From Eubacteriales bacterium (GTDB lineage: Bacteria; Bacillota; Clostridia; Lachnospirales; Lachnospiraceae): 64,000 nt of DNA. Location of the stretch: positions 1 through 64,000 of the forward strand of contig JAUNGM010000019.1 of NCBI GenBank assembly GCA_030524545.1, given 5' to 3'. A program made the translations under genes and the position numbers. Below are positions 1 through 64,000 of this stretch, in pieces (the stretch's first letter is position 1; the number at the start of each line of letters is the position of its first letter). The notes under the pieces are model-generated. The model was not told the DNA's origin and did no database searches. It saw only the letters and a list, made by a program, of their open reading frames with translations.

Positions 1-91
1 CGCACAACAAACTATCCATTGAAGAATCTCTTAAGGGGGCTGTGAATGGTAACTTCAAATAAGAAAAAAATAAAAAAATTCAAAAAACCTG

Positions 92-120
92 TTGACAAAT
101 GGAATGAAATCATATATACT
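92..120 (+). promoter_or_regulatory. sigma-A promoter of the tRNA-Gly pair
   Basis: TTGACA at 92-97 and TATACT at 115-120 are separated by exactly 17 bases. Transcription would start near 127, about 35 bases before the first tRNA, and run through both tRNAs to the terminator at 312-342. Confidence 0.75.
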
Positions 121-160
121 TACTATCGTTGTAGAGAACAACACATCAGCACAGCGATAT

Positions 161-231
161 GCGGGTGTAGTTCAATGGTAGAACACCAGCCTTCCAAGCT
201 GGATACGTGGGTTCGATTCCCATCACCCGCT
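161..231 (+). tRNA. tRNA-Gly (anticodon TCC)
   Basis: The acceptor arms GCGGGTG and CACCCGC pair perfectly, the T-loop is GGTTCGATTCC and the anticodon loop CTTCCAA gives TCC, which reads GGA/GGG glycine codons. CCA is not encoded. It is co-transcribed with a second glycine tRNA that starts six bases later. Confidence 0.95.
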
Positions 232-236
232 CTTAT

Positions 237-309
237 GCGATAGTGGCGTAGTTGGTAACGCGCGACCTTGCCAAGGTCGAGACCGCGGGTTCGAGCCCCG
301 TCTATCGCT
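237..309 (+). tRNA. tRNA-Gly (anticodon GCC)
   Basis: The acceptor arms GCGATAG and CTATCGC pair, the T-loop is GGTTCGAGCCC, and the anticodon loop TTGCCAA gives GCC for GGC/GGT codons. With its neighbour, one transcript supplies all glycine codons. CCA is not encoded. Confidence 0.95.
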
Positions 310-311
310 CT

Positions 312-342
312 AAAGGACTTCGGTTATCCGAAGTCCTTTTTT
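312..342 (+). terminator. Rho-independent terminator of the tRNA operon
   Basis: A perfect 12-bp stem, AAAGGACTTCGG (312-323) with CCGAAGTCCTTT (328-339), closes a TTAT loop and runs into six T. The A-rich upstream side may also let it stop the minus-strand gene that ends at 356. Confidence 0.9.
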
Positions 343-355
343 GGGCTTATCTGTA

Positions 356-517
356 TTAATTTTTCATTTGATAAGCGACTAAAGCGATATTCCAGAAGCC
401 TTCCTTGTTTAATTCACGTTCAAATTCATGAATTCTTTTCAGGCAGGCTTCCGGAAGTTCTGCGATTTCTGCATTCTCGAATTTGATGTCCGGATATTTG
501 CCGGTGTTATTCTCCAT
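356..517 (-). CDS. Small protein of unknown function, 53 aa
   Basis: This minus-strand frame encodes a charged, soluble-looking 53-residue protein that starts MENNTGKYPD and ends VAYQMKN. Its ATG (515-517) lies one base after the stop codon of the DUF378 gene (519-521), so the two are probably translationally coupled. A GAGGG-like ribosome site lies within the end of the upstream gene. There is no signal peptide or membrane segment. I do not recognise the family. Tight coupling and sensible codon use argue that it is real. Confidence 0.6.
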   Translation of the reverse strand: MENNTGKYPDIKFENAEIAELPEACLKRIHEFERELNKEGFWNIALVAYQMKN

Positions 518-518
518 A

Positions 519-734
519 TCAGATGCCCTCGCTTTCCTGATCTACAAGGCCGTAGAAGGTAAAAAGATACAATCCGCACAGCCCTACCAGGCCGTAAATA
601 ATGCGGGAAATCCAGCTCATGCTGCCAAAGAGCAGGGAAACCAGATTCAGATTAAAAAATCCGATCAGTCCCCAGTTGATTGCGCCGATTAAGGCAATGG
701 TAAGTGCAAAATACCGTAAAAATTTATTTCCCAT
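519..734 (-). CDS. DUF378 family small membrane protein
   Basis: The 71-residue protein has two hydrophobic helices (about residues 6-27 and 40-62) with the DUF378 signature ALIGAINWGLIGFF followed by a second helix containing YGLVGLCGLY. DUF378 proteins are short inner-membrane proteins with no assigned reaction. A GGATGG-type ribosome site precedes the ATG. It is followed at one base by a small soluble gene, which suggests a two-gene operon. Confidence 0.85.
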   Translation of the reverse strand: MGNKFLRYFALTIALIGAINWGLIGFFNLNLVSLLFGSMSWISRIIYGLVGLCGLYLFTFYGLVDQESEGI

Positions 735-810
735 AAGACACCATCCTTTCAGAAAATAGTATTTCTAAAAAATATAAAAGCATGTATCTGCTTAGAAGGT
801 AAATAATGCC

Positions 811-889
811 AAAAAAATACCCTGCAGAATTTGCTGATCCTGAAGCAGGAAGCACATTGCATTGTGATCAGCATATTCCCAGGGTATTT
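811..889 (-). terminator. Terminator of the DUF5067 gene (minus strand)
   Basis: Two nested inverted repeats lie here: outer arms AAATACCCTG (815-824) and CAGGGTATTT (880-889), inner arms TGCTGATC (832-839) and GATCAGCA (866-873). On the minus strand the stem runs into a T tract (A tract 811-817 on the + strand), 40 bases after the DUF5067 stop codon. Confidence 0.75.
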
Positions 890-928
890 CTGGTGAGCAG
901 TATTATTTTTAGACGGTACGCCGTGCTG

Positions 929-2020
929 TTATTTTACTTTTAGAATCTGGGAGGAAGTGGAACCGCCGCCGAAACTGAAAGCTTCTCCGGCCTGCAGCGT
1001 AACATCCGACTCATCTTTCAGGGAAAATGCCTGGCAGACATTTACTGTCCTGCCTGGTTCGATTTCCTCCATGAACATATCAATGGCTTCCTCGTTGGTT
1101 TCCGGAATAGCAGCGCTTAATGCAGTGCCGTTTTGGTAAGCCTGAAGATTTACATCCACCATCGCGCTGGAAGCAGCAGTGCTGTTGTTTGTGTAGTCAT
1201 AATAGACCAACAGACAGGGGCTTCCGCCAAAGTCCTTGGAAATCGTATGTTTTGTATAGTGAATGGTGAATTTTTCATTCGTGATATCAATACTGTCACC
1301 CTCTGCTGCGGAAGGCGGCTCTGTTTCCTGCACAGCTCCTTCATCCATACCGTTAAGCTCGTTATTGATTTCATCCTGCACATTTTTGAAATTGGCAGAC
1401 ATGATCTTGACCGTTTCGTCATCCAGAGAGACAATTTTCCATCCTTCATTGGTTTTGATCACCGGATAGGTAATATCGGCTTCCATGAATTTATCCTCTA
1501 CCGTAGAGGCCTTTTCCTGCAAAATGGCGGCCAGCTTCTGCTGAGTTTCTTCTTCTGTCAGTTCTTTGCCGGAAAAGGCTGTGGAAACGATCTGGCGGAG
1601 AAATTCGCTGATGGTTTCCTTATAGATATCCGAGCCGTCGATATATTTGATGCGGACGGTGATATTGGCAGTACCATTCTGGATATTAAATTGGTTTTTG
1701 GAAATTTTGTAGGTCATTTTCTGGTTGATTCCCTTAAAAAATTCCATATAGGCATCATCCCGAATGTCAGCATCATCCAGAGCCGAAAGGTCATTGCTCT
1801 GAAGCAGTGAGCTCATTCCTTCAAAATTCATGGCCTGCATGTTGGAAAGGAAGGTTTCTACTGCTTTTTGGGGCTGTTGGCGTGCCATAAAATAATAAGC
1901 GCCCACGCCGCCGACTGCCAGTATGACAAGCAGAAGGATGATGAAAAGTCCGGCACGGCCTTTCTTCTTTTTCTTTTTTGGAGCTGCCGCTTCCTTAAGT
2001 TCCTGTGTTTGATTATCCAT
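929..2020 (-). CDS. Membrane-anchored DUF5067 domain protein
   Basis: A 363-residue protein. Residues 1-22 are Lys-rich and cytoplasmic, residues 25-46 form one transmembrane helix (GLFIILLLVILAVGGVGAYY), and the rest is predicted to be extracellular. The middle part (about 50-205) resembles DUF4878-like domains, with a helix rich in FLSNMQAMNFEG and a strand pattern ending GWKIVSL. The C-terminal part (about 240-360) has the DUF5067 pattern VYYDYTNNS. DUF5067 is found in secreted Firmicutes proteins of unknown function. A GGAGG site lies in front of the ATG, and a strong terminator follows. It is likely a single-gene unit, divergent from the RND pump operon. Confidence 0.8.
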   Translation of the reverse strand: MDNQTQELKEAAAPKKKKKKGRAGLFIILLLVILAVGGVGAYYFMARQQPQKAVETFLSNMQAMNFEGMSSLLQSNDLSALDDADIRDDAYMEFFKGINQKMTYKISKNQFNIQNGTANITVRIKYIDGSDIYKETISEFLRQIVSTAFSGKELTEEETQQKLAAILQEKASTVEDKFMEADITYPVIKTNEGWKIVSLDDETVKIMSANFKNVQDEINNELNGMDEGAVQETEPPSAAEGDSIDITNEKFTIHYTKHTISKDFGGSPCLLVYYDYTNNSTAASSAMVDVNLQAYQNGTALSAAIPETNEEAIDMFMEEIEPGRTVNVCQAFSLKDESDVTLQAGEAFSFGGGSTSSQILKVK

Positions 2021-2159
2021 AAAGTCCTCCTTGTTGATTGTTTATGTTTCTTCATGACCGATAACCTACGTAAGGGTTGTTACCGTGGTCACTAAATTTT
2101 CTGATGATCTTCGATTCCGGATTATCAAGTGTTCCTATTATAACATAGAATAGATTTCA

Positions 2160-2188
2160 TTGACAATGGCAATCCGAGGACATATAAT
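2160..2188 (+). promoter_or_regulatory. Consensus sigma-A promoter of the RND-tetR operon
   Basis: TTGACA (2160-2165) and TATAAT (2183-2188) are both perfect and are separated by 17 bases. Such a strong promoter normally needs repression, and a 16-bp palindrome at 2199-2214 overlaps or directly follows the predicted start point. Confidence 0.85.
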
Positions 2189-2198
2189 GGAAATGTGA

Positions 2199-2214
2199 CC
2201 GACCGGCCGGTCGG
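2199..2214 (+). promoter_or_regulatory. Probable TetR-type operator
   Basis: CCGACCGGCCGGTCGG is a perfect 16-bp palindrome 10 bases after the -10 box. The operon ends in a TetR-family gene, so autoregulation of pump and repressor is the natural reading. Binding is inferred from position and symmetry only. Confidence 0.65.
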
Positions 2215-2253
2215 AATAAGACAACAGGAAAGACAGGAGGAAAAGAAAACCTT

Positions 2254-5200
2254 ATGATTTCACGTTACAGCGTTAAGAAACCATATACCGTAGTGGTTGC
2301 AATTGTGCTGGTGCTGATTCTTGGTGTAGTTTCTTTCGGGAAAATGAACACAGATCTTCTGCCAAGCATGAACCTGCCTTATGCGATCATTATGACTACA
2401 TACCAGGGCGCCAGCCCGGAAACCGTTGAGACGGTTGTTACAAAACCGGTGGAGCAATCCATGGCTACCGTTACGGATATCGAGAATGTAAGCTCCCGGT
2501 CCAGAGAGAATATGTCGCTGGTAGTTCTGGAATTTCAGGAATCCACAGACATGGATTCTGCGACGATTGAGATCAGAGAGAAACTTGATCAGATCAGCGG
2601 ATACTGGGATGATTCCGTTGGCAAACCCATGATCATGAAGCTGAATCCGGATATGATGCCGATTATGATCTCGGCTGTGGAGATCGATGGCCTGGAGGCT
2701 ACGGAAGTTACGGATTATGTGGAAAAAAATATTCAGGCAGAACTGGAGAGTATTGCAGGTGTAGCCAGTGTTTCCACAACCGGAAACATTACGGAGAGCG
2801 TAGAAGTCCTCATTCGTGAAGATAAGATTCAGGAAACCAATGAAAAGGTCATGAAGGCGCTTGACCAGCAGTTTGAGGAAAAGGAAGAAGAACTGAAGGA
2901 AGCCCAGGAGGAGCTGGAGGACGGGAAGAAAAAGCTTCAGGAAGGCCGGGAGGAACTGGAGGAAGGCAAAGAGCAGCTTCAGAGCGGCAAGGATGAGATG
3001 GTTGCAGGTCTTGCCGAGGGACAGCAGCAGATGACAGAAGCGGAGAACCAGATCGCAGCGGGAGAAGCGCAGATACGGGAGAAGGAGCAGCTGCTGGAGG
3101 AGAAGCAGGCAGAACTGGATGCCGGCCGCACTCAGCTTGCGGAGGGCAAGGCTCAGGCAGAAGAGGCGCTGGAACAGCTTGGAACAGCCCAGACCGGAAT
3201 GCAGAATCTTCAGCAGGCCATCAGCGCTCTGGCAGAACAGGAAGCAGTGCTTCAGGAGAATCTTGCATCAGTCACGGACGGAATCAGTGCTGCTGATGCG
3301 GGACTTGTCCAGTTGGAGGAATTTTCGGAAGCAATTGATTATGAACAGCAGAGAGCTGAGCTTGAACAGCAAAAAGCGGGGCTGGAGCAGAGTGCCGCAG
3401 AGATTCAGAACGGCCTGGCTGCGCTCACTGCCCAAAAACAGGAACTGGAAGGACAGCTGAACCAGATTGTTTCGACACTTGGAAAGAGTTCTGTAGAGGA
3501 GGCATTTGATTATACTGCAGAGCAGTCATCGGTTCTGTGGAATACCCTGGAGGAGCTGAATACCAAGGAGACTGCTCTTGCAGAGGGGCAGGCACAGCTT
3601 GATGCTGGAAGAGAACAATTAAACGCCGCCAAGGCCCAGGTGGCTTCCGGTAAGGAACAGCTATCATCCGGAAAGATAGAGATGGATACACAGAAACTTC
3701 TGGCTTCTATTGACATGAGTGTGGCGGAATCCAAGATAGAATCCGGTGCTTCCCAGATAGAAGCCAATGAAGCGAAACTCGAGGAAGCACAGGAACAGAT
3801 TGATTCCGGCAGGGAACAGCTTGAGGAAGCCAAAGAAACGGCAAAGGATCAGGCAAGCCTTAAGAACCTGATCACCTCTGATCTTGTAAAAGGGATCCTG
3901 GCAGGAGAAAATTTCTCCATGCCAGCGGGATATATACAGGAGGGGATGGATGACTATCTTGTCCGCGTCGGTGACAAATTTGCCAATGTAGAGAATCTGG
4001 AGGATCTGGTACTGATGGATCTTGGCCTGGAAGGACTGGATCCCATCCGTTTAAAGGATGTTGCAGATATTACCATGCAGGATGACAGTGATGAAGTATA
4101 TGCACGCCTGAACGGTCATCCGGGTGTCATGCTGACCATAGAAAAACAGACCGGTTATTCCACAGGGGAAGTGACAGACCGGCTCCTTGAAAGAATCGAA
4201 GAAATAGAACGCGAGCAGGCTGATGTGCATTTTTCTGTCCTCATGGATCAGGGCGTATATATTGATCTTGTGGTAAATTCCGTTATCCAGAATATGCTTT
4301 CCGGTGCAGTTCTGGCAGTGCTGATCCTGCTGCTGTTTTTGAAGGATATCAAGCCGACCATTGTAATTGCATTTTCCATTCCGATCAGTGTAGTTGCCGC
4401 ATTCGTACTGATGTACTTCAGTGGAATTACTCTGAATGTGATTTCACTTTCAGGTCTGGCTCTTGGAATTGGTATGCTGGTGGACAACTCCATCGTTGTT
4501 ATTGAGAATATTGAGCGTCTCCGTCAGGAGGGAATGCCTGCAAAAAAAGCAGCCATTGAAGGTGCCCGGCAGGTGGCCGGAGCGATTGCGGCATCCACCC
4601 TTACCACGATCTGTGTTTTTGCACCGATTGTCTTTACAGAGGGAATTACGAGACAGTTATTTGTGGATATGGGGCTTACAATTGCGTATTCCCTGATTGC
4701 CAGCCTTGTGGTGGCTCTGACTCTGGTACCTATGATGTCGGCCGGGCTGCTTCGTAAATCAAAGCCAAAGAAATTCCGTTTCCTGGATGCTGTCCGCAAG
4801 GTTTATGGGAAGCTGCTTGCGGGGGCACTGAGAGTGAAATTTCTCGTACTGCTCCTGGCAGTCCTGTTATTTGTGGGAAGTGCGGCAGCAGCCCTGAAAA
4901 AGGGTACCTCCTTTATGCCTGAGATGGAAAGTACGCAGGTTTCCATGACGATCACCACGGAGACCGGCACGCCTTTTGAGGAAACGACCGCATGTGCAGA
5001 TGAGGTGATCGCAAGTATTGAAGATCTGGAGGATATTGAGAGCATCGGCGCTATGGCCGGAGGCGGCGGAATGGCAAGCATGATGGGAATGGGAAGTTCC
5101 GGCACCAACACGGTCAGCGTCTATCTGCTTCTAAAAGAAGACAAGAAGCTGTCAGGTGAGGAACTGGAGAAAGAAATTTTAAAGAGAACGAAGGATTTTC

Positions 5201-6375
5201 CATGTGAAGTGGATGTTGCCACTCAGTCTATGGATATGAGTGCCCTTGGCGGAAGTGGTATTCAGGTGCGGATCAAAGGAAAGGAGCTGGATCAGCTTAC
5301 TGCCATTGCCAAGGATGTGGCTGCAATCGTAGAGGCGACTGAGGGGACGCAGAATGTTTCGGACGGACAGGAAGAATCTGACGCGGAATTCAGAATCGCT
5401 ATTAACAAGGCCAGGGCTATGGAGCACAAGCTGACTGTGGCTCAGGTTTATCAGGAAGTTCAGAAGCGTCTGGCAGAGGCATCCTCCGCCACTACCTTAT
5501 CTACGGAAGAAAAGGACTACAGTGTTTATGTCCGGGATGAAAAGGATGAGAAGCTTACAAGAGAAGATTTGAAAAACCTGACCATTAAGGTTACCAATAA
5601 TGAAGGAAAAGAGGAAGAAATCAGGCTTTCCGAGATTGCAGATTTTACGGAGGCGTCCGGCCCTCAGACGATTCTCAGGGATGCCCAGTCACGTTATATG
5701 ACAGTCAGTGCGGAAATTGCATCAGGGTATAACATCGGCCTTGTAAGTGCAGATGTGGAGAAAGAACTGGAAGATTATGAATTGCCGGGCGGCTATACGC
5801 TGGAAATGACGGGTGAGGACGAAACGATCAACGATGCCATGGGGCAGTTGATGCTGATGCTGTTTTTGGCACTGGTATTTATGTATCTGATCATGGTTGC
5901 ACAGTTCCAGTCCCTGTTATCACCATTTATCATCATGTTTACCATTCCGCTGGCTTTCACAGGCGGATTTCTGGGGCTGTTGGCAGCAGGGATGGATGTG
6001 AGTGTCATCGCGGTGATCGGCTTCATCATGCTTTCCGGTATTATTGTTAACAATGGTATCGTGCTGGTGGACTATACCAATCAGCTCCGGATGGAAGGAC
6101 TGGCGAAGCGGGAAGCTCTTGTGCAGGCCGGCAAAGACCGTTTCCGGCCGATCATCATGACAGCTCTGACCACGATCCTCGGCCTGTCCACAATGGCTGC
6201 CGGAATGGGTATGGGCGGTGATATGGTTCAGCCTATGGCCGTGGTAACGATCGGCGGTCTGATCTACGGAACTTTGCTGACATTATTTGTAGTTCCATGT
6301 ATTTATGACCTTCTGAACAGGAAAGAATATAAAAAAGATGAAGTGAGACTGGAGGATACGGCATATGGAGACTGA
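2254..6375 (+). CDS. RND-family efflux permease with a large coiled-coil insert
   Basis: A 1,373-residue AcrB/HAE-type transporter. The N-terminus has the RND start (SRYSVKKPYTVVVAIVLVLI) and the porter-domain motif YQGASPETVE. The second half of the first repeat carries the transmembrane motif GIGMLVDNSIVVIENIERL near residue 735. The second repeat ends with LSGIIVNNGIVLVDYTNQLR and FRPIIMTALTTILG. About residues 205-550 are an extra extracellular helical region of repeats such as EELEEGKEQLQSGKDEM and AQLDAGREQLNAAKAQV, which makes the protein longer than the usual ~1,040 residues. No separate membrane-fusion gene is adjacent, so the insert may replace it. Proton-driven export of an unknown substrate is inferred. 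The gene overlaps tetR by 11 bases. Confidence 0.9.
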   Translation: MISRYSVKKPYTVVVAIVLVLILGVVSFGKMNTDLLPSMNLPYAIIMTTYQGASPETVETVVTKPVEQSMATVTDIENVSSRSRENMSLVVLEFQESTDMDSATIEIREKLDQISGYWDDSVGKPMIMKLNPDMMPIMISAVEIDGLEATEVTDYVEKNIQAELESIAGVASVSTTGNITESVEVLIREDKIQETNEKVMKALDQQFEEKEEELKEAQEELEDGKKKLQEGREELEEGKEQLQSGKDEMVAGLAEGQQQMTEAENQIAAGEAQIREKEQLLEEKQAELDAGRTQLAEGKAQAEEALEQLGTAQTGMQNLQQAISALAEQEAVLQENLASVTDGISAADAGLVQLEEFSEAIDYEQQRAELEQQKAGLEQSAAEIQNGLAALTAQKQELEGQLNQIVSTLGKSSVEEAFDYTAEQSSVLWNTLEELNTKETALAEGQAQLDAGREQLNAAKAQVASGKEQLSSGKIEMDTQKLLASIDMSVAESKIESGASQIEANEAKLEEAQEQIDSGREQLEEAKETAKDQASLKNLITSDLVKGILAGENFSMPAGYIQEGMDDYLVRVGDKFANVENLEDLVLMDLGLEGLDPIRLKDVADITMQDDSDEVYARLNGHPGVMLTIEKQTGYSTGEVTDRLLERIEEIEREQADVHFSVLMDQGVYIDLVVNSVIQNMLSGAVLAVLILLLFLKDIKPTIVIAFSIPISVVAAFVLMYFSGITLNVISLSGLALGIGMLVDNSIVVIENIERLRQEGMPAKKAAIEGARQVAGAIAASTLTTICVFAPIVFTEGITRQLFVDMGLTIAYSLIASLVVALTLVPMMSAGLLRKSKPKKFRFLDAVRKVYGKLLAGALRVKFLVLLLAVLLFVGSAAAALKKGTSFMPEMESTQVSMTITTETGTPFEETTACADEVIASIEDLEDIESIGAMAGGGGMASMMGMGSSGTNTVSVYLLLKEDKKLSGEELEKEILKRTKDFPCEVDVATQSMDMSALGGSGIQVRIKGKELDQLTAIAKDVAAIVEATEGTQNVSDGQEESDAEFRIAINKARAMEHKLTVAQVYQEVQKRLAEASSATTLSTEEKDYSVYVRDEKDEKLTREDLKNLTIKVTNNEGKEEEIRLSEIADFTEASGPQTILRDAQSRYMTVSAEIASGYNIGLVSADVEKELEDYELPGGYTLEMTGEDETINDAMGQLMLMLFLALVFMYLIMVAQFQSLLSPFIIMFTIPLAFTGGFLGLLAAGMDVSVIAVIGFIMLSGIIVNNGIVLVDYTNQLRMEGLAKREALVQAGKDRFRPIIMTALTTILGLSTMAAGMGMGGDMVQPMAVVTIGGLIYGTLLTLFVVPCIYDLLNRKEYKKDEVRLEDTAYGD

Positions 6376-6985
6376 AAAAACAGAAAAAAATGATAAAGTC
6401 CTCGCCATGTACCATGCTGTCTGGAAGCTGATCGAGGAAGGAAAGGATATTCATAAGATCAAGGTTTCCGATATCACGGAATGCGCAGGAATCGGCAAAG
6501 GAACTGCATATGAGTATTTCCGTACGAAAGAAGAGATTGTGACCAAGGCCCTGCAGTATAATACGTCTCTTCAATTCCGGATGCTCTACAAACGCATTCA
6601 TGAACAGGACAGCTACCGGAAAGGACTGGAAACCTGTTTCGACTGGATGGCGGAGACGCGTGACAGACGACATCTGATTTTTCAGTTTATGAGACAGTCG
6701 GAGGCAGGTAAAAAGTTGCCGGAATGCTTTTGCTGCAAAGGGGAGACGGATGGCAGGGGGCCTTTTATTTCTATGATTGAAGGAATCCTGAAGGATGTTG
6801 TGCAGCTTGGCAGGAAAGAAGGGCTGGTGCGGAAAGAGCTTTCGGATCATCTGGTCACGCTGCAGATTCTTTCACAGCTGCTGGGATTTTTTGTTTATCA
6901 GGAATTTTCAGATTTTGCTGATGAAGCAGATAATGTGAAGACAAAAAATTTTTTATGTGATAATATAATAAAAAGCCTTAGATAA
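6365..6985 (+). CDS. TetR/AcrR-family regulator
   Basis: A 206-residue protein with an N-terminal helix-turn-helix: KVSDITECAGIGKGTAYEYFRTKEEI (about residues 37-62) is the classic TetR recognition pattern. The rest is a helical ligand-binding domain without recognisable specificity. Its ATG lies inside the end of the RND gene, so the two are translationally coupled. It most likely represses its own operon through the palindrome at 2199-2214. The ligand is unknown but is probably a pump substrate. Confidence 0.9.
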   Translation: METEKTEKNDKVLAMYHAVWKLIEEGKDIHKIKVSDITECAGIGKGTAYEYFRTKEEIVTKALQYNTSLQFRMLYKRIHEQDSYRKGLETCFDWMAETRDRRHLIFQFMRQSEAGKKLPECFCCKGETDGRGPFISMIEGILKDVVQLGRKEGLVRKELSDHLVTLQILSQLLGFFVYQEFSDFADEADNVKTKNFLCDNIIKSLR

Positions 6986-7017
6986 AGGTGAAAAAGAATT
7001 CCGGGGGTAGTGAGAAG

Positions 7018-7947
7018 ATGTATAGAAAATATGAAAGCTATTTTATTTCCGAAGCAGATGGGCTGGAGATTTCTGTCATGGCTGTGCTGCCGAACGAAAA
7101 GACATACCGTGGAATCGTTCAGCTGGTTCATGGAATGAGCGAGCATAAAGAACGGTATCTGCCTTTTATGGAATACCTGGCAGGGAAGGGATATGTGACA
7201 GTCATCCATGACCACAGAGGACACGGCAGGAGTGTACGGAATAAGCGTGATTTCGGCTATATGTATGGCGGCGGTGCGGATGCCATGCTGAAGGATATCG
7301 GTACGGTGAACCGGAAGGCGCGGGAAATTTTTCCGGGAATCCCTCTCATCCTTATGGGACACAGCATGGGGTCTTTGGCTGTACGTGCATTTGCAAGGCA
7401 GCATGATGCCTGTATCGATATGCTGATCGTTTGCGGCTCTCCGAGCAAAAATGCCGCCCGTCCGCTTGGCGAGGCAATTGCCAAAACAGAGAGAAAGCTT
7501 TTTGGGCCGCGCCATAAAAGCCATCTGCTGGAAACGATGTCATTTGGAAGTTATTTCCTGCCGTTTCGGGCAGAAAAGAACAAAAATGCCTGGATCTGTT
7601 CCAACAAAGAGGTATATGAAGCGTATACGGAATCAGATCTCTGCGGCTTTACCTTTACGGACGACGGGTATCTTGCATTGTTTGAACTGATGGAGCAGGC
7701 CTATGATGTGAAGCATTGGAGATGTACGAAGCCGGATCTGCCGGTGCTGTTTATCGGCGGAGCAGAAGATCCCTGTATCGGCGGTGTGCGCAAATTTGCA
7801 TCGGCTGTCCGTGCCATGCGCAGTGCCGGATACCGTGATGTCAAAGGCAAACTCTATCCGGGAATGCGCCATGAGATTCTGAATGAGACGGACAGGGACA
7901 AGGTATATCGTGATGTTGCTGTTTATATGAAGAAAAAAGGATTCTGA
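7018..7947 (+). CDS. Alpha/beta hydrolase (monoacylglycerol lipase-like)
   Basis: About 309 residues. The oxyanion motif LVHGMSEH, DHRGHGRS and the nucleophile elbow GHSMGS are all visible. A late Asp (GGAEDPC) and His (GMRHEIL) complete a plausible Ser-Asp-His triad. This order matches the serine aminopeptidase S33/lysophospholipase group. There is no signal peptide, so it is probably cytoplasmic. I chose the ATG at 7018 after GGGGG/GTGAGAAG. A GTG at 6988 is in frame but lacks a separate ribosome site. It follows tetR closely and may share the pump transcript. The substrate is unknown. Confidence 0.85.
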   Translation: MYRKYESYFISEADGLEISVMAVLPNEKTYRGIVQLVHGMSEHKERYLPFMEYLAGKGYVTVIHDHRGHGRSVRNKRDFGYMYGGGADAMLKDIGTVNRKAREIFPGIPLILMGHSMGSLAVRAFARQHDACIDMLIVCGSPSKNAARPLGEAIAKTERKLFGPRHKSHLLETMSFGSYFLPFRAEKNKNAWICSNKEVYEAYTESDLCGFTFTDDGYLALFELMEQAYDVKHWRCTKPDLPVLFIGGAEDPCIGGVRKFASAVRAMRSAGYRDVKGKLYPGMRHEILNETDRDKVYRDVAVYMKKKGF

Positions 7948-8090
7948 ACGACAGCAGCAGTCATAACATAAGACCTGTTTTTAGGAATAAGATGTTGTTT
8001 TCTGTGTATACTATAATTGCATTCATAATATTTGTGCAATGAAGCGCTGACTAAGGGATTTCGGAAAGTCCCGAAAAAGGAGCTGATGGT

Positions 8091-8267
8091 ATGCAGAAAA
8101 ACGGTGTGATTCTGCTGATTATTCTTCTCTGCGTGGCATTTCTGGTAAGCTGCGGAAAGAGAGATACAGCAGAACAGAAACAGGGTGAACTGGTAAAAAT
8201 AGAGACTGAGGGGGAGTGGCCTCTCAGTCTTTTCTCTTTTAGCGGAAGAAATACATATTTTGACTAA
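8091..8267 (+). CDS. Small putative lipoprotein, 58 aa
   Basis: The frame MQKNGVILLIILLCVAFLVSCGK gives a short signal peptide ending in the lipobox LVSC, so Cys21 could be lipidated. The remaining 37 residues are polar and match nothing I know. AAGGAG sits 7 bases before the ATG. Oddly, a terminator-like hairpin with a T tract (8203-8240) lies inside the last third of the reading frame, so full-length mRNA may be a minority product. Alternatively, the frame may be only a translated leader ahead of malQ. Confidence 0.55.
   Translation: MQKNGVILLIILLCVAFLVSCGKRDTAEQKQGELVKIETEGEWPLSLFSFSGRNTYFD
8203..8240 (+). terminator. Terminator-like hairpin inside a small lipoprotein frame
   Basis: AGACTGAG (8203-8210) pairs with CTCAGTCT (8223-8230), followed by TTTCTCTTTT. 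It overlaps codons of the lipoprotein frame and precedes the malQ promoter. Confidence 0.6.
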
Positions 8268-8292
8268 CGTTCATTTTTTAAGGGGGAAAACG

Positions 8293-8321
8293 TTGACCGC
8301 CGGATTCGGGATTGGTATAAT
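8293..8321 (+). promoter_or_regulatory. sigma-A promoter of malQ
   Basis: TTGACC (8293-8298) and TATAAT (8316-8321) are 17 bases apart. The predicted start lies about 40 bases before the malQ ATG. Confidence 0.75.
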
Positions 8322-8371
8322 AATAAAATGACGAATGCTTACGAAATATATGAGACACGGAGGAGAAAAAA

Positions 8372-9961
8372 ATGAGAGCCAGTGGTATTTTATTGCCGGT
8401 TTCCAGTATTCCGTCGGAATATGGAATCGGTTGTTTTTCAAAGGAGGCTTATGAGTTTGTAGATCAGTTGGCGGAAGCTGGCCAGAGATATTGGCAGATC
8501 CTGCCATTAGGCCCGACGGGATATGGGGATTCCCCGTACCAGTCATTTTCTACATTTGCAGGAAACCCGTATTTTATTGATCTGAAGGAATTTATTGAGA
8601 AAGGGCTTCTTACGGAACAGGAGTGTCGGGAATGTGACTGGGGCGGAAGCGAAAGCTACGTAGACTATGCAAAAATGTACGAGTCCAGATTTAAACTGCT
8701 TCGCCTTGCTTTTGAACGCTGGGACAGTAAAAAGGAAGAGGGATTTGATGATTTTGTAAAAGAAAATCATAGCTGGCTGGAAGATTACTGTACTTATATG
8801 GCAATCAAGAATGACTTAGGCGGCATTGGCTGGATGGAATGGCCGAAGGAACTGAAGAACCGGGAGCCCCAGGCATTGCGTGAAGCAAGAGAGCGCCTTG
8901 CAGAAGAAATCCAGTTCTATCGTTTTCAGCAGTTCTGGTTTACAGAGCAATGGGAAAAACTGAAAGCATACGTGAATAAGAAGGGCATCAAGATCATTGG
9001 TGATGTGCCGATTTACGTATCTTTTGACAGTGCAGATACCTGGGCGGATCCGGAACTGTTTCAGTTTGACGAAGAGAATAAGCCAATCGCTGTGGCAGGA
9101 TGTCCGCCGGATGCATTTTCTGCAACAGGACAGCTTTGGGGAAATCCTGTCTATAACTGGAAATACCATAAAAAAACAGGCTATGCATGGTGGATTCTTC
9201 GGATGGAGCACTCCATGAAGCGTTATGATGTGGCACGTATTGACCATTTCCGCGGATTTGATGAATACTATGCCATTCCGTACGGTGATAAAACTGCCGA
9301 ATGCGGTGAGTGGGAAAAGGGACCGGGAATGGATCTGTTCCGTGTTCTGAAGAAAAATGTGAAGAATCTGGAAGTAATCGCAGAGGACCTTGGTATTTTA
9401 ACGGACAGTGTACTGGAATTGCTGGAGGAGAGCGGTTTTCCGGGAATGAAGGTGCTGCAGTTCGCTTTTGACAGTTCAGAAAACAGCTCTTATCTGCCGC
9501 ATAAATATGAGAAGAACTGTGTCGTTTATACAGGTACTCATGACAATGAGACAACCAAAGGCTGGCTGGAAAATCTGCAGGGGCATGATCTGCAGTTTGT
9601 AAGAGAATATACGAACTGCTATGACAAACCGGTCAACGATTGTGTATGGGGTCTGATCCGTACTGCCATGGCGAGTGTGGCAGAGCTGGCGATCATTCCG
9701 ATTCAGGATTATCTGTGCCTTGGAAATGAGGCAAGACTGAATGCGCCATCTACCCTTGGCGATAACTGGAAGTGGAGACTTACCAGGGGCCAGATATCCG
9801 AGATCACTCTTTACCATATCAAAGAGCTGACCAGGATTTATGGAAGAAATCCGCTGGTACCAAAGGCTGAAGATCCGGAAGAAGAATCAGAGGAAACAGC
9901 AGAGACTGCCAAAAAGGAGAACATGGGCAAAAGCGGTGACACGGCTGTACAGAAAGGATAA
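8372..9961 (+). CDS. malQ: 4-alpha-glucanotransferase (amylomaltase)
   Basis: A 529-residue GH77 enzyme that moves glucan segments between maltodextrins in cytoplasmic starch and glycogen metabolism. The family motifs appear in order: LPLGPTGYGDSPYQSFS near the N-terminus, DVPIYVSFDSADTWADPELF, the nucleophile region RIDHFRGFDEYYAIP, the acid/base EDLG, and GTHDNETTKGW. About 30 C-terminal residues form an acidic, Glu/Lys-rich tail beyond the usual end near residue 500. GGAGG precedes the ATG. It is followed after 8 bases by a small membrane-protein gene, probably co-transcribed. Confidence 0.95.
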   Translation: MRASGILLPVSSIPSEYGIGCFSKEAYEFVDQLAEAGQRYWQILPLGPTGYGDSPYQSFSTFAGNPYFIDLKEFIEKGLLTEQECRECDWGGSESYVDYAKMYESRFKLLRLAFERWDSKKEEGFDDFVKENHSWLEDYCTYMAIKNDLGGIGWMEWPKELKNREPQALREARERLAEEIQFYRFQQFWFTEQWEKLKAYVNKKGIKIIGDVPIYVSFDSADTWADPELFQFDEENKPIAVAGCPPDAFSATGQLWGNPVYNWKYHKKTGYAWWILRMEHSMKRYDVARIDHFRGFDEYYAIPYGDKTAECGEWEKGPGMDLFRVLKKNVKNLEVIAEDLGILTDSVLELLEESGFPGMKVLQFAFDSSENSSYLPHKYEKNCVVYTGTHDNETTKGWLENLQGHDLQFVREYTNCYDKPVNDCVWGLIRTAMASVAELAIIPIQDYLCLGNEARLNAPSTLGDNWKWRLTRGQISEITLYHIKELTRIYGRNPLVPKAEDPEEESEETAETAKKENMGKSGDTAVQKG

Positions 9962-9969
9962 ATAAACCT

Positions 9970-10422
9970 ATGGAAGAAGAAAAAAAAGAAATAGAGGAAC
10001 AGGAAAGCAGCCAGAAGACACAAAATGGTTCCGGCAGAAGTACGTTCCTGATGGTTTTTGCAGGTATTTATCTCCTTTACACAGGTTATACCCTCTGCAA
10101 AAACGTCCTGGACGGACAGGAGGGCGCCGGCTGGGGATTTTTTGCGGTCGGAGTTATCTTTATTGTAATTGCGGTGGTTATGCTGTTCTATGGTATAAAA
10201 AACTACAGCGCCAGGGCAAAAGAAGGGAAGAATGCAGATGCTGCGGATGGGCGTTCAATTGAGAAAAACCAGGAGACAGCAGAAGAAATGAAGGTTGTTG
10301 AAGCATCCGCAGACTCCATGGAACATACAGATGTTCCCAACAGGCCGATGACCATAGCTGAGCGTGCCAGGCTGGCAGGCAGGCTTGAGGATGCAGTCGG
10401 GGATACGGAAGAAACAGAATGA
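9970..10422 (+). CDS. Small two-helix membrane protein of unknown function
   Basis: A 150-residue protein with a charged N-terminus (MEEEKKEIEEQESSQK), two hydrophobic helices (about residues 26-43 and 56-76) and a long acidic C-terminal tail containing MTIAERARLAGRLEDA. No family is recognised. It starts 8 bases after the malQ stop codon and ends before a strong bidirectional terminator, so it is probably the last gene of the malQ unit. Any link to maltodextrin use is only positional. Confidence 0.7.
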   Translation: MEEEKKEIEEQESSQKTQNGSGRSTFLMVFAGIYLLYTGYTLCKNVLDGQEGAGWGFFAVGVIFIVIAVVMLFYGIKNYSARAKEGKNADAADGRSIEKNQETAEEMKVVEASADSMEHTDVPNRPMTIAERARLAGRLEDAVGDTEETE

Positions 10423-10450
10423 TCGTAATTATATAATGAAGAAAAGAAAT

Positions 10451-10487
10451 ACCGCAGATAGTGATCTATCTGCGGTGTCTCTTTTTC
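10451..10487. terminator. Bidirectional terminator between convergent genes
   Basis: A perfect 11-bp stem, ACCGCAGATAG (10451-10461) with CTATCTGCGGT (10466-10476), is flanked by A-rich sequence on the left and a T tract on the right. It separates the malQ unit (+) from the VanZ-like gene (-), whose last codons it overlaps. Confidence 0.85.
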
Positions 10488-10984
10488 TTTGTTGTCTTTG
10501 TTTCGGGATTGTGCAGGGTGGACCAGCAGAAGGCCTGCACCAGAAGGATGCCGATGAAGGCGCCGATACTGTCAATTCCTACGTCTTTTACGGAAGGGCC
10601 GCGGTTGGCTACGAAGGACTGGTGATATTCGTCCAGTCCGGCAAACCCCACGCAGACAATTCCTGCAAGAAGCATGAGCCAGATTCCTCGTACTTTGTAT
10701 ACATAAAGCGGGAAGGAAATGGCAATGGCGAGAAGAAAATATTCCGTCATATGGGCGGCCTTTCTTACATAATACTGGATGCCATATGCTTCGCTGCTCA
10801 GTTCATCATAACTTTTTCCAAGGTTTAATACCTCATTTCTTGTTTCCACAATCTGATAGCTGACTTCATAGCTTAAATTCCCGGACACCTCCCCGGTCTG
10901 GGCTGAAAAATGATAAATCAGGCACATCATCAGAATTGCCGGAAGAAAAGACAGAGGTTTTAATAAATGTATTAATATTTTCAT
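10466..10984 (-). CDS. VanZ-like family membrane protein
   Basis: A 172-residue protein with four to five hydrophobic segments and the VanZ-family hallmarks: FSAQTGEVSG near the N-terminus, VRKAAHMTEYFLLAIAI, and AGLDEYHQSFVANRGPSVKDVGIDSIGAFIG. In enterococci VanZ gives low-level teicoplanin resistance, but most chromosomal Firmicutes homologues have no known role. No van genes are nearby, so I would not call resistance. Confidence 0.88.
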   Translation of the reverse strand: MKILIHLLKPLSFLPAILMMCLIYHFSAQTGEVSGNLSYEVSYQIVETRNEVLNLGKSYDELSSEAYGIQYYVRKAAHMTEYFLLAIAISFPLYVYKVRGIWLMLLAGIVCVGFAGLDEYHQSFVANRGPSVKDVGIDSIGAFIGILLVQAFCWSTLHNPETKTTKKKRHRR

Positions 10985-10997
10985 GGGTATAAATATA

Positions 10998-11033
10998 GCA
11001 CGGGTTTTCTGAAATGTAAAGAAAGCCCGTGCT
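10998..11033. terminator. Inverted repeat between folA and the VanZ-like gene
   Basis: AGCACGGG (10998-11005) and CCCGTGCT (11026-11033) form an 8-bp stem, with a T run only on the + side (TTTTTA). It lies just downstream of folA on the minus strand and may end that operon, though the T tract is on the wrong side for a classic minus-strand terminator. Confidence 0.45.
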
Positions 11034-11046
11034 TTTTATAAAGAAT

Positions 11047-11535
11047 TTATTTTCTCTCGTATTTGACAAACTGATATTCCAGGTCGAAATATGTCTGTTC
11101 TTCGCTGGATGCGGTAATCTTCCATTCCGGCATTTCGTCCAGGTTAGGGAAATAGCGGTCCGCCTCATAAGCAAAGTCGATTTTTGTAATGTGGGCGGTA
11201 TCACAGTAGGGCAGAAGCTGCTTATAAACACTGTCCCCGCCGATGCAGTATACATCGTCAGAGGGATATTTTTTGATTTCTTCCAGAAGTTCTTCTATCG
11301 TATGAACGACAATGGCGTCTTTTACCCGGAAGTCTTTATTTCCGGTGAGGACGATATTGGTTCTCTTTTTCAGAGGAAGGCCGTTCGGGAAGCTTTCCAG
11401 GGTCTTGCGGCCCATAACAACAACCTTTCCCATAGTTTCCTCGCGGAACATTTTCATATCGGCAGGAATGCTTACCAGAAGGCGGTTATCCTTGCCGATC
11501 GCCCAGTTTTTATCTACTGCTACAATGATATTCAT
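11047..11535 (-). CDS. folA: Dihydrofolate reductase
   Basis: 162 residues, the usual length. The N-terminus MNIIVAVDKNWAIGKDNRLL, the NADPH-binding VVMGRKTLESFPNG, and DDVYCIGGDSVYKQLLPYCD match DHFR. It reduces dihydrofolate to tetrahydrofolate in the cytoplasm, recycling the dihydrofolate produced by thymidylate synthase. thyA lies directly upstream on the same strand, so the two form a thyA-folA operon, as in many Firmicutes. Confidence 0.96.
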   Translation of the reverse strand: MNIIVAVDKNWAIGKDNRLLVSIPADMKMFREETMGKVVVMGRKTLESFPNGLPLKKRTNIVLTGNKDFRVKDAIVVHTIEELLEEIKKYPSDDVYCIGGDSVYKQLLPYCDTAHITKIDFAYEADRYFPNLDEMPEWKITASSEEQTYFDLEYQFVKYERK

Positions 11536-11633
11536 GATATGATCTCCTTATTTTGAAAGTGTCTGTGCCGACGGTGAAACAATGCCGGCGTATTGTTGAA
11601 AACGATAGAAGTATGTGGATAACTCCGCCCGGG

Positions 11634-12482
11634 TCAGATCGCAATGGGGATATTTTTGATCTGCGGCCATGTTTCGTAGTTTTCTACGATTAGATCATCC
11701 GTGGTAAAATCGTAGAAATTTTTGATTTCCGGATTCAGTCTGACAGTCGGGGCCGGATAAGGTGTCCGGGAGATCAGCTCCCGGACAACCGGAATATGAC
11801 GGTCATAAATATGGCAGTCAGAAATTACATGAACCAGTTCTCCGGCTTCCATATCACAGGCCTGGGCAAACATCATAAGCAGAATGGAATACTGGCAGAC
11901 ATTCCAGTTATTCGCTGCCAGAATATCCTGGGAACGCTGGTTTAAGATGGCATTCAGCGTCAGCTTGTCCTTCCCCGGTTCCTTTGTGACATTAAAGGTC
12001 ATGGAATAGGCACATGGATACAGGTTCATCTCATGAAGATCCTGATGAACATAGATATTTGTCATAATACGGCGGCTGTAAGGATTGTTCTTCAGGTCAT
12101 ACAGCACTCTGTCTACCTGATCCATCATACCTTCTTTATATTCGTGTTTTACGCTCATCTGGTATCCGTAGGCCTTGCCGATGGAGCCGGTTTCATCCGC
12201 CCAACTGTCCCAGATATGGCTGTGGAGGTCGTGGATGTTGTTGGATTTCTGCTGCCAGATCCAGAGGATTTCATCCATGGCACTCTTTAATGCAGTGCGT
12301 CTCAGGGTCAGGGCAGGAAATTCCTTACGAAGGTCGTAGCGGTTTACAACGCCGAATTTCTTGATGGTGTAAGCAGGAGTACCGTCTTCCCATACAGGGC
12401 GAACCTTTTCTCCCTCTGTGCTGGTGCCGGTGGCAATGACATCCTTGCACATGTCAATAAATATATGATCTGCTAAACTCAT
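11634..12482 (-). CDS. thyA: Thymidylate synthase (ThyA type)
   Basis: A 282-residue folate-dependent dTMP synthase. It shows the Arg phosphate-binding region TSTEGEKVRPVW, the catalytic-cysteine region NLYPCAYSMTFNV, LNAILNQRSQDILAANNWNVCQYSILL and DCHIYDRHIPVV. Note that the segment carrying the usual PPCH motif reads YPCAYSM, as in the ThyA subgroup of Bacillus/Clostridia enzymes where the Cys follows Pro. It makes dTMP from dUMP with methylene-tetrahydrofolate and is followed by folA after about 100 bases. Confidence 0.94.
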   Translation of the reverse strand: MSLADHIFIDMCKDVIATGTSTEGEKVRPVWEDGTPAYTIKKFGVVNRYDLRKEFPALTLRRTALKSAMDEILWIWQQKSNNIHDLHSHIWDSWADETGSIGKAYGYQMSVKHEYKEGMMDQVDRVLYDLKNNPYSRRIMTNIYVHQDLHEMNLYPCAYSMTFNVTKEPGKDKLTLNAILNQRSQDILAANNWNVCQYSILLMMFAQACDMEAGELVHVISDCHIYDRHIPVVRELISRTPYPAPTVRLNPEIKNFYDFTTDDLIVENYETWPQIKNIPIAI

Positions 12483-12744
12483 GGTTCCCTCCTTATAAGA
12501 ATGAGATTGTCATTGATCTAAAACAAGATTATTTAAGATTGTACCATACTTTCCCGGAGATTCCTACTGATTTTTGAAAACAATGAGTGAGACATGGCAT
12601 TGGCAGGTTGCTGTTTATGCCGAAGGCTTGCACAGGAACCATCGGCAAAAAAATGCTCCCCCGGAAGCGTTCCTGCCGAAGCGGCATATTCCAGAGGAGC
12701 ATAAATTTGCAGATAATAAATGGATATGACTTAATAAATCATGC

Positions 12745-13770
12745 TTATTCGATGACCTTCAGCCAGCCTTCCGGAGCCTCAATGCGGCCCATCTGGATAC
12801 CGGTGAGGGTATCATACAGCTTCTTGGTGATCGGTCCCATTTCAGTCATGCCGCTTGGGAAGCAGATTTCTTTGCCGTGGTCAACAATCTTGCCGACAGG
12901 AGAAATAACAGCAGCAGTTCCGCAAAGACCGCACTCTGCAAAGTCTTTTACTTCGTCAAGATAGATTTCTCTTTCTTCTGCTTCCAGTCCCAGATAGTGC
13001 TGAGCTACATAGATCAGGGAACGTCTGGTGATGGACGGCAGGATGGTGCTGGACTTCGGAGTTACCACCTTGTTGTCTTTGGTGACAAACAGGAAGTTGG
13101 CACCGCCGGTCTCTTCTACCTTGGTACGGGTAGCAGCGTCAAGGTACATATTCTCATCATAGCCCTGTTTGTGGGCATCTGTGATGGCATATAAGCTCAT
13201 GGCATAGTTCAGGCCTGCTTTGATGTGGCCGGTTCCGTGAGGTGCGGCACGGTCAAAATCGCAGACACGGATGGTGATCGGTTTTACGCCGCCCTTGAAA
13301 TACGGTCCTACCGGGGTGGTAAATACACGGAACTGATATTCGTCAGCCGGTTTTACACCGATTACCGGATTGGAACCAAACATATACGGACGGATGTATA
13401 AAGTTGCACCGGAGCCGAACGGCGGTACATAGGCAGCATTTGCCTTAATTGTCTGAACAACAGCATCCACAAAACGATCCTGCGGGAACACCGGCATTTC
13501 CAGTCTCTTTGCGGAGTTTTCCATACGCTCTGCATTCAGGTCAGGGCGGAAGGTCACGATGCGTCCGTCTTCTGTGGTATATGCTTTCATGCCTTCAAAA
13601 ACAGTCTGAGCGTACTGCAGAACGCCGGCACATTCATTGATAACTACGTTCTCGTCGGTAATGAGTGCGCCTTCATCCCAGGCACCATCTTTAAAGTTCG
13701 ATACATAACGATAATCTGTTTTCATATAACCGAAGCCAAGGCTGCTCCAGTCAATGTTCTTTTTTTCCAT
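12745..13770 (-). CDS. ilvE: Branched-chain amino acid aminotransferase
   Basis: About 341 residues, a PLP fold-type IV enzyme. LQYAQTVFEGMKAYTTEDG, the PLP-lysine region HIKAGLNYAMSLYA and EETGGANFLFVTKDNKVVTP match the long BCAT-II group. It interconverts Leu, Ile and Val with their 2-oxo acids. I chose the ATG at 13770 (MEKKNIDWSS), which lies 6 bases after GGAGGAAG. An in-frame ATG ten codons upstream lacks a ribosome site. It has its own promoter (13843-13871). I looked for a T-box leader upstream and saw none. Confidence 0.95.
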   Translation of the reverse strand: MEKKNIDWSSLGFGYMKTDYRYVSNFKDGAWDEGALITDENVVINECAGVLQYAQTVFEGMKAYTTEDGRIVTFRPDLNAERMENSAKRLEMPVFPQDRFVDAVVQTIKANAAYVPPFGSGATLYIRPYMFGSNPVIGVKPADEYQFRVFTTPVGPYFKGGVKPITIRVCDFDRAAPHGTGHIKAGLNYAMSLYAITDAHKQGYDENMYLDAATRTKVEETGGANFLFVTKDNKVVTPKSSTILPSITRRSLIYVAQHYLGLEAEEREIYLDEVKDFAECGLCGTAAVISPVGKIVDHGKEICFPSGMTEMGPITKKLYDTLTGIQMGRIEAPEGWLKVIE

Positions 13771-13842
13771 AATAAGCTTCCTCCAATCGCACTTGATCAA
13801 CAGCAGCAGATTCGTAATTTGCCTGCTGCCTGCCTTTTTATC

Positions 13843-13871
13843 ATTTTAAAACTTTTGCTATTCAACTTCAA
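13843..13871 (-). promoter_or_regulatory. sigma-A promoter of ilvE
   Basis: Read on the minus strand, TTGAAG and TAAAAT are separated by 17 bases. The 310-base interval 13771-14079 also holds the divergent promoter at 13959-13987, and a CTGCTG/CAGCAG repeat near 13800-13830 that could fold in the ilvE leader. I see no other gene in it. Confidence 0.6.
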
Positions 13872-13958
13872 TGAAAACTTTTCTTTTTTTGAAAAAAATA
13901 TCGAAACCAGGTGTTTCCTATGGTAAACTGAAAGAAGGGCAGAATCTGTAGCCCTCTC

Positions 13959-13987
13959 TTGTATTTTGTTTACAACTCCGCTATAAT
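13959..13987 (+). promoter_or_regulatory. sigma-A promoter of the XpaC-TelA operon
   Basis: TTGTAT (13959-13964) and TATAAT (13982-13987) are separated by 17 bases, about 90 bases before the first ATG. The transcript should cover both following genes. Confidence 0.7.
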
Positions 13988-14079
13988 AGAAGAGATTAAG
14001 CATCTGTTCAGGAGACCGTATTGAACAGATAAGAGATAAAGCGCAATTCTGACATCAGGAACGACATTGGAGGAAAAGA

Positions 14080-15330
14080 ATGGACGATTGGCGATTTGAC
14101 AGCCTGGATGATCTGGAAAGGATAGGGGACAAAGTCCAGGATATTATAGAAACAGCGATAGATTCCAAGAACTATCAGAAACTAAATCAGACGATAACAC
14201 AGGCGGTGAACAATACCATTCACCAGTATCAGCAGAGCCAGGCGAAGAATCAGGCAGTCAATGACAGGAAGCCAGGATATACTTCTCAAAGAAGCAATGT
14301 TTCCGTTCAGGGCCAGCGGGCATCAGAACGTTTGAACAGAATGCCTTCGCAGCAGCGCAGCCAGGTGGCGGAACCATGGGAAGCGAAGCCGGAGCTTTAC
14401 CGGAATCTTACAGGTCAGAAGGTAAAAAATATTCTCTATACGGTATTCGGCGGGATCCTCACAGGCGGGATGGCAGTGGGATTTTTAACTGTAGCTGCGT
14501 TCCAGGCCATTCTGGGAAGCACCAACCCTGTGGTTGCGGGACTGATGCTGGCGGGAATCGGTGCAGGCGGCGGCCTGTTGGCCTCCGGCTGTAAGGGACT
14601 CGGCAGAATCGGCAGATTTCATAAATATGTCAGGGCTCTCGGGACGAATACCTATTGTAATATCGAACAGCTTTCCAAGGTGGTACACAAGCCTGTGAAA
14701 TATGTCCGCAGGGACGTCCGGAATATGATCAGCAGAGGCTGGTTTCTGGAGGGGCATGTGGACAGGCAGGAGACATGTCTCATAACGGCAAATGAAACTT
14801 ACCGCTTATATGAGGAATCCCAGAAACAGCTTGAAATGAAAAAAGTGCAGGAAGAAGAACAGAAGATTGCCAGAAGTAAGAGAGAGCCGGAGGTTCAGGA
14901 GGTTCTTGATAAGGGTAGCGGCTACCTGAAAAAAATCCGGGAGAGCAATGATGCCATTCCGGGTGAAGAAATTTCAGCCAAAATCTCCAAGATGGAACAG
15001 ATCATCCAGCGGATTTTCGAACGCGCGGAAGCCCATCCGGAAATCATTCCGGATCTGAAGCGTCTGATGGATTACTATCTCCCAATGACGGTAAAGCTTC
15101 TGGATGCTTATGAAGATATGGACAGGCAGCCTGTGCAGGGAGAAAATATCCGAAACTCCAAAGCAGAGATCGAGAAGACTCTGGATACGCTGAATGATGC
15201 ATTTGCACGTCTTCTGGATTCCGTATTCGAGGATACGGCATGGGATGTTGCGAGTGATATTTCCGTTTTGAAGACGGTGCTCGCCCAGGAAGGCCTGACC
15301 GGAAGTGATTTTGAGAAACTAAAGAAATAA
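14080..15330 (+). CDS. XpaC-like 5-bromo-4-chloroindolyl phosphate hydrolysis family protein
   Basis: A 416-residue protein. The first ~115 residues are polar, Gln-rich and probably disordered. Two hydrophobic helices follow (about residues 117-170, with LTGGMAVGFLTVAAF and GAGGGLLASG), then a winged-helix-like stretch and a long helical tail. The layout matches Clostridia XpaC-family proteins, named after Bacillus xpaC. The biochemical role is unclear. It is paired with telA 35 bases downstream, as in many Firmicutes, where both are linked to toxic-anion or envelope-stress tolerance. Confidence 0.75.
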   Translation: MDDWRFDSLDDLERIGDKVQDIIETAIDSKNYQKLNQTITQAVNNTIHQYQQSQAKNQAVNDRKPGYTSQRSNVSVQGQRASERLNRMPSQQRSQVAEPWEAKPELYRNLTGQKVKNILYTVFGGILTGGMAVGFLTVAAFQAILGSTNPVVAGLMLAGIGAGGGLLASGCKGLGRIGRFHKYVRALGTNTYCNIEQLSKVVHKPVKYVRRDVRNMISRGWFLEGHVDRQETCLITANETYRLYEESQKQLEMKKVQEEEQKIARSKREPEVQEVLDKGSGYLKKIRESNDAIPGEEISAKISKMEQIIQRIFERAEAHPEIIPDLKRLMDYYLPMTVKLLDAYEDMDRQPVQGENIRNSKAEIEKTLDTLNDAFARLLDSVFEDTAWDVASDISVLKTVLAQEGLTGSDFEKLKK

Positions 15331-15365
15331 TTGCTTATAACATTTTCTAAAGAAGGAGAATAATT

Positions 15366-16523
15366 ATGACAGAGGAATTTAAGGATTTTGCAGAAACACC
15401 TGTTCTGACCCTGGAGCCGGATTTCGCGGAGCCAAAGCAGGAAGTGGCCCCGGTAATGGAGGAAAAACCGGAAATGGATGAAGTACAGAAAGAAATGGCT
15501 AAGATGGTACTGACTCCGGAAGAGCAGCAGATGGTAAATGATTTTGCCGGCAAAATTGACATCGAGAACACCAATCAGATTCTTCAGTACGGCGCAGGTA
15601 CTCAGAAAAAGATGGCGGATTTCTCCGACGAGGCGTTGAATAATGTCCGTTCCCAGGACCTTGGAGAGGTGGGAGACCTGCTGACGAATGTGGTAGTGGA
15701 ACTGAAGGGCTTTGATGTAGAAGAAGAAAAAGGCCTGTTTGGTTTCTTCAAGAAACAGTCCAATAAGATTGAGACAATGAAGCTCCGTTATGATAAGGCA
15801 GAGGCAAATGTGGAGAAAATTACGGATTCCCTTCAGAAACATCAGCTTCGCCTGCTGAAGGATTCTGCCATGATGGACAGAATGTATCAGCAGAATCTGA
15901 ACTATTTTAAAGAGCTTTCTATGTATATCCTGGCAGGTAAGAAGAAACTTGCAGAGGTGCGCAGCGGTAAGCTTCAGGAGCTGGAGAATAAAGCAAGGAT
16001 GAGCGGTCTTCCTGAGGATGCGCAGGCAGCCAAGGATCTGGATGAGAAGTGCAACCGCTTTGAGAAAAAAATCCATGATCTGGAGCTTACAAGAATGATC
16101 TCCCTGCAGACAGCACCGCAGATCCGTCTTGTACAGAATAATGACACCATGATGGTGGAAAAAATCCAGACAACCATTGTCAATACGATTCCTCTGTGGA
16201 AGAGCCAGATGGTACTGGCCCTTGGAATTGCCCATTCCACAGAAGCCGCACAGGCACAGCGTCAGGTAACAGATGTGACCAATGAGCTTCTCCGCAAGAA
16301 TGCGGAAGCTCTGCACATGGCATCTGTAGAGACAGCCAAAGAGTCTGAGAGGGGAATTGTAGATATGGATACCCTTAAGAAGACAAATGCGGATCTGATC
16401 GCAACTCTGGATGATGTGCTGAAGATTCAGAGAGAAGGCAGACAGAAACGTCAGGCTGCCGAAGCAGAGATGGCGCGTATGGAAAGTGACCTTAAGAACA
16501 AATTGCTGGAAATCCAGCATTGA
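15366..16523 (+). CDS. telA: Toxic anion resistance protein TelA family
   Basis: A 385-residue, almost wholly helical, soluble protein with the TelA/KlaA patterns VNDFAGKIDIENTNQILQYG, LGEVGDLLTNVVVELKGFD and TIVNTIPLWKSQMVLALGI. TelA proteins are associated with tellurite and cell-envelope stress resistance, but the mechanism is unknown. A GAAGGAGAA site precedes the ATG. It is the second gene of the XpaC-TelA unit and is followed by a terminator at 16639-16675. Confidence 0.9.
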   Translation: MTEEFKDFAETPVLTLEPDFAEPKQEVAPVMEEKPEMDEVQKEMAKMVLTPEEQQMVNDFAGKIDIENTNQILQYGAGTQKKMADFSDEALNNVRSQDLGEVGDLLTNVVVELKGFDVEEEKGLFGFFKKQSNKIETMKLRYDKAEANVEKITDSLQKHQLRLLKDSAMMDRMYQQNLNYFKELSMYILAGKKKLAEVRSGKLQELENKARMSGLPEDAQAAKDLDEKCNRFEKKIHDLELTRMISLQTAPQIRLVQNNDTMMVEKIQTTIVNTIPLWKSQMVLALGIAHSTEAAQAQRQVTDVTNELLRKNAEALHMASVETAKESERGIVDMDTLKKTNADLIATLDDVLKIQREGRQKRQAAEAEMARMESDLKNKLLEIQH

Positions 16524-16638
16524 CCGCGGCTATTTACAGTTTTATATATTGGAACAATGTCCATTTTGCAGGAGATTGGCTGTGAGCAGGAGCTATTGCT
16601 ATGGGGCAGCCATTTGGCTTATGGAGAATATAGAACCA

Positions 16639-16675
16639 ACACGGGGCTGCATATGAACCAGCCCCGTGTTTCTCT
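16639..16675 (+). terminator. Terminator after telA
   Basis: A perfect 11-bp stem, ACACGGGGCTG (16639-16649) with CAGCCCCGTGT (16659-16669), is followed by TTTCTCTC. Confidence 0.8.
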
Positions 16676-16749
16676 CATAACAAGTTGAGTTTTCAGACAT
16701 GCCGCCGAACCTTTCGGCGAGGGGCGGCAGAATACCAGGAGGAGCATGT

Positions 16750-17805
16750 ATGTACAGAGATCATACAAAAGTGATTCAGATCGGTGACAGGAAGATTGGG
16801 GGCGGCAACCCGGTTTTGATCCAGTCCATGACCAATACAAAAACCGAGGATGTTAAAGCAACCGTAGAGCAGATACTGGCTCTGGAGGGCGCCGGGTGCG
16901 AGATCATCCGCTGTGCAGTGCCTACAATGGAAGCGGCAGCAGCACTGAAAGAAATTAAGAAGCAGATTCACATTCCATTGGTTGCGGACATTCATTTTGA
17001 CTATCGTCTTGCTGTCGCAGCAATGGAAAACGGTGCGGATAAGATCAGGATCAATCCGGGAAATATCGGAAGCATTGAGCGTATCAAAGCAGTTGTGGAT
17101 GTGGCAAAAGATAGGAATATTCCTATCCGTGTAGGAGTCAACAGCGGCTCCCTGGAAAAGGAACTGGTAGAAAAATATCATGGCGTTACAGCTGAAGGAA
17201 TCGTAGAGAGCGCTCTGGATAAGGTGAAGATCATAGAGGATCTGGGCTATGATAATCTGGTCATCAGCATCAAGTCCTCGGATGTTCTGATGTGTGCAAG
17301 GGCCCATGAGATCATTGCAGAGAAGACTGATTATCCTCTTCATGTGGGAATCACGGAGGCCGGGACTCTGTACTCCGGCAATATCAAATCTGCCATCGGA
17401 CTTGGCATTATCCTGAATCAGGGAATCGGTGATACCATCCGTGTATCCCTGACAGGAGCCCCGCTGGAGGAAATCAAATCAGCCAAACGGATCCTGAAGA
17501 CCCTGGGTCTGCGCAAAGGCGGCGTAGAGGTGGTTTCGTGTCCTACCTGCGGCCGTACCCAGATCGATCTGATCGGTCTTGCCAACCAGGTGGAGGATAT
17601 GGTGCAGGATATTCCGCTGGATATCAAGGTTGCCGTAATGGGCTGTGTTGTCAACGGCCCTGGAGAGGCAAAAGAGGCGGACATCGGAATTGCGGGAGGA
17701 GTGGGCGTAGGCCTTCTTATCAAACGCGGAGAAATCGTAAAAAAGGTACCGGAAGACAAGCTTCTGGATACACTGCGTGAGGAATTGCTCCACTGGGAAG
17801 CATAA
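16750..17805 (+). CDS. ispG: 4-hydroxy-3-methylbut-2-enyl diphosphate synthase
   Basis: About 351 residues. This is a [4Fe-4S] enzyme of the MEP isoprenoid pathway that makes HMBPP from the cyclic diphosphate. The TIM-barrel start (GGGNPVLIQSMTNTKTEDV), DIHFDYRLA and RINPGNIG, and the cluster cysteines in SCPTCGRTQIDLI and MGCVVNGPGEA, are all visible. It is the short bacterial form. The ATG at 16750 follows GGAGG at 8 bases. Upstream in-frame codons have no ribosome site. polC starts 46 bases downstream and may be co-transcribed. Confidence 0.96.
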   Translation: MYRDHTKVIQIGDRKIGGGNPVLIQSMTNTKTEDVKATVEQILALEGAGCEIIRCAVPTMEAAAALKEIKKQIHIPLVADIHFDYRLAVAAMENGADKIRINPGNIGSIERIKAVVDVAKDRNIPIRVGVNSGSLEKELVEKYHGVTAEGIVESALDKVKIIEDLGYDNLVISIKSSDVLMCARAHEIIAEKTDYPLHVGITEAGTLYSGNIKSAIGLGIILNQGIGDTIRVSLTGAPLEEIKSAKRILKTLGLRKGGVEVVSCPTCGRTQIDLIGLANQVEDMVQDIPLDIKVAVMGCVVNGPGEAKEADIGIAGGVGVGLLIKRGEIVKKVPEDKLLDTLREELLHWEA

Positions 17806-17851
17806 GGCTAAACGGCTGCATGACCAAAGCGATGGCAAAAGAGGTTTTTGA

Positions 17852-20800
17852 ATGGAAAAAGAATTTTTTGACGTATTTCCAAACATAAAAGTAAAAGCAG
17901 AGCTGTCAGAATGGCTGGACATGGTTCAGGTGACAAAAGTATCCTGTAATGCTGCGAAGACCAGAATCTGGGTATATATCAAAAGTGACCGCTGGATTCA
18001 TAAGAAGTATATTTTTGCCCTGGAGGAACAGATTGAGCGTCAGTGCTTTCCCGGATTGAACGTGAGCGTAACGGTAATCGAAAGATTTTATCTTTCCAGA
18101 CAGTACACGCCGGAGAATTTCCTGGAAATCTACCGGTCCAGCATGGAGCTGGAGCTGCGCAATTATAATATGCTGGAGTATAATCTGTTTAAGCGGGCAA
18201 AGATTTCCTTTTCCGGTGAGAATACCATGTCCCTGGTGCTGCCGGATTCCGTCATTGCCAGAGAAAAAAGCGAGATTCTTGTGGAATACCTGCAAAAGGT
18301 ATTCTGCCATCGCTGCGGCATGGATCTGAAGGTTGAGCTTGAATTCCGGGAGACGGAAGAAAGCCAGTACCGCAAGAATGCTGTTCTTCAGATCCGGCAG
18401 GAGGTTGCTAATGTCTTAAAGAATGCCAGGATTTCCCGGAATGGGGAAGAGCAAGTGCAGGAGCCGCCAAAAGAAAGTGTAAAAGCTGTGTCAAAATCTG
18501 ACGGCGGGGGACAGAAAGAGAAAAAGGCTGATCGTGCACAGGAGCAGAAAAAGGAACAGAAGCCATTCGAAAGAAAGGGGCAGAGAGGCGATTATCGGGG
18601 CGGCTATCATAAAGATCCGAATCCTGATGTGATCTACGGACGGGATTTTGAAGGAGATGTCATTCCGCTGGAATCCATTAAAGGTGAGATGGGTGAGGTG
18701 ATCATCCGCTGCCAGGTCATGGATGTGGAAGCGAGGGAAATCCGTAATGAAAAAACGATTCTGATCTTTCCTGTGACAGATTTTACGGACAGCATTACGG
18801 TGAAGATGTTTCTGCGCAATGAGCAGGTTCCGGAGGTCAAAGAACATATAAAAAAAGGAGCATTTTTGAAGCTCCGGGGCGTCACGACGATTGACCGGTT
18901 TGACAGTGAGCTGACGATCGGTTCCGTGACGGGGATTAAGAAAATCGCCAATTTTACCAGTGCGAGGACAGACACAAGTCCGCAGAAGCGAGTGGAGCTT
19001 CACTGTCATACTAAGATGAGTGATATGGATGGCGTAACGGACGCAAAGGCGCTGGTCAAGCGTGCTTACGAGTGGGGCCATAAAGCAATCGCAATTACGG
19101 ATCATGGTGTGGTGCAGTCTTTCCCGGAAGCCAATCACTGCTTTGACGCATGGGGCGGCTGTGTACCAAAGGACTCGGATTTTAAAGTTCTTTATGGTAT
19201 GGAGGCTTATCTTGTAGATGACCTGAAGGGAATGGTTACCAATAGTAAGGGCCAGAAGCTGGACGGAAGTTTTGTGGTATTCGACATCGAAACCACAGGA
19301 TTTTCCCCATTGACCTGTAAGATTATCGAGATTGGTGCCGTGCGTGTGGAAAAAGGGCAGATCACCGATCGTTTTTCTACCTTTGTAAACCCCAAAGTGC
19401 CCATTCCGTTCCGGATAGAACAGCTTACCAGCATCAATGACAGTATGGTCATGGATGCACCGGATATTGAGAAAGTGCTGCCGGAATTCCTGAAATTCTG
19501 CGAGGGTGCGGTAATGGTGGCCCATAATGCGGACTTTGATATGAGCTTTATCATCGAGAACTGCAATAGGCTTGGCATCCCCAATGATTTTACTTATATC
19601 GATACGGTAGGTATGGCGAGATTCCTTTTGCCTGCCCTGAACCGTTTTAAGCTGGATACGGTGGCAAAGGCCGTAGGAGTTTCCCTGCAGCACCATCACA
19701 GAGCTGTGGATGATGCGGAATGCACGGCGGATATCTTTGTGAAATTTGTCAGTATGCTGGCAGAAAGGGATATCACGGACGTAGACGAGCTGAACAGCCA
19801 GGGGGCGGTGTCTGTTAATACGATTAAGAAACTGCCTACCTACCATGCCATTATCCTTGTCAAAAATGAGACAGGCCGTGTCAATCTCTATAAACTGGTA
19901 AGCCAGTCTCATCTGACTTATTACCACAGGCGTCCCCGTGTACCAAAGAGCCTGTTTGAAAAGCACAGGGACGGGCTGATCATCGGAAGTGCCTGCGAAG
20001 CGGGAGAACTCTACCAGGCGCTGCTGCGCAATGCACCGGAGCAGGAGATAGCAAGGCTGGTGAATTTTTATGACTATCTGGAAATTCAGCCGCTTGGCAA
20101 CAATCATTTTATGATTGCAGATGAAAAGAACGATATGGTCAATTCCGATGAGGACCTGATCGAACTGAATAAGAAGATCGTGAAGCTCGGCGAACAGTTT
20201 AAAAAGCCGGTAGTGGCGACCTGTGATGTGCATTTCATGGATCCGCAGGACGAAATTTACAGACGGATCATTATGGCAGGAAACGGTTTTTCCGATGCGG
20301 ATAACCAGGCACCTCTGTATCTTCGGACAACAGAGGAAATGCTGGAGGAATTTTCCTATCTGGGCAGCGAAAAGGCAGAAGAAGTCGTTATTACAAATAC
20401 AAACAAGATTGCGGATATGATTGAAAAGATATCTCCGATCCATCCGGATAAATTCCCGCCCGTGATTGAGAATTCAGACCGTGACCTGAAAGAAATCTGC
20501 TTCAGGAAAGCTCATGAAATGTACGGGGAAAAGCTTCCCCAAATTGTGGAAGAACGTTTGGAAAAGGAGCTGCACTCCATTATTTCCAATGGTTATGCGG
20601 TGATGTATATCATTGCCCAGAAGCTGGTGTGGAAGTCCAATGATGACGGATATCTGGTAGGTTCCCGAGGTTCCGTAGGTTCCTCCCTGGCGGCCACGAT
20701 GTCCGGTATCACGGAGGTAAATCCCCTGCCGCCTCACTATATCTGTGACAACTGCAAATACAGCGATTTCGACTCGCCTGAGGTGAAGAAATACAGCGGA

Positions 20801-22348
20801 ATGGCAGGGTGCGACATGCCGGATAAGGTATGCCCGAAATGCGGCACAAAGATGATCAAGGCAGGTTTTGATATTCCTTTTGAAACATTCCTTGGGTTTA
20901 AAGGAGATAAGGAGCCGGATATCGACCTGAATTTCTCCGGAGAATACCAGGCGAATGCCCATAAATACACGGAGGTCATCTTCGGTAAGGGTCAGACCTT
21001 CAAAGCGGGTACCATCGGTACTCTTGCGGAGAAGACTGCATTCGGCTATGTGAAGAACTATTATGAAGAACGGGGACAGCATAAGCGCTACTGTGAGATC
21101 AACCGGATCGTTGCGGGATGTACGGGAGTACGCCGTACCACAGGACAGCATCCGGGCGGCATCATCGTACTTCCCAAAGGAGAAGAAATTGAAAAATTTA
21201 CGCCTGTGCAACACCCGGCAAATGATGAAACAAGTGATATTATCACCACACATTTTGACTACCATTCCATTGACGGAAACCTTCTGAAGCTGGATATTCT
21301 GGGACACGATGATCCCACCATGATCCGTATGCTGGAGGACCTGACCGGGCTGGATGCCAAGGAGGTGCCGCTGGATCAGAAGGACGTGATGTCCCTCTTT
21401 GCCAGTACGGATGCCCTTGGAATCAAGCCGGAAGATATCGGGGGCTGTAAGCTGGGATGCCTCGGCGTGCCGGAGTTTGGTACCGATTTTGCTATGCAGA
21501 TGCTCATTGATACCAAGCCGAAATATTTTTCCGATCTGGTCCGTATTGCAGGACTGGCTCATGGTACGGACGTTTGGCTGGGCAATGCCCAGACATTGAT
21601 CCAGGAGGGGAAGGCAACCATTTCCACAGCCATCTGTACCCGAGATGATATCATGATCTATCTTATCAGCATGGGGGTGGAGAGCAGCCTTGCATTTACC
21701 ATTATGGAGAGTGTCCGTAAGGGCAAAGGGCTGCGTCCCGAATGGGAAGCCACCATGGTAGAGCACAATGTTCCTGACTGGTATATCTGGTCCTGCAAAA
21801 AAATCAAATACATGTTTCCAAAGGCCCATGCGGCCGCTTATGTTATGATGGCCTACCGCATTGCGTGGTTTAAGGTGTTTCATCCGCTGGCATATTATGC
21901 TGCATTTTTCAGTATCCGTGCTACGGCGTTTTCTTACGAAACCATGTGTATGGGACGGGAGCGTCTGGAATTTTATCTGGCAGAATTACGGAAAAAAGGA
22001 GACTCTGCAACCAAGAAAGAGCAGGACTCGATCCGTGATATGCGTATTGTGCAGGAGATGTATGCGAGGGGGCTGGAGTTCATACCCATTGATCTATATA
22101 AAGCAAAAGCCCACCGTTTCCAGATCATTGACGGCAAGCTGATGCCGTCTCTGGACAGCATCGAAGGACTGGGCGAGAAGGCGGCGGATGCTGTTGTGGA
22201 AGCAGCAGCCAAGGGTAAATTCCTGTCCAAGGATGATTTCCGCGACAGGACCAAGGTGAGCAAAACGGTCATTGACCTGATGGATGATCTGAATCTGTTC
22301 GGGGACATTCCCCAGTCAAATCAGATGTCGCTGTTTGACTTTACATAA
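17852..22348 (+). CDS. polC: DNA polymerase III alpha subunit, PolC type
   Basis: A 1,498-residue replicative polymerase of low-GC Gram-positives. Order: N-terminal domain, a charged linker (about residues 190-250), an OB fold, the PHP domain starting HCHTKMSDMDG (about residue 384), the DnaQ-like 3'-5' exonuclease inserted in PHP with VVFDIETTGFSP (about 474) and AHNADFDMSF, the rest of PHP, then the palm with PDIDLNFSGEYQ. A four-cysteine zinc site (CDNCKY and CPKCGTK) lies just before the palm. All key acidic residues I could check are present. It copies the chromosome with the beta clamp. Confidence 0.97.
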   Translation: MEKEFFDVFPNIKVKAELSEWLDMVQVTKVSCNAAKTRIWVYIKSDRWIHKKYIFALEEQIERQCFPGLNVSVTVIERFYLSRQYTPENFLEIYRSSMELELRNYNMLEYNLFKRAKISFSGENTMSLVLPDSVIAREKSEILVEYLQKVFCHRCGMDLKVELEFRETEESQYRKNAVLQIRQEVANVLKNARISRNGEEQVQEPPKESVKAVSKSDGGGQKEKKADRAQEQKKEQKPFERKGQRGDYRGGYHKDPNPDVIYGRDFEGDVIPLESIKGEMGEVIIRCQVMDVEAREIRNEKTILIFPVTDFTDSITVKMFLRNEQVPEVKEHIKKGAFLKLRGVTTIDRFDSELTIGSVTGIKKIANFTSARTDTSPQKRVELHCHTKMSDMDGVTDAKALVKRAYEWGHKAIAITDHGVVQSFPEANHCFDAWGGCVPKDSDFKVLYGMEAYLVDDLKGMVTNSKGQKLDGSFVVFDIETTGFSPLTCKIIEIGAVRVEKGQITDRFSTFVNPKVPIPFRIEQLTSINDSMVMDAPDIEKVLPEFLKFCEGAVMVAHNADFDMSFIIENCNRLGIPNDFTYIDTVGMARFLLPALNRFKLDTVAKAVGVSLQHHHRAVDDAECTADIFVKFVSMLAERDITDVDELNSQGAVSVNTIKKLPTYHAIILVKNETGRVNLYKLVSQSHLTYYHRRPRVPKSLFEKHRDGLIIGSACEAGELYQALLRNAPEQEIARLVNFYDYLEIQPLGNNHFMIADEKNDMVNSDEDLIELNKKIVKLGEQFKKPVVATCDVHFMDPQDEIYRRIIMAGNGFSDADNQAPLYLRTTEEMLEEFSYLGSEKAEEVVITNTNKIADMIEKISPIHPDKFPPVIENSDRDLKEICFRKAHEMYGEKLPQIVEERLEKELHSIISNGYAVMYIIAQKLVWKSNDDGYLVGSRGSVGSSLAATMSGITEVNPLPPHYICDNCKYSDFDSPEVKKYSGMAGCDMPDKVCPKCGTKMIKAGFDIPFETFLGFKGDKEPDIDLNFSGEYQANAHKYTEVIFGKGQTFKAGTIGTLAEKTAFGYVKNYYEERGQHKRYCEINRIVAGCTGVRRTTGQHPGGIIVLPKGEEIEKFTPVQHPANDETSDIITTHFDYHSIDGNLLKLDILGHDDPTMIRMLEDLTGLDAKEVPLDQKDVMSLFASTDALGIKPEDIGGCKLGCLGVPEFGTDFAMQMLIDTKPKYFSDLVRIAGLAHGTDVWLGNAQTLIQEGKATISTAICTRDDIMIYLISMGVESSLAFTIMESVRKGKGLRPEWEATMVEHNVPDWYIWSCKKIKYMFPKAHAAAYVMMAYRIAWFKVFHPLAYYAAFFSIRATAFSYETMCMGRERLEFYLAELRKKGDSATKKEQDSIRDMRIVQEMYARGLEFIPIDLYKAKAHRFQIIDGKLMPSLDSIEGLGEKAADAVVEAAAKGKFLSKDDFRDRTKVSKTVIDLMDDLNLFGDIPQSNQMSLFDFT

Positions 22349-22440
22349 GGGTAGATGTTTCATGGGCGATGACGGATCAATCATGATATCTATGGAAGGA
22401 TTAATCTGATCATAATCATTTTATAAGGAGAAGGGGAATT

Positions 22441-24396
22441 ATGAAGAAAGAGGATCTGCGTTATTTGCAGCGTCTGGCAGAACTGTATCCTACAATAGGA
22501 AAGGCCTCTACGGAGATTATCAACCTCCAGTCTATCCTGAATCTGCCAAAAGGAACAGAGCACTTTATGTCTGATCTCCATGGGGAATACGAGGCTTTTT
22601 CCCATGTACTCCGAAACGGTTCCGGAGCGGTACGCAAGAAAATCGATGATGTGTTCGGACATACGCTAAGCAACAGTGACAAGCGTTCTTTGGCTACTTT
22701 GATCTACTACCCAAGGGAAAAAATGGAGCTTGTAAAAAAGTCGGAAGAAGATATGGAGAACTGGTATAAGATCACGCTGTACCGTCTGATCGAGGTGTGT
22801 AAAACAACGGCATCCAAATATACCAGATCCAAGGTTCGCAAGGCTCTGCCGACAGATTATGCCTATGTCATTGAAGAGCTGATCACAGAAAAGGCGGAGG
22901 TTCTGGACAAGGAAGCATACTATGACTCAATCGTGGATACGATTATCGAAATCGGCAGAGCGGAGAACTTTATTATTGCTCTGGCAGAGCTGATCCAGCG
23001 CCTTGTTGTGGATCATCTTCACATATTGGGGGATATTTATGACAGGGGGCCGGGACCGCATTTTATTATGGACCGCCTGACGGAGTACCATTCTCTGGAT
23101 ATTCAGTGGGGCAATCATGATGTCGTATGGATGGGAGCGGCTGCAGGACAGACTGCCTGTATTGCTACCGTCATCCGCAACAGTATCCGTTATGATAATC
23201 TGGACATTTTGGAGGATGGCTACGGCATTAATATGATTCCGCTGGCAACGTTTGCCATGGAAGCCTATGCGGATGACCCATGTCAGGTATTTGAGCAAAA
23301 AGGAGCTTCTTATTATAATGCTATGGAGGAAGAGCTGGGACGAAAGATGCATAAGGCCATTGCCATGATCCAGTTCAAGCTTGAGGGACAGCTGATCCGC
23401 AGGCACCCGGAATTCCAGATGGATGACCGCTGTCTGCTTCACCGGATAGATGTGCAGAAGGGAACCATCACTCTGGCGGACGGGAAGGAATACGCGCTTC
23501 TTGATACCCGATTCCCTACAATCGACTGGGCAAACCCGTATGAGCTGACTGACGGGGAAAAAGACGTCATGGAACGTCTCTCATCCGCATTCCGCAACTG
23601 CGAAAAGCTGCAGAATCATGTGCGTCTTCTTTTAGATAAGGGAGGCCTGTATAAGACTTATAACGGAAATCTTCTTTTCCATGGAAGTATTCCTTTGAAC
23701 GAGGATGGAAGCTTCAAAGAAGTTCGGATCTTTGAAGAAACCTATAAGGGCAAAGCACTGTATGATGCTCTGGAAGCCTATGTCCGGCGCGCTTTTTATG
23801 AGGTGGACAGTGAAGAACAGAAGAAAGGAATGGATATCCTGTGGTATATCTGGGCAGGCCCCAATTCCCCTCTGTTCGGCAAGGATAAAATGAGTACATT
23901 TGAAAGGTATTTCATAGCGGAAAAAGAAACACATAAAGAAAAGAAGAATGCTTATTACCGCCTTCTTGAGAATCAGGATGTGGTAGATTCCATGCTTTTG
24001 GAATTTGGTCTGGATCCGGAGGATGGCCATATTATCAACGGACATGTACCTGTACACCAGAGCGATGGAGAAAGCCCTGTGAAATGCGATGGGAAGGTAA
24101 TCGTCATTGACGGAGGATTTTCCAAAGCGTACCGCAAGGTGACGGGAATTGCCGGATATACGCTGATTTATAATTCCTATGGACTGATCTTATCAGCCCA
24201 TGAGCCGTTTACATCAGCGGAAGCCGCCGTATCCCAGGAGACAGATATCGTTTCCAATCGTGTATCTGTGCGGTATACTTCCAGGCGCTGTCTGGTAGGA
24301 GATACGGATAATGGAAAAGCCCTGAAAGAGAGAATCGAGGAACTAATGCTGCTTCTGGATGCGTACCGCAGAGGAATCATCAAGGAGAAAAAATAA
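22441..24396 (+). CDS. fbp: Fructose-1,6-bisphosphatase, class III
   Basis: A 651-residue Firmicutes-type FBPase, a calcineurin-like metallophosphatase unrelated to the E. coli enzyme. Metal-site motifs are MSDLHGEYEAF (about residue 43), LGDIYDRGPGP and WGNHDVVWMG (about 223), with GHVPVH near the C-terminus. It removes the 1-phosphate of fructose-1,6-bisphosphate in gluconeogenesis. AAGGAGAAGGGG precedes the ATG. It is probably a single-gene unit, since purF-like downstream has its own promoter. Confidence 0.96.
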   Translation: MKKEDLRYLQRLAELYPTIGKASTEIINLQSILNLPKGTEHFMSDLHGEYEAFSHVLRNGSGAVRKKIDDVFGHTLSNSDKRSLATLIYYPREKMELVKKSEEDMENWYKITLYRLIEVCKTTASKYTRSKVRKALPTDYAYVIEELITEKAEVLDKEAYYDSIVDTIIEIGRAENFIIALAELIQRLVVDHLHILGDIYDRGPGPHFIMDRLTEYHSLDIQWGNHDVVWMGAAAGQTACIATVIRNSIRYDNLDILEDGYGINMIPLATFAMEAYADDPCQVFEQKGASYYNAMEEELGRKMHKAIAMIQFKLEGQLIRRHPEFQMDDRCLLHRIDVQKGTITLADGKEYALLDTRFPTIDWANPYELTDGEKDVMERLSSAFRNCEKLQNHVRLLLDKGGLYKTYNGNLLFHGSIPLNEDGSFKEVRIFEETYKGKALYDALEAYVRRAFYEVDSEEQKKGMDILWYIWAGPNSPLFGKDKMSTFERYFIAEKETHKEKKNAYYRLLENQDVVDSMLLEFGLDPEDGHIINGHVPVHQSDGESPVKCDGKVIVIDGGFSKAYRKVTGIAGYTLIYNSYGLILSAHEPFTSAEAAVSQETDIVSNRVSVRYTSRRCLVGDTDNGKALKERIEELMLLLDAYRRGIIKEKK

Positions 24397-24403
24397 AAAA
24401 ACC

Positions 24404-24432
24404 TTTACAGATTTTTGCAGGTTATATATAAT
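24404..24432 (+). promoter_or_regulatory. sigma-A promoter of the purF-like gene
   Basis: TTTACA (24404-24409) and TATAAT (24427-24432) are separated by 17 bases, about 40 bases before the ATG. I saw no purine riboswitch between them. Confidence 0.7.
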
Positions 24433-24472
24433 GGGTGCGTAACTTATTTGGAATGACAAGGAGACGAATGAT

Positions 24473-25888
24473 ATGGGTGGAATTTTTGGAGTAGCGTCAA
24501 AGTCCAGTTGTGTGTTGGATCTTTTTTTCGGAATTGATTATCATTCCCATCTGGGAACAAGAAGAGGCGGTATGGCTGTATATGATAAAGAGAAAGGCTT
24601 TGACCGTGCCATTCACAATATTGAAAATTCGCCGTTTCGGACGAAGTTTGACAGAGATGTTTCAGAACTGGAGGGCAGTTTTGGCGTAGGATGCATTTCC
24701 GACAATGAGCCGCAGCCCCTGCTGGTGAGGTCCCATTTGGGAAATTTCGCCATTACAACCGTAGGCAAAATCAACAATATGGATGAGCTGATCGCTCATT
24801 CTTTCAAAAATGGATGTACCCATTTTTTGGAAATGAGCGGAGGAAGTGTCAACCCTACGGAGATGGTGGCCTCCCTCATCAACCAGAAACAGACGATGGT
24901 GGAGGGAATCCGGTATGCACAGGAGATGATCGAAGGCTCCATGACAATGCTGATCCTGACGCCGAAGGGAATTTTTGCAGCCCGCGACCGTCTGGGGAGA
25001 ACTCCTCTGATCATAGGAAAAAAGGAAGATGCATGCTGTATTTCCTTTGAGAGCCATGCATATATCAATCTCGGATACGATGATTATAAAGAACTTGGCC
25101 CCGGAGAGATTATGTTCGTGACACCGGAAGGTGCGGAATCCCTGCAGAAACCGGGAGAAGAGATGCGTATCTGCTCTTTCCTCTGGGTATACTATGGATA
25201 TCCGACATCCACATATGAAGGCGTCAATGTAGAGGAAATGCGTTATAAATGCGGAGATATGCTTGCAGAGAGAGACTTCGGAGAAGTAAAACCGGATATT
25301 GTGGCAGGTGTGCCGGATTCCGGTATTGCCCATGCCATTGGATATGCCAATCGCTCCGGCGTACCTTTTGCACGTCCGTTTATTAAGTATACACCGACCT
25401 GGCCGCGCTCCTTCATGCCGACACAGCAGAGCCAGCGTAATTTGATCGCCAGGATGAAGCTGATTCCTGTACACAAGCTGATTAAGGATAAGAGCCTTCT
25501 GATGATCGATGACTCGATCGTGCGCGGTACCCAGCTTCGTGAGACAACGGAATTTTTGTATCATAACGGTGCAAAAGAGGTTCATATCCGCCCGGCATGT
25601 CCGCCGCTTCTTTATGGCTGTAAATATCTGAATTTCTCCAGATCTAAATCGGAAATGGATCTGATTACAAGACGAGTGATCGCCAAAAGAGAAGGAGAGA
25701 ATGTAGATGATAAGGTGCTTGCAGACTATGCAAACCCTGATTCTGCAAATTATAAGGAAATGCTGGAGGAAATCCGCAAAGAGCTGAACTTTACGACTTT
25801 GAAATATCATCGTCTTGATGATCTGACTGCATCCATCGGTATTGAGCCGTGCAAGCTCTGCACCTACTGCTGGAGCGGTAAAGAGTAA
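24473..25888 (+). CDS. Amidophosphoribosyltransferase-like protein lacking Cys2
   Basis: A 471-residue PurF-family protein with an N-terminal Ntn glutaminase-like domain and a C-terminal phosphoribosyltransferase domain. The PRPP loop LLMIDDSIVRGTQLRE is intact, and the Cys residues that bind the 4Fe-4S cluster in Bacillus-type PurF seem present (CPPLLYGC and CKLCTYCW). The glutaminase nucleophile is missing: the protein begins MGGIFGV instead of MCGIxG, so Cys2 is Gly. It cannot be matured to expose Cys1 in the normal way. It may use ammonia, act with another subunit, or have a different role. AAGGAG sits 9 bases before this ATG, so the start is firm. Confidence 0.85.
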   Translation: MGGIFGVASKSSCVLDLFFGIDYHSHLGTRRGGMAVYDKEKGFDRAIHNIENSPFRTKFDRDVSELEGSFGVGCISDNEPQPLLVRSHLGNFAITTVGKINNMDELIAHSFKNGCTHFLEMSGGSVNPTEMVASLINQKQTMVEGIRYAQEMIEGSMTMLILTPKGIFAARDRLGRTPLIIGKKEDACCISFESHAYINLGYDDYKELGPGEIMFVTPEGAESLQKPGEEMRICSFLWVYYGYPTSTYEGVNVEEMRYKCGDMLAERDFGEVKPDIVAGVPDSGIAHAIGYANRSGVPFARPFIKYTPTWPRSFMPTQQSQRNLIARMKLIPVHKLIKDKSLLMIDDSIVRGTQLRETTEFLYHNGAKEVHIRPACPPLLYGCKYLNFSRSKSEMDLITRRVIAKREGENVDDKVLADYANPDSANYKEMLEEIRKELNFTTLKYHRLDDLTASIGIEPCKLCTYCWSGKE

Positions 25889-25961
25889 CAGCTTTTGTGC
25901 TCGCTGAAATGCCGGAAAAGAGGGGATATCGGATAGCAGAGGTGCTTTTTGAACAGAGGTG

Positions 25962-26900
25962 ATGCATTTGAATAGAAAGAAAAACATACTGATAAAGATG
26001 CTTGTTGTTCTGATCGTTATCTTCCTGATGATGGGGATTGCGGCTTTGCTGCTTGCAGGTTACCGGAAAAGAGAGCAGAAGGAGAAACAGAAGCAGGAAG
26101 CAATTGAGAAGCTGGAACGTGTTCCTACGGTGACACCTACCCCTGCTGTAACAGTGACACCTACGCCTGTGCCGACTGCAACACCGACGCCTACCCCGGT
26201 TCCTACCATCGTCCCGGCCTTTCTTCCGGATGACTATGTGGGTACCTGGTATGCCACAAACGATATTGTGACGATGAACATTTACGCATTGACTGAGAAA
26301 TCTGTTTCCTTTTCGTTTGCCCAGGCCAACCGCAATGGGACAGTGGTCTGTGAGGCAGATGTAACGGCAGAGGTAGCAGGGAATGCAGCGCAGCTTTCCT
26401 TTACAGATTCCCATGGAAACAAGGCAGGCGGAAGTATGACCTTTTCCCCGGAAGGGCTTTATGTAAAGATTACCACAACAGAACGGGCGGAGGGTGTTTC
26501 CGTATGCCCGAATGTGAACTGTGTCATGAGCAGGGAAAGAAATTTTGAGTATGAAGAAACTGCGCCAACGCCAACGCCGGCTCCGTCAGAGGTATCCGAG
26601 TCTTTGGAGAGAGATTATTTCTTTCCGGAGAGCAACAGCCGCTGTCTGACGGACGAAGAGATTTCCAAATATTCGTCCGCGGAATTGGAGCTTGCAAAAA
26701 ATGAGATCTATGCCCGTCATGGAAGGCAGTTTGTGACATCCTATATTGCAGAGTATTTTAACAGCAAATCCTGGTATCAGGGAACGATTGCACCGGAAAC
26801 CTTTGATGCACAGCAGGATTCCATCTTTAATGAATATGAAGTTGCCAACATTGGTAAGATCGCCCAGTGGGAAGAAAAAAAGCGCAGTGAAGGCAATTAA
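25962..26900 (+). CDS. Membrane-anchored YARHG-domain protein
   Basis: About 312 residues. A short basic N-terminus, one transmembrane helix (about residues 13-34) and a Pro/Thr-rich wall-spanning linker (repeats of TPTP, about 55-88) are followed by a beta-rich extracellular domain beginning YVGTWYATND. A second TPTP spacer leads to the C-terminal YARHG domain (LAKNEIYARHGRQF, SKSWY). YARHG domains occur in extracellular proteins of Firmicutes and their ligand is unknown. The TTG two codons later (25968) fits the ribosome site AGAGGTGA better and may be the real start. Confidence 0.8.
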   Translation: MHLNRKKNILIKMLVVLIVIFLMMGIAALLLAGYRKREQKEKQKQEAIEKLERVPTVTPTPAVTVTPTPVPTATPTPTPVPTIVPAFLPDDYVGTWYATNDIVTMNIYALTEKSVSFSFAQANRNGTVVCEADVTAEVAGNAAQLSFTDSHGNKAGGSMTFSPEGLYVKITTTERAEGVSVCPNVNCVMSRERNFEYEETAPTPTPAPSEVSESLERDYFFPESNSRCLTDEEISKYSSAELELAKNEIYARHGRQFVTSYIAEYFNSKSWYQGTIAPETFDAQQDSIFNEYEVANIGKIAQWEEKKRSEGN

Positions 26901-26904
26901 AAAG

Positions 26905-26930
26905 GGGGCTGCATTTTGCAGCCCCTATTT
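26905..26930. terminator. Terminator between the YARHG and XRE genes
   Basis: GGGGCTGCA (26905-26913) pairs with TGCAGCCCC (26917-26925). It serves the + strand gene and, with the A-rich left side, probably also the convergent XRE gene. Confidence 0.75.
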
Positions 26931-27140
26931 CAGTACCTCTTTTCTATCCGTACGTCCGACAAGATAGTCAATGCTGATGTCATAATAATCCGCCAGACGG
27001 ATGAGCATTTCAATGGGGATTCCTCTGGAGCCTGTTTCGTAATGAGAGTAAGATCTCTGGGTAATGTGAAGAATCTCACTGATTTCTCTTTGAGAGAGGT
27101 CGGAATCTACGCGCAGATCCTGAATTCTTTGATATTTCAT
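26925..27140 (-). CDS. Small XRE-family regulator, 71 aa
   Basis: The protein MKYQRIQDLRVDSDLSQREISEIL... is one Cro/C1-type helix-turn-helix domain with QREISEILHITQRSYSHYETG as the HTH. I chose the ATG at 27140, 6 bases after AGGAGG. An upstream in-frame ATG lacks such a site. It is a DNA-binding regulator without a sensing domain. Targets are unknown. It lies on the chromosome side of the integrated element, near comM, and reads away from it. Confidence 0.88.
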   Translation of the reverse strand: MKYQRIQDLRVDSDLSQREISEILHITQRSYSHYETGSRGIPIEMLIRLADYYDISIDYLVGRTDRKEVLK

Positions 27141-27375
27141 AAAAAATCCTCCTATTTTTTTCAAAAAGTATAGGTCAGAACGAAATGCACTATTGAAAAT
27201 TGGAGCAAAATGGACTATACTGAAAAGGGAGGCTTTTTGTTAAAAAAGAGTGAATATTTTCTCGTTTTACCCATTTCTATTTTCTTTTTTTCTTGAATTT
27301 TCCTAATGAACATTAAAATCATAAGCTGAAATGCCGGATTTTCGGGGGAGGGCATTTTTGCAGAAAGGAGCAGAA

Positions 27376-28044
27376 ATGTTTGCCAGTGTTTTAACAGCGA
27401 CCATTTTGGGGATTGAGGTATGCCCCATCCAGGTGGAAGCAGATGTGAGTGACGGGCTTCCTTCTTTTACTATGGTAGGTTTTCCGTCTGCCCAGGTGAA
27501 AGAGGCACAGGATCGGGTAAGGACTGCGCTTCGGAATAATGGAATCTCTCTTCCGCCCAAAAGAATTACCGTAAATCTTGCCCCGGCAGATATCAAGAAG
27601 GAGGGCGCCGGTTTTGACATGCCGGTGGCTGCCGCGCTGCTTGCGGCAGCCGGCATGATTGATCCGAAGCTTTTACAGGGAGTGATGATGGCAGGGGAGA
27701 TCAGCCTGAATGGAGAAATCCATTCTATGTCAGGGATTCTGCCCATGGTGATCAAAGCCAGGGAGGAAGGATGCCGGTTTTGCATGGTTCCTTTCGGGAA
27801 TCTGAGGGAAGGAAGGCTTGTGAAGGATATTCCGGTGATCGGTGTGAAAAACCTTACGGAAATGATGGAATATCTGAAACATCCGGAAGCTTTTCAGGAT
27901 GCTCCGGAGGTGAAGGAAAGGCCGTTGGAGCAGGAAATCGTGGATTTCGGAGATATCTGCGGTCAGGAGAGCGTGCGCAGGGCGGTGGAAATCGCGGTAA
28001 GCGGATTCCATAATATTCTGCTTATCGGCCCTCCGGGTGCGGGA
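27376..28044 (+). pseudogene. comM: comM/yifB (Mg-chelatase-like ATPase), 5' part cut by the element
   Basis: The frame MFASVLTATILGIEVCPIQVEADV, with FTMVGFPSAQVKEAQDRVR and RITVNLAPADIKKEGAGFDMPVA, is the N-terminal LonC-like domain of ComM/YifB. The AAA+ domain begins with DICGQESVRRAVEIAV and stops within the Walker A loop: GPPGAG is read but the following Lys-Thr is replaced by ACVKIRLS and a stop at 28071. About 223 of roughly 510 residues remain. The 3' part should lie beyond the right end of the integrated element. ComM is a helicase-like protein that aids DNA integration during transformation, so the insertion would abolish it. Confidence 0.9.
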
Positions 28045-28053
28045 GCCTGTGTT

Positions 28054-28117
28054 AAAATAAGACTAAGTTAGCAGAGACCTTATAAATAAAGGGTTTGCGC
28101 TGATTTGGTCTTATTTT
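28054..28117. repeat. Inverted repeat at the left end of the element
   Basis: AAAATAAGAC (28054-28063) and GTCTTATTTT (28108-28117) are perfect 10-base inverted arms beginning about 10 bases inside the comM junction. They may be recombinase-binding arms of the left attachment site, or the stem of a terminator that insulates the element from comM transcription. Confidence 0.55.
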
Positions 28118-28211
28118 ATTATACCATAAATGGTGCAAGATTTATAGCCTGGGAATAGATTTTGTGTGGAATAGGACCGGCGCAGACGTTTGATGATAGG
28201 AACTCTGGCCA

Positions 28212-28353
28212 CTTAGTCCAACCCAACCACTACTTATCATTTCTTGCTGGCTTTCTTTGTCTGCAAAGGTCTATCGGACCGGCGGTATACTGTAAAAATA
28301 TAATATTGAGGACTAAGTTGGTTAGTTTCTGCTGGCTGGCTTAGTCCTCTTTT
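28212..28353 (+). promoter_or_regulatory. Structured leader with terminator hairpin before the replication genes
   Basis: GAGGACTAAG (28308-28317) pairs with CTTAGTCCTC (28340-28349) and runs into TTTT, an intrinsic-terminator shape 20 bases before the next start codon. A further copy, CTTAGTCC at 28212-28219, could pair with the left arm instead. TATAAT at 28299-28304 is a possible -10. The 300-base interval 28072-28371 has no other gene that I can support. Confidence 0.5.
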
Positions 28354-28371
28354 GTTTTGGAGGATGAAACG

Positions 28372-28515
28372 ATGATTAAAGCGATAATTATTGGTGCATT
28401 GTGTTTGTTTCTGCTTTTCCTGTATTGCCTTATTGTAGCAGCAAAAAGGGCTGATGAAGACATAGAGGAGATGTTTTACGCGGATGAAGCGCGTAATCAG
28501 AGGAAAGGCAGGTAA
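28372..28515 (+). CDS. Small single-helix membrane protein, 47 aa
   Basis: The frame MIKAIIIGALCLFLLFLYCLIVAA gives one transmembrane helix, followed by the acidic and basic tail KRADEDIEEMFYADEARNQ. GGAGG lies 7 bases before the ATG, and the gene ends 5 bases before the next start. I do not recognise a family. Short membrane peptides at this place are common in Clostridia elements. Confidence 0.65.
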   Translation: MIKAIIIGALCLFLLFLYCLIVAAKRADEDIEEMFYADEARNQRKGR

Positions 28516-28520
28516 CTATT

Positions 28521-29645
28521 ATGGATGGAGGTATATACAGTACAGGAAATGCGATTGTGGATGAAAATGCGAAACTGAACATTTCCGGGAATGTGATTCC
28601 TCAAATGTGGTATCGCACGATAGTAAGGGAAAGTGGAAAGCCAAACCTTACAGCAATTATTATTTTGGCTGATATCGTGTATTGGTATAAGCCTACGGAG
28701 CTACGGGATGAAAGTTCCGGCCAGGTGATTGCTGTGAAAAAGAAGTTTAAGGCGGATTTACTGCAAAGAAGCTATCAGCAGATCAGTGAACAGTTTGGAA
28801 TATCAAAAAAGGAAGCTACCAATGCAATTATCTTTTTGGAGAAATTGGGTGTGGTAAAACGGGTATTCCGTACAGTGAATATCAATGGTCTGGTAGTTAA
28901 TAACGTCCTGTATCTCGAATTGATTGTACAGAAACTTCGGCAACTCACATATCCACAGGATGGTCATAACTGCCCTCTCTCTTTTGAAAGGGAGAGGGGA
29001 GACACTAAAAGGGAAGATATATCCCCGAGAGAAGGTACTGGGGGAGAGATCAGAACTTGTGAAATGGGTGCTGTCCCTTTGAAAAGTGAGAGGGTATCCC
29101 CTTTTGAAGAGACACCTGCCACTTTAGAAGATATGGAAGTCCCACTTTTGGAAAATACGGCTCACTTTTTTGAAGGTGGAACAAATACAGAGATTACCCA
29201 AGAGACTACAACAGAGACTAGCCCTGAGATTACAACAGAGATTAACGTCAAAGAGTATACCAATCCTATCATATCCTATCAGGCAGCGGAAAAGCTGTTC
29301 AAGCTACAGATTGATTATGATGCGATATGGATGGACAGGCCATATGACAGAAAACTGTTAAATGAGATCGTTGCGATTGCTGTTGACGTTCTTACTTCCA
29401 AGGCCAGGACAGTCCGGATTAACCGTGAGGATAAACCGACACCGGTGGTACAGGGAATCTATAAGAAGATTGAAAAATCTGCTGTGGAATTTGTCATGGA
29501 CTCTATACAGAATTGTGGAAGTAAGGCTAATAACATACGGGCAGTAATTATGACATCCCTTTACAATGCAGTAATGACAACCACAAGCTATTTTACGAAT
29601 TTATATGCTTATCATTCCGCAAATCCCCAAAGCATAAGGGGGTGA
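28521..29645 (+). CDS. Replication-type DUF6017 protein (RepA/DnaD-like)
   Basis: A 374-residue protein. Residues 15-140 form a winged-helix region (QQISEQFGISKKEATNAIIFLEKLGVVKRVFR), as in plasmid and phage replication initiators. Residues 150-245 are a Thr/Glu-rich linker. The C-terminal 100 residues match DUF6017 (YDRKLLNEIVAIAVDVL and IRAVIMTSLYNAVMT), a DnaD-like helical domain. It sits first in the replication and partition block, so control of extrachromosomal replication of the excised element is likely. Sequence-specific origin binding is inferred. Confidence 0.75.
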   Translation: MDGGIYSTGNAIVDENAKLNISGNVIPQMWYRTIVRESGKPNLTAIIILADIVYWYKPTELRDESSGQVIAVKKKFKADLLQRSYQQISEQFGISKKEATNAIIFLEKLGVVKRVFRTVNINGLVVNNVLYLELIVQKLRQLTYPQDGHNCPLSFERERGDTKREDISPREGTGGEIRTCEMGAVPLKSERVSPFEETPATLEDMEVPLLENTAHFFEGGTNTEITQETTTETSPEITTEINVKEYTNPIISYQAAEKLFKLQIDYDAIWMDRPYDRKLLNEIVAIAVDVLTSKARTVRINREDKPTPVVQGIYKKIEKSAVEFVMDSIQNCGSKANNIRAVIMTSLYNAVMTTTSYFTNLYAYHSANPQSIRG

Positions 29646-29660
29646 CCGGGAGTTACAAAA

Positions 29661-29846
29661 TTGAGGGAATTGCGGGTTGCACATGGATTTACCCAGTTAG
29701 AGCTTGCTGAGAAATTGGGAATAAGCCTGCGGACATATCAAAGAATTGAATATGGACAGCAAAAGCCTAATGTACATGTGGTAATCAGGCTGCAGAAATT
29801 ATTTCAAAAAGACATAGATATATTGATTAAGGAGATTGGTGAATGA
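29661..29846 (+). CDS. XRE-family regulator, 61 aa
   Basis: A single helix-turn-helix domain: LRELRVAHGFTQLELAEKLGISLRTYQRIEYG with the usual Gln in the first HTH helix. The TTG at 29661 follows GGGAG at 8 bases. There is no other domain. It overlaps the next gene by 4 bases, so both are in the replication operon. It probably sets expression of the element's early genes. Confidence 0.85.
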   Translation: MRELRVAHGFTQLELAEKLGISLRTYQRIEYGQQKPNVHVVIRLQKLFQKDIDILIKEIGE

Positions 29847-30379
29847 GGAAAGAATCATACCAAATAAAGCGTCCGGAACATTTAGTGATTGGCGATCCGT
29901 GGTATTTTGAAACGGTAGATTCACAAAAACTCAAGAGTCTGGTAATCGATGTGATTCCACAGAAAGAGTTTGTTGCGGCACTGACCATTGAGGAGACCGA
30001 GTACGATGAATGTATGACAAATATTATTTTTGCACTTGAAGAGGAACTGGACACATATCTGAAAGGGTATATGTATGCAGGGCAGAAAGAGCAAGTTAAA
30101 AAGCTTCCGGTTGATACGGCAGAATATCTCATACAGGTGGATGGCCGTGCTGCCAATATCCATACACATGAGGATGGATATTGGGGACAGCAATTGACAT
30201 TGTATAGTGAAGAGAAAGGTCAGAAACATCCGGATGCCTATATAATAACCATAAGCACACCGGACGATATGAGTTTTGAAGAGGTTAAAGGGACAATGGG
30301 AACCCTCTTTGAAAGTATGAAATTGATTCCCCAAAAAGAGAAAACAGAAGAGAAAAGTATGAGTGAACCAAAACGCTAA
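29843..30379 (+). CDS. Unknown 178-aa protein in the replication-partition block
   Basis: A soluble protein with the N-terminal pattern RPEHLVIGDPWYFE and a run of beta-strand-like segments up to about residue 120, then an acidic helix and a Lys/Glu-rich tail. I do not recognise it. It overlaps the XRE gene by 4 bases and ends 33 bases before parM, so it belongs to the same transcript. Confidence 0.65.
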   Translation: MRKESYQIKRPEHLVIGDPWYFETVDSQKLKSLVIDVIPQKEFVAALTIEETEYDECMTNIIFALEEELDTYLKGYMYAGQKEQVKKLPVDTAEYLIQVDGRAANIHTHEDGYWGQQLTLYSEEKGQKHPDAYIITISTPDDMSFEEVKGTMGTLFESMKLIPQKEKTEEKSMSEPKR

Positions 30380-30412
30380 AATTATAGTATGAAAGAATCC
30401 AGGAGGTAGGAT

Positions 30413-31345
30413 ATGTTAGATAACATTGAAATTATTGGAATTGACCACGGAAACAGAAACATGAAAACTGCAAGTACAGTATTTTCAGCAGCAGTACAGC
30501 CAATCCAGACGAAACCGGACAGTCTGGAGAATATTCTGGAATACCAGAACCGGTTCTACTATGTGGGAGGGCAGGTCCCGGTAATAGAGCGAGTGGACAA
30601 AACGGTAAATGAGGATTATTACCTGCTTACCCTTGCTGCGCTGGCAAAAGAACTGAAGCACAGGAAAATGGCCAGTGCAAAAGTGAGGATTGGCGCAGCA
30701 CTTCCGCCCCGGAGATTCCAGCAGCAGAAAGAGGGATTCAAAAAGTACCTGTTTAAGACAAAAGAACTTCATTTCCGGTTTGAAGGAATCCATTACCATG
30801 TAACCCTTGAAAATATATATGTGTTTATGCAGGGGCATGTTGTTATCCATACGCTTCTGGATGAAGCTTCGGGATTCTGCCTGCTGGTTGATATTGGGGG
30901 CGGTACGGTAGACCTGGTAGGGTTTGTGGATGGTATGCCGGATGGGAACTATGCAATATCGGATAAAGCCACATTATATTGTATTAACAGGGTAAATGAG
31001 GAAATGGTAGCACGGCTTGGCACCAGTGTTCCCCAGTATTTCATAGAGTCGTTTATGAGAAATGGGGATTATGACTGCCCGGATAAGTACAGGGCGGAGA
31101 TCACAAGGTGCCTGAAAGAGTATTCTTCTGATATTTACGATATTATCCGGGCCAATCATTACAACCTCGACCTTACGAATATGGTCTTCATGGGCGGTGG
31201 GGCTTCCATTATCCAGAACTTCGGGGACAATAAAAACCGGAAAGTACAGTTTGTGACAGATGTATGTGCGAACGCTAAAGGATGTGAGGCTGCGGTAAGA
31301 AGCATTTTAAGGGCAAAGCAGATGCGGAAAGAGAAAAGTGCATGA
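30413..31345 (+). CDS. parM: Actin-like plasmid segregation protein (ParM/Alp family)
   Basis: A 310-residue actin-fold ATPase. IIGIDHGNRNMKTAS is the phosphate-1 loop, LLVDIGGGTVDLVGF the phosphate-2 loop, and MVFMGGGASII the adenosine motif, in the correct order for ParM-type actins. It should polymerise into filaments that separate element copies. AGGAGG precedes the ATG, and the ribbon-helix-helix-sized partner starts 16 bases later. Its presence suggests the element has a replicating, plasmid-like stage. Confidence 0.88.
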   Translation: MLDNIEIIGIDHGNRNMKTASTVFSAAVQPIQTKPDSLENILEYQNRFYYVGGQVPVIERVDKTVNEDYYLLTLAALAKELKHRKMASAKVRIGAALPPRRFQQQKEGFKKYLFKTKELHFRFEGIHYHVTLENIYVFMQGHVVIHTLLDEASGFCLLVDIGGGTVDLVGFVDGMPDGNYAISDKATLYCINRVNEEMVARLGTSVPQYFIESFMRNGDYDCPDKYRAEITRCLKEYSSDIYDIIRANHYNLDLTNMVFMGGGASIIQNFGDNKNRKVQFVTDVCANAKGCEAAVRSILRAKQMRKEKSA

Positions 31346-31361
31346 CAGGGAGTAAAAAGAT

Positions 31362-31790
31362 ATGGACAATGAAAGAAAATATACGACTTCCCTGCGGTTG
31401 TACAAAGAGCGTCCGGTCCATGCACAGGCATACCGGTGCCTGAAAAACTACAACAGAGATATCTTTAAGACGAAAGATGATTTTATTGCAGAAGCGATCA
31501 TACATTTTAGCAGATATCTGAAACAGGAAGAGGAAGAAAAACAGACAGAGGAATTAAACCGGTATCTGGAACGCCAGAACGGGCCTCTGCTGGAATTGAT
31601 AACAAAAGCGGTATCCCAAGTGCAGAGAGAGCAGATGTCTGAGATAATAAAAGACGCGGTAAGGGAAGCGGTACAGGGGATGCTTGCCGCTCCCATAACC
31701 GGGGATATTCCAACGAAAGAAACAGAAGAGGCTGATTATTCAGAAAAGGATATACAGTTCGCCCAGTTTTATGATTTAGAGGACGATTAA
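31362..31790 (+). CDS. Probable ParR-like adaptor, 142 aa
   Basis: The N-terminal ~50 residues (YTTSLRLYKERPVHAQAYRCLKNY and KTKDDFIAEAIIHFSRYL) have the size and pattern of a ribbon-helix-helix DNA-binding domain. A helical middle and an acidic C-terminus (EKDIQFAQFYDLEDD) follow, as in ParR proteins that bind centromere repeats and the ParM filament end. I rely on position after parM and on this layout, not on a firm family match. Confidence 0.65.
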   Translation: MDNERKYTTSLRLYKERPVHAQAYRCLKNYNRDIFKTKDDFIAEAIIHFSRYLKQEEEEKQTEELNRYLERQNGPLLELITKAVSQVQREQMSEIIKDAVREAVQGMLAAPITGDIPTKETEEADYSEKDIQFAQFYDLEDD

Positions 31791-31803
31791 GGAGGAAGCG
31801 GAT

Positions 31804-31956
31804 ATGGCAGTTTTACAGAGAATTTTATCTTTTATTTGGGGCATTTTACTGGCAGTTGGAAAACTGCTGTGTTTGACGGTAAGGTTGGTAATGAGTTTGT
31901 TCCTGCTGGTATTACAGTTGGTTTTGGTAATCTTCCATGCGGGGAGCAGCACATAA
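31804..31956 (+). CDS. Small hydrophobic protein, 50 aa
   Basis: The frame MAVLQRILSFIWGILLAVGK continues as two hydrophobic stretches to the C-terminus, ending FHAGSST. AAGGAGG precedes the ATG, and the gene begins 13 bases after the ParR-like gene. No family is recognised. It could be a small membrane protein of the partition operon or a toxin-like peptide, but nothing shows which. Confidence 0.55.
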   Translation: MAVLQRILSFIWGILLAVGKLLCLTVRLVMSLFLLVLQLVLVIFHAGSST

Positions 31957-32080
31957 GGAAAGGAATTTATTGTAAATGCATTGGATCAGGGACAGACCGT
32001 ATCCAATGCCATGCATGAAAACTACATATGGAATCCATGATCGGAGTTTTTATGTATGGCTGCGGTTATGGGAACATGAA

Positions 32081-32108
32081 GCAGGCTTGTGTAAAGTCTG
32101 CTTTTTTT
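32081..32108 (+). terminator. Leader terminator or attenuator before the surface-protein gene
   Basis: GCAGGCTT (32081-32088) pairs with AAGTCTGC (32094-32101) and is followed by seven T. Another inverted repeat, GCATTGGAT (31978-31986) with ATCCAATGC (32001-32009), lies upstream. Only 32 bases separate the T run from the next ATG, too few for a separate promoter. Confidence 0.65.
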
Positions 32109-32140
32109 GCGTAAAAAATAAGAAAAGGAGCAAAAACAGA

Positions 32141-35100
32141 ATGAGAAATAAGAAGAAACGGATTTTAGCAGGTGCTTTGGCATTCTTAATCGGATGCTCC
32201 ACATTGTTCAATTCTTCATTGGCTACGTTTGCCGCAGAGGAGCCGGAAACACAGGCGGCGGAAACAGAGAGTGAGACTTCCCTTGAAACGGAACTGTCTG
32301 AGGATGAAATCGTGACCGCTGAGGATATTACCATCCAGGCGGGAGAAAAATTTGATATTGAGAGCGATTTTACCGGGCTTACCATTTCTCCGGAAAAGGT
32401 AAAAGTAACCTTTAAAGAGGCTTCCGGTACAGAAAAACAGGCGTTTGACTATAATAAGGCGGATACCTACACAGCCGTATATTATGTCGAACCATATAGC
32501 GGAAGACAGGCTTATGAAGTCACACGGAAAATTGTCGTAACGGACAAGGAGCCGGAGACGAATGGACATTCCAATCAGGAGCAGAAGCAGGAAAGCGAAG
32601 AATCCGATGATGACGGGGAGGGGGATTCGCAGGAAGAAAGTGAAACCGCCCTGTCCGATCTGACACCGGAGCAGGTGCTTGAAAAAGGGGAAGCCCTCGT
32701 AAAAAAAATCATGGCTTATGAAGATCTGAATGTTACATTGACAGGGGCTGATCTGGAACTTTTCCGTATGTACCAGTCCCTGTTATCTGCCGGTGCAGGC
32801 CGGCCGGGTATGTTCCGGGCGGCAAGAGCAGCCGCATCAAAGCTGGTAGTAAGAAACGCAAAGAACCAGACAGGAAAATGGGATATTCCCCTTCTGGATT
32901 ATATTTATTCCAGCAAAACCGGAAACCAGGTACACAATTATGTGAAATATATTGATGATGATGAGGCGAACGGCTGGAGACTTGCTTACTGCCTGCAGAT
33001 CAGTTCGCATTTCATTGATGAGACACAGTATATTGGAAAAGAATGGGAAGCAAACGGTATGTATTCCGAGATCGCTTATGCGATTGCAAACGGAAGTAAA
33101 GTATATGGCGATTGCTGCAATTCTGCATATTCTACAGGAAACTGGATTAAGGACTATTATGTGACTCAGACCGTTATTTACTGTATTTTATCTGATTACG
33201 GTTATGACGGCCATCCGATCAGTTCTTTGAGCGCAGTAAGCGGCTATCAGGACGTTTATGACTGTGTTCAGAAAATGTATAAGGATGTAAAAAAGAATGG
33301 AGCCGGAAATCAGGATGGATATGGAGATACCCCATCCTTTGAAATTGTTGCCCCGTCTTCTACAGCAATGACATTAAGCAGCGACGGCAAGTATTACCAG
33401 ACCGGATGGTATAAAGTACAGGTGGAGGGAGAACTGAGTTCTAAATCCATTAATCTGGAAGGCGCGCCGGATGGGGCGGAGATTGTATATAAAGATTCTT
33501 CCAACCTGAAAAGCAGCTTCTATGTCCGTATTCCGGTAGAAAAGGCACATAGTATCGGAAAAGAACAGGTTACATTCAAGGTAAAGGCAACAGCTAAATT
33601 TGCAAGGCCGTTTATTTATATGTATGAAGCCCTGATTGCGGATGCACAGAATGTTACATTCCTGGAAAAGAAGACAACAAATGGGCCGAAAGACAGTGAA
33701 GCAAGCGTAACCTTGAAACTGGATAAATCCAAAGTGCAGGTCATTAAAAAAGACGATGCTACGAAGGTAAACCTTGCGGGAGCCGTTTTTGGTATTTATT
33801 CCGATAAAGCGTGTACGGACCTGATTACTCAAATGCCTGCAACTGATGCAAATGGTGCGTCCGAAGTAGAATTTGTGAAAACACAGGATACGGTATATCT
33901 GAAAGAAATTTCTGTGCCGCAGGGTTATAAACTGAATACCGCGTCTTTCAATGTGGCGTTGGTTCCGGGAAAAACAACGTCCGTAGCGGTTACTAACCAG
34001 GAGCAGAAAGGAAAGATCACTGTCCGCAAAAATGGCGAAGTCCTTACCGGCGTGACAGGAGAGGCAGGGAACCTGAGTTTTGTCTATGAAAATTCCGTTT
34101 ATGCAGGGGCAAAATATACGGTATATGCGGCAGAAGATATTTACAGCCAGGACAAGACAACAAAGGTCCATAATGCAGGGGATGTGGTTGCACAGTTGGA
34201 AACCGGTGCGGATGGAAGCACCACAACGGCGGAACTGTATCTCGGAAAATATAAAGTTGTAGAAGAGGAAGCACCAAAGAATCTGGTAATCGGGAAAACA
34301 GAGGAAGAGCGTACACAGACCGTAACACTGGCTTATGCAGGACAGACGGTAGAGCTGGCAACAGGAGAAGTTTCATATACCAACGACAGGCCGGATGTTA
34401 CCGTAAAAGTTGTGAAAAAATCTGCGAACGATGATGCAGCTTTGGAAGGTGCTGTATTTGGCCTGTATGCGGAAAGCGATATTACAGCCCATAATGGAAA
34501 TGTTATCGTAGGAAAAGGAACGCTGATCGAGCAGGCCAGTTCGGATGCGGATGGCAATGCAGTATTCCATTCCGATATCCCGTTAGGATTCAAATATAGT
34601 GTGAAAGAGAGCCAGGCTCCGGATAAATATTATAAATCGGATGCTGTTTATACTTTCACATATGAATATAAGAATGACAGCACATATACTTATACCTTCG
34701 AGCATGAATTTAAGAATGAGGAAGTACGTGGAGAAATCCGTGTGAAGAAGATCGACAACGACTCTCTGGATTTTATTGCACAGGGAGATGCCAAAATGGT
34801 AGGGGCCAGATATGGGCTGTATGCTGCAGAGGATATCCAGCACCCGAACAAGAAGAGCGGAACTGTTCATAAAACCGGAGAGCTGGTTGCACAGGGACAG
34901 ATTTCAAGCGAGGGTACTTTGGATTTTACCAACCTTTATCTTGGAAACTACATTGTCAAAGAAATTGAGCCGGCGGAAGGCTATCTTCTGGATGAAACGG
35001 AATACCCGGTTTCTGTTGCCTATGAAGGGCAGGAAGTAAAAATTGTCCATAGGGACATAACTGTAAGGGAAACAGTGAAGAAACAGGCGTTCCAGTTAAT

Positions 35101-38100
35101 CAAAATTTCTGAGGATGGGGAGCAGACGGAAACGGACCTTGTAGAAGGGGCTGGATTTAAGGTATTCCTGATCAGCAGCCTTTCCGGTGTAAAAGAAGGG
35201 ACGCTGAAACCTGCAAATGGAAGCACATTTACATCCAATGATTTTATCGGATACGATTATAGTAAGGAAGAAACGGCTTCCTACTATGTAAACGGAGAAA
35301 AAGTAAATGTACCGGAATTGTTCACAGACAATACCGGATACTTGAAGAGCCCGGAAATCCCTTATGGGGACTATGTAGTATTTGAATCTACAGTACCGGA
35401 AAATCTGAAGAATGTAAATCCGTTTATCGTCCACATTACGGAGGACAGCCGTGAACCACAGGTATGGCGTGTGTTTGATGACCGTCCGTTACAGTTCTAT
35501 TTTAAGATCGTGAAGAAAGATGCACAGACACAGGAAACCGTCCTGAATAACAGTGCTTCCTATAAGATTTACGATGTGGCAGCGGAAAAATATGTGGAAA
35601 TGATCGTTCGGTATCCAAATAAAGAAACGGTTTCCGTGTTCCAGACAAATGAAGAGGGGTACCTGGTTACGCCGGAGCAGTTGAAATGCGGCACATATCG
35701 CATTGAAGAGGTACAGGCGCCGGATTCTTATGTAATTGTGGGAAAAGAAAATTCTCTGGTTGCAGATGGCGTAAATGTACCGCTCAATGAAGTGGCAGCA
35801 GGAGGTAAATATCAGGAAGCCGGAAAAGCTGCAACCACAATTACGGTAGATTCCAATACGGTCCACCAGGTAGAGGAAGAAACCGGAAAATTCATTGTAG
35901 TCATTGAACAGTACAATGATGAAGCTGTTGGAAGCCTTGTTATCAATAAACAGGCTGAAAAACTGAAAGATGCCGAAAAGGTAGAAGACAAGATTGTTAA
36001 TAAAATGAAAAATGGCGTGGCAGCACTTGTAAATACGGTTTCAGGACTTTTTACTGGTGAAGATGCTATGGAAAAAACATCCGGATATGAATTTTCTTAT
36101 GAAATGGGAAGCGTTGAAGGGGCGGAATTTGCCGTATATGCAAAGGAAACCATCTATACACCAGACGGACAGGTGGATGCAGAAGGAAACAGGATTGTGA
36201 AATACAATAAGAATGACCTGGTAGCGGCACTTGTTACGGATGCAGAGGGCAAAGCGGTTGTGAATAACCTCCCGATTGGGAAGTATGTTATTGAAGAGAA
36301 AAATGCAGGCGTGAACAATGTCCTTGATACTGTGGCAAGAGAATTTGAGATTAAATACAACGGACAGGAAATTGCGGTTGATTATGTCACAATGGACTGG
36401 GAAAATGCAAGGCAGCATATCACGATTGAGGTACTGAAAAAGGATGCGGTTACGGAAAAAGCTCTGGATGGTGTGGTTTTTGGACTCTATGCAGAGGAAG
36501 ACATCAAAAATGCAGCCGGTAAAGTGGTAGTAGAGAAAGACGCGCTGATCGAAACAGGAACAACGGACAGTGAAGGAAAATTGAAATTCCAGGCAGATTT
36601 GCCGCATGGCAAATTCTATGTGAAAGAGCTGGAGAAAAAACCGGGATACCTGGACAATGAAGAAATTTACCATTTTGATGCGGGCTATACGGATTCATCA
36701 AAGGAAGTAATTGAACTTTCTTGTGAAATCCTGAACCAGCCTACTATCACAGAGTTTACAAAAACAGACCTTACCGGAGGACAGGAGATTGAGGGAGCAA
36801 AACTTCAAATCCTGAAGGATGGGGAAGTGATTGAAGAATGGGTATCAGAGAAAGAACCTCATACCGTATACGCATTGGAACCGGGAGAGTACATTCTGCA
36901 TGAAGAACAGGCCCCAACGGATAAAGGCTATGTCCGTGCGGAGGATGTTGTTTTTGTTGTGGAAGAAACCGGGGAAGTACAGAAAGTAGAAATGCAGGAC
37001 GACCATACAAAAGTATCCATTTCCAAAACCGATATTACAGACGGAAAAGAGATTGAGGGAGCGAAGCTTCAGATCATTGACAAAGAGGGAAATGTAGTCG
37101 AAGAATGGATTTCCGGGGAAGAACATCTGATTGAATATATCCCGGTGGGGGAATACACCCTTCACGAAGAGCAGGCCCCGACAGATAAGGGATATGTCCG
37201 CGCAGAGGATGTAACCTTTGTTGTGGAAGAGACCGGAGAAATCCAGAAGGTGGAAATGCAGGATGACCATACGAAAGTATCCATTTCTAAGACCGATATT
37301 ACGGATAGAAAAGAGGTTGAGGGAGCGAAGCTCCAGATCATTGACAAAGAAGGAAATGTGATCGAGGAATGGGTTTCCGGGGAAGAACATCTGATTGAGT
37401 ACATTCCGGTAGGGGAATACACTCTTCACGAAGAGCAGGCTCCGACAGATAAGGGATATGTCCGCGCAGAGGATGTAACCTTTGTCGTGGAAGAAACCGG
37501 AGAAATCCAGAAGGTGGAAATGCAGGACGACCATACGAAGGTATCTGTTTCTAAGACTGATATTACAGATGGGGAAGAAATCCAGGGCGCAAAATTGCAG
37601 ATCATCGACAAGGATGGAAAAGTGGTCGAAGAATGGACTACAGGAGAAGAACATTTGATTGAATATATCCCGGTAGGGGAATACACCCTTCACGAAGAAG
37701 CAGCCATTGATGGTTATGTAGTAGCCAGCGATGTGGAATTTACTGTTCTTGAGACAGGGGAAATTCAGAAAGTGGAAATGAAAGATGAACGCGCAATGGG
37801 TGTTCTGAAAATCCAGAAGACGGATGCTGAAACGAAGAATCCATTGGAAGGTGTTGAATTTACCCTGTTTGAAAAAGAATCCGGAAAAGAGGTTGCAAAA
37901 CTTGTGACGGATAAAGACGGAAAAGCGGAATCCGAAAAACTCCCGATTGGTGTGTATGAGAATGGCAAGATGAAAGAGAAAATGGTTTATGTCCTGAAAG
38001 AGACAAAAGTTCTGGAAGGGTATGAGAAACCAGAGGAAGAATGGGAAGTTGTCTTTGAGTATAAAGATGATAAGACACCGGTAATCGAAGTTCTGAAAGA

Positions 38101-38272
38101 AATCCAGAATAAAAAACCGGCAGCTCCCGGAACACCTGCCGATGCGCCAAAAACAGGGGATGACACAAACTGGATGCTGCCGCTTTTGGGAGTCCTTGCA
38201 GGCGGTATCTGCGTAGTCTATGCGGTTTCCCGTAAGAGAAAACTGAAAAAGAATACTGCAAAGAAAGCGTAA
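32141..38272 (+). CDS. Giant cell-wall surface protein: thioester domain plus about 13 CnaB/SpaA domains
   Basis: About 2,043 residues. The ATG at 32141 follows AAAAGGAG and starts a signal peptide (MRNKKKRILAGALAFLIGCS, cleavage near AAE). Residues ~280-390 look like a thioester domain (WRLAYCLQIS and YYVTQTVIYCIL, the Cys and Gln motifs). Then come about 13 SpaA/CnaB-type domains of 85-130 residues, each with patterns such as LEGAVFGLYAE, GKYVIEEK and a Lys-containing first strand. Four near-identical 88-residue units lie at 36755-37804. The C-terminus has the sortase-type signal APKTGD, a hydrophobic helix and KRKLKK. It is probably an adhesin displayed by the host of the element. No sortase gene is in the window. 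Confidence 0.88.
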   Translation: MRNKKKRILAGALAFLIGCSTLFNSSLATFAAEEPETQAAETESETSLETELSEDEIVTAEDITIQAGEKFDIESDFTGLTISPEKVKVTFKEASGTEKQAFDYNKADTYTAVYYVEPYSGRQAYEVTRKIVVTDKEPETNGHSNQEQKQESEESDDDGEGDSQEESETALSDLTPEQVLEKGEALVKKIMAYEDLNVTLTGADLELFRMYQSLLSAGAGRPGMFRAARAAASKLVVRNAKNQTGKWDIPLLDYIYSSKTGNQVHNYVKYIDDDEANGWRLAYCLQISSHFIDETQYIGKEWEANGMYSEIAYAIANGSKVYGDCCNSAYSTGNWIKDYYVTQTVIYCILSDYGYDGHPISSLSAVSGYQDVYDCVQKMYKDVKKNGAGNQDGYGDTPSFEIVAPSSTAMTLSSDGKYYQTGWYKVQVEGELSSKSINLEGAPDGAEIVYKDSSNLKSSFYVRIPVEKAHSIGKEQVTFKVKATAKFARPFIYMYEALIADAQNVTFLEKKTTNGPKDSEASVTLKLDKSKVQVIKKDDATKVNLAGAVFGIYSDKACTDLITQMPATDANGASEVEFVKTQDTVYLKEISVPQGYKLNTASFNVALVPGKTTSVAVTNQEQKGKITVRKNGEVLTGVTGEAGNLSFVYENSVYAGAKYTVYAAEDIYSQDKTTKVHNAGDVVAQLETGADGSTTTAELYLGKYKVVEEEAPKNLVIGKTEEERTQTVTLAYAGQTVELATGEVSYTNDRPDVTVKVVKKSANDDAALEGAVFGLYAESDITAHNGNVIVGKGTLIEQASSDADGNAVFHSDIPLGFKYSVKESQAPDKYYKSDAVYTFTYEYKNDSTYTYTFEHEFKNEEVRGEIRVKKIDNDSLDFIAQGDAKMVGARYGLYAAEDIQHPNKKSGTVHKTGELVAQGQISSEGTLDFTNLYLGNYIVKEIEPAEGYLLDETEYPVSVAYEGQEVKIVHRDITVRETVKKQAFQLIKISEDGEQTETDLVEGAGFKVFLISSLSGVKEGTLKPANGSTFTSNDFIGYDYSKEETASYYVNGEKVNVPELFTDNTGYLKSPEIPYGDYVVFESTVPENLKNVNPFIVHITEDSREPQVWRVFDDRPLQFYFKIVKKDAQTQETVLNNSASYKIYDVAAEKYVEMIVRYPNKETVSVFQTNEEGYLVTPEQLKCGTYRIEEVQAPDSYVIVGKENSLVADGVNVPLNEVAAGGKYQEAGKAATTITVDSNTVHQVEEETGKFIVVIEQYNDEAVGSLVINKQAEKLKDAEKVEDKIVNKMKNGVAALVNTVSGLFTGEDAMEKTSGYEFSYEMGSVEGAEFAVYAKETIYTPDGQVDAEGNRIVKYNKNDLVAALVTDAEGKAVVNNLPIGKYVIEEKNAGVNNVLDTVAREFEIKYNGQEIAVDYVTMDWENARQHITIEVLKKDAVTEKALDGVVFGLYAEEDIKNAAGKVVVEKDALIETGTTDSEGKLKFQADLPHGKFYVKELEKKPGYLDNEEIYHFDAGYTDSSKEVIELSCEILNQPTITEFTKTDLTGGQEIEGAKLQILKDGEVIEEWVSEKEPHTVYALEPGEYILHEEQAPTDKGYVRAEDVVFVVEETGEVQKVEMQDDHTKVSISKTDITDGKEIEGAKLQIIDKEGNVVEEWISGEEHLIEYIPVGEYTLHEEQAPTDKGYVRAEDVTFVVEETGEIQKVEMQDDHTKVSISKTDITDRKEVEGAKLQIIDKEGNVIEEWVSGEEHLIEYIPVGEYTLHEEQAPTDKGYVRAEDVTFVVEETGEIQKVEMQDDHTKVSVSKTDITDGEEIQGAKLQIIDKDGKVVEEWTTGEEHLIEYIPVGEYTLHEEAAIDGYVVASDVEFTVLETGEIQKVEMKDERAMGVLKIQKTDAETKNPLEGVEFTLFEKESGKEVAKLVTDKDGKAESEKLPIGVYENGKMKEKMVYVLKETKVLEGYEKPEEEWEVVFEYKDDKTPVIEVLKEIQNKKPAAPGTPADAPKTGDDTNWMLPLLGVLAGGICVVYAVSRKRKLKKNTAKKA
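36755..37804 (+). repeat. Four tandem 264-bp repeats in the surface-protein gene
   Basis: Units begin at 36755, 37019, 37283 and 37547, exactly 264 bp apart, with the last about 6 bp shorter. Each encodes an 88-residue CnaB-type domain with SKTDITDGKEIEGAKLQI and GEYTLHEEQAP. Units 2 and 3 are the most alike. Copy number could change by recombination. Confidence 0.85.
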
Positions 38273-38340
38273 AGAAACAAATAAGAAAGAGTTGGGGAGG
38301 GGCTGCTTTTGGCGGTCCCTTTTTGACTAAGGGAAATATC

Positions 38341-38368
38341 AAAAGGCAGCTTTAGGGCTGCCTTTTTC
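38341..38368 (+). terminator. Terminator after the surface-protein gene
   Basis: AAGGCAGC (38343-38350) pairs with GCTGCCTT (38357-38364) and continues into a T run. The rest of 38369-38589 holds only short frames, including a 21-codon basic one at 38521-38586, that I cannot support as genes. Confidence 0.75.
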
Positions 38369-38589
38369 AAGAGAGAGGGCAGCCTGTAATAAAGCGGAGT
38401 GGTGTAAAAGAACATATCTGGATGCTTTGCCAGAAGAACACAGGGCGGTACTGTGCTCCGCAATTCAGGAAAAGGTGGTGGTTGTCTTAATGGTTACATT
38501 GTATTGATGAAACGGAAGCTATGAAAAGATATGCGAAAAGGAGGGCAAACAGGATGTTTAAGGATGGCAATGCAAGAGAGAGGTAGGGC

Positions 38590-39132
38590 ATGAACCGGGA
38601 GAAACATATTATTTGGAGTGACCTAAATCTGGATTTTGATGATTGGAAAGAAGAGCTGGCGGCAGATTTTCCGGAAAAATCGGAAGAAGAGCTGGTTGGT
38701 CTTATGTATGAAATTAATGGGGAATATCTGGAAGATGAGAGATTGAACCTGGATATCCAGTTACCGACTCCAATTCTGGTATGTGCAGATTTAGGAAGAT
38801 GGGATGGCAGGGCAACCGGTTATAAAATGATCGAGAGTGGGAATATTCGGGATTGCCTGCAAAGTACCTGCGATTATAATGAATGGTTTATTGACAAAAT
38901 GGGCGATTTACGCTGTACGGCAGTCCACCATGACGGGGTAAACCACTACCTGTATCGGGCAATCAAAGAAAATGTAAAAGATTCACAGGTGGAGAAACTG
39001 CAAAATAAATTATATGATGGCACATTTACACGTGCGGACATTACCAGAATAACACGGAGGCTTGGGGATGAGATTGCCATGGTATATGGTTTCAGCATAC
39101 CGCGCATGAACCAGCGGGCCATGAGCAGGTAA
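38590..39132 (+). CDS. Unknown 180-aa element protein
   Basis: A soluble, acidic protein that starts MNREKHIIWSDLNLDFDDWKEEL and contains PTPILVCADLGRWDGRATGYK and LRCTAVHHDGVNHYLYRA in its centre. I have no family for it. GAGAGAGG precedes the ATG. It is the first gene of a run of small element genes that continues to 46910. Confidence 0.65.
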   Translation: MNREKHIIWSDLNLDFDDWKEELAADFPEKSEEELVGLMYEINGEYLEDERLNLDIQLPTPILVCADLGRWDGRATGYKMIESGNIRDCLQSTCDYNEWFIDKMGDLRCTAVHHDGVNHYLYRAIKENVKDSQVEKLQNKLYDGTFTRADITRITRRLGDEIAMVYGFSIPRMNQRAMSR

Positions 39133-39194
39133 CCAGAAACGGCCTGTTCTGCACAGGGGATTTTGGGAAACCCTTAAAAACGGTAGGAGGGTAT

Positions 39195-39656
39195 ATGGAC
39201 TTAGTAAACCGGATTACGGTAAAAAAAGACGGGGTATATTTATCGTCACGGGATAGCGAAGAAAAACAGCAATATCGTTCCCATATCAGCGAAAGCCTTA
39301 CGAAAGTATTTATGGAAGGCGGGCAGCGGGCATTAGACCAGAAGATTTTTGAAATGCTGGATTGTATGGAGATTGAGACAAGGGGAAACCATGCAAGCGT
39401 CCGCAGGTATGAAGATACATTCAGCAGCCCGGAGGGACAGGAGATTTTGGATGATTGCAGGGTTAAGCGGGAGGCATGTTTTGACCAATTAAGTGAAGAA
39501 ACGAAGAGACAGCGCAACTTAGGACGTGTAACACCGGAATTGGAAAAATATTATGCAGAACTTGATAAATTCCACCAGATTACGTACCGGCAGCTTTCTG
39601 AAATATGCCCGGCTGTCAAGCAAAAAGAGAGAGGGGAAAAACTAAGGGGAACATAG
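39195..39656 (+). CDS. Unknown 153-aa protein, paralogue 1 of a tandem pair
   Basis: It starts MDLVNRITVKKDGVYLSSRD and is predicted to be helical after the first 25 residues. The next gene (39680) has the same start and the same order of motifs (EGGQRALDQKIFE, HASVRRYE, RQLSEICP), so the two arose by tandem duplication. GGTAGGAGGG precedes the ATG. No function is recognised. Confidence 0.7.
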   Translation: MDLVNRITVKKDGVYLSSRDSEEKQQYRSHISESLTKVFMEGGQRALDQKIFEMLDCMEIETRGNHASVRRYEDTFSSPEGQEILDDCRVKREACFDQLSEETKRQRNLGRVTPELEKYYAELDKFHQITYRQLSEICPAVKQKERGEKLRGT

Positions 39657-39679
39657 CGGGAAGAAAGGAATAGCTGTTT

Positions 39680-40144
39680 ATGGGATTTGAATTAATCAAC
39701 CGTATTACGGTAAAAAAAGATGGTGTTTATCTGTCAACACACAGCAGCAATGATTCATCACCGTATTATTCACACCGGATAGGCTTTCTGTCGGATGCTT
39801 ATGCAGAAGGCGGCCAAAAAGAGTTGGATAAGAAAATTTTTGAGCTGCTTTATACCAATGCACAGTTAAGGGGGAAGCATGAGAGTATTCTGCGCTATCA
39901 GGAAGTTTGGGATGGGAGCGAAGGCTTGGAAATCCGGAATGACTGCCGGGATAAGATCGAGGAAAGATATTTGGAACTGGACAGCGAAGACCGGAGGAAT
40001 CTTTATATTGATAACAGCAGCCAGGGTATCCAGGCTTTTTTGAAATACAAACAGGAAATGCAGGAGGTCATGTTCCGTCAGTTGGCAGAATTGTGTCCGC
40101 CAGCCAGGGAAAAGAAAATAGACAGGATGCAGAAAAGAAAATAA
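39680..40144 (+). CDS. Unknown 154-aa protein, paralogue 2 of a tandem pair
   Basis: It starts MGFELINRITVKKDGVYLST and shares with the preceding gene EGGQKELDKKIFE, HESILRYQE and RQLAELCPPA. Divergence is high outside these blocks, so the duplication is not recent. GAAAGGAA precedes the ATG. Function is unknown. Confidence 0.7.
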   Translation: MGFELINRITVKKDGVYLSTHSSNDSSPYYSHRIGFLSDAYAEGGQKELDKKIFELLYTNAQLRGKHESILRYQEVWDGSEGLEIRNDCRDKIEERYLELDSEDRRNLYIDNSSQGIQAFLKYKQEMQEVMFRQLAELCPPAREKKIDRMQKRK

Positions 40145-40198
40145 TAGAACAAGAAAGGGGCTGCGGATACAGCCTCTTTTTCAAAGGCAGGTGAGAAA

Positions 40199-40510
40199 AT
40201 GGATACCGAGAAAAAAGAAATACGCTTCATAGACAGCAGGTACCGGGAGCTGTTCCGGATTCAGGACGGTGATTCCATAGAGATTTCCTATCCAAATGGA
40301 GATAAGGTGGAGCGTAAATGTACCTTTTTGGATGAATACCATACCAGGGTTGGGATGATGGTATTCCATATTTGTGAATTTGCAGAGCGCATGGAAGGAA
40401 TCGGGGCTACCTACAAACCGGTAAAGGAACATGTTTTAAAAAGCCCGGAACAGGCTCAGCCTGATAGAGACCGGGCTGTACCGGACGGACCACATGGGAG
40501 GGGACGGTAG
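40199..40510 (+). CDS. Unknown 103-aa element protein
   Basis: It starts MDTEKKEIRFIDSRYRELFRIQDGDSIEI, with a beta-rich first half and the pattern HICEFAERMEGIGATYKP in the second. This may be one of the small polyvalent-protein-type domains of Clostridia elements, but I cannot name it. AGGTGAGAA precedes the ATG. The C-terminal 20 residues are polar. Confidence 0.6.
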   Translation: MDTEKKEIRFIDSRYRELFRIQDGDSIEISYPNGDKVERKCTFLDEYHTRVGMMVFHICEFAERMEGIGATYKPVKEHVLKSPEQAQPDRDRAVPDGPHGRGR

Positions 40511-40513
40511 GAT

Positions 40514-40600
40514 ATGAGTACGGAACATAGAAAAATGGTCACGTCAGGGACAAACCGCATGGAGACAGCAGTAGTGAGGAGGCGGTTATTTGAGTATTGA
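40514..40600 (+). CDS. Possible 28-aa peptide
   Basis: The ATG at 40514 follows GGTAGGAT and opens a 28-codon frame (MSTEHRKMVTSGTNR...) that overlaps the next gene by 11 bases. It may be a real coupled peptide or a chance frame. Only its ribosome site and position support it. Confidence 0.25.
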   Translation: MSTEHRKMVTSGTNRMETAVVRRRLFEY

Positions 40601-41168
40601 GCAGATTACTACAGAAGACCTTCGCAAGATGAAGGGAAAAGACGGACTGATCCTGCAGGGATGCGGCGGCGATCTACGGGAATGGCAGAGAGGGATCAAT
40701 AAAATGCTGACAGAAGCGGGGATTCTGCTTGAGGGGACAAACTTTGACCATATTTTTACGTTTGAGCATGATGGAGTGACCTGTCTGCTCTTTCCTTTTG
40801 AAGAGGAAGTGAAACTGTCTATAGGGCGTTTGGCGGTATGGAGGATTCAGACCCATGATACCTTTTACGGGAAATGGCTGTCTGATTTTGTACCAAACTA
40901 CCTGGGCGGTTTTACAAAGGAGCAGGCACCGGAAAAACCGGACTGTGCCCTGATCGGCCGGAATGGGAATATTTTTAACTTGCTGGGGATTGCTTCCCGT
41001 ACCCTGCGTGAACATGGACAGGGAGATCAGGCAGAAGAAATGAAGAAACGGATTCTTGGCTCCGGCAGTTATGAAGAAGCGCTGAATATCATGGGCGAGT
41101 ATGTCAATATAACAGATTCCCGGACAGAGAAAGACCATTCGCAGCCCTCTCACCGGAGCAGGAGGTAA
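40590..41168 (+). CDS. Unknown 192-aa element protein
   Basis: The TTG at 40590 follows GAGGAGGCG at a good distance. The protein has GKDGLILQGCGGDLREWQRGINKML near the N-terminus and DCALIGRNGNIFNLLGIASRTLREHG in the second half, ending GEYVNITDSR. The second block recurs, as I recall, in large multidomain proteins of Clostridia plasmids, so this may be a stand-alone copy of such a domain. No catalytic motif is visible. Confidence 0.65.
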   Translation: MSIEQITTEDLRKMKGKDGLILQGCGGDLREWQRGINKMLTEAGILLEGTNFDHIFTFEHDGVTCLLFPFEEEVKLSIGRLAVWRIQTHDTFYGKWLSDFVPNYLGGFTKEQAPEKPDCALIGRNGNIFNLLGIASRTLREHGQGDQAEEMKKRILGSGSYEEALNIMGEYVNITDSRTEKDHSQPSHRSRR

Positions 41169-41232
41169 CATATGGGGCCATTGTGCAGGGAATGAGTAGA
41201 AAATAGATGAAACACGATAGGAGGCCACTGTA

Positions 41233-41907
41233 GTGAAGACAGAAGAAAGGGAAGTTGCAGATTTAAGAACTTACGAACAGATCAGGAAGGAAACGGAAAT
41301 CCCAAAAGATGCGGAAAAAATGGTGCGGCAGCTTTTGTACGTTGACTTGTTTCCATATGATACGGTCAAAGAAATCCTGAAAGCCAGTGAAAATGTCTCC
41401 GATGTTTCTGTGCTTGCAAGTGCAGTAACAAGAGGGAAATCCGTTAAATTTATGAAAGGTTATTTGGTACATGGGGAACCGCACCTCTCACTGAGCTATC
41501 TTGATGCACTGGATAACAGGGTGCCTAAGACGATCGTTGACAAAATGAGGGAGTGCGGGTTTACAGCGGCGGAAGTCTTGCGTATTTCTGAAGCATACCG
41601 GAGCGGCATAAAAAGAAATGAGCTGATGCTGTGTATCCAAAAGGGCATGGATGCAGACCAGATCGGGGTTATCATCAGGCACCTAAAACAAAAAGGGGGA
41701 TATGAAAAGGCAAGAGTGATTGCCAGGCCGGAACTGGACAGCTACCAGATGAGTACGATGGAACGGCTATTTATGCGTGGGCTTACGCCACGGGAGGCAG
41801 AGACATTTATCGACCCCACATTAAACTGTAGGGAGCTGCTGCGCCGTGGGATGAAAATTCTGGAACAGAAGAGAGCGGGTGACGGAACTGAAAGTGGGGA
41901 TTATTGA
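41233..41907 (+). CDS. Helical-repeat protein of unknown function, 224 aa
   Basis: A GTG start after GGAGGCC. The protein is all-helical with repeated units of the type ...AEVLRISEAYRSGIKR, ADQIGVIIRHLKQ and SYQMSTMERLFMRGLTPREAE. The same kind of unit (QM..M...GLT..E) recurs in the 57165-58166 protein and in the C-terminus of VirD4. This suggests a shared docking repeat. The following gene starts 29 bases inside its 3' end. Confidence 0.65.
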   Translation: MKTEEREVADLRTYEQIRKETEIPKDAEKMVRQLLYVDLFPYDTVKEILKASENVSDVSVLASAVTRGKSVKFMKGYLVHGEPHLSLSYLDALDNRVPKTIVDKMRECGFTAAEVLRISEAYRSGIKRNELMLCIQKGMDADQIGVIIRHLKQKGGYEKARVIARPELDSYQMSTMERLFMRGLTPREAETFIDPTLNCRELLRRGMKILEQKRAGDGTESGDY

Positions 41908-42994
41908 TGCGGACCTGTTGTACCGCTCCCGGCACCTTTTTCCCAATCTGGCCTGTATGAAGCTCTCCGGTTTCCATAAGGAAAGGGGAGATGAGACAGA
42001 GCTTGTGACAGATTATGGGAAGACAGGGGGATATGACAAAATATACTTATCGAAAGTATTTACGGACACGTATGTGCCGGGGGAAATACTGGAAATGGAA
42101 AATCTGACATATGGGGGTACCGGCTTTTATTATGATAACGCTCCTCCGCTGCCGGAAGAAATAGAACACCATATGCCTGATTACGGATTGTATCAGAAAT
42201 ATGTGGAGAAGAATATGCAGCCGGGAAAAAGCAGGGCCTATAAATTCTATACGGATTACTCCATTGGCTTTTTATCAAGGGGATGCTTTCGGAGATGCGC
42301 GTTTTGCGTGAACCGGAACAGCCTGAAATCCGAAGCGGCCAGCCCCTTAGAGGAATTTATGGATAGGGACAGAAAGAAACTTTGTTTTCTTGATGATAAT
42401 TTTCTGGCCTGCTGTGGCTGGGAACCGATCTTAGATAAGGTCCTGGAATCCGGGAAACGTTTTCAGTTCCGGCAGGGGCTTGATCTGAGGATTATGCAGA
42501 AGCGGCAGATGGAAAAACTGTTTTCAGGGAAATTAGATGGCAACGTCATTTTTGCGTTTGATGATATCCGGGACAGGGACATTATAGTAAGAAAACTGGA
42601 ACTGTTTTATGAAACCGTACCCACTTACCATAAGGAATTAAAGATGTATGTGCTATGTGGTTTTGACAGAAGCGGCCAGTGGAAACCGGATTTTTGGGTG
42701 CAGGATATCCGCGATACTTTGGAACGTGTGCGGATACTCATGCGGTATGGCTGCCTTGCCTATATCATGCGCTACGAAAAATGCTGGAAATCCCCTTACA
42801 AGGGAATGTATATCACGATAAGCCGGTGGTGTAACCAGCCGGCACAATATGCAAAGAAGAGCCTGCGGCAATTTTGCATGGAGCAGGGGGAGCAGTATGC
42901 AAGCAACCGTTATCTGACAGAGTTTGAAAAAGCATATCCTGAATTATCTGAGTATTTTGATATGAAGTATGGGGAGGAACTGGGGCGTTTTTAG
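41879..42994 (+). CDS. Radical SAM protein with B12-binding-like N-terminal domain
   Basis: A 371-residue protein. Residues 5-50 (KVGIIDADLLYRS..FPNLACMKLSGFHK) resemble the Rossmann-type domain found in front of many radical SAM enzymes, but without the DxHxxG cobalamin motif. The cluster motif is GCFRRCAFC, with Cys136, Cys140 and Cys143 in the CX3CX2C spacing. FLDDNFLACCGWEPILDKVLE and RQGLDLRIMQKRQ fit the barrel. The substrate is unknown. The GTG start overlaps the previous gene, so expression is coupled. Similar proteins occur in phages and mobile elements. A role in nucleic-acid or peptide modification is only a guess. Confidence 0.8.
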   Translation: MTELKVGIIDADLLYRSRHLFPNLACMKLSGFHKERGDETELVTDYGKTGGYDKIYLSKVFTDTYVPGEILEMENLTYGGTGFYYDNAPPLPEEIEHHMPDYGLYQKYVEKNMQPGKSRAYKFYTDYSIGFLSRGCFRRCAFCVNRNSLKSEAASPLEEFMDRDRKKLCFLDDNFLACCGWEPILDKVLESGKRFQFRQGLDLRIMQKRQMEKLFSGKLDGNVIFAFDDIRDRDIIVRKLELFYETVPTYHKELKMYVLCGFDRSGQWKPDFWVQDIRDTLERVRILMRYGCLAYIMRYEKCWKSPYKGMYITISRWCNQPAQYAKKSLRQFCMEQGEQYASNRYLTEFEKAYPELSEYFDMKYGEELGRF

Positions 42995-43057
42995 CCAGTA
43001 CATCACAATAACAAGAGAGAAAAGAACGGACAGGATATTTTAGGAGAGGAGGTTCCT

Positions 43058-44167
43058 ATGGGCAGATTCACGGATGAAGAACTGAGGATTGCAAAATCAG
43101 TAGACCTCGTAGATCTGGCAGGCAATGTGGGTATTCCCCTGAAACGGGTGGGAAATTATTTCAGTATAGACGGTATGGATTCCACAATGATTTTTGACAG
43201 GGCAACATGGTGCCGGTTCAGCCGGGGAGTAGGAGGCAGTACGATTGATTTCCTGATGTATTTCAAAGATATGGAATATAAGGAGGCGGTTTCTTATCTT
43301 TTGGATTATGCAGGATACGTCAAACTGGATGCCCCAATCCCTCCATCTGTGGAAAAGGGAAAATGGAAGGCACCGGAGAATAAGCGAAAAGAGAAAGAAA
43401 AAGTACCTTTCATCCTGCCGGAAAGGTCAAAGAACTGCAAGGGCCTGTATGCCTACCTGATGAAGCGCAGGAAACTATCACAGGGTATTGTCAGCTATTG
43501 GTTAAAGAAAGATTTGATGTATGAAAGCAATCCCTACCATAATATCGTATTCCTTGGGAAAGATGCGAAAGGCGAAGTCAAATTTGCAAGCCAGAGGGGA
43601 ATCCGGGATATGTATGGGAAACCATTCAAAGGGGACGTTCCGGGAAATGACAAACGGTATGGGGTAAATATTATAAATCCGGATAGTGAAGAAATTAATG
43701 TATTTGAAGCGGCGATTGATGCCATGTCGGATATGGATTTCAGGCAGGACTATGAAACCAGTATCCTTGCACTTGGAATGGTATCAGATGGGCCGCTTCA
43801 AACAATTTTAGAGGAACATAAGCATATCAAGTGCATGAACCTATGTCTGGATAATGACGTGCCGGGAAGATTGGCGGCAAAAAAGCTGGCAAGGAAATAT
43901 GTACTGGATGGATATGAAGTGTTTTTGCGGCTGCCGCCTTTGGGAAAGGATTACAATTTCTTCCTGCAATGTGAACGGGAAAACCGTGAGCTTTATAAGC
44001 GGTTGGACCATTCAGGCAGGAAACGTATAAGCACTCTGAGGGAGCCTGAACGTGCGGAGAGAACAAAAAGCAATACGTTTCCGCTAGAGGGCCGGGATTC
44101 CGGGGAAATACCGGCATTTACAGACAGGAGGTATGCGGCATCAAAAAGGGCTGCATCAGCAAGATAA
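43058..44167 (+). CDS. DUF3991/TOPRIM domain protein (DnaG-like)
   Basis: A 369-residue protein. The N-terminus (KSVDLVDLAGNVGIPLKRVGNYFSI... and CRFSRGVGGSTIDFLMYFKDM) is the DUF3991-type region that replaces the zinc finger of primases. The TOPRIM fold follows, with NVFEAAIDAMSD (the Glu motif) and CLDNDVPGRLAAKKLARKY (the DxD-type motif). The C-terminal ~60 residues are polar. Such proteins accompany relaxases and replication genes of Clostridia conjugative elements. Priming of the transferred strand is a plausible role, not shown. Confidence 0.82.
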   Translation: MGRFTDEELRIAKSVDLVDLAGNVGIPLKRVGNYFSIDGMDSTMIFDRATWCRFSRGVGGSTIDFLMYFKDMEYKEAVSYLLDYAGYVKLDAPIPPSVEKGKWKAPENKRKEKEKVPFILPERSKNCKGLYAYLMKRRKLSQGIVSYWLKKDLMYESNPYHNIVFLGKDAKGEVKFASQRGIRDMYGKPFKGDVPGNDKRYGVNIINPDSEEINVFEAAIDAMSDMDFRQDYETSILALGMVSDGPLQTILEEHKHIKCMNLCLDNDVPGRLAAKKLARKYVLDGYEVFLRLPPLGKDYNFFLQCERENRELYKRLDHSGRKRISTLREPERAERTKSNTFPLEGRDSGEIPAFTDRRYAASKRAASAR

Positions 44168-44185
44168 ATATGGAGGACCGAGGCA

Positions 44186-44425
44186 ATGGAAAATATATCT
44201 TTACAACAATATTACAGACAGCAGATGGAAGAAAAGCAGAGGGAGGACGAATATTCCTGCCTGTTGGAAGATACGGCCAGAAATGTCCGGCAGTTAAAAT
44301 TGCAGGGAAAGAGCAGGCTTGCTTATTTGAAAAGCGTTTACCGGGAGAACAGGCGGAGTATCTGCCGGTATGCAGCGGAGCAGAACTTCCTTTCGGCGGT
44401 CCTCTCGGATGTAAGGAAAAAATGA
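44186..44425 (+). CDS. Small helical protein, 79 aa
   Basis: The frame MENISLQQYYRQQMEEKQREDEY continues as a charged helix with ARNVRQLKLQGKSRLAYLKSVY. GAGG lies 12 bases before the ATG, and the gene ends 4 bases before the next start. A second frame across the same DNA (44170-44433) has a less protein-like composition and I reject it. Function is unknown. Confidence 0.55.
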   Translation: MENISLQQYYRQQMEEKQREDEYSCLLEDTARNVRQLKLQGKSRLAYLKSVYRENRRSICRYAAEQNFLSAVLSDVRKK

Positions 44426-44429
44426 AGGC

Positions 44430-44903
44430 ATGAAAGAAGAGAAAAAAATGACGCAGGCGGGGCTGGAGATCAGGCCGGTCACGCTGCGCCAGGCAAAAGA
44501 GTTTGTAGCACAGAATCACCGCCATCATTTACCGCCACAGGGACATAAATTCTCAATCGGCCTGTATGCAGGGGATCGGATGGTTGGCTGTGCGATATGC
44601 GGCAGGCCGGTAAGCAGATATTTGGACAATAACGAAACCTGCGAGATTACCCGGCTGTGTACAGATGGGACGGAAAATGCCTGTTCCATGCTTTATGGCG
44701 CCTGCTGTCGTATTGCAAGGGAGATGGGATATAAAAAGATGATTACCTATACTCTGGCCAGTGAAAATGGTGCGAGCCTGAGGGCGGGCGGTTTCCAATG
44801 TGAAGGTATTGCCGGCGGGGAAATGTGGACAGGGACCAGGAAAAAGGACAATGGCGTTCCAAAAGAGAAAAAATATCGTTGGTCCCGGATTTTAAGAAAA
44901 TAG
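44430..44903 (+). CDS. XF1762-family acetyltransferase-fold protein
   Basis: A 157-residue protein with the GNAT-like pattern of the XF1762 family: FVAQNHRHHLPPQGHKFSIGLY, VGCAICGRPVSRYLDNNETCEITRLCTDG and NACSMLYGACCRIAREMGYKKMITYT. These proteins are frequent on phages and plasmids. The acceptor substrate is unknown. It starts 4 bases after the preceding gene. Confidence 0.8.
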   Translation: MKEEKKMTQAGLEIRPVTLRQAKEFVAQNHRHHLPPQGHKFSIGLYAGDRMVGCAICGRPVSRYLDNNETCEITRLCTDGTENACSMLYGACCRIAREMGYKKMITYTLASENGASLRAGGFQCEGIAGGEMWTGTRKKDNGVPKEKKYRWSRILRK

Positions 44904-44912
44904 GAGGGGTAT

Positions 44913-45857
44913 ATGGATTTTAACCAGTTTAGAAAAGAGTTGGAAGAAAAAATGATAGAGAAAACAAAAGATATGCCCGGGTCAATACAATTTCAAATGG
45001 TGCAGAAAAATGGCGGGCCAAAGCATGGGATTATATTTACGCCGGAGGGCAGCTCCGTAGGAATGACCATGTATGCAGAAGATGGTTTTAAGCATTATCA
45101 GGAAGGGAATTCCATTGATAAAATTGCAGAAGATATGGCGGCATCTATGGCAGCCCATTCAAATGATTTATCAGAGTGGAGCAATGTAGAGGAATTATTT
45201 GTCCCGGAGAATATTTTCCCGGTATTAGTGCCGGCAAAAGGGAATGAGGGGCTGCTGGAAGAAATCCCGCATATCCCGTTTGAAAACCTGCAGGTCATAT
45301 TTAAGTTTGACCTTCAAAGTTTTGTGGGGGGGGGTACAGCGAATGTAACAAATCATTACATGAAAAAGCAGGGTTGGGATGAGCAGAAATTAATGGAAAT
45401 TGCAATGACTAACCCTATTTATAGGAACCAGATTAAAATTACGCCGATGGAACATCTCTTATTCGGCCCGCCGGATGGGGCAGCTATGGATGACCTGAGC
45501 AATATAAGAGAATATGAGGCCCCGATGGTCATCGTTTCAAATGCTGCCAGGTCTTACGGGGCTTCCGCTATCCTGGACCAGGAGGCCATGGGGAGGATAT
45601 CCGATGCCTTCCAGGAAGATTTCTATATCCTTCCGTCCAGCGTCCATGAATGCATTGCTGTACCAAAGAGCGAGCAGCCTTTGGAGGAATTGCAGGCTAT
45701 GGTACAGGAAGTGAACCGGATGGCAGTAGCGCCGGAAGCTTGGCTGTCTGATGATGTGTACCAGTTTGACAGTTCTGCCAGAAAGATCACAATGGCGGGC
45801 ATAGAACGTGACCGGGATGAAAGGCAGGCACAGAGACAGGATGGGCCTAAACGATAA
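44913..45857 (+). CDS. DUF5688 family protein
   Basis: A 314-residue protein. NSIDKIAEDMAASM near residue 65, then VLVPAKGNEGLLEEIPHIPFENLQVIF, ending with a region of strands (IVSNAARSYGASAIL, FYILPSSVHECIAVP), fit DUF5688, a family common in Clostridia mobile elements with no assigned role. AGGAGGGG precedes the ATG. Codons 138-140 contain a run of nine G (45326-45334). A second DUF5688 gene follows. Confidence 0.82.
   Translation: MDFNQFRKELEEKMIEKTKDMPGSIQFQMVQKNGGPKHGIIFTPEGSSVGMTMYAEDGFKHYQEGNSIDKIAEDMAASMAAHSNDLSEWSNVEELFVPENIFPVLVPAKGNEGLLEEIPHIPFENLQVIFKFDLQSFVGGGTANVTNHYMKKQGWDEQKLMEIAMTNPIYRNQIKITPMEHLLFGPPDGAAMDDLSNIREYEAPMVIVSNAARSYGASAILDQEAMGRISDAFQEDFYILPSSVHECIAVPKSEQPLEELQAMVQEVNRMAVAPEAWLSDDVYQFDSSARKITMAGIERDRDERQAQRQDGPKR
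45326..45334 (+). repeat. G9 homopolymer in a DUF5688 gene
   Basis: Nine consecutive G encode Gly-Gly-Gly within the DUF5688 frame. A tract of this length is prone to slippage, so the gene could switch on and off by length change. As sequenced, the frame is open. Confidence 0.6.
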
Positions 45858-45932
45858 TGGCCCTGCGGCAAAAAAGGATTTCCGGCATCTGTGACATCGT
45901 GCAGCGGTTATGGGAAAGGAGCAGGAAAGAGT

Positions 45933-46910
45933 ATGGAATGGACAGGATGGCTGACAGATTATTACCATAGGCATACAGAAGAATATTTTAGGAACGCCCT
46001 GAAAGAGAATGGACTGCCGGGGGATATGATTACTGAAAAAACAATAATAGGAGAGATGGAATATACCCAGTACCGGTATGTATGTGGAGAAGAAGGGATT
46101 TTGACAGGGGGAATCTGTTTTGAGGACCTGAAGAAACTCTGTGAGTCCACGGAGGAGGATGTGGAGCCGGAAGAACTTGTCAATGTATTATGCGGGGCAT
46201 GGGTGGATGAGTACCATTTTATGGAAGAGAACAGGGAAAGGCTGTTCCAAAAGGATATTGCCAAATACCTGTTTCCTGTACTGATGAACACGAAGCTAAA
46301 TGAAAATCTGCTTCACGAGATGCCGCATGTGAAGAAAGGGGAATATTCAGTAGCGCTTCGTTTAGGGATTCCAGTAGAGGGAGAGAAAGGAATGACCATC
46401 CATGTATCCAATAAAATGCTGGAGTCATGGGGAATCGGGCTGGATGAAGCAATGGAGATGGCGGTCCATAACCAATGGTTTGTGGAACAGTGTACTGTTA
46501 TCAGTGATTCAGAACTGGTCCAGAAGATGAACCAACAGGCGGTAAAGGAGTTTGGTGGGATTTTCCAGTTCGTTGAGCCGGAGGAAGAGACGGGATTTAT
46601 GATTTATGGCAGATATGTTCCCTGTGCTGCCATTTTATTAAATGAAGAATTTGCAGAGGAAATACATAAGAAAATGGGCGGGGATTTTTTAGTGGCTTTT
46701 TTTGGAACGGGAGAAGTACAGATATGCCGGGACGAAGGGAATATTGAAGACCTGCAGATCGACCTTGAGGTAAAGAATGAGCTTTATGGATTTTCATGGA
46801 ATATGGTTTCAGACCAGATATTCCGCTATACAAAAGAGAGAGGGCTTGAGCCGGCCTCTGGCATGGAAAAGGAAAAACAGCGCGTTGGGGAACCAGCACT
46901 TAAAAGGTAA
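45933..46910 (+). CDS. DUF5688 family protein, second copy
   Basis: About 325 residues. I chose the ATG at 45933 after AAAGGAGCAGGAAAGA. LFQKDIAKYLFPVLMNTKLNENLLHEMPHV and VALRLGIPVEGEKGMTIHVSNKMLESWGI parallel the preceding DUF5688 protein. The C-terminal half holds the matching AILLNEEFAEEIHKKMGGDF. The pair presumably arose by duplication. No catalytic motif is known. Confidence 0.82.
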   Translation: MEWTGWLTDYYHRHTEEYFRNALKENGLPGDMITEKTIIGEMEYTQYRYVCGEEGILTGGICFEDLKKLCESTEEDVEPEELVNVLCGAWVDEYHFMEENRERLFQKDIAKYLFPVLMNTKLNENLLHEMPHVKKGEYSVALRLGIPVEGEKGMTIHVSNKMLESWGIGLDEAMEMAVHNQWFVEQCTVISDSELVQKMNQQAVKEFGGIFQFVEPEEETGFMIYGRYVPCAAILLNEEFAEEIHKKMGGDFLVAFFGTGEVQICRDEGNIEDLQIDLEVKNELYGFSWNMVSDQIFRYTKERGLEPASGMEKEKQRVGEPALKR

Positions 46911-47242
46911 AGAGAAGTGCCAAAACCTGTGAAGCCTGCTTTCCGGCGTTGAAACGCCTGGAAAGGCGGATGTGAAACGGTATTGTGGTTTTGCAGGAAA
47001 GGGGGTGGTATATACCAACAGTATTGTAAGAAAAACACAGGTTATATTCATATGTGTACGGGAGGTGGTTTCGATCTTTAAATAATGTGGACTGGCTGAA
47101 AATATTTCATTGTAGCTATGGATTCCGGAAGTTTTTTGCATTGGAAAATAAAAAAATGAAGCGAATCTATAAAAAAGAATAGGAGGAAATTAAGTGAGTA
47201 ATCCTAGGTAAAATGTGTAGCTACACCTCATGAAAATGGGGA
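46911..47242. other. 332-base interval before the methyltransferase
   Basis: It contains GGTATATACC (a 10-bp palindrome near 47006), two GGGAGG-type ribosome sites followed only by short frames, AGGAGG at 47181 followed by a five-codon frame, and a perfect 12-bp palindrome GTGTAGCTACAC at 47215-47226. I see no convincing gene. It probably holds the promoter and control sites of the methyltransferase. Confidence 0.5.
47215..47226. promoter_or_regulatory. 12-bp palindrome upstream of the methyltransferase
   Basis: GTGTAGCTACAC is perfectly symmetric and lies 16 bases before the methyltransferase ATG. It could be an operator for autoregulation. Nothing proves it. Confidence 0.35.
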
Positions 47243-48760
47243 ATGAAATATAGTTTGGTGAATTTTTGTGAATTTGATAAGTATGCAATAAAGAGTTACT
47301 GTGCGATCCATGGCACAGATGAAACGTTGAATCTGGGAGATATTACAAAGGTCGATGAGACCACAATTCCCCCATTTAACATGATCTGCGGCGGTTCGCC
47401 CTGCCAGGATTTTTCTACCGCCGGCGTTCGTAAAGGGGCCGTTTGGACCTGTAAGAAATGTGGGCATCAATACAATCCGCTGCAGGTGCATTACAAAAAG
47501 CGTGACCGGTGTGAAGTATGCGGTTCCGGCGATATTGACAAAACACGTTCTTCCCTGTTGGCAGAGTGGCTGCGGATTATCCGTGGGACAAAACCGACCT
47601 TTGGGATTTATGAAAATGTGAAGAATATCGTGGGAAAACAGTTTAAGGCTACCTTTGACCTGTTTGAAGCAGAGCTTCACGAATATGGATATAATACCTA
47701 CTGGGCTGTGCTGAACGCAAAACGGTATGGTATTCCGCAAAGCCGGGAACGGGTTTATCTTATCCTGATCCGCAAAGAGGCTGACAATGGGAAATTCCGT
47801 TTCCCGGAGCCATTGGACACGTATGTGTGCATGAATGACATCCTGGAAGACGAGGTGGACGAGAAATATTATCTGCGTCAGGAGAAAGTAAAAAAACTGA
47901 TCGAGGATATGGAGGGGCGTAAGGCGCTCCTTTTTGAACCGGATGAAGAAGCTTTGAAAAAATGGAGAGGAAACTGTATCCGGAAAGTGGGACAGTTGAA
48001 TGAACCAGGAGGGTTTGAACAGACCGGGCGTGTTTATTCTACGGAAGGATGCTGCCCTGCGCTGATGGCAAATTCAGGCGGTTCCCATCAGCCGAAGATC
48101 ATTCAGGTTGGAAGAACACACAAAGGGCAATCAGGTGTTGTCTATTCCCCTATGGGAATCTGCGGCACTGAAACAACGGGCAATACAGCCATGATCGTTG
48201 AAAAATCAATGGAAGCCATCCGGGGGAGATACCAGGAGGATGGAACAAAAAAACAGGAAATAAGCAGGGATTTTTTACAGAGCAGCCATACACTTATTTC
48301 TGTTCCAAAGGACAATATTGTTTTAGTACGGCAAAGCTCTAAGAAGGGCTATGAGGAATGTAAACACATGGGACTTGCAAACCTTTCTTATCCCAAAACA
48401 TTGAAATGTGGGCGGGTGATGGAACACGGGGATGTAAGCCCGACAATCACAACGATTTCCGGGGTATGCCGGTTGGAATCATTGATCAGAATCCGGCGTC
48501 TGACACCTTTGGAATCGTTCCGGCTTATGGGGTTTTCTGATGAGGATTTCCGGAGGGCAAAAGAGGCGGGAGTCAGTGAGAGCCAGTTATACAAACAGGC
48601 AGGAAATTCGATTGTCGTGGATGTCCTGTTTTACATTTTTTTAGAATTGTATCAGGCTATGCCCTACCTGTTTGATGACGTAAGACTGTCATCGTTTTTC
48701 AGCGGGATTGGCGCTTTTGAAAAAGCATTGCAGCAGTTGGAAAAATACGTGAATCAATAG
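47243..48760 (+). CDS. Circularly permuted DNA cytosine-5 methyltransferase
   Basis: A 505-residue C5 methyltransferase. It starts with what is normally motif II (NFCEFDKYAIKSY), then catalytic motif IV (GGSPCQDFSTAG, Cys56), a four-cysteine zinc ribbon (CKKCGHQYN and CEVCGSGD) inserted before motif VI (GIYENVKNIV), motif VIII (QSRERVYLIL), a target-recognition region, and motifs IX-X (RLTPLESFRLMGF, QAGNSIVVDVL). SAM-binding motif I, FFSGIGAFEKAL, which should come first, is at the C-terminus instead. No restriction gene is adjacent, so this is an orphan enzyme that probably protects the element. The ATG has only a weak GGGG site, and an in-frame TGA lies 12 bases upstream. Confidence 0.88.
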   Translation: MKYSLVNFCEFDKYAIKSYCAIHGTDETLNLGDITKVDETTIPPFNMICGGSPCQDFSTAGVRKGAVWTCKKCGHQYNPLQVHYKKRDRCEVCGSGDIDKTRSSLLAEWLRIIRGTKPTFGIYENVKNIVGKQFKATFDLFEAELHEYGYNTYWAVLNAKRYGIPQSRERVYLILIRKEADNGKFRFPEPLDTYVCMNDILEDEVDEKYYLRQEKVKKLIEDMEGRKALLFEPDEEALKKWRGNCIRKVGQLNEPGGFEQTGRVYSTEGCCPALMANSGGSHQPKIIQVGRTHKGQSGVVYSPMGICGTETTGNTAMIVEKSMEAIRGRYQEDGTKKQEISRDFLQSSHTLISVPKDNIVLVRQSSKKGYEECKHMGLANLSYPKTLKCGRVMEHGDVSPTITTISGVCRLESLIRIRRLTPLESFRLMGFSDEDFRRAKEAGVSESQLYKQAGNSIVVDVLFYIFLELYQAMPYLFDDVRLSSFFSGIGAFEKALQQLEKYVNQ

Positions 48761-49074
48761 AGAGATGAACCGGAATCTTGAAATGTGATGCAGTCCGGTG
48801 GGATTCACCTTAATACAATCGGTTGGAGAAGAAAAGAGAGAGGGAAGTAGCTGTTTTAGCTGCTTTTTTTATTTGCATAAAGAGAAAAGGCTGGTAACAG
48901 GCACCTCCTGTTATCAGCCAGTTACAGGCAGGACAATTCTTTTTGCGGCATAGGCAAAAAGGGATTGTACAGAAAGGAGGCTTATGATGTGACCGTATAT
49001 GGAATGTTGCCCGTATCAAACTTTAAAAGTATAATGATTCCGTAAAGGGATTTTTAGGAAAGGCGGGATTACCA
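48761..49074. other. 314-base non-coding interval with several hairpins
   Basis: A terminator-like stem, AGTAGCT with AGCTGCT followed by seven T (about 48845-48871), lies after the methyltransferase. A strong stem of GGCTGGTAACAGG with CCTGTTATCAGCC (about 48887-48920) follows. A weaker one brackets TTTTTGC and GCAAAAA near 48940-48963. No gene is visible. Confidence 0.55.
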
Positions 49075-49491
49075 ATGAAAAGCGAGGATTTGCAGAAAAT
49101 GGCATATCTGTATTTGTGCGGCGAAAAGGACAGGGAGCTGCTTTGGGGGAAAAGGGAAATGAAGTATTACGATTTCCGCAGGCTGTTATTTCTGATTAAC
49201 CATATCAAGTTTTGGGATTACGGTGCTTCTTTTTGGAACCGGTTTAGCGGGAAGTTCTTAAAAAACATAAAAGCACTGGAAACGGTCTACGATGAAGAAA
49301 GTGAAAGAGGCGTGTTTTACCAGGATATCGAGTTTAGCCTTTTGGAAGAGGACAACTGGATTGAGGATTTTATCAGGAATGCCCCGGAGGATGTCCAGGA
49401 ATGGCTCAAAGTGTATGTGAGGAATCTGGACCCGGAACGGGAAGAGCTGGTGGATATGCTCAAATGTGGAATGGAATTGGAAAATGCCTGA
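49075..49491 (+). CDS. Unknown 138-aa element protein
   Basis: A helical, soluble protein: it starts MKSEDLQKMAYLYLCGEKDRELLWG and has WLKVYVRNLDPEREELVDMLKCG near the end. GGAAAGGCGGG precedes the ATG. It ends exactly where the repeat-rich oriT region begins. No family is recognised. Its position next to oriT would suit a transfer accessory protein, without further evidence. Confidence 0.6.
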   Translation: MKSEDLQKMAYLYLCGEKDRELLWGKREMKYYDFRRLLFLINHIKFWDYGASFWNRFSGKFLKNIKALETVYDEESERGVFYQDIEFSLLEEDNWIEDFIRNAPEDVQEWLKVYVRNLDPEREELVDMLKCGMELENA

Positions 49492-49729
49492 TAGCAGAAA
49501 TGACCGTTTGGCAGCAAGCATGGAAAAACACAGAAGCAAAGTGATAGCAGGTGTGGAAAACTGATACCAGTTTTTCCATTTCCGGCATGAAAAACTGCTA
49601 TCGGGAGAAAGAAATTGATAGCAGAATTTTATAACCAGCGGCAGGAACAGATAGCAGATGCGTGATTTTGCTATCTGTTTTCTATTTATACTAAGCAGGT
49701 ACTGCTATCATATGTGTGCTACTGCTATC
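49490..49729. repeat. Cluster of GATAGCAG repeats next to oriT
   Basis: Seven exact copies of GATAGCAG lie in 240 bases: direct at 49490, 49543, 49617 and 49650, inverted (CTGCTATC) at 49595, 49702 and 49722. Near-copies occur at 49563 and 49668. The 464-base interval 49492-49954 has no gene. The cluster ends 17 bases before the first oriT hairpin and looks like a multi-site binding region. Confidence 0.75.
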
Positions 49730-49746
49730 AGTAGCCTACAGGGGTT

Positions 49747-49822
49747 TTAGGGGATGCTCCCCTAACAAGATGGATTTTGTACGGCAAAATCCGTATCTTG
49801 CAGAGGACTGGCAAGCCAGTCC
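49747..49822 (+). other. oriT: Candidate origin of transfer (oriT)
   Basis: Three hairpins flank a nic-like site. TTAGGGGA (49747-49754) pairs with TCCCCTAA (49758-49765). GGATTTTG (49772-49779) pairs with CAAAATCC (49785-49792). TATCTTG (49794-49800), which resembles the IncP-type nic consensus TATCCTG cut after the G, follows directly, so the cut would be between 49800 and 49801. GGACTGGC (49805-49812) pairs with GCCAGTCC (49815-49822). The arrangement of an inverted repeat just 5' of nic matches MOBP relaxase substrates, and a MOBP relaxase is encoded at 55671. Confidence 0.7.
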
Positions 49823-50056
49823 GGACAGGATTTTCCGTGTCTGACAGCAGAAAACGGAATCTGCAGGCAGAGTACCAGGAATCCTGCGGCTTATGTTCCG
49901 CGAGCTGTACAGTGAGGACAGAAAGAAATTTAAGGAAGCAAGGAGGGAAAGACGATAGATGCAAATAAAGAGATAACAAACCATTCTGTAAAATCGGCAG
50001 GAACTACACCGATAGCGGCTTTCTACCAGACATGTACCAGTTATCTGGAAAGGAAA

Positions 50057-51052
50057 GTGACCGGCGGATATCGGTTCTGTATTACGCTGACGCATCCCAT
50101 AGAGGGGAAAAAACCGGAAATCCTTACGATAGTGGAGACCGGAGAAAGAAAAATGCTGTATTTCCGTCAGGGCATGGGCACCGTATTTTCCATGGAAACG
50201 GACAGGGAGCAGCTATGCATGGATGTGTTTGTATACCTGCAGAATGGTTTTGAGATCCAGTATATGTCAGAGGAATGCTGCGCCCGTCTGTGGGAGGAGA
50301 TCATGGGAGGATTCACAAAAAAATACCGGGAGCTGCAGGCAGGGGAGCAGTTGTTTTTAACCTATTGTTCAGACTATGGGTATTCCCTGAAATTCCTGCA
50401 GGAAAGTGTAGACGGGCAGGTGCCGGATGCCATGCAGAAATGGGCAGGAAGGCATGAGATAGGGACCAGGCCGGAAAGCACGCCCCAGATACCGGAATGG
50501 ATGGGACTGGGAACAGGCTTTACGGATGGGGTATACCCGGATGACCTGCCGGAAGCAGAAACAAGGCCGGTGGCAAAGTTTATCCGTGAGTGCCATGTAC
50601 AGTTGTATGTAAGACGTTGGGAGGAATTTGAATATATTTTCGTCATGGCAAAGCAGGGGGGAGACGGGAAGGTGGATGTACAGGCGGCCATCAGTGACGG
50701 GGAGGAACTTGCATTTTTTAAAAAAGGAAGGCCGCCAGAAAACATTCCGCAACAAGGCGTGCCGCTCAGCTTCTTTTTCCTGAGATACCTGAAAGCCGGT
50801 TACCATATCGTATATATGTCCGCTGCGGCGCATGGTACGGTATGGAAGGAACTGGCAAAGGGGAGGTCGGAATATCTGCGTCCATACGGGGTACAGATAC
50901 AGGACTATGCAGGATACTGCAGGAAGCATGGGATCACAAAAAACCGCCTTTCAAGGAAACTTGGGAAGGAAGTAACCGATTTTATGGGAATGTACAGTCT
51001 GGAAGGCGGGAAGAATGAAAGAATGACGATTCCTTTACAGCAGCCGTGTTAG
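50057..51052 (+). CDS. Unknown element protein, 331 aa or longer
   Basis: A soluble protein with two similar halves: FCITLTHPIEGKKPEILTIVETGERKMLYFRQ with VFVYLQNGFEIQYMSEEC in the first, and VMAKQGGDGKVDVQAAISDG with LRYLKAGYHIVYMSAAAHG in the second. This suggests an internal duplication. The first ATG/GTG in frame is GTG 50057, but reading-frame similarity seems to continue upstream (AAFYQTCTSYLERK). The only strong ribosome site, AGGAGGG at 49941, is 7 bases before an ATA at 49955 in the same frame. Function is unknown. Confidence 0.65.
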   Translation: MTGGYRFCITLTHPIEGKKPEILTIVETGERKMLYFRQGMGTVFSMETDREQLCMDVFVYLQNGFEIQYMSEECCARLWEEIMGGFTKKYRELQAGEQLFLTYCSDYGYSLKFLQESVDGQVPDAMQKWAGRHEIGTRPESTPQIPEWMGLGTGFTDGVYPDDLPEAETRPVAKFIRECHVQLYVRRWEEFEYIFVMAKQGGDGKVDVQAAISDGEELAFFKKGRPPENIPQQGVPLSFFFLRYLKAGYHIVYMSAAAHGTVWKELAKGRSEYLRPYGVQIQDYAGYCRKHGITKNRLSRKLGKEVTDFMGMYSLEGGKNERMTIPLQQPC

Positions 51053-51062
51053 TTCGGATGGG

Positions 51063-51122
51063 ATGAAAGCAGGCTATTGCCAGGAGCATGGGATAACGTG
51101 TGGTCTGCTGACGGGGAAATGA
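51063..51122 (+). pseudogene. Fragment resembling the end of the preceding gene
   Basis: A 19-codon frame reads KAGYCQEHGITCGLLTGK, which parallels YAGYCRKHGITKNRLSRKLGK from the C-terminus of the 50057-51052 protein. It appears to be a decayed partial duplicate. A 28-codon frame (MSMDDFMDRWPQQIEKKL) follows directly. Confidence 0.35.
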
Positions 51123-51224
51123 GTATGGATGATTTTATGGACAGATGGCCGCAGCAGATAGAAAAAAAGCTGCCGGAGGTATTTGGAAACCCAGGGAGAG
51201 GCTGATAAGGAGATGGAAAATACT

Positions 51225-51794
51225 ATGGTTTATGAGCAGGCAAAGGTAAATGAACTTGCAAAGAAGATCAAAGCATTTATGAGGGAAAACCATATGGTAT
51301 CCGGTTATTTGGAACGTGTCCAGGGTGACCTGGCAGCAGGTATGCCTATCCCGGATATAGAAACAGCGGTAGATAATGGCAGGCTACGGTTCATGTTGGA
51401 TTGTTACCTGTGCCATATGGTTTCTAAAATGCAGGAATCTGAACAGAAAAAGTACGGAAGGAAACTGATAGATGAGCTTGAGAAAATAGAAATTGTCCCA
51501 AAGAAAAAGACAGGAACGGGGATGAAACAGGTCGTTTGGGAGGTTGCAGAGCTGCTAAAAGAACTGGACGGCTTTAAATATGCGGAATATATGGAGGTAG
51601 GGGATATGGAGACGGATACTGTGCGCCGCATTTATACAGATCTGATGGTCCCGGAAAAACGTCTGGCACTGTCCAATTACCTCCAATCCTTTTCCGGTAC
51701 GGTGCAGGGAGAGAGAATCAGTGAGGTGGTGGCTTTTTTGCAGGAAGCAGGAAAAGCACGTGAAGCGGAAAAAAACGTAAGAAAAGGCAGATAA
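51225..51794 (+). CDS. Unknown helical protein, about 189 aa
   Basis: It starts MVYEQAKVNELAKKIKAFMRENHMVSGYLE and is all-helical. Characteristic parts are RLRFMLDCYLCHMVSKMQE and MVPEKRLALSNYLQSFSG. ATGs at 51213 and 51225 are in frame. AAGGAG touches the first, so I took the second, although the spacing of 12 is long. No family is recognised. It lies between the oriT region and Ku. Confidence 0.6.
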   Translation: MVYEQAKVNELAKKIKAFMRENHMVSGYLERVQGDLAAGMPIPDIETAVDNGRLRFMLDCYLCHMVSKMQESEQKKYGRKLIDELEKIEIVPKKKTGTGMKQVVWEVAELLKELDGFKYAEYMEVGDMETDTVRRIYTDLMVPEKRLALSNYLQSFSGTVQGERISEVVAFLQEAGKAREAEKNVRKGR

Positions 51795-51953
51795 TTTCTG
51801 TGGATCATGCAATCGCGGCAGTAAAGGGTCCGGTTTGTGCGGACAGCATGTTAAAAACACAAAAATAAAGATTGCCAGAAACAATTTTACTCCGCAAAAA
51901 GGTGTATTTTTTCACAATCTACAGATACTAACCGAAAAAAAGAGGTGGCAGGA

Positions 51954-52747
51954 ATGGCAGTAGCACACAAAGGCAGTATCTCTATGTCGCTGGTATTGAT
52001 CCCGGTAGGGCTTCATAAGACAACCGTGGATAATGATATCCACTTTAACCAGCTCGACAAGGAAAGCGGTGCGCGGATAAAATACAAAAAATACTGTTCG
52101 CACTGCGGCAGGGAAGTGACCGCCCAGGATATCGTGAAAGGATATGAGTATGAGAAGGGAAAATATGTTACCATGACGGAAGAGGAACTGGACCGGTTGA
52201 AAACAAATAAGGACCGGACAATCCATATCGTACAGTGTTCTAAAATGAGCGAGATCAATATGATCTATTACGAAAAGGATTATTATGCAGTACCGGAAAA
52301 GGGGCAGAAAAAGCGTTTGAGCTGTTGCGCCAGACGCTGCTTTCCATGAAAATGGTCGGGATTGCGAAAACTGTCATCGGGCAGACCGAGAAAACGATTG
52401 TCCTGTACCCTTTGAAAGACGGGCTGATCGCTAAAACCCTGTACTACTATGATGAGATTGCGGAGATTCCCCGGAAGGTCCCCAAAATGCAGCTTGATAA
52501 GAAAGAACTGGATATGGCAAAAATGCTCATACAGACGATGGCAAAACCTTTTGTTGCGGAAGAGTTCCATGATGAGTACCAGGAACGGCTGCGGAACGCG
52601 ATCATGCAGAAGATCAAGGGAAATGATGTCCTTATGGTTGAGCAGGGGGCGGCAAATAACGTGATCGACCTCATGGAAGCGTTAAAAGGAAGCCTTGAGC
52701 TGATGAACCGGGAAGAACCTGTGAAGCGGGAAGGAAAAATATCGTGA
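51954..52747 (+). CDS. ku: Ku protein (NHEJ end-binding), split by a -1 frameshift
   Basis: The two frames together give about 264 residues, the usual length of bacterial Ku. Frame 1 (51954-52349) has MAVAHKGSISMSLVLIPVGL, IHFNQLDKESGARIKYKKYC, a CxxC pair (CSHCGRE) and VKGYEYEKGKYVTMTEEEL, ending AVPEKGQKK. Frame 2, entered by slipping back one base at 52313, continues AFELLRQTLLSMKMVGIAKTVI and runs to 52747. Ku binds double-strand ends and recruits the ligase. The ATG at 51954 follows AGGTGG. The frameshift lies in G AAA AAG (52307-52313). It may be programmed, a mutation, or a sequencing error. The ligase gene overlaps the end by 4 bases. Confidence 0.88.
52299..52338 (+). promoter_or_regulatory. 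Possible -1 frameshift signal in ku
   Basis: The heptamer G AAA AAG (52307-52313) allows two lysine tRNAs to slip back one base. AAGGGG (52299-52304) is Shine-Dalgarno-like but only 2 bases away, closer than is usual for -1 stimulation. AGCGT (52312-52316) could pair with ACGCT (52334-52338). Confidence 0.4.
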
Positions 52748-53679
52748 ACCTGTTTGAAGCAAGGCGTGCGGAGGCGATGCTGATCAAAGAGATGTGTCCT
52801 GCATTTGATTCGCCGGATTGGATTTATGAATTAAAACTGGACGGGTTCCGGTGCCTTGCCTACCTTTGTAAAGGGGAGACTGACCTGCGTAATAAACGCA
52901 ATGTAAGGGTTTTGGGGAAGTTTCCGGAACTCCGTAATATTTGGAACTATGTTTCAGACCGGTGTATCCTGGATGGGGAAGTGGTCGTGATGAAAAATGG
53001 CGTACCGGATTTTTATGAATTACAACGCCGGACGCTCTTGACAGACCCGTTTAAGATCAGGCTTGCATCGGAACGGTTCCCGGCATCCTTTGTGGCTTAT
53101 GACTGCTTATACTGCCGGGAAGAGGAGCTGCTTGATATGCCCCTTATGAAAAGAAAGGAAAAACTGTCTGCTCTATTTTCCAGGGAGACACCCGGTTTTG
53201 CTTTTTCAAGATTTATTGAAGAAAAAGGAAAGTCCCTGTACCGGCTGTGTGAAGAACAGAAACTGGAGGGTGTTGTTGCAAAAAGGAAAAACAGCATTTA
53301 CCGTATGGGTGCGAGGACAAAGGACTGGGTAAAAATAAAACGGATGGCAGATGATGATTTTATCATCGCAGGGTATATCCCCAAAGGGGCAAACCACTTT
53401 AGCCTGATCCTGGCTAAATACAGGATGGAAACTCTGGTATATAAAGGGAGTATAAGCAGCGGTGTAACAAAGGAAACCATCTCCTATCTACTTCCGGCAG
53501 AGAATACCGTGCTTTCACTGGTACCTGCGGCGGAAAACCGGGGAATCATATGGGTAAAGCCGGAAAAGGTGTGCCGGGTGGAATATATGCCAAATACCAA
53601 AAATGCCCTCCGTCAGCCGGTATTCCGTGGGTACAGGGATGATGTGATGCCGTGGGAAGTAAGGGATGTAACTGAATAA
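52744..53679 (+). CDS. ATP-dependent DNA ligase (LigD ligase-domain type)
   Basis: A 311-residue enzyme. Nucleotidyltransferase motif I is ELKLDGFRCLAY, with Lys48 as the adenylated residue. RCILDGEVVVM (motif III), SFVAYDCLYC (motif IIIa), LEGVVAKRKNSIY (motif IV) and KDWVKIKR (motif V) follow, and then an OB fold. It has no polymerase or nuclease domain, so it is a minimal ligase. The GTG start overlaps the ku stop codon, so the two are coupled into a two-gene NHEJ operon. Its natural job would be sealing blunt or incompatible breaks, perhaps of the element during transfer. Confidence 0.92.
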   Translation: MNLFEARRAEAMLIKEMCPAFDSPDWIYELKLDGFRCLAYLCKGETDLRNKRNVRVLGKFPELRNIWNYVSDRCILDGEVVVMKNGVPDFYELQRRTLLTDPFKIRLASERFPASFVAYDCLYCREEELLDMPLMKRKEKLSALFSRETPGFAFSRFIEEKGKSLYRLCEEQKLEGVVAKRKNSIYRMGARTKDWVKIKRMADDDFIIAGYIPKGANHFSLILAKYRMETLVYKGSISSGVTKETISYLLPAENTVLSLVPAAENRGIIWVKPEKVCRVEYMPNTKNALRQPVFRGYRDDVMPWEVRDVTE

Positions 53680-53697
53680 ATCGATAACAACCGAAAG

Positions 53698-54879
53698 GTG
53701 GGAATTTTGCAGAAATGCCGGGTTCCTGCCTTTTCATTTTGGGAGGATGACAGATTGAGATATGAAGAGAAAGATTTTGAACAGTTAAAAAAGAAAACGG
53801 GGGAATTCCTGGAAAATGGGGCGTTGGGAAACATCCGGCCCTATTGGGAGATGCGCTGGCCCTACAGCCAGAAACCGGAAAATTACTTAAATGGGCTTGC
53901 AAAAGCTGATGTAAGGAAAGGATTGATCTCTTTCCTGTATAACATGTCCCATGGGAGAGGGATGGAAAAGACCAGGGCTGCGGAGCAGATCATCGGGGAA
54001 CTGTGGGAATATGGCAGGCCGGATAAAGCGCAGGACCGTGATATGCTGCAATCCTTGGTATGGGACACCTGTATGCTGTTAAAAAACACATGCTATTGGG
54101 ATTGGGAAGAAATGCGGGAGATCGGAGAGTCCGATACGGATATTGTCCGTAAGATGTATGGCAAGCTGCGTACTCTGGAAGGCCGGGAACAGCAGTCGGA
54201 TATCTTTGCCGGATATCTGGAAACATATGATCTTCCTGTAAAAACACAGGCTGAAATGGAACAACTGGAAACCCGGCTGCTGAATTACCCATCCCCGGAC
54301 AGGGAGGAAGACCGGTCCATAAAAAACAGTTATCAGTTACGGGATTGTGTGCAGTGGATTCAGGAATTATCAGCCGCATGGTTTACCCTGCCTTCAAAAG
54401 CATACCGGAACCTTAACCGGACGGGAGTATGGAGGGATTATGTAGTACCCCAAATTCCCAGGTATCAAACGATGTCCTGCTATGAAGTGGTTTCCGATAT
54501 CATAAGCCATGTAAAGGGGCTTGGGGATGTTTATGGGGAACTTATGAAAACCATGGGAAGGGAACATATAGAGCCGCAGGAAATACCCAGCCGGTATGAC
54601 TGGCAGTATTTAAGGGATGCGGAGCCGGCCTGCATAGAAGCGTTGGCAACCCAAAAGGGGCTATATTTTGGGGAAGCCCTTGGCACATTTTATGAGAGCC
54701 GGTTTGCCATGATGCTTGAGCAGGGCAGGGAACGGTATGCTTGGACACGGGCGGAGGCATTTGCGGAATATCTGGAACATTCAGAACCGGAACTGTTTAT
54801 GGAATATGAATGCGGCTGCCAGACAAAAATCCAGAATCTGGGAATAAGAGAAACGGATAACCGCAGAAGTGCGAGGTAG
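53698..54879 (+). CDS. Unknown 393-aa element protein
   Basis: GTG 53698 or TTG 53707 (after AAAGGTGGG) may be the start. The protein is helical and rich in Glu, Trp and Tyr, with DRLRYEEKDFEQLKKKTGEFLENG, AEQIIGELWEYGRPD and GEALGTFYESRFAMMLEQGRERYAW. No motif or membrane segment is visible. It lies between the ligase and the relaxase genes, and I would not assign a job. Confidence 0.65.
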   Translation: MGILQKCRVPAFSFWEDDRLRYEEKDFEQLKKKTGEFLENGALGNIRPYWEMRWPYSQKPENYLNGLAKADVRKGLISFLYNMSHGRGMEKTRAAEQIIGELWEYGRPDKAQDRDMLQSLVWDTCMLLKNTCYWDWEEMREIGESDTDIVRKMYGKLRTLEGREQQSDIFAGYLETYDLPVKTQAEMEQLETRLLNYPSPDREEDRSIKNSYQLRDCVQWIQELSAAWFTLPSKAYRNLNRTGVWRDYVVPQIPRYQTMSCYEVVSDIISHVKGLGDVYGELMKTMGREHIEPQEIPSRYDWQYLRDAEPACIEALATQKGLYFGEALGTFYESRFAMMLEQGRERYAWTRAEAFAEYLEHSEPELFMEYECGCQTKIQNLGIRETDNRRSAR

Positions 54880-54882
54880 GAA

Positions 54883-55323
54883 ATGAAAGAGCGTTTAGAA
54901 AAACCGGAACATTTGACCGCATGGCTTAATGAGGAACGCATCCCTTTCCAGCTTTCATTAAAAGAGGCTGAAATCATCCTTGGATATTTGGAAGGTTCTG
55001 CCTACAGCCTGGAGACAGAGGATGGAATACTCTTTCTTTGTGATGATGTGGAGGAAAACAGGGAAGAAACAGAGATTGACGATGTTGTGCAAAAGGTTTG
55101 CGAAACCAATTATGAGCTGATCGAGGAAACTGCGGCCAAAATAATGGAAGCAGAGATAAGTGCGGACACCAGGCAGGAGGAAGACAGCCTTGCAAGGCTG
55201 ATGGAAGATGAAAAAGCGCTGGCTTTGGTATTTTTGCAGACCAGATTCCAGAAAGGGCTGGAGCAGGCATTACGGCAGGCGGCAGAGAAGAAGAAAACGC
55301 CTGCTGACAGGGCAAGGCGGTAG
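54883..55323 (+). CDS. Unknown 146-aa protein before mobC
   Basis: A soluble acidic protein that starts MKERLEKPEHLTAWLNEERIPFQLSLKEAEIILGYLEGS. Much of the rest is helical and Glu-rich. It begins 4 bases after the previous stop codon and ends about 30 bases before mobC, within the mobilisation operon. The family is not recognised. Confidence 0.65.
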   Translation: MKERLEKPEHLTAWLNEERIPFQLSLKEAEIILGYLEGSAYSLETEDGILFLCDDVEENREETEIDDVVQKVCETNYELIEETAAKIMEAEISADTRQEEDSLARLMEDEKALALVFLQTRFQKGLEQALRQAAEKKKTPADRARR

Positions 55324-55352
55324 GAAGGGGTGGTATTACGAAAAAAGAAACG

Positions 55353-55661
55353 ATGAAATGCAGGAAGGAGATCCGGCTGTCCAGTGAAGAACTGGAAGAA
55401 TTGCAGAAACAGGCTGCAGAAATGGGGGTAACGGATTCCCAGTTCCTGCGGATGCTGATCACAAACCGCCCCAGGGATTACCCGGCAATCCGGCAGGAAT
55501 TGCAGCGGTTAAATAATGAGATCAACCATATAGGGGTAAACATCAACCAGATTACCCATAACAACAACAGCCGGCTGTATTCCGAAACGGATAAGCACCG
55601 GCTGTATGTGCTTATGAAGCGGTTGAAAGACCTGATGCAGCAGGTAATTGAGAGATTGTAA
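55353..55661 (+). CDS. mobC: Mobilisation accessory protein MobC
   Basis: A 102-residue protein with the MobC pattern: RKEIRLSSEELEELQKQAAEMGVTDSQFLRMLI (a ribbon-helix-helix-like start), then LQRLNNEINHIGVNINQITHNNNSRLY and a final helix. It binds oriT with the relaxase and opens the strands. ATG 55353 has no good ribosome site. An in-frame ATT at 55335 lies 5 bases after AGGAAGGGG and may be the true start. The relaxase begins 10 bases later. Confidence 0.88.
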   Translation: MKCRKEIRLSSEELEELQKQAAEMGVTDSQFLRMLITNRPRDYPAIRQELQRLNNEINHIGVNINQITHNNNSRLYSETDKHRLYVLMKRLKDLMQQVIERL

Positions 55662-55670
55662 GGGGAACAT

Positions 55671-57077
55671 ATGGCAATCAGTAAGGTCCTGCACATGAAG
55701 CAGGCAAAATCCGGGTACATGGCGAAACACCTTGCCAACGGCCTCAAATATATCATGGACCCGGATAAAACAGAAGGCGGAAAGTATGTGAGCGGGAATA
55801 ACTGCGTCCCGGAAAATGCACTGGAACAGATGCTGGATACGAAACGCCACTTTGGAAAACTGGATAAAAGGCAGGGGTACCATTTTATCATCTCTTTTGA
55901 GGAGGAAGAGGTAACGGAGGATACCGCTTTTGAGCTTATCGGTAAATTTGTGAAAGAATACCTGGGGCCGGATTTTGAAGCAGTATATGCAATCCATAAT
56001 GATACGGACCACATCCATGGGCACATTATCTTCAATTCCGTGAGGTGTACAAACGGTTACAAATATGATTATCCGAAAGGGGAATGGGAATACCGCATAC
56101 AGCCCCTTGTGAACCGGCTTTGTGAAGAATATGGGCTGTCTACACTGGATATGGAGGAAGTACGGGAGAAAAGAAAACGGAAAGACATACCAAAAGGGCA
56201 GGAAGCGGAAAAAAGGGTTTCCATGAGGAACCAGCGGATAAAGAAGGATGTAGACCGGGCAGTGGAGGATGCGGATACCTATGAAGAATTTCTGGAACTT
56301 CTAAAATGCATGGGATATGAATTATCAGGGAAGAAGCACCTGGCAGTCCGGGAGAACGGGGCGGTAAGAAGCAGACGTTTGGATTTACTGGGAGAAGAGT
56401 ATATGGAAGAAATGCTCCGGTGCAGGATTGAAAAGCCGCCCATACCGGCACAGCAGGAAGACCCCAGGGAAACCGGGCTTATTTATATTTTTATCCCTTA
56501 CAGGAACCGCCATCTGACGCGGCACCAAAAGGAGTGCTTCATACGGAAGTACCGCGCGGGGAAAATCCATACGGACCAGAAACCATGGGAATACCGGAGC
56601 AGCCTTCAGACCCTGCGCCGGCTGCAGGAAGAATATATTTTTTGGGAAAAACATGGCATCCGTTCAAAGGCGGACCTTTACACAGCGGAAGATAAAGCGG
56701 CAGGACAGATCAAAGCTGTCCGGGAAAAGAAGAAAGAGCTGGAAGAAAAAAAGAAATCCTATGATGCAGTATTACACCTTCTGGAAGAACTGGAGCCTTT
56801 GGAAATCGAGGCAGACCTTTATAAAGAGGGGTATCCGGAATTTCTGGAAGAGTACCAGAAGTATGAGGCTGTCTGCAAAAAACTGGAGAAACTGGGGTAT
56901 TCTCTGGCAGACGCAAGAAAGGCAGAAGCGTATTTCAGGGAAGGGTTCCGGGAATTGAAGGAGCAGAGGGGGCAGGCAATGCGGGAAAAACGGATTGCGG
57001 GCCGTCTGCTTTCTAAAGTCTATCAGAAGGAAAGAGGGAAGGAGGCGAGGGATGAAATGCAGGAAAGAGGCTTATAA
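55671..57077 (+). CDS. MOBP-type relaxase (VirD2/MobA nuclease family)
   Basis: A 468-residue protein. The relaxase domain is in the first 170 residues: SGYMAKHLANGLKYIMDPDKT with a candidate catalytic Tyr, HFIISFEEEEVTE, and the HUH-type motif HNDTDHIHGHIIFNSV. The C-terminal half is a long coiled-coil region rich in Lys/Glu, with RNRHLTRHQKECFIRKYRAGKIH. It nicks one oriT strand and pilots it to the recipient through VirD4. It is not a fragment. Confidence 0.9.
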   Translation: MAISKVLHMKQAKSGYMAKHLANGLKYIMDPDKTEGGKYVSGNNCVPENALEQMLDTKRHFGKLDKRQGYHFIISFEEEEVTEDTAFELIGKFVKEYLGPDFEAVYAIHNDTDHIHGHIIFNSVRCTNGYKYDYPKGEWEYRIQPLVNRLCEEYGLSTLDMEEVREKRKRKDIPKGQEAEKRVSMRNQRIKKDVDRAVEDADTYEEFLELLKCMGYELSGKKHLAVRENGAVRSRRLDLLGEEYMEEMLRCRIEKPPIPAQQEDPRETGLIYIFIPYRNRHLTRHQKECFIRKYRAGKIHTDQKPWEYRSSLQTLRRLQEEYIFWEKHGIRSKADLYTAEDKAAGQIKAVREKKKELEEKKKSYDAVLHLLEELEPLEIEADLYKEGYPEFLEEYQKYEAVCKKLEKLGYSLADARKAEAYFREGFRELKEQRGQAMREKRIAGRLLSKVYQKERGKEARDEMQERGL

Positions 57078-57164
57078 ACAGTCAGCGTGCAGGCTGCCAA
57101 AAACGGGCAGCGTTTCAAAATTGAATGGCCGCTGGACTGAAAAAGTCCAGGGAAAGGAGACAGA

Positions 57165-58166
57165 ATGACCATTGAAGAACAGCGGTATTTGGATGAATGT
57201 AAGAAGGTGCTGAACAGGGAGCAGTTGGATGCGGTTACCATGGCAATGGATTACGGGCTGCAGATACAGGAGATCCGGAAGGTAGTACAGAGTAACCAAA
57301 GCGCGCCATGTATGCATGAGATCGTTTTAGGGATGATGGAGGGAATCAAGACCGATGTGTTGGATTTCCTGTGTGAGAACGATTTTAACCAGTACCAGAT
57401 AAAAGAAATCCGTGAGGGGATCGCGGGAGGGCTGACCTTTGAGCAGGTAAAATCCTATGCTACAAAGGAAATGTCCGCAAACCGTATGAAAAAAATGCGC
57501 CAGCAGTTGGAAAATACCATGCAGGAAAAGAATGGACAGTCAGATGACAGTGTAAGGGAGTACATGAAAGGGCTTATGGAGATCATGGAAACCTCGATAC
57601 AGCAGTTTAGGGAAAGCAACGAGAGGTTTGATGCGCTGTCCTCTCTTGTAAAGGAGCATGTAGTAGATGAAAAGAACCGTGAAATCCAGGAGCTATATGA
57701 GAACCTGAAATATAAGGATAAGAGCATCCAGGAACTGCAGCGAAAACTGGCGGACCGTGATAAGACCATTGCGGATTTAAAATCAGCGATAGCAGAGGGC
57801 AGGCGGGAAACAGAACCGCAGAAGGTAACGGAGGAAAGGATACCGGAAAAAGTGCCGACAGTTCCTGACGGGGAAACAAAAAGAGGGGAACTGCTGTTTG
57901 AACCTGTTATGAAAGAACCGCAGGCAGAAAAGAAGAGGATGCTTGGATGGTTCCTGCGTGATAAAAAGGTTCCCCAGGATGTTTTTGGGAAGATCATGGA
58001 GGCAGACCTGTCTACGGAACAATTAGAGGAAGTGCGCCAGTGCATAGAGTGCGGGCTGACAGACAGGGAGATCGCGAGGGTAATAGAGAATACGCCTGCT
58101 CCGGAGCGTATGAGGAAAATGCGTGAAATACTGATGCTTATGAAGAAGAGAAAGGGAGGTGCCTGA
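57165..58166 (+). CDS. Helical-repeat and coiled-coil protein, 333 aa
   Basis: The N-terminal ~115 residues contain repeats of about 45 residues with the shape LDAVTMAMDYGLQIQEIRKVV and QIKEIREGIAGGLTFEQVKSYA. A coiled coil (about 120-215) and a Pro/Glu linker follow. The C-terminal repeat is EQLEEVRQCIECGLTDREIARVI. The same unit ends VirD4. GGAAAGGAGACAG precedes the ATG. It overlaps the next gene by 8 bases. It could be an adaptor for the coupling protein or relaxosome, but no family is known to me. Confidence 0.7.
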   Translation: MTIEEQRYLDECKKVLNREQLDAVTMAMDYGLQIQEIRKVVQSNQSAPCMHEIVLGMMEGIKTDVLDFLCENDFNQYQIKEIREGIAGGLTFEQVKSYATKEMSANRMKKMRQQLENTMQEKNGQSDDSVREYMKGLMEIMETSIQQFRESNERFDALSSLVKEHVVDEKNREIQELYENLKYKDKSIQELQRKLADRDKTIADLKSAIAEGRRETEPQKVTEERIPEKVPTVPDGETKRGELLFEPVMKEPQAEKKRMLGWFLRDKKVPQDVFGKIMEADLSTEQLEEVRQCIECGLTDREIARVIENTPAPERMRKMREILMLMKKRKGGA

Positions 58167-58605
58167 TATGTTTTCGATTGAACATGTTGTCCGGATTTTC
58201 CCTTTATTGGAGGAAGCAGAGAAAGAACGCCCCCTCTTCACGCAGGCAGAAAAGCAGATGCTTTACAGGATTGCATTCCATAAAGAATCCTTTGATGAAG
58301 TACAGAGGCTCATGGTGCAGGCATCGGCCCCGCAATTAAAAGCGGAAGAGAGGAAACAGTTACTGGAATATCATGTTGGTAAGCTGCCAGAGCCGCCAAA
58401 CAGCGCCGCAGCCCAGATTGAAAACTATATTTTCCATACACAGCTTATGATTTATGAAAAAGAAAAGGCCAACCGTATACTGGAGGATATCTTAAAGAGG
58501 AGCGGTTTAAATAAAGAGCTGGATGCCATGATCGCAGAGGCAAGGAATAGGCCCTTTAAGCCCCCAAAAGAAAAACCGGCGGTACAGAATGGGAAGGCCA
58601 TATAA
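58159..58605 (+). CDS. Unknown 148-aa transfer-operon protein
   Basis: A soluble, helical protein: MFSIEHVVRIFPLLEEAEKERPLFTQAEKQMLYR with QTIENYIFHTQLMIYEKE-like helices later on. GGAGGTG precedes the ATG within the end of the upstream gene. It lies in the transfer operon, between the repeat protein and the PcfB-like gene. No recognised family. Confidence 0.65.
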   Translation: MPDMFSIEHVVRIFPLLEEAEKERPLFTQAEKQMLYRIAFHKESFDEVQRLMVQASAPQLKAEERKQLLEYHVGKLPEPPNSAAAQIENYIFHTQLMIYEKEKANRILEDILKRSGLNKELDAMIAEARNRPFKPPKEKPAVQNGKAI

Positions 58606-58620
58606 GGAAGGGGGGATTGC

Positions 58621-59799
58621 ATGAGTGAGATTCAGGATGCGGCACAGATTATCCGTGTTTCTTTTGAAGGCGCTGAGATTATTATGAAACTGGGAAAGGC
58701 AAATCTGGATTTTTTGAAGGGCGTCTGTGCCGTATTCAAGAATTTGCTGGACCAGGAGAAGCTTTCGGGAAAAACGTCTGTCAAGCAGCTCTTGAAATCC
58801 GGCGGAGACCTGCAGGTGTTCAAATTCCGGACAGAGGATATGGCTACAGTCAAAAAAATGGCGGACAAATACGGGATTCTGTATTCTATCTTACCGGACC
58901 TTAATAAATCGGACGGGATGAGTGAGATTCTGTTCCATAGCCAGGCAGCGCCCCGTATTCAGGCCATCATGGAGCAGATACAAAACTCCAAAATAGAGTC
59001 CATGGATGATTATTTTGCAAATGCGGAGCCGGAAGAACTGGAGAAGGCGGTCCAGGAAGCGGAAAAAAAGCCCGTAATGCCAAAGGAAAATGAATACCGG
59101 GTGGCGGCGGAGGAGTTTATAAAAAATCCGGGCGCAAAAGTGAGTGATGTCCGGTCACGGTTAAACATGACTTGGCTGGAAATATGGCCCATTGTAAAAC
59201 ATATGGAAAGCAATAATCTGGCCGAGCTTGGCAAAGACGGGACACTTACCATGAAGATGGATCCTGCCCAGTTCCGGGAATTGATCAATTCCGAACAATG
59301 GAAGTCGTGGTTCGGGAAGGAAGAGGCGGACAGCAGGAGGGGAGCCGGCAGGAGCCCTTCGGATGATAAGATGGAAGAACTCAAGAGGATTCAGAAGATG
59401 TCCCGGGAGAACCCAAAAGTAAACGGGATCACGATTGACAGAAAAATGGTAACAGAAGAAACGGAGAAAAACATCAAGACCAGGATTCCTTATAAACGGG
59501 ATGAATACATCTGGCTGAGAAAATCAGAGATTTCCTGGATTAATGGGAATAAGACGATCTATGCCAGCCTTGAAAAAGAGAAAAATTATATGGTACTGGA
59601 CAGGGAAAACAAGCCTGTCCGGACGGTATCCGGGCAGACATTGTATGAACAGAGCTATGACCCGGTAAACAGGGAACATATAAGGCGGCAGCAGGAACAG
59701 AAGCAGAGAAGGCAGCAGCAGAAGCAGCGGGAATACAAACGCACACAGAAAGCGTTGGAGGATACGAGAAAAGCACTGAGCGGAAGGAAGGGGCGGTAA
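58621..59799 (+). CDS. PcfB-like (DUF3801) protein
   Basis: A 392-residue protein. About residues 10-115 are the DUF3801/PcfB domain (ETIMKLGKANLDFLKGVCAVFKNL-like helix, then LQVFKFRTEDMATVKKMADKYGILYSIL). A long linker and a basic coiled tail (RRQQEQKQRRQQQKQRE) follow. In Enterococcus pCF10, PcfB is a substrate adaptor that works with the VirD4-like PcfC, and here the VirD4 gene follows directly. This is longer than PcfB itself. Confidence 0.8.
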   Translation: MSEIQDAAQIIRVSFEGAEIIMKLGKANLDFLKGVCAVFKNLLDQEKLSGKTSVKQLLKSGGDLQVFKFRTEDMATVKKMADKYGILYSILPDLNKSDGMSEILFHSQAAPRIQAIMEQIQNSKIESMDDYFANAEPEELEKAVQEAEKKPVMPKENEYRVAAEEFIKNPGAKVSDVRSRLNMTWLEIWPIVKHMESNNLAELGKDGTLTMKMDPAQFRELINSEQWKSWFGKEEADSRRGAGRSPSDDKMEELKRIQKMSRENPKVNGITIDRKMVTEETEKNIKTRIPYKRDEYIWLRKSEISWINGNKTIYASLEKEKNYMVLDRENKPVRTVSGQTLYEQSYDPVNREHIRRQQEQKQRRQQQKQREYKRTQKALEDTRKALSGRKGR

Positions 59800-59837
59800 C
59801 CACAATCCAGAACAATAAAAAGAAGACACCATTATGG

Positions 59838-61943
59838 ATGCTCCTGGCCGGGGGCATTTTTGCGGCTTATGCAGGTTATCTTTTAAATGCGTGTTATAAG
59901 CCAGGCATGGATATTAATTATCTGATGGAACGGCTGAATACGGTCATGGGGAAGCCGTTTGCAAATTATTGGAATGGGACTTCCATAAAGGGGATTGTCG
60001 GGGCTGTCTTTGTTTATCTGATCGCAATGCTTATGTACATGACGAGCCAGAAAAAATATATGCCGGGGAAAGAATTTGGTACGGCAGTATTTGCAAACCC
60101 TGTGCAGGTTTCCAAAAAGTTCGCAGATAAGGATGAAGGGAAGAACCGGATTCTGTCACAGAACCTACGGATGTCCATGAACACACGGATGACGCGGCTG
60201 AATTTGAATTTTTTAGTTATCGGCGGCAGCGGCGCGGGAAAAACTTTGTTCATGGTCAAACCGAACCTTATGGCAATGACCTCATCCTTTATCATAACGG
60301 ACCCAAAAGGAGAGATCGCCAGATGCTGTTCCGGTTTTTTGACTGCACATGGATACCGTGTACGGATTTTGAACCTGGTGGAAATGGAACGCTCCAATGG
60401 CTATAACCCATTCCGGTATATCCGTTCGGAAACGGATATCGTAAAACTGATCACGAACCTGATCGCAAATACGACACCGAAAAATTCTTCCAGTAACGAC
60501 CCGTTTTGGGAAAAGGCAGAGTCCCTCTACCTTCAGGCCATTTTTCTTTATGTGTGGATGGAATGCCCGCCGAAAGAACGGAATTTCCGCATGGTGCTGA
60601 AACTTCTCAACGAAGCAGAAGTACATGCGGACGGCTCCCCGTCTGACCTGGACCGGAGGTTTCGGCGGCTGGAAAGGAAAAAGGGCAGCTCCCATCCTGC
60701 AATCATCCAGTACAATAAAGTCGTGCGCGGTGCGGGCGATACCGTAAGGAGTATCATTATCAGTGCCAATGCAAGGCTTGGTATTCTGGAAAATCCGCAG
60801 ATCCTGCGTGTCCTGGACAGCGATGAGATGGACATTCCGGAGATTGGAACCGGCGTAGACGGGGACAAAAACAAGAAAACAGCCCTGTTCTGCGTAATCC
60901 CAGATTCTGATAAAAGCTATAACTTCCTTGTGGGTATGCTTTATTCCCAGATATTCCAGGAGCTGTATTACCAGGCGGATTTTAACTATAATGGAAGGCT
61001 GCCGATCCATGTAACCTTTATGCTGGATGAATTTGCCAACGTCGCACTACCCGATGATTTCTGTTCCCTTCTGAGTACGATGAGGTCAAGAGAAATTTCC
61101 TGTATCATCATCATCCAAAATCTTGCGCAGATCAAGGCACTGTTTAAAGATACCTGGGAAACAATCCCGGGTAATTGCGACACGCTTATTTATCTTGGAG
61201 GCAACGAACAGTCTACGCATAAATATGTCAGTGAGAGCCTCGGAAAAGGTACGATAGATAAAAGGAGCAGCGGTGAAACAAAGGGCAAAAATGGGAGCAG
61301 CTCACGTAATTATGATGTCCTTGGCCGGGAATTGCTGACCCCGGATGAGACACGGAAACTGAACAATGACCAGTGTATTGTCCTTATCCGAGGATGTGAT
61401 CCTATCATAGACCGGAAATTCAATACCTTTAAACATCCTTTGTTTAAGGAAACCGAGGATGGAGGCGCACCGCCTTATATCCATGATGTCAGCATGGCGC
61501 AGAGGCAGGAAAATGTAAAATTTTTGAGCGAGGAATCCCTGAAATACTATGAAAAGAAGAAACAGAACGGGGAACCGGTACACATTCTGGAACTCTCCGC
61601 GGATGAATTATTTGCCGCAAATCCAATCCCTGAGAAGATCTTCACGGACCAGGAACTGGAAGAAAACAGGAAAGAAGCCGGAGAATCTATAAAGGAGGTG
61701 AGGAAAAAAAGCCGGAACATCCCTGAGAAAGCAAAGCCGGAATCCAATCAGGCGGATGAAGAGGCCCTGTTTAAACTTTTGGCGGCGAATCCATACAGTG
61801 ATGAGCAGCTAGAGGAGATACGGATAGCCATTGGCAGCGGCATTGCCTATAAAGATATCATACGGATCGCGGATATCGGTAATACGGCAGAGCGGATGAA
61901 GCAACTCCGTCTGGAATTTACAAAAGATACAGCCAATCCATAA
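59838..61943 (+). CDS. virD4: VirD4-like coupling protein (T4CP)
   Basis: A 701-residue membrane ATPase with two N-terminal transmembrane helices (about residues 1-15 and 52-70). Walker A is VIGGSGAGKTLFMVKPN, Walker B is VTFMLDEFANVALPDDF, and ITDPKGEIAR and CIIIIQNLAQIKALF are typical of the CD1115 group. A helical repeat NPYSDEQLEEIRIAIGSGI is added at the C-terminus, also present in the 57165 protein. It docks the relaxase-DNA complex to the secretion channel. ATG 59838 lacks a good ribosome site. An in-frame ATC at 59805 lies just after AGGAAGGGG and would add 11 residues. Confidence 0.93.
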   Translation: MLLAGGIFAAYAGYLLNACYKPGMDINYLMERLNTVMGKPFANYWNGTSIKGIVGAVFVYLIAMLMYMTSQKKYMPGKEFGTAVFANPVQVSKKFADKDEGKNRILSQNLRMSMNTRMTRLNLNFLVIGGSGAGKTLFMVKPNLMAMTSSFIITDPKGEIARCCSGFLTAHGYRVRILNLVEMERSNGYNPFRYIRSETDIVKLITNLIANTTPKNSSSNDPFWEKAESLYLQAIFLYVWMECPPKERNFRMVLKLLNEAEVHADGSPSDLDRRFRRLERKKGSSHPAIIQYNKVVRGAGDTVRSIIISANARLGILENPQILRVLDSDEMDIPEIGTGVDGDKNKKTALFCVIPDSDKSYNFLVGMLYSQIFQELYYQADFNYNGRLPIHVTFMLDEFANVALPDDFCSLLSTMRSREISCIIIIQNLAQIKALFKDTWETIPGNCDTLIYLGGNEQSTHKYVSESLGKGTIDKRSSGETKGKNGSSSRNYDVLGRELLTPDETRKLNNDQCIVLIRGCDPIIDRKFNTFKHPLFKETEDGGAPPYIHDVSMAQRQENVKFLSEESLKYYEKKKQNGEPVHILELSADELFAANPIPEKIFTDQELEENRKEAGESIKEVRKKSRNIPEKAKPESNQADEEALFKLLAANPYSDEQLEEIRIAIGSGIAYKDIIRIADIGNTAERMKQLRLEFTKDTANP

Positions 61944-61947
61944 AAGA

Positions 61948-62017
61948 AGGCAGATTTATGAAAACCCATAGTTTTTGCATGGCGCAGGGTGGGTTTTCAT
62001 AAGCCTGCCTTTTTGCG
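61948..62017 (+). terminator. Long stem-loop between virD4 and the pilin-like gene
   Basis: An AGGCAG/CTGCCT base and an inner TATGAAAACCC/GGGTTTTCATA stem form a long hairpin, followed by TTTTT. Only about 30 bases separate it from the next ATG, so it may adjust the level of the downstream genes and not end the operon. Confidence 0.65.
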
Positions 62018-62046
62018 TATGCACCAGAATGAGATAGAAAAGGAGA

Positions 62047-62385
62047 ATGGATTTTATGAAAAGATTATTTGGAACAGCAAAAGAAACCGTTAAAAAAGTA
62101 GTGGTGCAGGCATCTGCAGGGGCCGTTGCAGCATCCTTGTTTTTTACCCAGCCGGTCATGGCTTCTGTTGATTCCGTAACACAGCCGCTTGCAAACCTCA
62201 AAACATTGGTAATCAGTATCATTGGGGCTGTGGGCGTTATCATCCTTGCAAAAAACGTGATGGAGTTTGCACAGGCATATCAGCAGCAGGACAGTTCCTC
62301 GATGAACAGTGCCATTAAGGGTATTGTTGCCGGCCTGATCATGGCAGGTATTTCCTCTGTACTTGCATTTCTTGGCATCAGCTAA
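62047..62385 (+). CDS. Pilin-like two-helix protein (Maff2 family, VirB2-like layout)
   Basis: 112 residues: a basic start (MKRLFGTAKETVKKVV), a signal-peptide-like helix ending FFTQPVMA, then two hydrophobic helices separated by a polar loop of about 15 residues (AQAYQQQDSSSMNSAIKG). This is the VirB2/Maff2 arrangement in Clostridia conjugative elements. It may be the pilin of the transfer channel or a small channel protein. AAAGGAGA precedes the first ATG. A second ATG at 62056 is better spaced. Confidence 0.72.
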   Translation: MDFMKRLFGTAKETVKKVVVQASAGAVAASLFFTQPVMASVDSVTQPLANLKTLVISIIGAVGVIILAKNVMEFAQAYQQQDSSSMNSAIKGIVAGLIMAGISSVLAFLGIS

Positions 62386-62478
62386 TCCAGTTTATGTACA
62401 GTCACTAAGAAACAAAAAACAGGGCCGGGAAACAGCGTTTTCCTGGCCTGTTGCCTGGAAGAAAAGAGGTGAAGAGGA

Positions 62479-63315
62479 ATGTTTAAACTGGGGGAAGCAA
62501 TACTTGCGCTTCTGGAAATTGTGTTCGGTTTCTGGAACTCGCAGGTATCCTTAGTGTTTGAACTTTTGGGGCAGTCCCCTACGGGATTTAAGGGCGGCGG
62601 CCCATGGGGGATCGTAGAGAGCGTGGAACCCGTGTTTGTAGGTATCGGTTCGGCCCTTGTCGTATTGTTCTTTGTAATAGGCTTCTGCTCGGAATCCATT
62701 GACATCAGGGAGGAAATGCGGTTTGAGGTTATTTTAAGGATGCTGATCCGTGTAGCAGTATCACAATGGATGGTATCGTACAATGTCACCATTATGAAAG
62801 CACTGTTTACGTCCTGCGGAAATCTGGTCGGGCTTTTGGGGACAAACCAGACGGTAGATTTGACCATAGACCCGGCACAGGCAGAGGTCATAGAAGATTT
62901 GGGATTTGGCACAAGCATTGTATTTTTGATCCTGGCGGTATTTTTATCTTTAATCGTCATTATCTGTGGCTTTTTCCTTTTGTATAACGTATATTTCCGC
63001 TTTTTGAAGATCATGGTCATTGTGCCGTTTGGGGCAATCGCAAGCAGTACGCTGGCTGGCAACCGTGGCATCAGCAATACGTTTACTGCCTATATGAAAT
63101 ATTTTATCAGTGTTGTATTTGAGGCTGTAACAATGGCATTGGCAATCCTGCTGTGCAATAAGTTTATCAGCTCCGGGCTGCCTGCATTTACAGGGGATTA
63201 TGCGGACTGGGCAAAGACATTGATCTATTTGGGGGAAATGACGTTTACCGTGGCACTCACTGTTGGAACGGTAAAGGGCGCACAGAACCTGACGTCCCGT
63301 GCAATGGGCCTGTAG
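62479..63315 (+). CDS. TrbL/VirB6-like conjugal transfer membrane protein
   Basis: A 278-residue polytopic protein with about six transmembrane helices. VGIGSALVVLFFVIGFCSESID, SIVFLILAVFLSLIVIICGFFLLYNVYFR and FGAIASSTLAGNRGISNTFTAYMKYF match the CD1112-type VirB6/TrbL group of Tn1549-like elements. It should be a structural part of the inner-membrane channel. AAAGAGGTGAAGAGG precedes the ATG. Confidence 0.85.
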   Translation: MFKLGEAILALLEIVFGFWNSQVSLVFELLGQSPTGFKGGGPWGIVESVEPVFVGIGSALVVLFFVIGFCSESIDIREEMRFEVILRMLIRVAVSQWMVSYNVTIMKALFTSCGNLVGLLGTNQTVDLTIDPAQAEVIEDLGFGTSIVFLILAVFLSLIVIICGFFLLYNVYFRFLKIMVIVPFGAIASSTLAGNRGISNTFTAYMKYFISVVFEAVTMALAILLCNKFISSGLPAFTGDYADWAKTLIYLGEMTFTVALTVGTVKGAQNLTSRAMGL

Positions 63316-63336
63316 GATGGAAAGGAAGGATGCCGG

Positions 63337-63969
63337 ATGGAAAAATTGAGGAATGTTTATTTTTATATTGATACAAAAGCATATGTGGCAAATGCGGCCC
63401 TGAAAGCAGACCCGGAGGTGGTAGAACGGTTTTACCAGGAGTCGAGGGAGGCATTATGGGATATTGGTTTCGGAACAGGGAAAGACTGGGCACAAAAAGG
63501 AAATGAGATGCTGTTCATCGGTGTTATGGCGATAAGCGGAAACATCCGTGCGGAAACCATTCCGGAATTGGAACAGACACTAAAAAACAGGCGGTCTTTC
63601 CAGTATACGAGATATAACGATTATGGAAACTCGTTTGTTCTTACAAAAGAAGAGGAAGAAGATTATTTCCAGTTGCTTTTAGAAGATTACGAAAGTGCAG
63701 TTGTTGAAAATTTCCGGCTGCGTTATGAAACGTGGGAAAAAGCATGGATGGACAGCCCGGCTGCCAGGCTGCCGGGTGATATCGTCCTATGCCGGGGGTA
63801 TGACGTGGAATATCTTTTTCTGAAAAGATTCCCGGAGATTGCAGCCGGTATGGTGGATAAAGGAATGCTGCTGCAAAAGCAGGATGGGAAACAGGTACTT
63901 TATTCTTTGCCGGAGCTTCAAAAATGCCGTTCCGTACCAAGTACGGGAGGAAAAGGAAGATGCAGGTAA
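63337..63969 (+). CDS. Unknown 210-aa transfer-region protein
   Basis: A soluble protein that starts MEKLRNVYFYIDTKAYVANAALKADPEVVERFYQ, with a two-domain layout and no membrane segment. The GGAAGGATGCCGG site precedes the ATG. Its last codons overlap the next start by about 10 bases. No family is recognised. Confidence 0.6.
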   Translation: MEKLRNVYFYIDTKAYVANAALKADPEVVERFYQESREALWDIGFGTGKDWAQKGNEMLFIGVMAISGNIRAETIPELEQTLKNRRSFQYTRYNDYGNSFVLTKEEEEDYFQLLLEDYESAVVENFRLRYETWEKAWMDSPAARLPGDIVLCRGYDVEYLFLKRFPEIAAGMVDKGMLLQKQDGKQVLYSLPELQKCRSVPSTGGKGRCR

Positions 63970-64000
63970 AAGAAAGGGAGAAGGGTATCCAACTTACGCT
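63960..64000 (+). CDS. Start of the next transfer gene, cut by the window end
   Basis: The ATG at 63960 overlaps the end of the previous gene, after GGGAGGAAAAGG, and reads MQVKEREKGIQLTL to the end of the window. Thirteen to fourteen residues are too few to name it. In related elements a PrgI-type or VirB4 gene follows in this region. Confidence 0.5.
   Translation, partial: MQVKEREKGIQLT

Follow-up and report, generated by a model that had tools for sequence, protein, structure and literature searches.

End-joining systems in which Ku is paired with a LIG domain and the complete three-domain LigD is lacking have been termed nonconventional NHEJ, a class that is over-represented in Firmicutes (PMC7719229). 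In the same survey, LigC, which has the LIG domain only, is said to be able to carry out repair, ligase-only repair is mentioned alongside LigD without Ku in 619 genomes, and plasmid-borne NHEJ is recorded for 60 genomes from the alpha- and beta-proteobacteria and the Streptomycetales; gains of NHEJ by transfer were inferred there, and no chromosomal NHEJ was reported from compositionally foreign regions (PMC7719229). Mycobacteriophage Corndog appears to recircularise its DNA by end joining, in which a phage-encoded Ku is likely to assist (PMC4351075). NHEJ with a ligase only, and NHEJ on plasmids, have already been published; a search of titles and abstracts for Ku plus ligase in ICEs or conjugative elements of Clostridia returned no published report, within a coverage that left out most subscription journals. 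Phage-encoded Ku was reportedly described by Pitcher in 2006, and phage Ku probably acts together with the LigD of the host.

The locus described here lies in a stretch of 64,000 nucleotides (the window), which is part of contig C10 (ending at 89442) of a 76-contig, 4.34 Mb draft genome from a member of the Lachnospiraceae. As in nonconventional NHEJ (PMC7719229), Ku adjoins a ligase-domain-only protein, but the pair is carried by a conjugative element and Ku is frameshifted. It shares with plasmid-borne NHEJ the presence of NHEJ genes on a mobile replicon, and likewise with plasmid CP141730.1 (Oscillospiraceae bacterium), on which an intact pair was located ~5 kb from a T4CP gene and ~10 kb from a MobP3 relaxase gene; CP141730.1 is, however, not the element of the window, and its ligase was 42% identical. 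With phage Ku of the Corndog kind (PMC4351075), the locus has in common that Ku is supplied by a mobile element, whereas identities among the phage matches listed were 28-34%. We consider it likely that the pair represents ligase-only, NHEJ-type accessory cargo of a MOBP element, with a broken Ku frame and a function that is probably impaired.

The Ku and ligase genes

An initial annotation of this DNA had named a Ku protein and a minimal LigD-type ATP ligase, and both families were matched by profile (Table 1). The ligase was whole and in one frame, scoring above the cut-off with PF01068 and PF04679, and below it with TIGR02779 (210.4 bits; cut-off, 227.75). It proved to have a LigD-type ligase domain with catalytic motifs, aligning over these with M. 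tuberculosis LigD (1vs0; E 4e-23). The annotation had both claimed the motifs and allowed that they might turn out inactive once aligned, and on the 1vs0 alignment they do not look inactive. Its statement that the ligase has no further domains also agreed with the data: profile search found no polymerase (POL) or nuclease (PE) domain in the ligase protein and PF21686 (LigD_Prim-Pol) was not found in the genome, on which basis three-domain LigD is absent. Searches of the 76-contig genome found no other PF01068 ligase and no second Ku.

Table 1. Coordinates of the pair, the element that carries it and the loci used for comparison (window positions, except in the last line)
Feature	Coordinates	Strand	Evidence
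Ku N-terminal half	51954..52349	+	PF02735 103 bits, profile 2-114; TIGR02772 143.6 bits
Ku frame-change site	~52297..52304	+	reads A AAG GGG in upstream frame
Ku C-terminal half, other frame	52301..52747	+	PF02735 to profile end; TIGR02772 125-259
Minimal DNA ligase of the LigD ligase-domain type (ATP-dependent; 311 aa)	52744..53679	+	PF01068 106.8 bits; PF04679 41 bits
Conjugative element	28049..64000, continuing past window	+	left end inside comM; homology to sibling element starts at 28049
Candidate oriT, conserved stretch	49721..49864	.	DNA similarity to related elements; function inferred
MobC/NikA-like relaxosome protein	55353..55661	+	PF21983, PF05713
MOBP-type relaxase	55671..57077	+	PF03432 122 bits
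Type IV coupling protein	59838..61943	+	PF02534 202 bits
Recombinase-ligase stretches	L161 8604-10936; L162 2451-5022; L093 8605-10957		

The Ku gene was not one open frame at 51954-52747, its N and C halves being located in different frames. Translation from ATG 51954 ends at 52349 and yields 131 amino acids, of which ~115-119 are Ku-like, the rest, up to the stop, being out of the Ku frame; the frame of the C half, the product of which was 84-85% identical to L062 and L063, has no stop before 52747. The family match to PF02735 was split into two pieces (positions 2-114 and 113-190), the TIGR02772 scores of the two halves (143.6 and 101.8 bits) were each below the cut-off of 150, and the full-length, single-frame bacterial Ku of nonconventional NHEJ was not found here. 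Because of this frame change, which had been missed, one should not presume that the locus encodes an active system of two proteins. The 4-base overlap that was said to couple the two genes is real (TGA 52745-52747 over the ligase GTG 52744-52746), but it belongs to the frame of the Ku C half while the Ku start is in the other frame, so that it is unreachable from the Ku start without slippage.

Both Ku halves were present at 118 of the 133 relatives' loci compared (108 once repeated contigs were discounted). In 116 of these 118 the gene stayed in a single frame across the corresponding site, showing that intact copies of Ku exist. The exceptions were L073, in which the frame changes ~13 codons further on, and L090, in which it changes before the site. 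Relative to L062, dN was 0.015 for the Ku N half, 0.10 for the Ku C half and 0.19 for the ligase (dS > 2), Ku being more conserved than the ligase in this comparison. These low values point to selection on Ku and ligase until recently: both genes would have been under selection over most of their history since diverging from L062, and the break in Ku would then be recent, an assembly error, or bypassed.

According to the explanation that we favour, a type of pair that occurs in many Clostridia would have been captured in a variable stretch between oriT and mobC. Judging from their families, the ligase would join double-strand ends to which an intact Ku had bound, with neither a polymerase nor a nuclease taking part. 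In the window the Ku frame was most likely broken through a one-base change, probably a recent one, by which end joining by the pair has probably been lost or much reduced, the ligase being still encoded. The window copy is probably decaying cargo and is not to be cited as an active system. An unlikely alternative, if one worth keeping in mind, is that the organism itself has an unbroken Ku and the frame change arose in sequencing or assembly; the change is of one base in an A/G run of a 76-contig draft, and the gene shows a selection-like pattern otherwise, but the run is short and 13 other genes of the window matched L253 as single uninterrupted stretches, most of them near full length.

The conjugative element and the place of the pair in it

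The relaxase, MobC, T4CP and T4SS ATPase by which a MOBP conjugative element is recognised were all present, the last as a VirB4-like ATPase in the mobilisation block, together with synteny with related elements. On gene content we take the element to be of the kind of the Tn1549-like MOBP conjugative elements of Clostridia, with which it shares MobC, a MOBP relaxase, a VirD4-type T4CP and a VirB4-like ATPase, and from which it differs in its Ku-ligase cargo and in that an integrase was not found in the sequence examined (genome searches with PF00589 and PF07508 gave no match on contig C10, up to 89442). At the left end, the match to comM stops at 28050 and picks up again on contig C20, at base 51. 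Relatives of the relaxase were not found in viral contigs, and among the relaxase matches in plasmids 3 of 804 records covered at least 80% of the query.

The pair had been described as lying between oriT and the relaxase, and this arrangement was confirmed, with a candidate oriT upstream and MobC and the MOBP relaxase downstream. The candidate oriT was 83% identical to L253 over 149 bp and 90% identical to L254 over 95 bp. Matches to it were present in 12 of the 24 related elements, spanning 95-149 bp in six of them and 34-79 bp in the other six. It sits between genes of the + strand, with inverted repeats nearby, and is overlapped by a mechanically called minus-strand ORF (49736-50095).

Related elements were sought by relaxase searches in 397 genomes of the family, 64 of the genus and 392 of the order, and 24 stretches of 10-20 kb around the relaxase, from 22 genomes, were picked by relaxase score. 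Neither Ku nor the ligase was found in these 24 stretches, a span over which a pair located elsewhere in the same elements could be missed, and two further stretches beside L253 gave no DNA match to the pair. In L253, the closest related element (relaxase 67%), ~75 bp separated the aligned portions of g51.2 and g53.7, the genes on either side of the pair in the window; in L324-L326 MobC followed within ~130 bp of the candidate oriT; from these layouts the oriT-mobC interval looks like variable cargo space. DNA similarity of the window to L062 and L063 spanned 51942-53660, that is, only the two genes. Judged by the stretches compared, the pair is not a conserved part of the transfer machinery of the element. 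That a conjugative element carries it illustrates one route by which NHEJ genes, sporadic as they are, can move between Clostridia.

Several other features of the element were noted. For the element and its closest sibling (L253/L276), the insertion point lies in each case at a GxxGxG-like ATP-binding loop coded by the flanking gene: comM for the element (window 28049) and, at ~14825 of L276, another gene that is ATPase-like as judged by eye. This possibly reflects a target preference. At 31976-38272 the window encodes a protein of 2098 aa whose segments are repeated and whose end is LPXTG-like; by eye it resembles an adhesin, and SpaA-type genes also lie close to the pairs of L062 and L063, the nearest relatives of the window pair. 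Near the candidate oriT, a C5 cytosine methyltransferase gene (47243-48760) is kept in L253 and L324-L327. To the right of the window, near the end of contig C10 (83924-85738), an ORF resembled a group II intron reverse transcriptase by eye.

Occurrence of the pair in other genomes

Ku was present in 30 of 397 genomes of the same family, including the source genome; 25 of the other 29 had a ligase match near Ku, 19 of these being of the minimal type and 6 being part of a long LigD-like frame. A pattern scan of 84,980 species genomes produced 492 ligase relatives, and the best 80 of the 492 were taken on. Among these, the closest ligases were those of L062 and L063 (73-74% identical), which formed a fully supported clade with that of the window. 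Ten repeats of the same contigs were removed before the pair, tree and intact/broken counts, after which the same gene order was found in 90 Ku-ligase pairs from other genomes, the examined flanks of which contained neither the MobC nor the relaxase of the element by tblastn.

The initial annotation had treated the pair as belonging to the element, and had itself stated that the same gene order without the element would speak against this. Such pairs are what the 90 loci provide, and together with the absence of the pair near the relaxase in the 24 related elements they led us to reject a pair specific to the element. What survives of the proposal is that a conjugative element carries a ligase-only NHEJ-type pair between its likely oriT and its relaxase; that absence and the wide occurrence of the pair weaken the idea of a repair system owned by the element.

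A conjugation-gene match was present in the examined flank of 11 of the 90 pairs, and of 7 among the 54 for which each flank spanned 5 kb or more; these are raw counts, taken without a random-locus baseline and including several pairs from one family, and they represent lower bounds because many contigs were short and the profiles were home-made (the relaxase profile misses some types, for example MobP3 in L222). At L111, one of these 11, a fragment of a PF03432 relaxase was located ~1.2 kb from the pair. The phage and plasmid collections contained many remoter relatives of Ku or the ligase, none of them at or above 60% identity.

Broken Ku genes, solitary ligases and other mobile homes

Both genes were intact at 79 of the 95 deduplicated genome loci with ligase. 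A broken Ku next to an intact ligase was found at six (L070, L073, L075, L076, L077 and L090), probably reflecting four events, while an intact Ku with a broken ligase was found at none of the 95. The ligase of L037 was cut by the contig end and the other nine loci were cut or had no Ku N half; L110, flagged as broken at residue 2, was left out of the six as an alignment-start artefact. From viral contigs or plasmids, 24 loci were obtained, of which 13 had both genes intact. At seven viral-contig loci (L148, L151, L152, L154 and L160-L162), each with more than 2 kb of upstream sequence, the ligase was intact and its strand contained no Ku N half within 3 kb; L155 and L156 were cut too near the ligase for the absence of Ku to be judged. 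A tyrosine or serine recombinase gene was seen just upstream, on the same strand, of the ligase lacking a Ku N half in L161, L162 and L093 (Table 1).

These loci raise the alternative that some mobile elements retain the ligase for its own sake rather than the pair, the ligase sealing nicks or ends without Ku. The one-sided loss of Ku at genome loci, the Ku-less viral ligases, the recombinases next to such ligases and the LigD genes in Ku-less genomes noted in PMC7719229 all hint that the ligase can be useful alone. The numbers are small, however, the 79 loci that keep both genes speak against it, as does the stronger conservation of Ku than of the ligase, and we regard this alternative as rather unlikely.

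Seven loci (L064, L067-L071 and L081; family A) were assigned to conjugative elements of another family. In L069, L071 and L081, the pair was located between a TrbL-like gene and the coupling protein gene, with DUF6100 following in L064, L069 and L081. Partial views were obtained of the TrbL-like side in L068 and L070 and of the coupling-protein side in L064, and L067 contained a Ku fragment, the ligase, a coupling protein and a serine recombinase. A VirB4-like gene was present further out, beyond L070 and L071 (stretches L316 and L319), and L316 also contained a SpaA/thioester adhesin; two of five stretches taken, L315 and L318, derived from contigs chosen in error and were left out. The placement of the pair between conjugation genes in family A hints at more than passive cargo, and there is some support for conjugative elements more generally carrying such a pair. 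This recurrent position, in at least three genomes (L069, L071 and L081), is a lead worth following.

A second group (L074-L077; family B), from Blautia species and Candidatus Limivivens, was 99.3-99.98% identical in blocks of 4-7 kb and had a ParM-like neighbour gene and an intact ligase. Ku stops at residue 32 in L075-L077, while the Ku start of L074 is off the contig. Family B is represented by three MAGs and one isolate, and its near-identity may reflect either recent spread or shared binning of the MAGs.

If the pair of family A does aid establishment in recipients, end joining would constitute a new class of transfer-associated function. A broader version, in which conjugative elements of gut Clostridia repeatedly recruit a two-gene end-joining kit beside their transfer genes to rejoin element DNA that recipient defences cut upon entry, and keep the ligase after Ku loss for Ku-independent sealing, seems quite doubtful to us.

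It is decidedly unlikely that the window pair is a working repair system that serves its element, recircularising or repairing it during transfer or excision. The location between candidate oriT and relaxase and the ligase motifs would suit such a role, as would the pairs between TrbL-like and coupling protein genes in L069, L071 and L081, the nearby relaxase fragment in L111 and the end-joining recircularisation of Corndog, which appears to occur with phage Ku likely helping (PMC4351075). Against it, Ku is frameshifted here, the 24 related-element stretches contain no pair, and 79 of the 90 pairs had no conjugation-gene match in the examined flank, many of these flanks being short.

Very unlikely, finally, is a programmed -1 shift of the ribosome at A AAG GGG as the means by which Ku is made, which would leave the system intact. 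In its favour, the two frames join at a heptamer that has the form X XXY YYZ, both Ku halves are low in nonsynonymous change, and the fold of the 81 bases 3' of the site was slightly better than expected from shuffling (z -1.8; equalled by 11 of 200 shuffles). The 131-base fold around the site was unremarkable (z -0.75; 52 of 200 as good), making the RNA-fold support weak and mixed, and we rejected this reading as the two-frame arrangement, which would be expected of a programmed-frameshift gene, is not kept in relatives, 116 of 118 being in one frame at the site. With the pair regarded as cargo with a broken Ku, the slippery-looking A AAG GGG makes it possible that some full-length Ku is produced by slippage.
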